A stretch of DNA of 34,891 bases. It comes from Aporhodopirellula sallentina SM41 (GTDB lineage Bacteria > Planctomycetota > Planctomycetia > Pirellulales > Pirellulaceae). Shown piece by piece: positions 1 to 34,891 of this stretch. The DNA lies in the NCBI RefSeq assembly GCF_000346505.1, contig NZ_ANOH01000020.1, positions 1 to 34,891 on the forward strand, read 5' to 3'. Under the pieces are notes generated by a model, which ran no database searches, had not been told where the DNA came from, and saw only the letters and a list, made by a program, of their open reading frames with translations. Position 1 is the first letter of the stretch. Each line of letters opens with the position of its first letter. The translations under genes were made by a program, and so were the position numbers.

Positions 1-1198
1 CGTCAACCGTCCCAAGATGGTCGGCGGATATGCGTTGCCGGAGAACCAAGAAATCTGGCGACAGAATAAAGCCGAGATGGAAGCAAAGTACGGGACCAAT
101 CTAGCTCGCAGCGGATTGATCCATGGGCCCGCCTACGAAGCCGCCGATGTCCCGGACCATGCCTATGAAGATGGTTATGCGACCGAAGTCGCTATCGCAA
201 CGCTCAAGGAACTGGTTAAGCAAGACAGACCGTTCTTCTTAGGCTTGGGTCTCAAGAAACCTCACCTGGACTTCATTGCTCCGCAAAAATACTGGGATCT
301 CTATGATCGCGATGAAATCCCATTGGCCACTCACGCTCAACCGCCTCGCAACGGCGCTGCGATGGCGATTCACCCATCATTCGAATTGCGTGTACGGCAC
401 GGGATCCCGAAAGAAGGGCCGATCGGTCCTGAGCTGGCGCGCACGCTACGGCACGCCTACCTCGCCTGCGTTAGCTATGCCGACGCCAACATCGGCAAGA
501 TGATTGACGCGTTGGATGAAGCCGGCGTTCGTGACAACACCATCATCATTTTGTGGGGTGACCACGGTTGGCACCTCGGCGATATGGGCGCGTGGGGAAA
601 GGCGACCAACTACGAAATCGCGACACGTGTCCCATTGATGATCTGGACGCCGGACATGCCATCAGAAACAAGGGGACAGAAAACAGACGGGTTGGTTGAG
701 CTCGTCGACATGTATCCGACCTTGTGCGATCTGGCCGGGATTTCGCTCCCGCAGCACCTCGAGGGACACAGTTTCCAGCCGCTGCTCGAAGATCCACAAC
801 AACCTTGGAAGAGAGCGGCGTTTAGCCAGTTCCCCAATCCGGCGTTACGTGAATGGGCGGCCAACCCGCTGTCACGAGGTATGCGGGAAACCTGGTTCGG
901 ACCGTTGATTCAAGAAGTTGAGCAAAGAATCATCATCCAACAGGGCCGCAACTGGGACCGTGAACTCTTTGAAGAACACCTGATGGGCTACACGATGAGA
1001 ACCGATCGGTATCGCTTGGTGCTTTGGCAAGACACGCGAGAACCGTCGGCAGAACCGATCGATGTCGAGCTTTACGACCACCAAAATGACCCGGCCGAGA
1101 CGGTCAACATCGCTGAGCAACAGCCGGAAATTGTTGCCGACCTGATCAAACAATTTCGATCGGGATGGAGAGCCACACTCTCGTCCATCAAAAAATAG
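1..1198 (+). CDS. Sulfatase, iduronate-2-sulfatase-like (5' end outside window)
   Basis: C-terminal part of a sulfatase of the alkaline-phosphatase superfamily, which hydrolyses sulfate esters, usually on polysaccharides, in the periplasm or outside the cell. The frame is open from base 2, so the N-terminus with the C-x-P-x-R formylglycine site lies upstream and cannot be checked. Visible family marks are a KKPHLDFIAPQKYWDLYD block (about bases 257-305), the metal-site block GDHGWHLGDMGAWGK (about 557-601) and a following NYEIATRVPLMIW block, all in the order seen in iduronate-2-sulfatases. The C-terminal ELYDHQNDPAE segment is also typical. It ends in TAG at 1196-1198 and converges on gatC with a 68-nt gap. 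Planctomycetes carry many such enzymes. The true substrate cannot be told from sequence. Confidence 0.93.
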   Translation, partial: VNRPKMVGGYALPENQEIWRQNKAEMEAKYGTNLARSGLIHGPAYEAADVPDHAYEDGYATEVAIATLKELVKQDRPFFLGLGLKKPHLDFIAPQKYWDLYDRDEIPLATHAQPPRNGAAMAIHPSFELRVRHGIPKEGPIGPELARTLRHAYLACVSYADANIGKMIDALDEAGVRDNTIIILWGDHGWHLGDMGAWGKATNYEIATRVPLMIWTPDMPSETRGQKTDGLVELVDMYPTLCDLAGISLPQHLEGHSFQPLLEDPQQPWKRAAFSQFPNPALREWAANPLSRGMRETWFGPLIQEVEQRIIIQQGRNWDRELFEEHLMGYTMRTDRYRLVLWQDTREPSAEPIDVELYDHQNDPAETVNIAEQQPEIVADLIKQFRSGWRATLSSIKK

Positions 1199-1266
1199 CG
1201 GGCTCAGCAGGTTGCCCAGATCAGCGGACTACGCAAAAGGGGGCAGCACGCTCGCTGGGGAGCTGT

Positions 1267-1575
1267 TTAGCTCTCTTTGCCGGTCGCGGCGACACCTAGA
1301 ACGGGGGGGACAAGAAAGAATCCGTCCTGAGACGCCGGTGCGGTGGCGGTTGCCGTTTCCGGCGTGAGGCTATCGCCAGGAACGTCATCCCGGAAACGGT
1401 TTTGCACGTCAAGCGCGCTGGTCATCGGCTCGACACCCTCGGTATCGAGCTGAGAGAGTTGTTCTACAAACGTCAAAATCTCGCCGACCTGACGACCGAA
1501 ACTCTCTCGCTCCTGTTCGGTGAGATCGAGTTTCGCCAACCGGGCGAGTTTTTCAATGTCGACGCTGCCGGACAC
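1267..1575 (-). CDS. gatC: Asp-tRNA(Asn)/Glu-tRNA(Gln) amidotransferase subunit C
   Basis: Small subunit of the GatCAB complex, which amidates misacylated Glu-tRNA(Gln) or Asp-tRNA(Asn) in the cytoplasm and stabilises GatA against GatB. The chosen start is the GTG at 1575-1573. It gives 102 residues, the usual family size, beginning just before the conserved VDIEKLARLAKLDLTEQE helix. Further family features are the GEILTFVEQLSQLDTEGVEPM segment and the short DVPGDSLTPE motif near the C-terminus. An upstream in-frame ATG at 1656 would add 27 residues that lie wholly inside rpmB and look non-coding. The start shares one base with the rpmB stop (TAGTG), suggesting translational coupling. gatA and gatB are not in the window. 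Confidence 0.9.
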   Translation of the reverse strand: MSGSVDIEKLARLAKLDLTEQERESFGRQVGEILTFVEQLSQLDTEGVEPMTSALDVQNRFRDDVPGDSLTPETATATAPASQDGFFLVPPVLGVAATGKES

Positions 1576-1844
1576 TATTTTTTCGCGCCGCTGACGTCGA
1601 ACGGTTTCGTCTTGACCGTCTTGCGAACGACACCGCTGCGGATGCACTGAACGCAAACACGCATGGTCTTGTTTTCCCCGCTAGGCAGGGTGACGTGGAC
1701 GCGTTGCAGGTTCGGAACAAATTTGCGGCGAGTGCAACCAGTGATTTTGGTACCGACACCACCGAGATACTTCGCTTTCCCGCGTGTTTCGACCCGATTG
1801 CCTACTTGGACCTTTTTGCCGCAGGCTTCGCATTGTCGTGCCAT
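1575..1844 (-). CDS. rpmB: 50S ribosomal protein bL28, zinc-ribbon (C+) form
   Basis: Large-subunit ribosomal protein bL28, 89 residues. The start at 1844 (ATG, followed by ARQCEACGKK) is preceded by GGCGGAG about 6 nt upstream, a fair Shine-Dalgarno. A more upstream ATG at 1910 would add 22 unrelated residues and is rejected. Cys5, Cys8, Cys64 and Cys67 form two CxxC pairs, marking the zinc-binding C+ paralogue type. The central RRKFVPNLQ block is the L28 signature. It is directly followed by gatC, overlapping by one base, so ribosomal and aminoacyl-tRNA-amidation functions share a transcript. The gene's promoter must lie in the gap upstream (1845-2565), but I could not pick a convincing one. 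Confidence 0.95.
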   Translation of the reverse strand: MARQCEACGKKVQVGNRVETRGKAKYLGGVGTKITGCTRRKFVPNLQRVHVTLPSGENKTMRVCVQCIRSGVVRKTVKTKPFDVSGAKK

Positions 1845-2565
1845 CGAATTCTCCGCCGCCGATAAGTAAATGTAATAGTGTTCGTAAATGGCACGGGCGT
1901 GATGACGCACCGAGCCGGATTTTCAGATTGGAAGCCCGGTAGGATAGCGACTTTCCGCTTTCATGGAAAGCATGAATTCATCGGCGGAACGCAATCCGCC
2001 CGGAACCTGCCCATCCTCTGCGGTCGGACGCTTGCCGAAACGCCCTCCACAACCACTCCCCGAGTTATCCCCCCCCGCCCTAGTGGCCCCGAAGAATCCA
2101 CCACGGATCCTCACACTGGGAAGATGAATACACGGCAAATCTTCATATTGGGGCGATCCAGGCCATTGCGTTGCGAACGGCCGCTGAAGGGGCATCCAAC
2201 TCTTCTTGATCGGCAAACTCAACGCAATCTTCGCGACCGTTGTTTTATGGATGTTAGGAACGGCAATGCAGCAATCACTTCGTTTTAAAGCAGCTTGACA
2301 GTGGGATTTCGATGCGATGCACCGATGAAGATTGCGACGACCCGGTGTGGAACCGGAAACAGCCTTTTAGTCTCGATCTCGATCGCCTGTGGCGGCATGC
2401 GACGTGTAAGAGTCCGGCAGGTCCGAAAAAGCCTTTTTTCGGCTGCGGAGGTTCGAAACGTAGTGCACTTCCAAAGAGTGTGTCGCTTCGATCGTCTGGC
2501 CACACCGATTTATCTTGGTGCCACAAAATCGACCCAATTGGATTGGGACAATCACGGAGAAAGCA
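1845..2565. other. Divergent intergenic region between rpmB and the porin gene
   Basis: A 721-nt gap without a credible gene; short open frames on both strands show no recognisable protein features. It must carry promoters for rpmB (leftward) and the porin (rightward). A perfect TTGACA hexamer lies at 2295-2300 on the plus strand, but no good -10 element follows at 16-18 nt. A short hairpin, CCGAAAAA at 2423-2430 with TTTTTCGG at 2435-2442, could be a weak terminator on either strand or part of the porin mRNA leader. A C-rich stretch runs from about 2069 to 2079. Nothing else was recognised. Confidence 0.5.
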
Positions 2566-3933
2566 ATGAAGCTTAGTAAATTAGCTCTGATCGCAGCCGT
2601 TGCATGCGGAATCAACGCACACAACCTGACGACTGCCTCAGCAAACGATATCAACATGGTTTCGTTCTGCGAAACTAGCTGCGACTGCGGCGAACCAGTA
2701 TGCGGATGCGAGCCAGTGTGCTGCGACCCAGGTTGCGACGACGGATCATGCTGCGAGCCAGAGTGCGGCTGCGAAGTATCGATCTGCGGCGACACCTGCT
2801 GCGACGACGGATGTGACTCGGCTGGCTGCTGCGGCGGCGGATTCGGCGATTGCCTGCCAATGGGCGACTGCGGCGATCCATGCTCGCTGTTCGGCGACAT
2901 CGGACACGGAATCACCGTCGGCGGATGGGCGCAACTGGGCTACCACACCGCAGCGGTTCCTTTGTTCAACAGCCGTCCCGACGAACTCCAACTTCATCAA
3001 GGTTGGTTGTACGCCGAAAAGGCAATCGACACTTCCAACGGTTTCGACATCGGTGGACGTATTGATTATGTCTACGGTACTGACGGACCAGACACGCAAG
3101 CGTTCGGTATCGACAACGATCACTGGGACAACGACTGGGACAACGGCAACGACTACGGTCACGCTTTGCCACAAGTCTACGCCGAAATGGGCTACGGCGA
3201 TTTGTCGGTCAAACTCGGCCACTTCTACACCATCATCGGATGGGAAGTGGTTGGAGCTCCTGACAACTTCTTCTACAGCCACGCGTACACCATGTACAAC
3301 AGCGAGCCTTTCACCCACACCGGTGCATTGGCCACGTACAACGTGTCGGATGACCTGTCGGTTTGGGGTGGTTACACCTTCGGTTGGGACAGCGGATTCG
3401 AAGACAACGGCGACTCGTTCTTGGGTGGTGCTTCGCTCGGTCTAACCGACAACATCACCATGATTTACGCCACGACCTTCGGTCGCTTCAACGAAAATCA
3501 AGGTGCTGCGACCGGTGCCGAACGCGGCTACATGCACTCCTTGTGCTTCGATGTCGCTCTGTCGGACAACCTTCAGTACATCTTCCAAAGCGATGTGCTT
3601 GAGTCGGAAGATGCAACCGGCGCAACGGCCCGTAGCACATTCGGTATCAACCAGTACTTGCTGTACTCGATCAATGACTGCTTGGCAATTGGCGGTCGCT
3701 TCGAGTGGTACAACCACGACGGTATCTTCGACGACGGCGGTGACCCCGCAACCGCCAACAACGGTGGCGACGTGTACTCGTTGACTTCTGGTATCAACTA
3801 CAAGCCTCACAGCAACGTGATCTTGCGTCCTGAAATTCGCTGGGATTGGGCCGCCGGAGACGAGCGATTCATCCTCGAAGACGGCGACGACGACCAGTTC
3901 AGCTTCGGCATGGACTCGATCTTCCTGTTCTAA
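2566..3933 (+). CDS. Outer-membrane porin, BBP2 (OmpL-like) family, with Cys-rich N-terminus
   Basis: Predicted outer-membrane beta-barrel of the BBP2 family, 455 residues. The start at 2566 (MKLSKLALIAAVACG) is chosen over an in-frame start at 2515 because it has GGAG about 8 nt upstream and opens directly into a signal peptide ending near ASA-ND (residues 24-28). Residues 35-106 hold 21 cysteines, mostly in CD, CE, CG and CC steps among Asp, Glu, Gly and Pro. The barrel follows from about residue 113 (GITVGGWAQLGYH). The block GHFYTIIGWEVVGAPDNFFY and the following SEPFTHTG are typical of planctomycete BBP2 proteins. The C-terminus FGMDSIFLF ends in Phe like many outer-membrane proteins. 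It probably forms a pore for small solutes. The Cys-rich segment may be disulfide-linked to envelope proteins; that is inference. It is monocistronic, with a strong terminator 33 nt downstream. Confidence 0.88.
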   Translation: MKLSKLALIAAVACGINAHNLTTASANDINMVSFCETSCDCGEPVCGCEPVCCDPGCDDGSCCEPECGCEVSICGDTCCDDGCDSAGCCGGGFGDCLPMGDCGDPCSLFGDIGHGITVGGWAQLGYHTAAVPLFNSRPDELQLHQGWLYAEKAIDTSNGFDIGGRIDYVYGTDGPDTQAFGIDNDHWDNDWDNGNDYGHALPQVYAEMGYGDLSVKLGHFYTIIGWEVVGAPDNFFYSHAYTMYNSEPFTHTGALATYNVSDDLSVWGGYTFGWDSGFEDNGDSFLGGASLGLTDNITMIYATTFGRFNENQGAATGAERGYMHSLCFDVALSDNLQYIFQSDVLESEDATGATARSTFGINQYLLYSINDCLAIGGRFEWYNHDGIFDDGGDPATANNGGDVYSLTSGINYKPHSNVILRPEIRWDWAAGDERFILEDGDDDQFSFGMDSIFLF

Positions 3934-3965
3934 GTCAACGACGTAATCGTCCTTAAGAACATGCG

Positions 3966-4002
3966 AACCGCCCGGTTGCTCCAAGCGACTGGGCGGTTTT
4001 TT
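3966..4002 (+). terminator. Rho-independent terminator of the porin gene
   Basis: AACCGCCC at 3966-3973 pairs with GGGCGGTT at 3991-3998. Inside it a G-T wobble (3974/3990) and a six-pair inner stem (3975-3980 with 3984-3989, one G-T) close on a three-base loop. The result is a nearly continuous 15-bp stem followed by a T run to 4002. It should stop porin transcription and insulate the NRPS cluster downstream. Confidence 0.92.
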
Positions 4003-4087
4003 CGTGGTTTCAGACGCTTTGCGACACACTCTCGAATACACAGCCGTGGACCAAACGGCCGACCCCTGCCAAACAACGTATTTGGCA

Positions 4088-4116
4088 CCCTGCCCTGCCC
4101 TGCCCTGCCCTGCCTG
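4088..4116. repeat. Pentanucleotide tandem repeat (CCCTG)5 plus a partial copy
   Basis: Five perfect head-to-tail CCCTG units at 4088-4112, followed by a partial CCTG at 4113-4116. It lies about 356 nt upstream of the first NRPS start. Such a tract can change copy number by slipped-strand replication. It is outside any credible coding frame, so an effect, if any, would be on spacing or transcription. Confidence 0.9.
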
Positions 4117-4344
4117 GGGAGCGGAACCGGAGTCTCTCCGGAAGAAAAAACGGCTCTGGAATGTGTCGATCTGAGCATTTTCACGGTCAAAATGCCGGAA
4201 ATGGCCGGTGCGGTAGTAGCGATTTTGCCTACTTTTCGCCCGCCAATCCTGAGCCGCTGTCCACCGTGCCCCTGAAAAACGCATACAAGCGATAGATTGC
4301 GTCTAACGGACATCTTCCCGGGCCCGTCTCTACCCTATCGGTCG

Positions 4345-4374
4345 TTCAGACGTTCCTTAACGGTGAGCTACACT
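4345..4374 (+). promoter_or_regulatory. Weak sigma-70-like promoter candidate for the NRPS cluster
   Basis: TTCAGA at 4345-4350 (4 of 6 matches to the -35 consensus) and TACACT at 4369-4374 (4 of 6 to the -10) are separated by 18 nt, about 100 nt before the NRPS start. Matches of this quality occur often by chance, so it is only a candidate. Confidence 0.2.
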
Positions 4375-4471
4375 AGGGGGTCTGGGGCATTGATACCTAG
4401 ACGAATTGGTTGCATGCGGCTAAGAACTCGTTTTGGTCGCAACCGGATAGCCCCTCAATCGATAATGGCTC

Positions 4472-7400
4472 GTGGACTACGAAACTGGAATCCAATCGTC
4501 GACCCAAGTGTCCGGATTATGGACACGCGGCGGCCCTGCGCCGTCAGATTCGTCGACGTTGATTCACCTCTGTCGATATCACGCGTGCGGTGATTCCGCA
4601 TCGCTGCCCGCATTCACCCACGTTTTGGGTGAACCCGGTGATCACGATCGACTCAGTTTTGCACAACTGGACGAGCGAGCCCGTGCGATCGCGTCGGAAA
4701 TCCAAGCTCGCGGCGGTGTCGGCAAACCGGTCCTCATCGTGCTCGACCCCGGATCGGATTACGCCGCGTCGCTGTTTGCGTGCATGTACGCGCGGGCGAT
4801 CGCCGTTCCGATCTATCCGCCGCAGATGCTGCGTCTGCAGCACACATTGCCGCGGCTCAAGGCCGTGATCGCCAACACGGGCGCGAAACTGATGCTCAGC
4901 GATCGAGCCACGATCGGCGATTCGCTGAGCAATCTTTGGCAGATGCCCGAAAGCGGGGCAATCGCCGTCGACGAAATCAACACCGAGGCCGCTTCGCTTT
5001 GGGACGGTCGTTTGCCCAAGCCAGACGATGCCGCGATTCTGCAGTACACCTCCGGCTCCACCGGAAATCCCCGCGGCGTTGTTCTGACTCATCGCATTTT
5101 GCTCAGCAACCTGCACGCGATCGTTAGACACGTTCACTTTGACGGTGCCCGCAGCGTACAGTGGGTTCCCCCGTATCACGACATGGGATTGATCGGTGGA
5201 ATCCTGCTGCCGATCTATCGGGGCGTTGAGACGGTCATCCTCTCGCCCGCCGATTTCGTCCGCAGCCCGCTGCTGTGGCTTCGATGCATTGACTACTACG
5301 ACGGTTCGAGCAACGGTGCTCCCAATTTCGGGTACGAACTGTGCGTGCGACGAATCGATCACGCCGATTGCGAAGGACTCGACCTGAGTTCATGGAAGGT
5401 CGCTGTCGCAGGTGCCGAACCGGTTCGCGCGTCAACGCTTCGCCGGTTCGAAGAGAAGTTCTCACGGTACGGATTCGGTTCAACCACGTTCTGTCCCGCG
5501 TTCGGGATGGCAGAAACCACTGTGATGCTGACCGGCTCACCCCTGGGAGAAAGATACAAAACCTACCATGTCGACGCGCAGGCGTTGCGACTGGGGCACG
5601 TCATTCCTAAGTCTCCGACGAACGCCCCGAACGAAAAGGAACAATCGGTCACACAGGAACTGGTCAGCTCGGGTATTCCGGTCGAAGGAATGGAATACGA
5701 AATCGTTGACCCTCAAACCTGTCACGCACTTCCTGACGGCCAAATCGGAGAGATCTGGGTTCGGGGCGGTTCGGTAGCGGCCGGATATTGGAACGACAAA
5801 GACGCGACCGCACAAACCTTCCACGCTCAACTCGCGTCGACGACTCATTGTCAATCCAAGTCCGTCGGCGAAGACGACCGGTACCTGAGAACGGGTGACC
5901 TAGCCTCGCGCATCGATGGCGAATTGATTGTCACAGGTCGGTTGAAGGAATTGATCATCGTCGCAGGTCGCAACTTTTACCCACACGACATTGAACAGAT
6001 CGTCCAATCGACCAGCGAAGCATTCAAACCGGACACCGGAACGGCGATCAGCATCGACGTCGACGACAGCGAGGAGTTGGTCGTCATCCAGGAATTGTGG
6101 CGGCCTCGCAAGTTTGTTCCCGAAGACCTGCTGAACGATGTCGTGGCAGCCATCGCGGAAAAAGCGCAAGTGACACCGCACGCGGTCGTGCTCGTCCGCA
6201 GCGGTTCACTCCCGAAAACTTCCAGTGGCAAACTGCAGCGGACGGACACGAAGGACATGTTCCTCCGAGGTGAACTCACCGAGATTGCTCGTTGGGAAGT
6301 CGGTGGAACGTGCTCCGCCAAGCCTGATCCTTATCAAGCGCCAAAAACCAAGACAGAACAAACGATCGCTTCCATTTGGTCGCGACTACTCGGGGTGGAC
6401 TCCATCAGTCGAAACGATGACTTTTTCCATCTCGGTGGCGGTTCGCTGCTGATCGCTCAAATGCTGACGGAGTTGAGCGAACGTTGCTCGGTATCGGTCC
6501 CCATGGCGACGCTGTTTCGTCATCCGCAATTGAAAGACTTTGCAGAGATCGTCGACTCGATTGATACCGCAAACCAATCGAACCAACCGATCGTTCGTGC
6601 ACCACAATCGCTCTGTGAACCACAACCGCTGTCCTCCGCTCAACAACGCTTCTGGCTGCTCGATCAACTCGGGCAAACGAATGCATTCGTTCATGTTCCG
6701 GTTACGATTGAACTCGACCGCCGTCTCGATCGGGAACAACTCGCCGAAGCGTGCCGATGCGTGATCCAAAAGCACCCGATGCTGCGAACGCGGTTTATCG
6801 AAACGGACCAAGAACCCGTTCAGGTTCTTGATGATTCGATCGAAATCCCAATCCACGAATTTGGCAAAGAGTTTGATCCGAACGATCAGTCCAACGATAC
6901 ACTGACGCAGTTCATTTGCGAGCCGATGGATCTGGAACGAGCGCCGTTGCTGCGCATCGGGATGACCCAACGTGCAGATGGTGGTACCCGCATCGACCTC
7001 GTACTGCATCACTTGGTCTGTGACGCAAGCAGCCTTCAAACGTTGATCGGTGACCTGGCAACCGCTTGTCAAACGGATGTCACCTCGACAACGCAATGGA
7101 CCGCGTCTGAGGATTCAACAGACAGACACTCCGTGCGCTATGTCGACTACGCTCAATGGGATCGGGCGAACATCTCCCGCGAAGAATTCGCGTCACGTCT
7201 TTCCTATTGGAAAACACGTCTCGCGGACATGCCGAGCCAAATCAACCTGCCGTTCGCGGACACACCGGTTCGCGAAACCGGAACAATATCACGGACGCCT
7301 GCAACGAGAACCGTTACCCCAGCAATCTCAAATCGCATCGAACAGATCGCTCGAGATCACGGGCTCACGCCGTCGATGGTTTACTTGACGGCGTTTCAAA

Positions 7401-9778
7401 CCGTTCTCGCTCGTTATGGAGGCGGCGACGATTTTGGGATCACGGTCCCGACTTCCAACCGTCCGTCAACGCAACTCAACGACGTCGTCGGTTGTTTTGT
7501 CAATCCGATTGTCTATCGAGCTCGCATCGACCAATCCCGATCCATCGCAGACGCGTTAAAACAAACTCGCACGGATCTACTCGACGACCTCGACCATGCC
7601 GACGTGCCGTTCCAAGAAGTCGTCTCGGCAGTCGATCAGGTACGGGACCTCTCACGGATGCCGTTGTCACAGGTGATGTTCCTGTATCAACCACCGTTTC
7701 AGAATATTGAACACATGGGTGACGCGACCGTTACCTCCGTGCGTCCCGGCTATTCCGCGGTCACCGCCTATGACCTTTCGCTGATTGTTCATCCCGGCAA
7801 CACGACCGAAGTCGCGGTGGTCGCCGGTGAACGAGTCCCAGTACAACTCGCCGGTAGAGTCCTCGACTCACTCAACGAGGTGCTCGAGCAGATTACCGAT
7901 TCCGCTCTCGCCGAGCGAACCATTGGCGAACTGTCGGTTCCTTCGGAAGCAGAACGCACAAGAATCGAATCCGCGGAACAGGGCAAGAAACTTCCCGTCG
8001 GCTCTGACGAGAACCTCATCGCTCGACTGCGCACTCACGCGGCACAAATTCCTAACCAAGTCGCCATTGTCGATGACTTGCACTCGCTGAGTTACCGCGA
8101 AGTCGATCAGATCAGTGATCGCGTTGCGTCCGGTTTGCTGTCAGAGGCAGTTACGTCGGGTTCGCTGGTTGGTATTGAGATGTCGCGAAGCGCCAACGCC
8201 CTGATTGCGATCCTTGGTTCGTGGAAAGCGGGGTTCGGTTACGTTCCTTTGGATCCGACACAACCACCACACCGCCGAGAACAAATCCGGACTGCTGCCA
8301 ACCTCTCGTTCGTCATCGACGACACGATGTTCCAACGATGGATGCAGCAGACCGAAGACGAATCGGCACGCGGGCAAGAGTCCACGCCGTCGCAGAACGA
8401 TTTGGCGTACGTGATGTTCACATCGGGTTCGACAGGAACACCGAAGGGCGTCGCGATCGAGCATCACAGCGTATCGAACTTGCTCGCCTCGTTCGCGGAT
8501 CAACCCGGTTTCACCTCCGACGATTCAATGCTCGCGGTCACCACCATGTCGTTTGACATCTCGGTACTCGAGATGTTGCTTCCACTTTGGTGTGGGGGCA
8601 AGACAATCGTTACCGCGAATCGCATCGGTGAAGATCCCGATTCGGTCATTCGCACCATCCACTCAGCCCGCCCGAACGTCGTCCAGTCGACACCCTCGGC
8701 CTTCCGAATGTTGTTGTCGGCCGGATGGCGACCGAACGAAGGCACACGTCTCTTCTGCGGTGGCGAACCGCTGCTGCCTGACCTCGCCTTGGATCTGCTC
8801 TCGAGCGACTGCGAACTGTGGAACGTCTACGGCCCCACCGAAACAACCGTTTGGTCAACGATCACACGGGTCGAATCCGCAGACCAAATCACGATCGGAC
8901 ATCCGATCGCCAATACGATCTGCCGAGTTATCGACGGACACGGCAATCCCGTTCCCGACGGCGTGGCGGGCGAATTACTGATCGGCGGCGATGGCGTTGC
9001 CCGGGGCTACTTTGGCGACGACGAACAAACTATCGAGCGATTCATCGTTGGTGACGAGACACGTTTTTACAAAACTGGGGATCAGGTTCGACGTTTGTGC
9101 GACGGTAACCTAGAGTTTCTCGCTAGGAACGATCGACAGGTCAAACTCCGTGGGTTCCGTGTCGAGCTCGACGAAATCGAAGCCGCGTTGCAACAGTGCG
9201 GCGGAGTCGATCGGGCCGCCGTATTGCTCTGGAAAAACGATTCGACCGGTGGAGATCGGTTGGTTGCGTTTTGCTCTGGGTCAAACGAGAGCGAAACGGT
9301 ACGAACGGAATTGGCCCAACGCATTCCGGAATACATGGTGCCGGCAACGATTCAGTGGCTCGAAGAATTGCCTCGCACCCCAGCCGGAAAGACCGACTAC
9401 CGTTCGCTCCCGACCGAATCCATTCAACCCGTTAGTACAGAAAAATCACCACCGCGGACGCCGCTCGAACAAGAGTTGGCGGAGGTGTGGTGCGAGGTGC
9501 TCGAATGCGAAAGCATCGGGCGAGACGATCACTTTTTCGATCTTGGTGGCAACTCGTTGATGGCCGCTCAACTGTTCGCGCGACTGCGTCAGCGGTTGGA
9601 CATCAATTTGCCACTACGTGAGATCTACGCCCGACCGACCATCGCATCGCTGGCCAGTGCCATTGTGATGCACCAGGCGGAAACAGACGCCGATGACTTA
9701 TCGGACATGCTCGCAGAACTCGATTCGCTTTCGGACGACGAAGCGATGCGAGTACTCGACAACGACAACCCGACCTGA
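4472..9778 (+). CDS. Lipopeptide synthetase, loading plus first module: FAAL-ACP-C-A(Gly?)-PCP
   Basis: A 1768-residue hybrid synthetase. Domains: fatty acyl-AMP ligase (about 28-600; core YTSGSTG at 192-198, FGMAETT, RTGDL, A10 lysine K587), acyl carrier protein (about 625-695, LGGGS with Ser658), condensation (about 715-1145, HHLVCDA at 846-852), adenylation (about 1180-1655; FTSGSTG at 1316-1322, YGPTETT, K1640) and peptidyl carrier protein (about 1668-1735, LGGNS with Ser1695). The last 36 residues are an acidic tail. The FAAL makes a fatty acyl-AMP and passes the acyl chain to the ACP. The C domain then acylates the amino acid on the PCP. Specificity residues read by eye against GrsA are D-I-L-Q-F-G-V-V-W-K, close to the classic glycine code DILQLGLIWK. 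The start is uncertain: GTG 4472 follows an in-frame TAA at 4463 and has no clear Shine-Dalgarno; GTG 4508 is an alternative. The next gene starts 21 nt downstream. Confidence 0.93.
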   Translation: MDYETGIQSSTQVSGLWTRGGPAPSDSSTLIHLCRYHACGDSASLPAFTHVLGEPGDHDRLSFAQLDERARAIASEIQARGGVGKPVLIVLDPGSDYAASLFACMYARAIAVPIYPPQMLRLQHTLPRLKAVIANTGAKLMLSDRATIGDSLSNLWQMPESGAIAVDEINTEAASLWDGRLPKPDDAAILQYTSGSTGNPRGVVLTHRILLSNLHAIVRHVHFDGARSVQWVPPYHDMGLIGGILLPIYRGVETVILSPADFVRSPLLWLRCIDYYDGSSNGAPNFGYELCVRRIDHADCEGLDLSSWKVAVAGAEPVRASTLRRFEEKFSRYGFGSTTFCPAFGMAETTVMLTGSPLGERYKTYHVDAQALRLGHVIPKSPTNAPNEKEQSVTQELVSSGIPVEGMEYEIVDPQTCHALPDGQIGEIWVRGGSVAAGYWNDKDATAQTFHAQLASTTHCQSKSVGEDDRYLRTGDLASRIDGELIVTGRLKELIIVAGRNFYPHDIEQIVQSTSEAFKPDTGTAISIDVDDSEELVVIQELWRPRKFVPEDLLNDVVAAIAEKAQVTPHAVVLVRSGSLPKTSSGKLQRTDTKDMFLRGELTEIARWEVGGTCSAKPDPYQAPKTKTEQTIASIWSRLLGVDSISRNDDFFHLGGGSLLIAQMLTELSERCSVSVPMATLFRHPQLKDFAEIVDSIDTANQSNQPIVRAPQSLCEPQPLSSAQQRFWLLDQLGQTNAFVHVPVTIELDRRLDREQLAEACRCVIQKHPMLRTRFIETDQEPVQVLDDSIEIPIHEFGKEFDPNDQSNDTLTQFICEPMDLERAPLLRIGMTQRADGGTRIDLVLHHLVCDASSLQTLIGDLATACQTDVTSTTQWTASEDSTDRHSVRYVDYAQWDRANISREEFASRLSYWKTRLADMPSQINLPFADTPVRETGTISRTPATRTVTPAISNRIEQIARDHGLTPSMVYLTAFQTVLARYGGGDDFGITVPTSNRPSTQLNDVVGCFVNPIVYRARIDQSRSIADALKQTRTDLLDDLDHADVPFQEVVSAVDQVRDLSRMPLSQVMFLYQPPFQNIEHMGDATVTSVRPGYSAVTAYDLSLIVHPGNTTEVAVVAGERVPVQLAGRVLDSLNEVLEQITDSALAERTIGELSVPSEAERTRIESAEQGKKLPVGSDENLIARLRTHAAQIPNQVAIVDDLHSLSYREVDQISDRVASGLLSEAVTSGSLVGIEMSRSANALIAILGSWKAGFGYVPLDPTQPPHRREQIRTAANLSFVIDDTMFQRWMQQTEDESARGQESTPSQNDLAYVMFTSGSTGTPKGVAIEHHSVSNLLASFADQPGFTSDDSMLAVTTMSFDISVLEMLLPLWCGGKTIVTANRIGEDPDSVIRTIHSARPNVVQSTPSAFRMLLSAGWRPNEGTRLFCGGEPLLPDLALDLLSSDCELWNVYGPTETTVWSTITRVESADQITIGHPIANTICRVIDGHGNPVPDGVAGELLIGGDGVARGYFGDDEQTIERFIVGDETRFYKTGDQVRRLCDGNLEFLARNDRQVKLRGFRVELDEIEAALQQCGGVDRAAVLLWKNDSTGGDRLVAFCSGSNESETVRTELAQRIPEYMVPATIQWLEELPRTPAGKTDYRSLPTESIQPVSTEKSPPRTPLEQELAEVWCEVLECESIGRDDHFFDLGGNSLMAAQLFARLRQRLDINLPLREIYARPTIASLASAIVMHQAETDADDLSDMLAELDSLSDDEAMRVLDNDNPT

Positions 9779-9799
9779 CTTCTTCCACCGAACTTTGTC

Positions 9800-11553
9800 A
9801 TGATCACGCCCTGCAAAGAACGCGAACTCGACTTCCTCATCATCGGTGCCGGCCCCGCCGGTATTCAGTTGGGTTATTTCATGAAACGCGCTGGCTACGA
9901 TCATTTGATCTTGGAAGCCCATGATCGCCCGGGCACGTTTCTCGAAAAGTACCCCCGTCACGGCAAACTGCTGTCGATCAACAAAGTTCACACGGGATAC
10001 ACCGACCGCGAATCACAACTTCGCTACGATTGGAACTCGCTGCTTTGTGACGATGACGATATGGCGTTCGGAAAGTACTCAAAAGAATACTTCCCGAGCA
10101 CTGAAGACTACGCCCGCTACACGCGAGACTTCGTCGAACGATTCGACCTCGACATCCAATTCAACACATGCGTTGAGTCTGTCGAAAAGCCGAAGAAGGT
10201 CGTGAAGGATACGTCGTCCGCGATAACCACGGAACGGTCTACCACGTTCGCTGTCTCGTCGTGGCCGTTGGAGTTCAAAAGCCATACATCCCAGAGATTC
10301 CTGGCATCGAACTCACCGAGAATTACGCCGACATGTCGATCGATCCCGAGGACTTTGAGGGTCAGCGGGTTTTGATCTTGGGCAAGGGAAACTCAGCGTT
10401 CGAAACAGCCAACCACTTGGTCTCGGCTACCCGAGTAACGCACCTGTGCAGTCCCAACCCGATCAAGATGGCATGGCAGACTCACTTCTTCGGCCATCTC
10501 CGCGCCGTCAACAATGACTTTCTCGATACATATATCTTGAAAGGACAGAACTCGGTTCTCGATGCTAACGTCGACAGCATCAAGAAAGTGGACGGCGAGT
10601 ACCATGTCGAGATTACGTTCACGCACGCCGAAGGCCAACGTGCATCGCTCGCATACGACCGCGTGCTTTGCTGCACAGGCTTCCGCTGGGATCCGACCTT
10701 TTTCGCCGACTCCTGTCGTCCCGACATGGCGTGCGAAGACCGACTGCCCGCGATGACAAGCGGTTGGGAATCAACCAACCTACCGGGCGTTTTCTACGCA
10801 GGAACGATCACGCAAATTCGTGACTTGAAAAAGACCATGTCGAGCGTTCTGCACGGCTTTCGGTTCAACACGGCGGCCCTGTTCAACATCCTCGGCGAGC
10901 GATTCATGGACGTCGCCTGGCCATCCGATTCGTTTGAAGCAACGCCGGAAAATATTGCAAACAAAATCACCGCTCAGGTCAGTTCAGCCGCCGGACTCAT
11001 GCACCAACCAGGTTTCCTCGGTGACTGCCTCGTCGTCGATGACGAAACCGGCATGGCGCATTACCACGCCAACATGGCGGTGGACTACATCCAGGAAAGC
11101 CACTTCGCCGATAACTCGCACTACTACATCATCACGATGGAATACGGCGAGTTTGAAGGCGACATTTTCAATAAACACCGCGTCCCGGACGCCGCCAAAG
11201 GGTACGACGACGCCTACCTGCACCCACGAATCCGCCGGATGTGTCGTGGCCAGATGATTTCAGAACATCACATTTCGGAATCCCTCGAAAACGATTGGCG
11301 TGTGGGTGAACACCCTGGCGAACGACCTCTGATCCGAGCGATCGATTTCATTGGGCAAACGGACGCGACCCGATATCAACAGACACACCGCGACCAACTG
11401 CTCCGCTTCCTCAGCGACCAACTCGCAGTCGGATCTCCATCCGAAGCAGAACTGCCTGCACTTGTCTGTCCCTCTTCTCCAAATGCGTCGGCGGCTATCT
11501 CGACGGCCATCCAGTCGACAGGAAACACATGTCCGATCTCGAGAAACGGCTAG
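9800..11553 (+). CDS. FOXRED2-like FAD/NAD(P)H oxidoreductase, interrupted by a frameshift
   Basis: One flavoprotein gene split into two frames. The 5' part (9800 to about 10190) starts with the FAD-binding LIIGAGPAGIQLGYFM motif and the YPRHGKLLSINKVHTGY and YDWNSLL blocks typical of the FOXRED2-like branch of flavin monooxygenase relatives. The 3' part, in the -1 frame and open from 10177, carries the NADPH-site block VLILGKGNSAFETA, LDTYILKGQNS and YDRVLCCTGF. Adding one A to the four-A run at 10185-10188 joins the halves into VEKAEEGREGYVVRDNHG with no other change, so the break is a recent deletion or a sequence error. If read as it stands, the first product is 191 residues and lacks the second nucleotide-binding domain. 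Expected role: oxidation of an assembly-line intermediate or the released peptide; substrate unknown. It lies 21 nt after the first NRPS and overlaps the second by 25 nt. Confidence 0.85.
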
Positions 11554-14500
11554 CATCCCTTTCGCCAGCGAAACGCGCGCTTCTCGAGAAAATGCTGCTC
11601 GAACGCGCATCGACTCGAAGCTCCAAGATTTCTCCCCGGCCTACCGATTGCGAGGACAGCCTCTCCGGCGCAGAAAGTCGGTTGTGGTTTGTCGATCAAA
11701 TCGCAAAGGATGACCCGTTCTACAACATGCCCCTCGCGGCACGTTTGCACGGCCCCTTGGACCAAAAGAGTCTCGACTCCGCGGTTGCGCAAATGGTGCA
11801 ACGGCACGAGTCCCTTCGCACAACGTACCACCTCGTTGACGGAGAACCTCAACGCAGAATCCACCATTCGCAACCAATCCGCTGCACTTGGGTGGATGTC
11901 TCCAACAGCCGCGACCCGGATAACGAGATCCGGCGGAAAATGCGTGTCGCCTCTCGCACGCCGTTCGATCTCGAGAACGGACCGCTGCTGAGGATCACCG
12001 TTTATCGGATCAGCGACACCGAACATGTGATCTTGCTGGTAATGCATCACATCATCTCGGACGGATGGTCGATGATCGTGATGCTGCGAGAGTTAACGCT
12101 CGCCTACGAGATGAATCGGTCGCAAGATTCGTCCTCGGAACTGTCTCTCGGCTCGCTTCCGTCATTGCCGATTCAGTACGCCGACTTTGCTCACTGGCAA
12201 AACGAACAGATGTCGGAAGAGCGGATCGAAAAACAAATGGCATACTGGCGTGAATCGCTTGCAGGTGCCCCCGCGGTACTCGACTTGCCGACAGATCGAC
12301 CTCGCCCTGCCGTCCAGGATTTCATCGGCGCGACGGTAGATCTCGAATTGCCGGTCGAACTCACGCAGTCCGTCAATCAACTCGCGTCCAAACTGCAAAC
12401 CACCCCGTTCGCAGTCTTGATGGCGGCCGAAGCCCTGCTCCTGGGTCGTTTTTCACGTCAAGATGATCTCGTTCTCGGAACGGCTTCCGCCGGGCGTGTT
12501 CATCCCGAGATCGAACCGCTGATCGGCTTCTTCGTCAACACGTTGGCCCTGCGTGTGCGGTTGGAAGATGACCTTTCGTTCGTCGACCTCATCAAACAGG
12601 TTCACCAAACTACGGTCGCCGCCCACGAACATGCCGACGTGCCGTTCGAACGTTTGGTGGAGGAACTCGCTCCGACGCGTGACCGCAGTTTCTCGCCGAT
12701 TTTTCAGTCGGCCCTCGTGATGCAAAACCTGCCTCGCGACATTAGCGAAAAAGGCAGCATTCAAGTCGACCCGATCTTGGTCGACAACGGCACCGCAAAA
12801 TACGATTTGACGTTCTTCCTATGGGAAGAATCCGAAAAGCTGGTCGGCCACGTCGAATACCGATCCACTCTCTTCGACCGCGATACCATCGAACGACTGA
12901 TCGATTCGTATCGCACGCTGTTGAGTGCAGCCGTCGCACAGCCCGATTCATCCATTGATCGTTTGACGATTCTCTCGGAGAAACAGAGATCGCAGGTCAT
13001 TGATGAATTCAACCAGACCACGGTAACTAATCCGCCGCCCTACCTTCTTCAAGAATTGGTCGAAGAGAACGCACAGCGGACTCCAGAAAAAACCGCGGTG
13101 GTGCATGGAAACACGGAAGTCAGCTATCGCGATCTGATTAAAAAGGCGAACAACATCGCCGGTCATTTGATTGCCGCAGGAGTCGTATCGGAAACCGCAG
13201 TCGTCATCAAACTGCCCCGTTCGATCGATCTCATCGCATCGATATTGGGCATCCTCAAAGCCGGTGGATCCTTCGTCCCCGTCGACCCGGAATTCCCTTC
13301 GGCGAGGGTCGACCAAATTGTCAACGATACTTCCGCCAAGGTCCTGATCGATCCAAACTGGATCCGCGAACATAACGAGGCTCCGCCGAACACCGCACTC
13401 CCGACGATCGATCCGAGCCAGCGAGCGTACGTGATCTTCACATCCGGATCGACGGGCGTCGCCAAGGGCGTCGAGATCGAACACCGTGGGATCGTGAACT
13501 TTGTGCGGGCACAAATCGACCGAATGCAGGTCTCATCAGACGACCGATTCAGCTTCAGCTTCTCGCCGTGTTTCGATGGTGCGATTTCCGAGATCTTCTA
13601 CGCCCTCGGCAGTGGCGGCACGAGCGTTGTCGTTGACAAACCCACGCTGCTCGTTCCCGAAGAACTCTCGCAGTTACTGAACCAGAACAACGTCAGCGTC
13701 GGTAAATTCCCACCGGCATTACTGTCAACTCTCGATCCGGCACGACTGCCAAATCTTCGCATCGTTGCATCCGCAGGCGATAAGTTAACAGGGGAACTTG
13801 CTCGCCGTTGGCTCACCAAAGGTCGACGATTCTTTAACGGTTACGGCCCGACCGAAGTTTCTGTCGGCTGCAGCATGATGCCACTCGACGAAACCTGGAC
13901 CGGTGAAAAACCGCCAATCGGTCCGCCGATGAACAACATGCGGATGTACATTCTCGACGAACACCAAAACCCACTTCCCATCGGTGCGTCAGGCGAGATT
14001 TACATCGGTGGCAAAAGCGTCGGGCGAGGTTACCTGGGAATGCCCGAACAGACCGACGCTGTCTTCCTGCATGATCCGTTTGTATCGGATGACGCTGACA
14101 GCGATGATCGCCCACCGCGGATGTATCGAACCGGCGACCTCGGGCGTTGGCTCGCCTGCGGCAACGTTGAATTCGTAGGCCGAGTCGATGACCAGGTCAG
14201 CCTTCGCGGCTTTCGTATCGAACCCGGTGAAATCGCAGCCACCCTCGAAACACTCGAAGGTGTCCGCCAAGCAGCCGTCATCGAGCGCAACGAAAACGAA
14301 ACCTCTCAACTCGTCGCCTATGTGGTTACGCAAAAAGATCGCGGCGAAGAGGAACGCACCTCTCATCTCGAATCGAATCACGTCACGCAGTGGCGTGACC
14401 TTTTCGAACAAACGCACCGCATCGCCCCTCCGGTACTCGACCCCTCATTCAACATCACCGGATGGATCAGCACCTACACCGGAAAACCGATCCCTAGCGA

Positions 14501-16859
14501 TGAGATGCGTCAATGGACCGAAGGAGCCGTTCGTCGAATCCTCAGTCTGCGCCCCCGAAACGTTTTGGAAATCGGTTGCGGAACCGGTTTGCTCTTGCTA
14601 CGAATCGCCGAACACTGCAAACGATACGTCGGTTCCGACCTGCTCGCGTCATCGCTGCAGAACATCGAGAGCGAACTGGCCCATCGGCCTCATCTGCAAG
14701 ACAAAGTTGCTCTTGTCCAGGCATTCGCGGACGAGTTCAATCATCTCGGCGACGACAAATTCGACTGTGTCGTGTTGAATTCAGTCGTGCAGTATTTTCC
14801 CGGAATTGACTACCTGCTCCGCGTCGTCGAGGGGGCAATCGCTCACTTGGCTCCCGGCGGATCGCTGTTCATTGGCGACGTCAGAAACCTTCGTTTGCAA
14901 ACAGCGATGGCAACATCGGTGGAAATGTCAAACGCCGACCCACAGTTGTCGCTCAGTGAACTCAAACACCGCGTCGCCTCCCGAATCGAGCACGAAGAAG
15001 AACTGCTCCTCGATCCAGAGTTATTCAGCTACCTGAAAACGATCCATCCTCGTATTTCCAATGTCCGTGTACTTCTCAAAGACACGGCTCATCAGAACGA
15101 ACTCGGTCGATTCCGGTATGACGTCATCATCGACGTTGACGAACACCAATCCGAAACCACCTATCAGACCATACCGTTCAACGAAGAATCTGACCTCAGC
15201 ACGGCTCCCCCGTCGTCGGTTCGCTATACCGGTATCAACAACTCACGCGTTGCGAAAGACTGCCACTCGGTGGCTTTGCTAGAGACGATGTCCGACACGG
15301 CAACGGTAGCCGATCTGATGGACCATCTCGAAGCCGATGCGTCACACTTCGAAGGCCGAGAACCGAACGACCTGATCGAGTTGTCGCCTACCGATTCTTC
15401 GGCAACTTGGAACGAAGACGATCCGAGCCGATTCGACGTCGTAGTCTGCTCCTCGCAAGCCGACACCAACTCCGGTGATACTCGGACGGTGGAGGAACCC
15501 AACGTGGCATCGCCAAGCGTTCCTTCACCGACTGACACCAACGGGATCGACCCAAGTCAGTTTGCGAACGATCCGATCGGCACGGAACGGGATCGCGAGT
15601 TCACCAAACGATTGCGTGATGAACTCTCGGCACGACTGCCCGCCTACATGATTCCGTCCGCCTTCGTTGTGCTCGAAGAGATCCCGCGCACGATCAATGG
15701 CAAAATCGACCGCGCGAACTTGCCACGTCCGGCGGGTCGCCCCGCGTGGGCAGGCAACTTCAAGGCACCGACCACCGCGACTCAGGAAGCACTTGTCAAA
15801 ATCTGGGAGGACCTGCTCGACACACGTCCGATCGGAATCGAAGACGACTTCTTTGAACTCGGCGGTCATTCGATGTTGGCGGTTCGCATGACGAGCGACA
15901 TCGAGCGGTTGCTCGGCAAGCGTCTCCCTTTGGTGGCGTTGTTTCAAAACGCCACGATCGCGCACCTAGCCGAACGAATCGATGCGGGTGAATTGTCCGA
16001 AGCCGGCTCGACATTGGTTCCGCTGAAAATGGCGGATGCCACAGGTTCGACGGAGGAAGTGGAACCACCACTCTTCTGCATTCACCCTGCCGGCGGAACA
16101 GTATTCTGCTACATGGAAATGACATCGCACCTGCGATCGGGACGAGCCGTCTACGGTGTCCAAGCCAATGGGATTGACGGAACCCAACCCCCACATGAAA
16201 CGCTCGCTGAAATGGCGGCTCATTACGCGCGAGCGATTCGCGAAATTCATCCTGAAGGCACCGTGCATTTGGCCGGATGGTCACTCGGCGGAAACATCGC
16301 ATTCGAAGTCGCCCGACAGTTGCAATCCCGCGGGACTCCAGTGGGGGTCGTGGCACTTCTCGACTCTGGACTGCTATCGCCCGAAACGCAGCTTCGTGAA
16401 GAAGATTTCTTGCCTTTGCTGTCCGCACTCTTCCCCGGGGCGATGAACCTCGATCTCGAACAAATCCGACAGAAGAGCCCTGCCGAACAACTCCAATTCT
16501 TCGTAGACCGTGCCTCCCAAGCAGGCATCGTTCCGGGCGAACTCAACGACATCGTTGCCACGAAAGATACCGCCAACGCGGCGCATGTCTTCAACGTGTT
16601 TCAATCCAACGTCAAAGCCGTCCATGAATACGTCGCCGAACCATTCGACGGCAATGTTCACCTGTTCCGACCGGTTGATCAAGGGAAAACGAATTCGCTC
16701 TTCGATGACCCGGTCTTGGGATGGCGTGAGGTCACCGAAGATGTTCACCTGCACGAAGTCCCCGGTGATCATGCCCACATGCTGCAATCACCCGCAGCCG
16801 AAACGATCGCCAGCCAACTCGATCAACTGATGCTGAAACGATCCGCCGTCCCCGTCTGA
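11529..16859 (+). CDS. NRPS, second and terminal module: C-A(MT)-PCP-TE
   Basis: A 1776-residue synthetase. Domains: a short N-terminal helix (LSPAKRALLEKMLLER), condensation (about 44-480, HHIISDG at 173-179), adenylation from about 504 (FTSGSTG at 637-643, YGPTEVS, YRTGDLGRW), an embedded methyltransferase (about 950-1205, SAM motif VLEIGCGTG at 1012-1020), a long acidic linker, the end of the adenylation domain (about 1361-1400, NGKIDR with Lys1392), peptidyl carrier protein (about 1414-1485, LGGHS with Ser1448) and thioesterase (about 1513-1770). The thioesterase has GWSLGG with Ser1585 and candidate triad partners Asp1612 and His1748. An MT placed late in an A domain usually N-methylates the bound amino acid. 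Specificity residues read as D-G-S-K-A-A-G-V-G-K, matching no code I know, with only weak likeness to Asp/Asn codes. ATG 11529 has AGGAAA about 6 nt upstream. The TE should release the lipodipeptide as acid or ring. Confidence 0.93.
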   Translation: MSDLEKRLASLSPAKRALLEKMLLERASTRSSKISPRPTDCEDSLSGAESRLWFVDQIAKDDPFYNMPLAARLHGPLDQKSLDSAVAQMVQRHESLRTTYHLVDGEPQRRIHHSQPIRCTWVDVSNSRDPDNEIRRKMRVASRTPFDLENGPLLRITVYRISDTEHVILLVMHHIISDGWSMIVMLRELTLAYEMNRSQDSSSELSLGSLPSLPIQYADFAHWQNEQMSEERIEKQMAYWRESLAGAPAVLDLPTDRPRPAVQDFIGATVDLELPVELTQSVNQLASKLQTTPFAVLMAAEALLLGRFSRQDDLVLGTASAGRVHPEIEPLIGFFVNTLALRVRLEDDLSFVDLIKQVHQTTVAAHEHADVPFERLVEELAPTRDRSFSPIFQSALVMQNLPRDISEKGSIQVDPILVDNGTAKYDLTFFLWEESEKLVGHVEYRSTLFDRDTIERLIDSYRTLLSAAVAQPDSSIDRLTILSEKQRSQVIDEFNQTTVTNPPPYLLQELVEENAQRTPEKTAVVHGNTEVSYRDLIKKANNIAGHLIAAGVVSETAVVIKLPRSIDLIASILGILKAGGSFVPVDPEFPSARVDQIVNDTSAKVLIDPNWIREHNEAPPNTALPTIDPSQRAYVIFTSGSTGVAKGVEIEHRGIVNFVRAQIDRMQVSSDDRFSFSFSPCFDGAISEIFYALGSGGTSVVVDKPTLLVPEELSQLLNQNNVSVGKFPPALLSTLDPARLPNLRIVASAGDKLTGELARRWLTKGRRFFNGYGPTEVSVGCSMMPLDETWTGEKPPIGPPMNNMRMYILDEHQNPLPIGASGEIYIGGKSVGRGYLGMPEQTDAVFLHDPFVSDDADSDDRPPRMYRTGDLGRWLACGNVEFVGRVDDQVSLRGFRIEPGEIAATLETLEGVRQAAVIERNENETSQLVAYVVTQKDRGEEERTSHLESNHVTQWRDLFEQTHRIAPPVLDPSFNITGWISTYTGKPIPSDEMRQWTEGAVRRILSLRPRNVLEIGCGTGLLLLRIAEHCKRYVGSDLLASSLQNIESELAHRPHLQDKVALVQAFADEFNHLGDDKFDCVVLNSVVQYFPGIDYLLRVVEGAIAHLAPGGSLFIGDVRNLRLQTAMATSVEMSNADPQLSLSELKHRVASRIEHEEELLLDPELFSYLKTIHPRISNVRVLLKDTAHQNELGRFRYDVIIDVDEHQSETTYQTIPFNEESDLSTAPPSSVRYTGINNSRVAKDCHSVALLETMSDTATVADLMDHLEADASHFEGREPNDLIELSPTDSSATWNEDDPSRFDVVVCSSQADTNSGDTRTVEEPNVASPSVPSPTDTNGIDPSQFANDPIGTERDREFTKRLRDELSARLPAYMIPSAFVVLEEIPRTINGKIDRANLPRPAGRPAWAGNFKAPTTATQEALVKIWEDLLDTRPIGIEDDFFELGGHSMLAVRMTSDIERLLGKRLPLVALFQNATIAHLAERIDAGELSEAGSTLVPLKMADATGSTEEVEPPLFCIHPAGGTVFCYMEMTSHLRSGRAVYGVQANGIDGTQPPHETLAEMAAHYARAIREIHPEGTVHLAGWSLGGNIAFEVARQLQSRGTPVGVVALLDSGLLSPETQLREEDFLPLLSALFPGAMNLDLEQIRQKSPAEQLQFFVDRASQAGIVPGELNDIVATKDTANAAHVFNVFQSNVKAVHEYVAEPFDGNVHLFRPVDQGKTNSLFDDPVLGWREVTEDVHLHEVPGDHAHMLQSPAAETIASQLDQLMLKRSAVPV

Positions 16860-16870
16860 TTCACTACGGA

Positions 16871-17491
16871 TCACTGCTCGGCGGACCGATACAATCTCTC
16901 GTGTTGGATGAACGCTTCGACGGCATGTGGCACACGGAACCGAATCGATCGTGAATGAAGAACACGATCTCGCAGATCTCGGCTACTGATTTCAATCTGC
17001 GGCATGTCGATCTCCGCATCGCGGCACTCTGAAACTTTTTGTGCGGGGGCGAAGTCGTTGAGGACCGTGTAGTCCGGACTCGGCATCCCTCCTCGAGCGA
17101 CCACCGCGAGCGTGCAAAGTTCGAGAATCCGCTGCGGTTCCTTCCAACGGTTAAACGACGCCAGCGAGTCGGCTCCAATGATCAAGAACAACCGGCGATC
17201 GGGGTGTTCTGAGCGTAACTGTTCTAGCGTATCGACAGTGAAGCTCACACCACTCCGGTCGATCTCTCGAGTATCAATCACGTGTCCGTTTTGCCCCGAG
17301 AGCACCAAACGCAGCATGTCGATGCGTTGACCGTCGGTCGCTACCGTCCCTGACTCCTTCAATGGGCTCGTCGCTGCCGGGACCCAACGCACCTCACCGA
17401 CCGGCAACTGCTCGAGCGCATATTCCGCAATCCAAAGATGCCCGATGTGGACCGGATCGAACGATCCACCATAGATTGCAACGGCGTCCAT
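16871..17491 (-). CDS. nadD: Nicotinate-nucleotide adenylyltransferase
   Basis: Cytoplasmic enzyme joining nicotinate mononucleotide and ATP to deamido-NAD, the penultimate step of NAD synthesis; 206 residues, normal for NadD. The start is ATG 17491, with AGGGGA about 9 nt upstream and the protein opening MDAVAIYGGSFDPVHIGH. The GGSFDPVHIGH nucleotidyl-transferase motif (residues 8-18) and the ISSRDLR motif near the C-terminus are both intact. A GTG immediately before the ATG is an alternative start. Longer in-frame starts to 17668 would overlap the previous gene and are not needed. It is the last gene of a minus-strand operon, 13 nt after the UPF0489 gene. It converges on the NRPS gene, with only 11 nt between the two stop codons. 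Confidence 0.95.
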   Translation of the reverse strand: MDAVAIYGGSFDPVHIGHLWIAEYALEQLPVGEVRWVPAATSPLKESGTVATDGQRIDMLRLVLSGQNGHVIDTREIDRSGVSFTVDTLEQLRSEHPDRRLFLIIGADSLASFNRWKEPQRILELCTLAVVARGGMPSPDYTVLNDFAPAQKVSECRDAEIDMPQIEISSRDLRDRVLHSRSIRFRVPHAVEAFIQHERLYRSAEQ

Positions 17492-17504
17492 CACAGCTGT
17501 CCCC

Positions 17505-18866
17505 TTATTCACTCGTTTGACCACATAAACGCGATTTGATCTCAATGACATCTCGCAACGAAGCATAGAAACGATCGGCCGTTTCCATCTCACCGAGCAA
17601 TCGGTGGACGTGCACCAAATTTTCGACAACCGATTGCCACGCAGGTGTCCTTTCGTGAGCCTTGGCAAACCAATCTGCGGCGACTCGCAATTGCGTTTCG
17701 TCGCCGTTTTGCCTCGCTGATTCAGCCGCTATCAATCCCAAATAATTGCAGGCCGCGGCACACGTTTTGTCGTCATTCAAAGCGTCCTGCAGATAGTTTC
17801 CGGCGTCAAACCAACATTCCGATTCAATCAGCAACCGTGCTATCTCCAAAGCCAGTTCGGGATGGACGCCGAACGCTTCAGCAACGACACCATAACAGTC
17901 GCGAGCCGAATCCAAATCGCCAAGATGACACCACAAGATTCCAATGGCGGCGTAGAACAACCCGCGATCTTGTATCGAACCTTTCGTCGATTCAAATTCG
18001 CGCTGCAACGCCTGGACATCGACGGGTGCTACCGGCAAACCTCGAGCCGGATATTCACAGGCACGACGCAGCCCGTCGTTTAACGGGGTTTTGACACCGT
18101 GCGTGGTGGTTGCCTGTTTCTCGCCGCCGCTCGTCAGTTTTCCTACCGCCTCGTCAAACGCGCGTTGCAACTCTTGATCGAGCGTGGAGTATCGCAGCGG
18201 CGTGAACCCACTCTCAACAGAGCGAGAGATCGTCACTTCCGAAAACTCCAGCGGCAGCTCCATCAAATCTGCCACGACCTGCACCGGAGACACACCGATC
18301 TGTTCACTTGGCAATTCGACGAAATAATCCAGGTCGATATCAACGAGACAACTCGAAGGCAAACCAACGTGCGGCAACGCCTCTCGGTGGCACACGGTCA
18401 ACTCAATACCTAACAACTCACCTTCAATCCAACGAACCGCGTCTGAGTTCCGCGAGCACCAGGAGAAACTGCGGAGATCTTCAATCGTGACACCATCAGT
18501 TTGCTGCAATTGCTCGATCGCGGACTGCATGTCATGAATTGGGACATGACTCGGAGCGACCCAAATCAGTTTCCGAACCACTCCCATCCTCGCTGCCGCG
18601 AAAAAGAAGTCCTCAATCCCGAAACTGTAACTCCGCGAAGCGACCGCATCCCAATCAGGCATCAGGTGGTGCGGCTTCATTTCCGCGCGTAGCTCGTCAC
18701 TGGTCTTGCTCGCAACGAGTCGTTTCAAACGCGACGCCGTGATTCGTTGCACGTCCAAATGAGCATCAAAGCAGACAACGACCGCATTCTTGACGCCTTT
18801 CTCGAACCAATACGGAAGAACCTCACTGTGTTCTTCGAAAACGATCGTGTTGACCGTTCGCGTCAC
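17505..18866 (-). CDS. UPF0489 (peptide-arginase-like) protein with C-terminal TPR-like repeats
   Basis: A 453-residue protein. Residues 1 to about 230 match my recollection of the UPF0489 family: an EEHSEVLPYW start, FDAHLD at 33-38 and VDIDLDYF at 175-182. His13, Asp34, His36, Asp38, Asp176 and Asp178 fall in the H, DxHxD, DxD order of the manganese ligands of arginase-fold enzymes. Some members of this family convert Arg to Ornithine in peptides. Residues about 300-440 form helical TPR-like repeats (GLFYAAIGILWCHLGDLDSA, CAAACNYLGLIAAE), which suggest binding of a protein or peptide partner. Start GTG 18866 overlaps the stop of the upstream propeller gene as GTGA, so translation is probably coupled. 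No peptide precursor gene was seen nearby. The activity is inferred from ligands alone; it might be a non-peptide ureohydrolase or inactive. Confidence 0.7.
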   Translation of the reverse strand: MTRTVNTIVFEEHSEVLPYWFEKGVKNAVVVCFDAHLDVQRITASRLKRLVASKTSDELRAEMKPHHLMPDWDAVASRSYSFGIEDFFFAAARMGVVRKLIWVAPSHVPIHDMQSAIEQLQQTDGVTIEDLRSFSWCSRNSDAVRWIEGELLGIELTVCHREALPHVGLPSSCLVDIDLDYFVELPSEQIGVSPVQVVADLMELPLEFSEVTISRSVESGFTPLRYSTLDQELQRAFDEAVGKLTSGGEKQATTTHGVKTPLNDGLRRACEYPARGLPVAPVDVQALQREFESTKGSIQDRGLFYAAIGILWCHLGDLDSARDCYGVVAEAFGVHPELALEIARLLIESECWFDAGNYLQDALNDDKTCAAACNYLGLIAAESARQNGDETQLRVAADWFAKAHERTPAWQSVVENLVHVHRLLGEMETADRFYASLRDVIEIKSRLCGQTSE

Positions 18867-21800
18867 GGCGACTCAGCTTCGTCGTCTATTTTCAAAGTGT
18901 CCGAGAACGTGTAGGTCAATAACTCACTCTGAATCGTCGCGATGATTTGATCACGATGAGGCAGGAGACGGACATGGGTTTCGATACGATTGTTGCGACT
19001 GCCAATGTTCTTGCCCAACAGTTCGTGAAGGACGTGGCCGTCATCGATATCGAGTCCCCAAACATCAAGTTCTCGCTGCCGTGACGCACCGCCCTGACTC
19101 TGGAAATGCGAATGCCCACGAACCAACATCAACATTGGGGTCAACCACGGTTGATAGGTCGTCACGCCGCGTGCTTGTTCGAAGGAGACAGACCACGCCA
19201 AACGTGCTGCCGGGTTCGAACTTTCGACAGATTCGGACTGCGACGCGTCCTGCTGTTGTTCGTCACCGTCGGTGTCTTCAGGGTCGTCTTCGCTTGCATC
19301 GCTGACTGGTTGATTTTCCGTTTCGCTCGCATTGATCTCCTCTTCTTGCCATTCGATGCAGTGAACGCTGGTGGCCCCCTGGACAGACAACCCACTCGCG
19401 ACGGTTACGGTGCTCGTTGTGCTATCGCTCTGTTGAGGCAATCGGCATCGAGGCATCAACAGAAACCGGTCTTTCACTTGAACGACCGAAAGTCCAAAGA
19501 GATTCGGCCTCACGGGCACGGAAACCTCGGCGAGCTCTCGTCCGGTGAAAACGTCCCAAATGGTCGTTCGACCCGAGTTATCGAGGAGCACGAAGTATCT
19601 CCCGTCAACCATCTCGCCATAGGAAGCAGAGCGTTCTTGATCGGTCAGGTTCACCGGTGACGCAAGCCGTTTACGAACCCGTTGCATCGAAATGCAGTCA
19701 ACAATCTCGACGGTATGCGGGTCATACAATTCGACTTGGCCGTCGCGATCGTTATAGTCTGAAACCAGAAGCGCGTGCCTGCCGAGCGTCGCCAACATGG
19801 AATCGATCACCAAAGACTTTGATTCGATATGCCCGCCATCATACGTGTCGAAATACGCGATCTGATCAGCCCGTTCGCTGAGCACGCCAACACGGCCATC
19901 ACCTGCAACGACTCCACTGCCAGCCAAACCGATGTTGCTTCGCCAGAGTTGCTCCCCCGTCACGCTGTGGTAGCAAATGAGGTCTTCGCCCTGCAGCAAG
20001 AACAATCGATCGCCGAGTACGGGCCCGAGTCGCAACTGCGCGTCATCCGCATTTGCGGTCGGCGAGTTTGAAACATAACGATAGACCTGATCACCAAACT
20101 TCGATGTTTCGCTGCGCCGCTTCGCAACCGGTTGTCCATCGGGATGCAGACTTTGTCGCCACCGCACGATTTCATTGACGCCACCGGCGAAGACTCGGAA
20201 CAGATCGATGGCGATCAATTCCGAAGGTGTCAGGACGAGCATCAACCCGCCGCTGAGGGTCACTTCTTTGTCGCTCGAATTGCGGTTGGTAAGTCCCTCG
20301 ACCACGATCGGACGTGAGATCCCATCATGATCCAACAGAGCGAGAGGGTTGTTGTCACTGATCGCCTGCCAGCCCAACAACTGTCGTCCCATCAAACGGG
20401 TCGTCCGTGCATAACGTCGATCGGAAATCAACGCCTGAGTTTGCGGAAGACGTGTCGACTGCCACTGCAAATCAACCTGACGCGGCCATGATTCTGGAGG
20501 AATGCGGCCAACGCCGAGCACTTGATACTCGTCCAGCGTCGATGCGATCCGTTCGATCATCTCCGGTGTAGCGTCAGGTTCTTGGATTCTAGCCTGCAGC
20601 ACTTCACCGACTCTGCGTCGATCTTGATTCCACCCCGCCGCGCTGTAGACCTGGGCGAGCACACAGAGACTCGTGACATCCAAAGACGCCGTAGTTTCAT
20701 CCGATGGCATGCGAACGCCCCATGTCAATCGTTCCGTTGCCAGAGCGTCACCCTGCCCTTGGTATTGTTTCAACAGGCTTTCTTGGGACGATTCGACAGC
20801 ATCGCCCAACGGAGCAAAATGTTCGACGATTTGGCCCAAAGTCATCCGGTTGGGTCGAATGCGATTTGTAAGATGAGCTTCGAATTTCTCCGCCAGTGAC
20901 GCCTGGGTGGCATCATCCGCCGCCGCAACCACTTCGGCGACCCGAGCGGTTAGCCAAGCTGACAACGTGAATTGCCTGGATTGACTAGGAAAAATCATGG
21001 CCTGCTGGCTCGCCACGTTAGGGCGTTCGATCATCAACGCAGACAACTCGAGCAATAAATCGAACGCGTTTGTTAATTCGTTCGACGATGGTGTTCCTTC
21101 CGAATCGTTCTCGTCATCGGGGCTTAACTGCCGAAGAATTTGCAGAACGAGCAACTCGGCCTGTTGCTCAGGCCGATCAATCAACCGGCGCAGCGTATCC
21201 AATTCCTCTTGCGAAATTTCATGCTGTTCCCGAAGACTTCCTAACATCGCTTCCACAGACAGCGAGATCACGTCGTCATTATCCGGATCGATGCTGCGAG
21301 CCTTTTGCAGGAGTGCCAACGCTTCACCACGTTGATCCTCTTCCAGCAACAACTGAGCCTTGTGGACGAGTGCGACGAGGTCGTCGGGATCTTCCGTCAA
21401 AATACGGTCGACCTGAGGTCGCAAGGAATCCTCTCCGTAGGCGACCGCAGTCGTCGTGGTCGCTTGAGAGATAATTTCGCCGTCTACCGCGATCAGGTTC
21501 CCCAACGGATAACGAACAATGCGACGAGAAAGCACGCGTCCTGACGCCAATCCGATTTCGATCAACTCGTCGTTCGTTGTTGGCAGATAGTAGCTCGATT
21601 CACCGAACACTCCGCGACCGGATACCCGTTGGCCGGGACTCATCATATCGCTCGGCGTCGCCCACACCTCCGAGCCCGTGTTGAGGTCGTAGGCCATCAC
21701 CCGATCGGCACGAACAATGATGTACCGGTTGTCTCGAATCCCAGCAAGATAGAAATTCTTCCCGCGTGGTTGCGGCCGAAACCGGTCTTCACCGCTGACG

Positions 21801-23728
21801 ACATCCGCAACGATCAAACGGTCAGACTCGACCGGCGTGAGTGCCACGTTCGTTCCGTGGCCGATCGCCACCGAAGTCATCCACCGTTGACTCAGTTGGT
21901 TCATCGAGACATCCGACGGTTGTCGAAGAGCATTGCGGGCAAAGTTCGCGTTGCGTGGATGGCGTTTCGCCCATCTCAACGTGCGGTCAACGAGATCAAC
22001 CGCAACAGTTACCGCCGCCCCCGTGGGACAGATCAACAAACCTTCATGATAAGTAGGCATGGCCCCGGCAACGCGTCGGACCGGATCGGTGGTGATCCCG
22101 CTCGATTCAATCGAAACCAAAACCTGCCGCCAAACTTCACTACCGTCCTGCGAGTTCAAACAAACCAAAACAATCTCACCGGAGATTTCAGCCATCACGT
22201 ACAGTCGACCGCGAAACGGCAACGGCGGCCCTAAAAAGAACGCTTCTGAGAAGCGTGTCGGAGATGTCTCGTTGGACCCGAGCCGCCACAGCAGTTTCCC
22301 TTCCGTCGCGAGATCCAACGCGACCAACGTGTTCTTGCTGGCCTTCACCGAACTCATTCCACGCATGCCGAACGGGTTGAACCGCTCCACCTCGACCAAG
22401 TGAAGGTCGTTGATCATGTAAACGCGTTCGCCGTCGCTCGAGATCTGTCCGTAGGGCACGTCGTTCCATACCCGCTGCACCAAGATTTCTTTTGGGTCTT
22501 CTTCACCACGACGATCGATCGCGTCTTCATCCGCCGAACTGATCGCTTCGGGAGGCGCGAACCAAGGGTACTGCCAAACCCGTTTCCCGGTTTTGTAGTC
22601 CACCCCGAGCAGTCGTTCGGTCGTTCGCATTAGCAATTGGTCACCCACACGAAGCGGCATCCACGATGGAGGAGGCAACTGGCTGGTCGCCTTCAATTGC
22701 GCCGTCTCGGCTTCGAGCATGCGTTCCTGCCGAGGGCTTCCCGACGATTCAACAACCCATCGCGGGTTACTCAGCGGCATCTGCCCGTCAGAGTTTCCAC
22801 TCCGATTGGGCCGGCCACCGAGAAAGGCATAGTCCTTCGCGTCCCCCTGAGTTTCAAACGCCATGGATGCAAAACGTTCGCGCACCGCTGTTTTCCAACC
22901 CACCGCGTTCGTTACGCCATTCGGAAACTGATCCGGTATAGGAAGCGGACGTTCCGAGAGCACACACGATCCCGCGTGCATCCAAATCAACTCATCACCG
23001 ATCGTTTCAATCGCTCGGGGCAATCCCACAACATCGTCGAGCAACAAAGACACTGCCAATGGATTCCCCAACAACCACTCTCGCATCGCGAGCAAGTACG
23101 ACGCTCGATAGCCGGCCTCGGTGTGAAAGAACTCCCGGCGAACCTGCTCAACCGCTTCCCAATCTTTGTTCGCCTGTGCTTCTTGAAGAATCTTTGCGGC
23201 GAGAGGTCCGTAACGAAGTTCATAAATCTCGAAAGCGCGGTCCGGCAAACTGCCGATGATCTGACGAACCTGACGGAACACCGATACCGGCCCATCCTCA
23301 TCCATGTCGTCTTGCGAGATATCCTCTTCGTCGAGCAATCGCTCAATCTGCTGCTGCGTCGATCTCCGGCCTGACGGATCGACAGATCGATCCGGATTTA
23401 AGAAGTAATCTTGCGTCGATTCTGAAAACTCATCGCGGGAAACCCTCCGCATGATGTCTCCCAATCGAACGACCGCGTCGCTGTAACGTTCCTCCGCGAG
23501 AGCCTCCTTTGCTTCGCGAATTTGCTGACGCACGCTACGGGGAGGCGGCAACAATTCCGCCGCCCCCACGTCAATCGTCGCACGAAACAAACCCTGGGCA
23601 GTGCAGTTTTGCACACCGACCCCATGCGTGATCACCAACAGAATCACGAACGAACTCAGACGCATGGCGACGGCCGAAATCAAAGAACTTCTCACATCAA
23701 TGCCTTTGAACAATGATTTACGTTTCAC
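18863..23728 (-). CDS. Giant secreted PQQ-like beta-propeller protein with internal TPR region
   Basis: A 1621-residue exported protein of unknown role. An N-terminal signal segment (RLSSFVILLVITHGVGVQNC, then TAQG) follows a short basic stretch. The start is uncertain: GTG 23728, or ATG 23665, which would give a more standard signal peptide; neither has a clear Shine-Dalgarno. Residues about 60-100 are TPR-like. A first propeller of PQQ/BamB-type repeats begins near 360 (LLGVDYKTGKRVWQYPW; further YDLNTGSEVW). A helical region near 775-830 has TPR character (KAQLLLEEDQRGEALALLQK). A second propeller region runs from about 1160 (CYHSVTGEQLWRSN), and an acidic Glu/Asp/Gln/Ser-rich linker lies at about 1460-1505. 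Repeats of this type usually form protein-binding blades and need not bind PQQ. It is first in an operon with the UPF0489 gene and nadD. Confidence 0.82.
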   Translation of the reverse strand: MKRKSLFKGIDVRSSLISAVAMRLSSFVILLVITHGVGVQNCTAQGLFRATIDVGAAELLPPPRSVRQQIREAKEALAEERYSDAVVRLGDIMRRVSRDEFSESTQDYFLNPDRSVDPSGRRSTQQQIERLLDEEDISQDDMDEDGPVSVFRQVRQIIGSLPDRAFEIYELRYGPLAAKILQEAQANKDWEAVEQVRREFFHTEAGYRASYLLAMREWLLGNPLAVSLLLDDVVGLPRAIETIGDELIWMHAGSCVLSERPLPIPDQFPNGVTNAVGWKTAVRERFASMAFETQGDAKDYAFLGGRPNRSGNSDGQMPLSNPRWVVESSGSPRQERMLEAETAQLKATSQLPPPSWMPLRVGDQLLMRTTERLLGVDYKTGKRVWQYPWFAPPEAISSADEDAIDRRGEEDPKEILVQRVWNDVPYGQISSDGERVYMINDLHLVEVERFNPFGMRGMSSVKASKNTLVALDLATEGKLLWRLGSNETSPTRFSEAFFLGPPLPFRGRLYVMAEISGEIVLVCLNSQDGSEVWRQVLVSIESSGITTDPVRRVAGAMPTYHEGLLICPTGAAVTVAVDLVDRTLRWAKRHPRNANFARNALRQPSDVSMNQLSQRWMTSVAIGHGTNVALTPVESDRLIVADVVSGEDRFRPQPRGKNFYLAGIRDNRYIIVRADRVMAYDLNTGSEVWATPSDMMSPGQRVSGRGVFGESSYYLPTTNDELIEIGLASGRVLSRRIVRYPLGNLIAVDGEIISQATTTTAVAYGEDSLRPQVDRILTEDPDDLVALVHKAQLLLEEDQRGEALALLQKARSIDPDNDDVISLSVEAMLGSLREQHEISQEELDTLRRLIDRPEQQAELLVLQILRQLSPDDENDSEGTPSSNELTNAFDLLLELSALMIERPNVASQQAMIFPSQSRQFTLSAWLTARVAEVVAAADDATQASLAEKFEAHLTNRIRPNRMTLGQIVEHFAPLGDAVESSQESLLKQYQGQGDALATERLTWGVRMPSDETTASLDVTSLCVLAQVYSAAGWNQDRRRVGEVLQARIQEPDATPEMIERIASTLDEYQVLGVGRIPPESWPRQVDLQWQSTRLPQTQALISDRRYARTTRLMGRQLLGWQAISDNNPLALLDHDGISRPIVVEGLTNRNSSDKEVTLSGGLMLVLTPSELIAIDLFRVFAGGVNEIVRWRQSLHPDGQPVAKRRSETSKFGDQVYRYVSNSPTANADDAQLRLGPVLGDRLFLLQGEDLICYHSVTGEQLWRSNIGLAGSGVVAGDGRVGVLSERADQIAYFDTYDGGHIESKSLVIDSMLATLGRHALLVSDYNDRDGQVELYDPHTVEIVDCISMQRVRKRLASPVNLTDQERSASYGEMVDGRYFVLLDNSGRTTIWDVFTGRELAEVSVPVRPNLFGLSVVQVKDRFLLMPRCRLPQQSDSTTSTVTVASGLSVQGATSVHCIEWQEEEINASETENQPVSDASEDDPEDTDGDEQQQDASQSESVESSNPAARLAWSVSFEQARGVTTYQPWLTPMLMLVRGHSHFQSQGGASRQRELDVWGLDIDDGHVLHELLGKNIGSRNNRIETHVRLLPHRDQIIATIQSELLTYTFSDTLKIDDEAESP

Positions 23729-23844
23729 AACGATAATGTCTTGATTGTACGTGTACTTTGGCCATTAAACCTGACCCCCGGTCGGTTTTCCGGCGTGTTC
23801 GATTTGGCAGGCCGCGGTCCGAGTTGCTGCCAAAACAGACCCAC

Positions 23845-25005
23845 TCAAAACAGACTCGCGGGATCGGCGCGAAGCAGTTTCCGAAGTGCCAACAGGCCAC
23901 TGATCAAACACATCGACGTGGTGAGTCCGAGGACTAGCAATCCGCGAGGAATTGTAAGACGCATCGGCAAACCAGAAAAAGATTCCAGGCCCCAAAATAA
24001 ACCCCACGTCACCAACACCGCAGGAATGAAGCCAAACAATGACAAATAGATGGACTGCTGCACGACCAGCTTAATGAAATACCAGTTCGGATATCCCATC
24101 GCCTTAAGAGTTGCAAACTCCGGCATCGCGTCCTGAAGACTGGTAAACAGAATCTGATAGCAAATGATGACTCCAACGACGAAACCCATCACGGTTCCGA
24201 TGAAGAAAATTTTCCCGACCGGAGTCTGCCCCTGCCAAAAATCAATCTCTTGTCGCTGCAATTCCTCTCGCGTGAGCACCCGCCAGATATCAGGCCCCAA
24301 ATCGGAGAGTCGGGCCGCGACCGCTTTCGGATCGGCTCCTTCTTCGATGCGGATCATGCCCACATCGACGACCTCCAACGGGTTCCCGTTTCCGCGAATC
24401 GGGAAGTACTCGGCAAACTCACGCTCCTGCACCATCAGGGTGCCTTCGTTAGCGAAATCGGTTCCGATCGTGACACGCCCGACGACACGGATACGTTTCC
24501 CCGCCAACTCAATAACCTGTGACGCGAGTTCTTCATCGTCGCTTGCGAAGCCATACTCGCTGCGCGTTTTCCGATCAATCAGCGTCGCGCCTGGCGGCTG
24601 CAGTTTATGCCGTTGCTCGCTCAACCCTGTGACATTGAGCCATCCGGGTTCGGGAACCGAAACCACGCGGATCGGGCGAACCTTCTGTCCCTTGACCCGC
24701 ACCTGCGCCAACCACAATTCGATTAACAACGGTTCGACATCGCTCACGCCCGGAACCGACCGCGCCCGTCGCAACAGGTCACGAGGAAAACGCTGGTCCA
24801 CCGGCAACATGTATCTCGCCGGGCTGATAGCAACCAAATCACATTCCATCAACTCAATCAGTTGAATCGGACTGTCCAGCAACGCGTTTCGGAAACCGTA
24901 TTGGGTAAACATCAATACGGCGGCGAAACCGACCCCGGCTGTCGCCAAGAAAAGTCGTCTCGGTTGATGGACGAGGTTCTTCCAGGCCAGCGGTGTGCGT
25001 TTCAT
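23845..25005 (-). CDS. devC: ABC transporter permease, DevC family
   Basis: Integral inner-membrane permease of 386 residues. The N-terminus PLAWKNLVHQPRRLFLATAG leads into one membrane helix (about 18-36). A large periplasmic domain follows, then three C-terminal helices (about residues 270-290, 315-340 and 355-380), the FtsX/MacB-like layout. The opening and the closing ALRKLLRADPASLF resemble the cyanobacterial DevC group, which works with DevB (membrane fusion) and DevA (ATPase) to export glycolipids. Neither partner gene lies beside it: nrdR is upstream and the propeller gene downstream. The ATPase must be encoded elsewhere or just not be co-transcribed. Start ATG 25005 overlaps the nrdR stop as ATGA. 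The substrate is unknown. Confidence 0.85.
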   Translation of the reverse strand: MKRTPLAWKNLVHQPRRLFLATAGVGFAAVLMFTQYGFRNALLDSPIQLIELMECDLVAISPARYMLPVDQRFPRDLLRRARSVPGVSDVEPLLIELWLAQVRVKGQKVRPIRVVSVPEPGWLNVTGLSEQRHKLQPPGATLIDRKTRSEYGFASDDEELASQVIELAGKRIRVVGRVTIGTDFANEGTLMVQEREFAEYFPIRGNGNPLEVVDVGMIRIEEGADPKAVAARLSDLGPDIWRVLTREELQRQEIDFWQGQTPVGKIFFIGTVMGFVVGVIICYQILFTSLQDAMPEFATLKAMGYPNWYFIKLVVQQSIYLSLFGFIPAVLVTWGLFWGLESFSGLPMRLTIPRGLLVLGLTTSMCLISGLLALRKLLRADPASLF

Positions 25006-25640
25006 GAACGTTCCCCGGCGGCACGTGGTTTCTTCAACTTGGTCGGTTTATCGCGTTGGTAGGACTTCTTGATTTTGGAGTCTCCCGCGTTTGCCTGTTC
25101 CAACGTCGCACGCGACTTTCGCTTTGCCGCGGTTTCGTTCATTGCGACCGGGCCTTTCTGCGTCGGGACGGCATCTTTGAACTCCTCGCGACTTTTGTCC
25201 AACACCGAAATGATTCTCAGAAAATCCTTCGCGTCCGAAAATTCACGATAAACACTCGCAAATCGAATGTAAGCCACTTCGTCGACATTCGCGAGAAATC
25301 GCAGCACCACCTCGCCGATTTTCTCGGCGGGAATCTCGAAATCGAACTCCGCATAGATTGCCGCCTCGATGCTCTGTACGGTCGCCTCGATCGTATCGCT
25401 CGCGACAGACCGTTTGGAGCACGCGCGTTCGATCCCGCGCCGGATCTTCTCGCGATCAAACGGTTCCCGCGTTTCATCGCTTTTGACGACGCGGACGTTC
25501 AATGCCTCGATATGCTCCATGGTCACGAAACGACGCCCACACTCCTGACAAACACGTTTGCGACGCACCCGGTAGCCGGCCTGAGCCGACCGGGAATCGA
25601 GCACTTTGTCGTTATCGGAATGACAAAACGGACAACGCAT
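25002..25640 (-). CDS. nrdR: Transcriptional repressor NrdR with basic C-terminal extension
   Basis: Nucleotide-sensing repressor of ribonucleotide reductase genes. A zinc ribbon (Cys3, Cys6, Cys31, Cys34) binds NrdR-box DNA, and an ATP-cone (about residues 48-138) senses ATP/dATP. The family block VRVVKSDETREPFDREKIRRG and the closing FASVYREFSDAKDF are clear. The protein is 212 residues, against about 150-170 for most NrdR. The extra 50-60 residues after about 150 are Lys/Arg-rich and low in complexity (KIKKSYQRDKPTKLKKPR), which might add DNA or RNA contacts. The start at 25640 begins directly with MRCPFC. It is followed by a DevC-type permease overlapping by four bases. No ribonucleotide reductase gene is in the window. 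Confidence 0.95.
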   Translation of the reverse strand: MRCPFCHSDNDKVLDSRSAQAGYRVRRKRVCQECGRRFVTMEHIEALNVRVVKSDETREPFDREKIRRGIERACSKRSVASDTIEATVQSIEAAIYAEFDFEIPAEKIGEVVLRFLANVDEVAYIRFASVYREFSDAKDFLRIISVLDKSREEFKDAVPTQKGPVAMNETAAKRKSRATLEQANAGDSKIKKSYQRDKPTKLKKPRAAGERS

Positions 25641-25961
25641 ATCGCAGATCTAAATCGAGAAAGCGGTTGGGGACGAAAGTTCGCGAGAAAAATGGTGACT
25701 CTCACGAGATTCTGAGCCCTGTGTTATATTCCATCGAGCCATATTACCCCATGGCAACCGATGCGTTCCCTGTGACAATTCGATTCTTGGCTCTGCGACG
25801 ACGCCCAACGCGATGACACAAATAATCGCGGTCGGCCAGTCATGATCGCCGCGCCGGTCACAAGCGGACCGCCGATCGCGATAGACTGCTGTCGCGGTAA
25901 AACGCCCCTCGCGATAGCCTGCCCAGCGCCTTCGATCTTCCCGACGACTAAGCAATTAACC
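25641..25961. other. Divergent intergenic region between nrdR and the PH-domain gene
   Basis: A 321-nt gap. A TATATT hexamer at 25725-25730 is the best -10-like element on the plus strand, but nothing like TTGACA stands 16-18 nt before it. The frame of the PH-domain gene is open upstream to an ATG at 25842, but those 40 residues look non-coding. I could not recognise NrdR boxes, a small gene or a structured RNA here. Confidence 0.4.
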
Positions 25962-26642
25962 ATGAGCGAATCTGAGCAACCCGACGCAACCTCCGCGGAA
26001 AACCCACGTCCGGCCGCGGAATCCTCCCCGGTAACCGACTCGTCGGCTCCTCAACCCAACCCGGCAGGCGAATCCCAACCAAGCCCGGCGACACGACCCA
26101 TGTCGCCGCGAGACCGGTTCGAACAGGAGGTCGCCACCCGTCGTGAATCTCTCGACGATCACGAACCGGAAGAATCCCTCTGGAACGGCGGATACAGCCC
26201 AAAAGCGATGGTGGGATGGTGGATCGCATTGATAGCAATTTCCATCGGCCTGCTGGTTGGGGCCTTCATGATCCCCCAACTGTCCTTTTCCATCGCGTTG
26301 GCTATTATTGTAATTCTGTGGCTGCTCGTCGGTGCAAACTACGCGCGGATGCGTTTAGGATTTCACTACGAATTGACCAGCCAACGTTTCATCCATAAAA
26401 CGGGATTACTCACTCGACGCACCGACAGGATCGAGGTCATCGACATCGACGACGTCAGCTACGAGCAGGGGCCGGTTCAAAGGCTTTTCGGTGTTGGAAA
26501 CATCAACATCACGAGTTCGGACCGCTCTGACCCGGAACTGCGACTCGTTGGTATTGACAAGGTCAGCGAGGTGTCCGGCTTGATCGACGACGTTCGCCGA
26601 ACCGAACGGCGTCGCCGTAGTCTCCATATTGAATCGATTTAA
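25962..26642 (+). CDS. Membrane protein with bacterial PH domain (YdbS/bPH2-like)
   Basis: A 226-residue inner-membrane protein. The start at 25962 (MSESEQPDATSAEN) is preferred over ATG 25842 because the extra 40 residues are not protein-like; the Shine-Dalgarno is weak. Residues 1-75 are a disordered Pro/Ser/Glu-rich cytoplasmic tail. Two membrane helices follow (about 83-103 and 107-126). Residues about 130-212 form a bPH2-type domain with the typical YELTSQRFIHKTGLLTRRTD opening and the VQRLFGVGNI turn. Members of this family have no firm biochemical function; they may form membrane-proximal assemblies. The next gene starts 25 nt downstream, so the two are probably co-transcribed. Confidence 0.85.
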   Translation: MSESEQPDATSAENPRPAAESSPVTDSSAPQPNPAGESQPSPATRPMSPRDRFEQEVATRRESLDDHEPEESLWNGGYSPKAMVGWWIALIAISIGLLVGAFMIPQLSFSIALAIIVILWLLVGANYARMRLGFHYELTSQRFIHKTGLLTRRTDRIEVIDIDDVSYEQGPVQRLFGVGNINITSSDRSDPELRLVGIDKVSEVSGLIDDVRRTERRRRSLHIESI

Positions 26643-26667
26643 ACCCTCTTCAACTGATTCGAGCCCG

Positions 26668-27057
26668 ATGACCGACTGGTACGTCCAACGAGAACACGAA
26701 GAACTCGGCCCTCTGAAACCGGCCGAGTTACTTTCGTTAGTTCGTGACGGAGACGTCCTTGCGGAAACCATGGTCCGAAAAGATGACTCGCCGTGGTTTG
26801 CTGCTGGCGAAGTGGGTGGACTGTTCGAGGCGGCCCGCCGTCCGACGATCGAGCACTATTGCCCCCACTGCGCAGACGTCCGAGTCTCCACCCCGCCGGC
26901 GACCTGCCCCAAGTGCGATCGTGCTCTCGTAAAAACGCGCCAACGGATTATCGAACACTCCGTCGGGAAATCAAAATCAACGCTGGGCGTTTCATCCGGT
27001 CCCACCGCTTCGGCCCGCCGGTGGCTACAACGCCGGATCGGTCGAGACATCTCTTAG
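26668..27057 (+). CDS. GYF_2-domain protein with C-terminal zinc ribbon
   Basis: A 129-residue protein. The start at 26668 opens into WYVQREHEELGPLKPAELLS, a GYF_2 domain (about residues 3-55), here with the usual W-x-G-P-like surface and the closing PWFAAGEVGGLF. Cys65, Cys68, Cys80 and Cys83 (CPHC, CPKC) form a probable zinc ribbon. The tail is basic. An upstream in-frame ATG at 26629 would overlap the previous gene and is less likely. GYF_2 domains are common in planctomycetes and are thought to bind proline-rich peptides. The Pro-rich tail of the adjacent PH-domain protein is an obvious candidate partner, but that is speculation. Confidence 0.8.
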   Translation: MTDWYVQREHEELGPLKPAELLSLVRDGDVLAETMVRKDDSPWFAAGEVGGLFEAARRPTIEHYCPHCADVRVSTPPATCPKCDRALVKTRQRIIEHSVGKSKSTLGVSSGPTASARRWLQRRIGRDIS

Positions 27058-27166
27058 CCGGCTCAACGACTGCGCGAACGACGTGCGGAATCCTCGCTCG
27101 AAAGACGCCCGCCGAAAGTTTGCGAAGGGCTGGATTCGCAGCGGACTCGTTGGCGCGATGCGATCG

Positions 27167-27721
27167 TCAAAAGAATAAACGAGCCTGTCCGCTCACCGTC
27201 GCCTCATGGTCCAGCAAAAAACGCTTGCGTTCGAGGCCCCCGGCAAAGCCTGCCAACACCCCACTGCGGGCCACCACTCGGTGACACGGCACGATGATTG
27301 AGATCGGGTTTCGACCGATCGCTGTTCCCACGGCCCGAACCGAACCCGGTCGCCCGACTATCTCAGCGATCTCGCTGTAGGTTCGCGTTTGGCCGAACGG
27401 GATTGCTTGCAACGCTCGCCATACGTTGTTCTGAAACTCGGTTCCGGTGAAAGAACACCGAGTCTCAAACACGCGTTGACCACCGGCAAAGTAAGACTGC
27501 AACTCCTCGACGAGACTCTTGGTCGACTCACAGTCCTGCCAATCAACCCGATCGACGTCGACTCGCCACTGAGCCGGAACCGGGTGATGCTCGCGAAAAT
27601 ACAAACCTGCACATCGGACGTCGCCGCTCGGGTCTATGATCACACTGATCCTCAACCCGCCTACCGGACTCTCCCACTCGGTTTGAATCCACTGGACGCT
27701 CGATGGACAAGTTAAACTCAT
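27167..27721 (-). CDS. ogt: Methylated-DNA--[protein]-cysteine S-methyltransferase
   Basis: Suicide DNA-repair enzyme that moves the alkyl group of O6-alkylguanine (or O4-alkylthymine) to its own cysteine. It has 184 residues. The active-site block is IIVPCHRVV with Cys146, preceded by the FQNNVWRALQAIPFGQTRTY helix-turn-helix region and a GTAIGRNP block. No Ada-type N-terminal zinc or AraC domain is present, so this is the Ogt type and not a sensor. Start ATG 27721 overlaps the stop of the upstream acyl-CoA dehydrogenase-like gene as ATGA. It converges on the GYF_2 gene with a 109-nt gap. Confidence 0.95.
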   Translation of the reverse strand: MSLTCPSSVQWIQTEWESPVGGLRISVIIDPSGDVRCAGLYFREHHPVPAQWRVDVDRVDWQDCESTKSLVEELQSYFAGGQRVFETRCSFTGTEFQNNVWRALQAIPFGQTRTYSEIAEIVGRPGSVRAVGTAIGRNPISIIVPCHRVVARSGVLAGFAGGLERKRFLLDHEATVSGQARLFF

Positions 27722-28875
27722 GAAGCCATTCCGGAGAGTTCACAGACTCGCGACATTGTCAGTTCTTGAGGACATGACCAAACCAAAAAGAATAACGCCT
27801 CGCGGCACCAACGTCCAACATGATGCTGGTGAACGTACCCGGCTCCTTTGGCCGCCACCAATGCCGCCTGGGTTGAACGGATCACGAGATCATTCGCAGC
27901 GTTCCGGATCTGCATAACGTCTTCGGACGCCGTTCCGTCGGCCGCTGCCAACACATGACCTTCTAGCTGCCGCAACTCGGTTTCGAACGCATCAGTAGGT
28001 CCCAACAAATTCGGTCGTTCATCACAATTTGACCGCAGGTATCCGATCGCTGAACGCGACAACCCGATCGCTAGCGCCGATGTTTGCAACGATCCGGTTC
28101 CCGTGGAAGGCTTCCCGTTTGATTGCGAGCGGTGTGCCGGCTCACTCGGTCCCGAAACGATCCATTCACTGCCAATCGTGACTTGGTTGAATTCCAACTG
28201 GTCGGTGCCACTGCCCGACAATGCGACCAATGGAGCCCCGTCGCCATACTCGATTCCAGGCAGATCCACGGGCACGGCGAAAATCATCTCTCGCCCGTCG
28301 TCACAAACCGCCCCGACAACCACCACGTCTGCCACGCTCACACCGGTCACCCAGGGCGCGACCCCGTTGAGGATGTAAGAATCCAATTTGCCATTCCAAC
28401 CGCCCTGGACCGGCTCGGCTCGGAGGACCGGTCGAGCCAGATGCTGTCGGCTTGTCGCTAGGTGACTGATTCCCACCGTGGCGAATTGGTCCCCGGTCAT
28501 CAGCTCCGGCAACACTTGCTCATGCAGTAAAGTGTTGTCACTGTTCACCATTCGACTGATCGCGGCAACAAACTGAGTCAGTACGAACGCAGTCGTTAGA
28601 TCTGCCGACGCGATTCCCATTAGGCCCTTCAAACGCTCTGCCGGAGACCAATCCCAACCGCCAATCACCGTGTCGCCTTTTGAAGCCGGCGCGAACCACC
28701 GAGGCACGCCCGCTTGCATGCATTGCTCCCAGGTCGTCGCGGGCCAAACGTCATGGCTGGCACGCAATCGAGCGTTTTGACCGAGTTCATCGACAAACTG
28801 CTCGAGCTGAAAGTCTTGGAAACTAACTTCGGATAAACCGGTACGGTTTTGCGATTCAGATTGCGTGAGTGACAT
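27718..28875 (-). CDS. Acyl-CoA dehydrogenase-like flavoprotein
   Basis: A 385-residue protein, the usual length for the acyl-CoA dehydrogenase superfamily, whose FAD enzymes oxidise acyl-CoA or relatives. The N-terminal helical part, the middle beta region with WVTGVSVADVVVVGAV and the helical C-terminal part with an RSTQAALVAAKGAGYV stretch follow that layout. The family call rests on overall pattern. I could not identify the catalytic Glu, so substrate and even dehydrogenase activity are open. The chosen start is ATG 28875; ATG 28962 would add 29 residues. The four-base overlap with ogt suggests a joint role, perhaps like E. coli AidB, an acyl-CoA dehydrogenase homologue of the alkylation response. 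Confidence 0.72.
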   Translation of the reverse strand: MSLTQSESQNRTGLSEVSFQDFQLEQFVDELGQNARLRASHDVWPATTWEQCMQAGVPRWFAPASKGDTVIGGWDWSPAERLKGLMGIASADLTTAFVLTQFVAAISRMVNSDNTLLHEQVLPELMTGDQFATVGISHLATSRQHLARPVLRAEPVQGGWNGKLDSYILNGVAPWVTGVSVADVVVVGAVCDDGREMIFAVPVDLPGIEYGDGAPLVALSGSGTDQLEFNQVTIGSEWIVSGPSEPAHRSQSNGKPSTGTGSLQTSALAIGLSRSAIGYLRSNCDERPNLLGPTDAFETELRQLEGHVLAAADGTASEDVMQIRNAANDLVIRSTQAALVAAKGAGYVHQHHVGRWCREALFFLVWSCPQELTMSRVCELSGMAS

Positions 28876-29034
28876 GGCGATGGGTGCTCTCTCGATAAGA
28901 AGGAATAATGCCTCAGTTTCAAGTACGCGGAATTGATTTCGGCTTACCGCCGCCCTGCGCATGTAAATGTCTCAGTCAGTTAGAATATTTTATGATCCCG
29001 CGTCTCTAAGCTCCTAAACCCTTTCAAATTTCGC

Positions 29035-30351
29035 ATGAAAACAGCTAATCACACCCATTTTGTTACCCCAGTGCAACACACAGTGATCACCTGTATCACG
29101 GTGCTGTCTGTCGTGTTTATGGTGGCACCGAACAGCAACGTTCGCACCGAAGATAAACACCCGTCCATTCAAACCGTCAACCTCGCGCAACCACCTGCTC
29201 ACCTGAACACCGACCCAATGTCGATCGAGGTCGTGGAAGCCTACCCCAACCTTCGCGTCAGCCGCCCGATCATCATGACCGGTGCAGGCGATGGTAGCGG
29301 ACGGCTGTTTATCGCCAGCCAAACAGGTGAAATCTATTTCATCGATGAAGCCGACACGCAGGTCGAAGAACCGAACCTGTTTCTCGACCTGAGCGACCGC
29401 GTGATCTACAAGGATCGCGAGAACGAAGAAGGCTTCCTCGGCCTGACGTTCCACCCCGACTTTCGTGAAAACGGTTTGATGTACGTGTACTACACATCAT
29501 CCGCCCGCCCCCACGTTTCGGTGCTCAGTGAGTTTCGCACATCCGACGGCTCCCAAAATCGAATGGGTGACCCTATGAGCGAACGCATCCTGATGCAGAT
29601 CCAACAACCGTTCTGGAACCACAACGGCGGCACCGTCACGTTCGGTCCCGATGGCTACCTCTACATCGCACTCGGGGACGGCGGCAAAGCAAACGATCCG
29701 CTGAAGTCCGCTCAAGACATGAGCAAAGTCCTTGGATCCGTTCTGCGAATTGACGTGAACTCCCGCGATGGTGACCTGCCTTACGCGATCCCGAAAGACA
29801 ACCCTCTCGTCGGACGTTCCAACGTATGGCCAGAGATTTACGCCTGGGGTATTCGCAACATCTGGCGGATGGCGTTCGACCCTAAAACCGACGAGCTATG
29901 GGCCGCAGACGTGGGCCAAAATGACTGGGAAGAAATCAACATCATCCACAAAGGTGGCAACTACGGTTGGAGCCTCCGCGAAGGAGCCCACCGCTTCACC
30001 AAGGGTGGCGGAAAAGGTTCCGGACCGAATGATCGTTTGATCGAACCGTTGGTGGAGTATCCTCACACCGATGATTGGGGCAAATCAGTCACCGGTGGAC
30101 TCGTCTATCGCGGTACTCAGACGCCGACCTTGGACGGATACTACCTCTACGGCGATTACGTTAGCGGTCGACTGTGGGCGATGAAGGTCGATCCCGATAC
30201 CAAAAAGGTTCTTGAGAACCGCCCGATCGCGTGGCAGCAACTCCCGGTGTTTACCTTCGGCGAAACCGAATCTGGTGAAGCTCTGATGAGCACCATGATG
30301 GGCGGTGGGCGCATCTACAAATTCGTCGATAAAGCAAACGCCTCGAAGTAA
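29035..30351 (+). CDS. PQQ-dependent sugar dehydrogenase-like protein (GSDH family), exported
   Basis: A 438-residue secreted beta-propeller of the glucose/sorbosone dehydrogenase family, which oxidises aldoses or related sugars with PQQ in the periplasm. A single hydrophobic N-terminal segment (about residues 17-31) acts as signal or anchor. Family blocks are EEGFLGLTFHPDF, WNHNGGTVTFGPDGYLYIAL with the likely catalytic His196, AWGIRNIWRMAFDP and NYGWSLREG. The gene runs divergently from the acyl-CoA dehydrogenase gene. TATGAT at 28991-28996 is a plausible -10 box, leaving a leader of about 30 nt, but no good -35 is visible. Actual PQQ use is uncertain, since many members are uncharacterised. 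It converges on adk. Confidence 0.88.
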   Translation: MKTANHTHFVTPVQHTVITCITVLSVVFMVAPNSNVRTEDKHPSIQTVNLAQPPAHLNTDPMSIEVVEAYPNLRVSRPIIMTGAGDGSGRLFIASQTGEIYFIDEADTQVEEPNLFLDLSDRVIYKDRENEEGFLGLTFHPDFRENGLMYVYYTSSARPHVSVLSEFRTSDGSQNRMGDPMSERILMQIQQPFWNHNGGTVTFGPDGYLYIALGDGGKANDPLKSAQDMSKVLGSVLRIDVNSRDGDLPYAIPKDNPLVGRSNVWPEIYAWGIRNIWRMAFDPKTDELWAADVGQNDWEEINIIHKGGNYGWSLREGAHRFTKGGGKGSGPNDRLIEPLVEYPHTDDWGKSVTGGLVYRGTQTPTLDGYYLYGDYVSGRLWAMKVDPDTKKVLENRPIAWQQLPVFTFGETESGEALMSTMMGGGRIYKFVDKANASK

Positions 30352-30374
30352 CGCTTCACGCGTAACCATTCCTG

Positions 30375-30408
30375 GTCGCTGGTTTCCGATTCGTTCGAGA
30401 CCAGCGAC
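30375..30408. terminator. Inverted repeat between convergent genes, possible bidirectional terminator
   Basis: GTCGCTGGT at 30375-30383 pairs perfectly with ACCAGCGAC at 30400-30408. Three further pairs (one G-T) extend the stem inward. It lies between the stops of the sugar dehydrogenase gene and adk. No T run follows on either strand, so it is not a standard intrinsic terminator. Confidence 0.4.
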
Positions 30409-30413
30409 GGCGA

Positions 30414-30974
30414 CTACCGGTCGGCTCCAATTGATACGCGAATCCGCTCAAACACAACTTCCGGCGACGAACTCGCATCAACCTCTCGCACGAGCCCCCG
30501 TTCGCCGTAGTACTCCAACAGCGGCGCAGTTCGCTCTTCGTAGATCCGAAACCGTTCTTGGATGAACTGTGCCGAATCGTCCGACCGCGTCCCGGTCAGT
30601 GACCTCTGCGCAAGACGCTGCACCAATTCGTCCGCACCCACGATCAAATGCACAACGTGATCGAGTTGCTCCGTTGACCGCTCCATACTGTGGTCAAAAG
30701 CTTTCGCTTGCACCAAAGTGCGAGGAAACCCGTCGAGCAGATAACCGCGTCGACAATCCTCCTCCGACAAGCGGTCCGCCACCATTTTGAGAATAAAGTC
30801 GTCCGGCGCGAAATGACCGCGGTCAATACGTAGATGGATCGCGCCGCCCGTTTCGGAATCGAGCGAACGCAACATCTCGCCAGTACTGATGTGCGGCACG
30901 CCGAGCCACTCACTCAACAAACCACACTGTGTCCCTTTTCCAGCACCCGGCGGACCGATAAAGACGATCTTCAC
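30414..30974 (-). CDS. adk: Adenylate kinase, short (LID-reduced) form
   Basis: Converts AMP and ATP to two ADP in the cytoplasm; 186 residues from the GTG at 30974, which puts the protein start right before KIVFIGPPGAGKGT. An in-frame upstream start at 31052 would add 26 residues without family likeness. The Walker A loop (about residues 7-14), the HISTGEMLR AMP-site block and LLDGFPRT are clear. The LID segment between LTGTRSDD and FRIYEERT is short, with no zinc cysteines, as in short-type enzymes. It is the last gene of the ribosomal operon, 159 nt after secY, a placement common in bacteria. No clear Shine-Dalgarno is visible. Confidence 0.94.
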   Translation of the reverse strand: MKIVFIGPPGAGKGTQCGLLSEWLGVPHISTGEMLRSLDSETGGAIHLRIDRGHFAPDDFILKMVADRLSEEDCRRGYLLDGFPRTLVQAKAFDHSMERSTEQLDHVVHLIVGADELVQRLAQRSLTGTRSDDSAQFIQERFRIYEERTAPLLEYYGERGLVREVDASSSPEVVFERIRVSIGADR

Positions 30975-31133
30975 TGATCTAAACCGCTGAACGAACGATG
31001 ACAGGGACGGATGCGGAAGCGAGATCGAGCGTTGAACCCGAAATCCGGGCACAGCTCAGGGCGACTCCCGGTTCCGAAAGCACGCCGTCGCGTCAAACGA
31101 AACAGCGATGCAAACTAGCCAGCAGAACAGCCC

Positions 31134-32528
31134 TTAGACCACTGGTGCGGTTCCACCGCCGGCTCCTTCGAGCAATCCACGGTAATTACGCATCACCAAG
31201 TGACTGTCGATTTTCTGCACCAAGTCAAACGCAACACTCACAGCGATCAGCAGTCCCGTACCGCCGTAGAATCCGGCGATCGAGTATGGAACGCCGAGCG
31301 AACCGTAGACAATCGTTGGCACGATCGCGATCAACCCCAAGAAAGCCGCTCCGACATACGTGATCCGAACCATCACCTTCTCGAGATAGTCCGTGGTACG
31401 ACGTCCTGGACGGTATCCAGGGATGAACGTGCCGCTTTCCTTCAGGTTGTCGCTCATCTCTTTTGGATTGAACGTGATCGCCGTCCAAAAGTAGCAGAAG
31501 AAGAAGATCAGTGCGACGTAGAGCAAGTTGAAGAAGTAAGACGTCTGATCGCCCATCGTGAGGCTGATCAAATTCAAACCGCGGAAAAGCGGTCCCGAGG
31601 AATCAAACTGCCCAGCAAGGAATCCGAAGAACACGCCAGGGATCATCAACAAACTGCTAGCGAAAATAATCGGCATCACGCCGGCTTGATTGATCCGCAG
31701 CGGCAGGTGCTGACGCGTCCCACCATAAACGCGGCGTCCGCGAGTGAACTTGGCCGATTGAGTCGGGATCTTTCGTTGGCCGAGAGTGATGAACACAACA
31801 CCAAAGACAACGACCACGAACAAGACCACCAGGATGATCAGCGTCTCGATGCCGACCTGTCCTTTCGCCAAACCGGTCAGTTCAGGTTTCATTCCGAGAA
31901 CGAGTTCGTACAACGCCTTTGGCATCTGAGCGAGAATCCCGGCCATGATCAACAAACTGATCCCGTTGCCGATTCCGTATTCATCGATCTGCTCACCGAG
32001 CCACATCAGGAACACGGTCCCCGTGGTCATCGTCAGAACGGCAACGATCTGCCATCCGAAATACAGTTGCTGGTCCGCGTTCATAAAGAACGGGTTGATA
32101 TTACTCTGCCCACCGGCACCGGTCATCAACATGAACTTCAGGTACATGTAACTCTGCACGAGGCAGATGACGACGGTCAGGTAGCGAGTGTATTCGTTGA
32201 GCTTCTTACGACCGGCTTCGCCTTCCTTCTTCAACTCTTCGAGCGGCTTATAAACGCTACCGAGCAGTTGGAAGATAATCGACGCCGAAATGTACGGCAT
32301 GATACCGAGACCGAAGATCGTTGCCTGACGCAGATCACTCGCCGCGAAAACGCTGACCTTCTCGAAGAAGTCTGCGGCGCCTCCGCCGGCGGCATCTTCG
32401 AGGTTGGTGGCGATCATCGGCAATGGGATGTGGAACCCAATCCGGTAGACTGCAAGCAGCCCAATCGTCAAGAAAATCTTTTTACGTAGTTCAGGAATCG
32501 AGAAAATGATTCGGAGCTTTTCCAGCAT
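31134..32528 (-). CDS. secY: Protein translocase subunit SecY
   Basis: Pore-forming subunit of the SecYEG translocon in the inner membrane, 464 residues with about ten membrane helices. Typical blocks are the N-terminal PELRKKIFLTIGLLAVYRIG, the plug-region GLGIMPYISASIIFQLL, RKIPTQSAKFTRGRRVYGG, LPLRINQAGVMPIIFASSL and the C-terminal FIPGYRPGRRTTDYLEKVM. Start ATG 32528 gives a normal N-terminus. It follows rplO in the spc operon, but with a 432-nt gap, so it may have its own promoter. adk follows. Confidence 0.98.
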   Translation of the reverse strand: MLEKLRIIFSIPELRKKIFLTIGLLAVYRIGFHIPLPMIATNLEDAAGGGAADFFEKVSVFAASDLRQATIFGLGIMPYISASIIFQLLGSVYKPLEELKKEGEAGRKKLNEYTRYLTVVICLVQSYMYLKFMLMTGAGGQSNINPFFMNADQQLYFGWQIVAVLTMTTGTVFLMWLGEQIDEYGIGNGISLLIMAGILAQMPKALYELVLGMKPELTGLAKGQVGIETLIILVVLFVVVVFGVVFITLGQRKIPTQSAKFTRGRRVYGGTRQHLPLRINQAGVMPIIFASSLLMIPGVFFGFLAGQFDSSGPLFRGLNLISLTMGDQTSYFFNLLYVALIFFFCYFWTAITFNPKEMSDNLKESGTFIPGYRPGRRTTDYLEKVMVRITYVGAAFLGLIAIVPTIVYGSLGVPYSIAGFYGGTGLLIAVSVAFDLVQKIDSHLVMRNYRGLLEGAGGGTAPVV

Positions 32529-32961
32529 CGATCTGTCCGTCGTCGATCGGTTAAAGGTGGGGCCAATGGTGGCAAGACGGGCAGTCTAGCGATCCCGGAG
32601 CCTCACCACGAGAGTGATTTATAAACAGTTTGAGCGAAACTACCACCACACCAAGGCTTTAGAGAGTCGCGACCACGAACGTTCTCTAGGCTACGTCGCT
32701 GATCATCTAGCAATGGCATGCCAAGTTCACCATGCCTTCGAGCCCCCCGGCACACCCTCATCACGAGAGTAGGCATCCGACGCTATCCGACCCAATGCCG
32801 CCGGTCCTTCGCCCCACATCCGGGCCCGAACGCTCGAGCCAGTTCGGCGACACAGACGACGAAGTCGCCTGCTCACCGTTCATTCCGCCGCGTCACGGAC
32901 GACCGTCTTTTCGATCGATCCGGAAACGACGCGTGTCCTTCTGCGATCGGAGGCCAACGCC
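32529..32961. other. Long gap inside the spc operon between rplO and secY
   Basis: A 433-nt stretch in a place where bacteria usually have a few bases. No open frame on the minus strand looks like rpmJ, rpmD or another ribosomal gene, and the short plus-strand frames look random. On the minus strand a TATAAA element is readable around 32620-32625, about 90-95 nt before secY, but with no good -35. The 5' edge holds the hairpin that surrounds the rplO stop. A local promoter or a regulatory leader for secY-adk is the simplest explanation. Confidence 0.5.
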
Positions 32962-32973
32962 TTAGGCGTTGGC
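32953..32973 (-). repeat. Perfect 9-bp hairpin with the rplO stop codon as its loop
   Basis: GCCAACGCC at 32953-32961 and GGCGTTGGC at 32965-32973 are perfect inverted copies. The three-base loop is the TAA stop of rplO on the minus strand. No T run follows on the minus strand. On the plus strand TTCTTTC follows, a poor T tract. It may stabilise the rplO 3' end or mark an attenuation point before the gap. Confidence 0.8.
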
Positions 32974-33459
32974 TTCTTTCAGAACCGCAACACGCTCATC
33001 GGGAGTGCGTTTCGCAGCGATCTTCTCGATCGTTCCGCCAGCAGCGGTGATCTTTTCTTCGGCCGACTTGCTGAATCGGTGAGCCTGCACGGTGAGCTTC
33101 TTGGAGATTTCGCCATCGCCGAGAATCTTCACTTCGTCGAAGGTTCCTTTGGCGAGGTTCTTATCCGCCAAAGTTTGCAACGTAACGGTGTCGCCATCGT
33201 TGAAGGCGTCGTTAAGTCGGCTCACGTTCACTGCGAACACAGTGACGGACCATTTGTTATTAAAACCACGTTTGGGAACGCGGCGGAACATCGGCATGGC
33301 TCCACCCTGGAAGTTTGGCTTCCGGCTGTAACCGCTACGGCTCTTGTGTCCCTTGTGTCCGCGACCGGAGGTTTTTCCCGTTCCGCTACCAGGACCCCGA
33401 CCAATTCGCTTGCGTTTGCGGTGCTTCGTAATTCCGCGATGAACGTCGTTGAGTTGCAT
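32962..33459 (-). CDS. rplO: 50S ribosomal protein uL15
   Basis: Large-subunit ribosomal protein, 165 residues. The start [20 protein letters not shown] is followed by the glycine-rich [20 protein letters not shown] segment and the [17 protein letters not shown] block that define uL15. The C-terminal globular part ([19 protein letters not shown]) is complete and slightly longer than in E. coli (144 residues). It lies 101 nt after rpsE with no rpmD between. The stop codon sits in the loop of a perfect hairpin. Confidence 0.98.
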
Positions 33460-33560
33460 AGTAAAGATCTACTTTGGGAAGAATGCACCGATCAGAAACA
33501 AGATTCGATCGCAATCCTTCATGTGGTGTTCAAAATTGGACGATTGGGCGTGGTCGCCGA

Positions 33561-34097
33561 TTAGGCTTCGATGAGCTCTTCCGGCTCGATTCCACGCAGG
33601 GCGGCGATTTGCTCGCGAGTTCGCAGCTTGCTCATCGCATCGAGTGTTGCTTTGACCAGAGTGACGGGGTTATTGGTCCCGTACGACTTGGTCAAAATGT
33701 CGTGAATACCGCATGCTTCGCACACTGCACGAACCGCCTGACCGGCGATGATACCGGTACCAGCCCCGGCTGGGATCAAAACAACCTTAGCCGCACCGAA
33801 GTGGCCCCAAACTTGGTGAGGAATCGAACCTTCGACCAACGGCACGTTGATCATGCTACGGGAAGCCTGCTTGGTGGCTTTCTGAACGCTCGGTGGGACT
33901 TCGTTGGCTTTTCCGTATCCCCAACCGACTTGTCCGTTGCCGTTTCCAACCACCACCATTGCGGCAAAGCTGAATCGACGACCGCCCTTCACAACGGCGG
34001 CACAACGCTTGATTTTGACAACGCGATCGACCAAGTCACTGGGCAAACCAGGTTCTTCGTTCTTGTTACGTCGGCTGTTGCTGCGTGAATTACTCAT
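33561..34097 (-). CDS. rpsE: 30S ribosomal protein uS5
   Basis: Small-subunit protein involved in translational fidelity and mRNA unwinding at the entry site; 178 residues. The start MSNSRSNSRRNKNEEPG is a short basic tail before the S5 double-stranded-RNA-binding domain (VDRVVKIKRCAAVVKGGRRF, VVVGNGNGQVGWGYGKANEV). The C-terminal domain with VVLIPAGAGTGIIAGQAVR and the SYGTNNPVTLVKATLDAM block is intact. It follows rplR by 84 nt and precedes rplO in the usual spc order. Confidence 0.98.
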   Translation of the reverse strand: MSNSRSNSRRNKNEEPGLPSDLVDRVVKIKRCAAVVKGGRRFSFAAMVVVGNGNGQVGWGYGKANEVPPSVQKATKQASRSMINVPLVEGSIPHQVWGHFGAAKVVLIPAGAGTGIIAGQAVRAVCEACGIHDILTKSYGTNNPVTLVKATLDAMSKLRTREQIAALRGIEPEELIEA

Positions 34098-34181
34098 TTG
34101 TGCAATTTGTCTGCTGAAAGGGCTGCAGAGGACACTCGGTTAAGCCACTGCGATTGTAATGTGTTCGAAAAAGGTATTTAC

Positions 34182-34550
34182 CTAGAATTGCAGGCCGGCT
34201 TCACGAGCGGCATCTGCAAACGCTTTGACGCGTCCGTGGTACTTGTTGTGACCACGATCGAGTTGGGCCAACTTGATGCCGGCTTCGTTTGCCCGCTCAG
34301 CCACCAACTTGCCAACCAAGGCTGCTGCGTCGCAGTTTCCGCCCTGCTTCACTTGATCCCGAATGCTCTTGTCACGGGTGCTCGCGCTGACCAGAGTCTT
34401 GCCTTGCTCGTCGTCGATCACCTGACAGGCGAAGTGCTTCAGCGAGCGATGGATGCATAGGCGTGGCTGGGTCGCGTCACCGCGCAGTTTGTTGCGGACG
34501 TGACGACGACGTCGAAGACGCTTCGACCGAATTTTCTTGTTTTTATCCAT
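34182..34550 (-). CDS. rplR: 50S ribosomal protein uL18
   Basis: 5S-rRNA-binding large-subunit protein, 122 residues. The start at 34550 ([19 protein letters not shown]) is typical of L18. An in-frame ATG at 34598 would add 16 residues nearly touching rplF and is not needed. Conserved parts are [18 protein letters not shown], the VGKLVAERA helix and the C-terminal [20 protein letters not shown] block. It lies between rplF (63-nt gap) and rpsE. Confidence 0.97.
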
Positions 34551-34613
34551 GACAGTAAACCGTTCGGGGAGTGGACTCGCAAAGCCGTCCATTCCCAAGT
34601 GATGTTGGGATGA

Positions 34614-34891
34614 TTATTTCGTAGCCGACTTACCAGGCTTGATCTTAACGTGTTCGCCTTGGTAACGAACGCCCTTGCCTTTGTAAGGTTCAGGTTTCCG
34701 CAGCGAACGAACGTCGGCAGCAAATTGACCGACCTTCTGCTTGTCGCAGCCTTGAACGACCACATGTGTTTGGTCGGGGCATGTCACCGTCAGGTCCGCC
34801 GGAATCTTCTTGTGCAGTTCGTTTGCAAAACCGACTCGCAACTGGAGTGTGTCACCACTCACCGAGGCGAGGTAACCAACGCCGACGATCT
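34614..34891 (-). CDS. rplF: 50S ribosomal protein uL6, C-terminal part (5' end outside window)
   Basis: The last roughly 92 codons of uL6; the frame remains open to the window edge. The readable end starts IVGVGYLASVSGDTLQLRVG and continues with the LTVTCPDQTHVVVQGCDKQK strand-turn and the signature SLRKPEPYKGKGVRYQGE of the L6 C-terminal domain. The protein lies near the sarcin-ricin loop and elongation-factor site. It ends in TAA at 34616-34614. Confidence 0.97.
   Translation of the reverse strand, partial: IVGVGYLASVSGDTLQLRVGFANELHKKIPADLTVTCPDQTHVVVQGCDKQKVGQFAADVRSLRKPEPYKGKGVRYQGEHVKIKPGKSATK

Follow-up and report, generated by a model that had tools for sequence, protein, structure and literature searches.

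The window, that is, the whole stretch of 34,891 nucleotides analyzed here, is the entire contig C20 of the 8.19-Mb, 491-contig draft genome of Aporhodopirellula sallentina SM41, and it carries a set of three packed genes, termed A, B, and C herein (Table 1). The domain order that an initial sequence-only reading had given, FAAL-ACP-C-A-PCP for gene A and C-A(MT)-PCP-TE for gene C, was recovered with Pfam, all at very low E-values: gene A matched AMP-binding twice, Condensation, and PP-binding twice, and gene C matched, in this order, Condensation, AMP-binding, Methyltransf_12, AMP-binding_C, PP-binding, and Thioesterase. That reading had also described three tightly packed genes including a flavoprotein; this stands for A and C, which are open frames, but not for the flavoprotein as a single open frame, which is here split into two overlapping ORFs. 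The 3′ end of gene B shares 25 bases with the start of gene C, and in four relatives (L028, L029, L031, and L032) a four-base overlap joins A to B, an arrangement as in an operon.

Table 1. Positions of the three-gene set, its domains, and named genes nearby in the window
Feature	Position	Strand	Description
BBP2 porin	2515-3933		named gene adjoining the set
Gene A	4472..9778	+	1768 aa, FAAL-ACP-C-A-PCP; Pfam, NCBIfam, and PDB matches, pocket code
Gene A, FAAL	about aa 20-610		
Gene A, ACP	about aa 625-710		
Gene A, condensation domain	aa 718-1163		starter position
Gene A, adenylation domain	aa 1187-1640		glycine-like pocket
Gene A, PCP	aa 1667-1731		followed by acidic C-terminal tail
Gene B, 5′ part	9800..10375	+	FAD-binding half of flavoprotein; frame broken relative to 3′ part
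Gene B, 3′ part	10261..11553	+	NAD(P)-binding half and C-terminal domain, in a different frame
Gene C	11529..16859	+	1776 aa, C-A-MT-PCP-TE; Pfam and PDB matches, pocket code
Gene C, condensation domain	aa 45-489		
Gene C, adenylation domain	from aa 512		interrupted between a8 and a9
Gene C, methyltransferase insert	about aa 985-1220		end of adenylation domain at aa 1358-1392
Gene C, PCP	aa 1421-1484		
Gene C, thioesterase	aa 1513-1765		
Nucleotidyltransferase	16871-17668		named gene adjoining the set
FtsX-type permease	23845-25005		about 7 kb downstream of the set

In gene A, the FAAL is directly followed by the ACP and a condensation domain. The FAAL domain matched 23 PDB sequences at 1e-20 (best E-value 3e-115); 11 of the first 15 are named as acyl-AMP or acyl-CoA ligases, the other four (7r7e-g and 3kxw) are presumably FAALs, and acyl ligases and FAALs rank ahead of McyG and amino acid adenylation domains. 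NCBIfam FAAL models also matched gene A, with none above its own cut-off among the best 25 of 108 matches. The GGxS motif was retained in the ACP of 14 of the 15 A orthologues (the G020 ACP has GAKS) and in PCP1 of all 15. In 11 of 15 orthologues, the motif of the first condensation domain is HHxxxDA, with DA in place of DG; the position of this domain implies the starter (N-acylating) subtype. The A proteins end in an acidic tail (Ser plus three acids; 14 of 15 orthologues, absent in G644) that may be a docking element.

The pocket code of the first adenylation domain, A1, was DILQ(F/L/V)GV(V/I)WK in 15 of 15 orthologues, the final K having been read separately and then appended. Set against the glycine code, DILQLGLIWK or close to it, these codes depart at one to three positions (three in the window copy, 7/10 identical), and they are close to that of a control domain reading DILQLGMIWK. 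Ten control domains (12 chosen) were read in the same way; one gave a non-standard code, and we take the other nine to be of Leu (2), Val (2), Phe (1), Gly (1), and Asn (3) types. The leading PDB matches of A1 include LgrA, 4zxh, and 5u89, which we assume to be glycine modules.

The second pocket, A2, was also conserved, reading DGSK(A/S/L)(A/G)GVGK in 13 of 13 C orthologues, and fits no standard code that we know of. Its Lys at place four and the V-G at its end resemble Asn/Asp codes, such as the DATKVGEVGK of three PuwA proteins, with the other lining residues being small. The most similar code read, DGGSLAGVGK of P0223 (43% identity), is yet without the Lys, and the PDB sequences nearest to A2 presumably have several substrates. 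An aromatic second residue (Tyr/Phe/Trp), taken from the PDB ranking and a first reading of the pocket, was rejected because the corrected fourth code position is Lys in 13 of 13.

The methyltransferase match in gene C (aa 1013-1113) falls between those to AMP-binding (512-836) and AMP-binding_C (1358-1392), and the translation has an a8 motif before it and an a9 motif after it. According to the available extract of PMC11355689, this is the usual place of N-methylating domains. The best PDB match of this domain was 5wmm (E-value 8e-41 over 221 residues), with the runner-up at 9e-8; backbone N-methylation is the likely function predicted from these features. All 13 C orthologues kept the SAM motif, the GGxS motif of PCP2, and GWS(L/I)GGN in the thioesterase.

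Gene B provided the handle for tracing the set in other genomes. At 1e-80 it was found in 19 of 241 genomes of the family and in 7 of 296 genomes of an order sample that overlaps the family set; at 1e-60, the single hit among 392 genomes of a phylum sample was the host genome itself. Within the genus, 7 of 13 genomes carried B and 6 did not. Sixteen genomes had a B orthologue, defined as 54% identity or more, and A adjoined B in all 16, with one extra gene between them in G020. The search of relatives bore out that the three genes are conserved together, as A, B, and C co-occur in 12 of these 16 genomes, across two families (G000, G003, G009, G008, G006, G001, G011, G020, G524, G724, G666, and G644). 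G489 has A as a fragment at the end of a contig and C on another contig. In three genomes of one genus, g7 (G018, G569, and G570), A and B are adjacent, with C at a distance of about 0.3 to 0.6 Mb on the assumption of circular chromosomes; this retained adjacency where C is remote points to B working with A. Named hosts of the cluster include Rhodopirellula rubra, Aporhodopirellula aestuarii, Rhodopirellula (Allorhodopirellula) solitaria, Neorhodopirellula pilleata, and K23_9 (also called Stieleria marina).

Five more contigs with matches to A, B, and C came from the protein database (32346, 41370, 74543, 104076, and 124940 bases), with linkage inferred from equal contig size alone. By the same measure of equal size alone, P0022, P0062, and P0334, which comprise two different B-type flavoproteins and an A-type protein, appear to share one contig of 47,692 bases. 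The extra gene in G020 is of TauE/SafE exporter type (L033:7825-8856, + strand) and might export the product.

A further ten B-like genes, more distant at 44-49% identity and in several cases on short contigs, had no adjoining A- or C-type gene. Among distant B-like flavoproteins, L049 lies one gene from another NRPS and L055 lies next to a PKS gene, so more than one kind of assembly line may make use of this flavoprotein family. A quick tree of 51 rows, rooted at the midpoint, showed the B genes of the cluster interspersed with other proteins, of which the named ones are planctomycete, and proteins of Endobugula, Hormoscilla, and Moorena fell outside that group. The cluster sits at other locations in other genomes of the genus. 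Recent transfer was considered and rejected: the window is collinear with G003:C15 throughout, and identity in the near flanks (54-89%) is like that in the cluster (74-91%).

The gene order, domains, motifs, conservation, and pocket residues, all observed directly, are best explained, probably, by an NRPS cluster of three genes that makes a small lipopeptide, fatty acyl-Gly-N-Me-X, with B perhaps oxidizing an intermediate or the product. Judging from the protein families, the FAAL of protein A would activate a free fatty acid as acyl-AMP and load it onto its own ACP, and the first condensation domain of A would join the fatty acyl group to a residue held on PCP1, predicted on the same grounds to be glycine. 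Protein C would then add the second residue, X, the identity of which is a guess and which would be N-methylated on the backbone as expected from its family, and the thioesterase would release fatty acyl-Gly-N-Me-X, with hydrolysis over cyclization being our guess. Protein B, predicted to be an FAD and NAD(P)H enzyme, might oxidize the acyl-glycyl intermediate on A or the released product. Confidence in this explanation is slightly reduced by the window A1 code, which matches the glycine code at only 7 of 10 positions, and by P0223, the code of which is without Lys. Also counting against it are the broken frame of B, the HHxxxDA reading of the first condensation domain, the GAKS of the G020 ACP, the non-standard A2 code, the absence of the long BVMO fingerprint from the relatives of B, the ten distant B-like genes lying apart from A and C, and the six genomes of the genus that are without B. 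The fatty acyl dipeptide and the single methylation that had been read from the DNA both found support, by inference from sequence, in the glycine pocket of module 1 (15 of 15 orthologues) and in the methyltransferase, which is nearest to the interrupted adenylation domain 5wmm.

What B does in such a pathway was approached through its family. Pfam returned general oxidoreductase models, and the core fold is YpdA/monooxygenase-like, with bacillithiol disulfide reductase tied with flavin monooxygenases; for the C-terminal domain, examined on relative L026, there was no good PDB match. Dinucleotide-binding motifs occur in the first row of the B alignment (GAGPAG at 16 and GKGNSA at 195), and the N-terminal one is present in 62 of 62 relatives; the two-motif feature is shared with many reductases. 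The long BVMO fingerprint was found in none of the 62 relatives, making an oxygenase reaction a family-level guess, and the short FxGxxxH pattern occurred, anywhere in the protein, in 5 of 62. A weak match to 8odw (E-value 1.5e-4) covers only B residues 13-210; we take this structure to be LbmA Ox of lobatamide, acting on carrier-bound glycine with oxime formation on the free amine. That B is instead a reductase or electron supplier and not a tailoring oxygenase would agree with a core as near by fold to bacillithiol disulfide reductase as to monooxygenases, but we consider this unlikely, given that the first row has no CxxC, that flavin monooxygenases tie in the fold comparison, and that B is kept with the NRPS in 12 genomes.

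The broken frame of B raises the further question of whether the cluster is decaying in this strain. The stretch from the B start up to where the second ORF opens measures 461 bases in the window versus 462 in L026, and B is a single open frame of 558-595 aa in 7 of 7 aligned relatives. Of the 23 G003:C15 reference ORFs with a window match (1e-20, over 50% identity; one other gene counted as two reference ORFs), 22 matched in one frame, B being the sole one matched in two. If the cluster is decaying, B would be a true pseudogene, with the lipopeptide made without the B step, or nothing made. Against this stand the open frames of A and C, the 491-contig draft assembly, which makes a sequence error as likely, and the dN/dS of B versus the G003:C15 relative, which is about 0.03 both before the break (125 codons) and after it (430 codons), with dS near saturation. 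Versus the nearest syntenic relative, and again with dS near saturation, the ratios were about 0.10 for A, 0.08 for C, and 0.03 for B, a point in favor of the lipopeptide explanation. The equal ratios on either side of the break suggest either that strong constraint on B lasted until very recent times or that the break is an error; the data fit both, and we regard decay as a serious possibility, though less likely than not. A genuine break would leave the strain without the B step. By comparison, it is highly improbable that the cluster makes the stieleriacine-type N-acyl (dehydro)tyrosines known from Pirellulaceae. The organisms are related, and stieleriacines, like the predicted acyl-Gly-N-Me-X, are N-acyl amino acid metabolites, with oxidation and methylation (PMC12479983, available extract); the module 1 pocket, however, is glycine-like, and the Pfam lists of genes A, B, and C contain no N-acyl amino acid synthase family. 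The genes to which the same extract ascribes stieleriacines are those of the NasY family of N-acyl amino acid synthases, along with ThiF and nitroreductase genes, and not NRPS genes; the stieleriacine pathway was rejected as a candidate.

Returning to the lipodipeptide assembly line, comparison with named systems agreed with the expectation that it would have no close characterized counterpart: among the 120 best proteins listed per gene, most of them without names, none was a close match from a named characterized cluster, and among the literature matches listed, judged by titles and the beginnings of abstracts, we found no described cluster of this kind. The cluster is, to our knowledge, a conserved and uncharacterized lipodipeptide NRPS cluster of which each part is familiar. 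We take 5wmm to be the TioS domain of thiocoraline, which presumably belongs to a different pathway, without a FAAL or flavoprotein partner of the type seen here, and columbamide to be a FAAL-primed acyl amide, like the predicted product, with other genes that differ. As in gene C, the methyltransferase of 5wmm and those of columbamide ColG, which has two, lie between a8 and a9 (PMC11355689, in the extract available). PuwA of the puwainaphycins was the nearest named characterized protein noticed among the 120 best listed per gene (P0213, P0214, and P0231; 35-37% identity), and, like gene C, it has an adenylation domain with a related methyltransferase. The pocket DATKVGEVGK in all three proteins has the Lys at place four and the V-G end of A2; PuwA is longer, at 2854-2870 aa, and belongs to a large lipopeptide pathway (PMC4219810, available extract).

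Joining these features, it is conceivable, if doubtful as a whole, that B founds a class of NRPS tailoring flavoenzymes in which a YpdA/FMO-like core is combined with a C-terminal domain of unrecognized fold that would recognize the glycyl carrier of A, so that the acyl-glycyl unit would be oxidized on the line. Module 2 would load an unusual polar or non-proteinogenic residue through DGSK..GVGK, and the line would make oxidized N-methyl lipodipeptides of a new class, a trait conserved in some of the Planctomycetes. The C-terminal domain of B and the module 2 pocket are testable features of the cluster, which, being small, of three genes, and present in several genera and named strains, is amenable to heterologous expression and deletion; deletions have been achieved in Stieleria neptunia (PMC12479983).

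We know of few planctomycete natural products tied to genes, and through this cluster a molecule of the phylum could be traced to the genes that make it. Stieleriacines are named in a review (PMC12078418, available extract). In a survey of 23 planctomycetes, the extracts with the broadest activity included those of A. aestuarii ICT_H3.1 and R. lusitana LzF4, and the survey did not identify a known bioactive product, as far as the available extract of PMC10805854 goes. Strain ICT_H3.1 is that of locus L041; nothing links the activity of its extract to the cluster, and other strains of the survey were active too.

Beyond the cluster, no PPTase gene was found in the window, in line with the sequence-only reading, and the two PPTase-family genes found in the host genome, which speak for the lipopeptide explanation, lie on other contigs (C169 and C215). 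More NRPS genes are found on G000:C215 and G000:C274, and the PPTase-family gene of G000:C215 is roughly 24 kb beyond the NRPS matches of that contig. Downstream of the set, at 18863-23728 on the minus strand, is a 1621-aa PQQ-repeat/TPR protein with a match in every one of the 13 genomes of the genus; among the seven cluster-bearing genomes of the genus, it adjoins the cluster only in G000, G003, and G009. At the far end (31134-34891), four minus-strand ORFs, including SecY and ribosomal L15, share 95-99.6% identity with G003, compared with 54-91% for the other matched window ORFs, which probably reflects housekeeping conservation.
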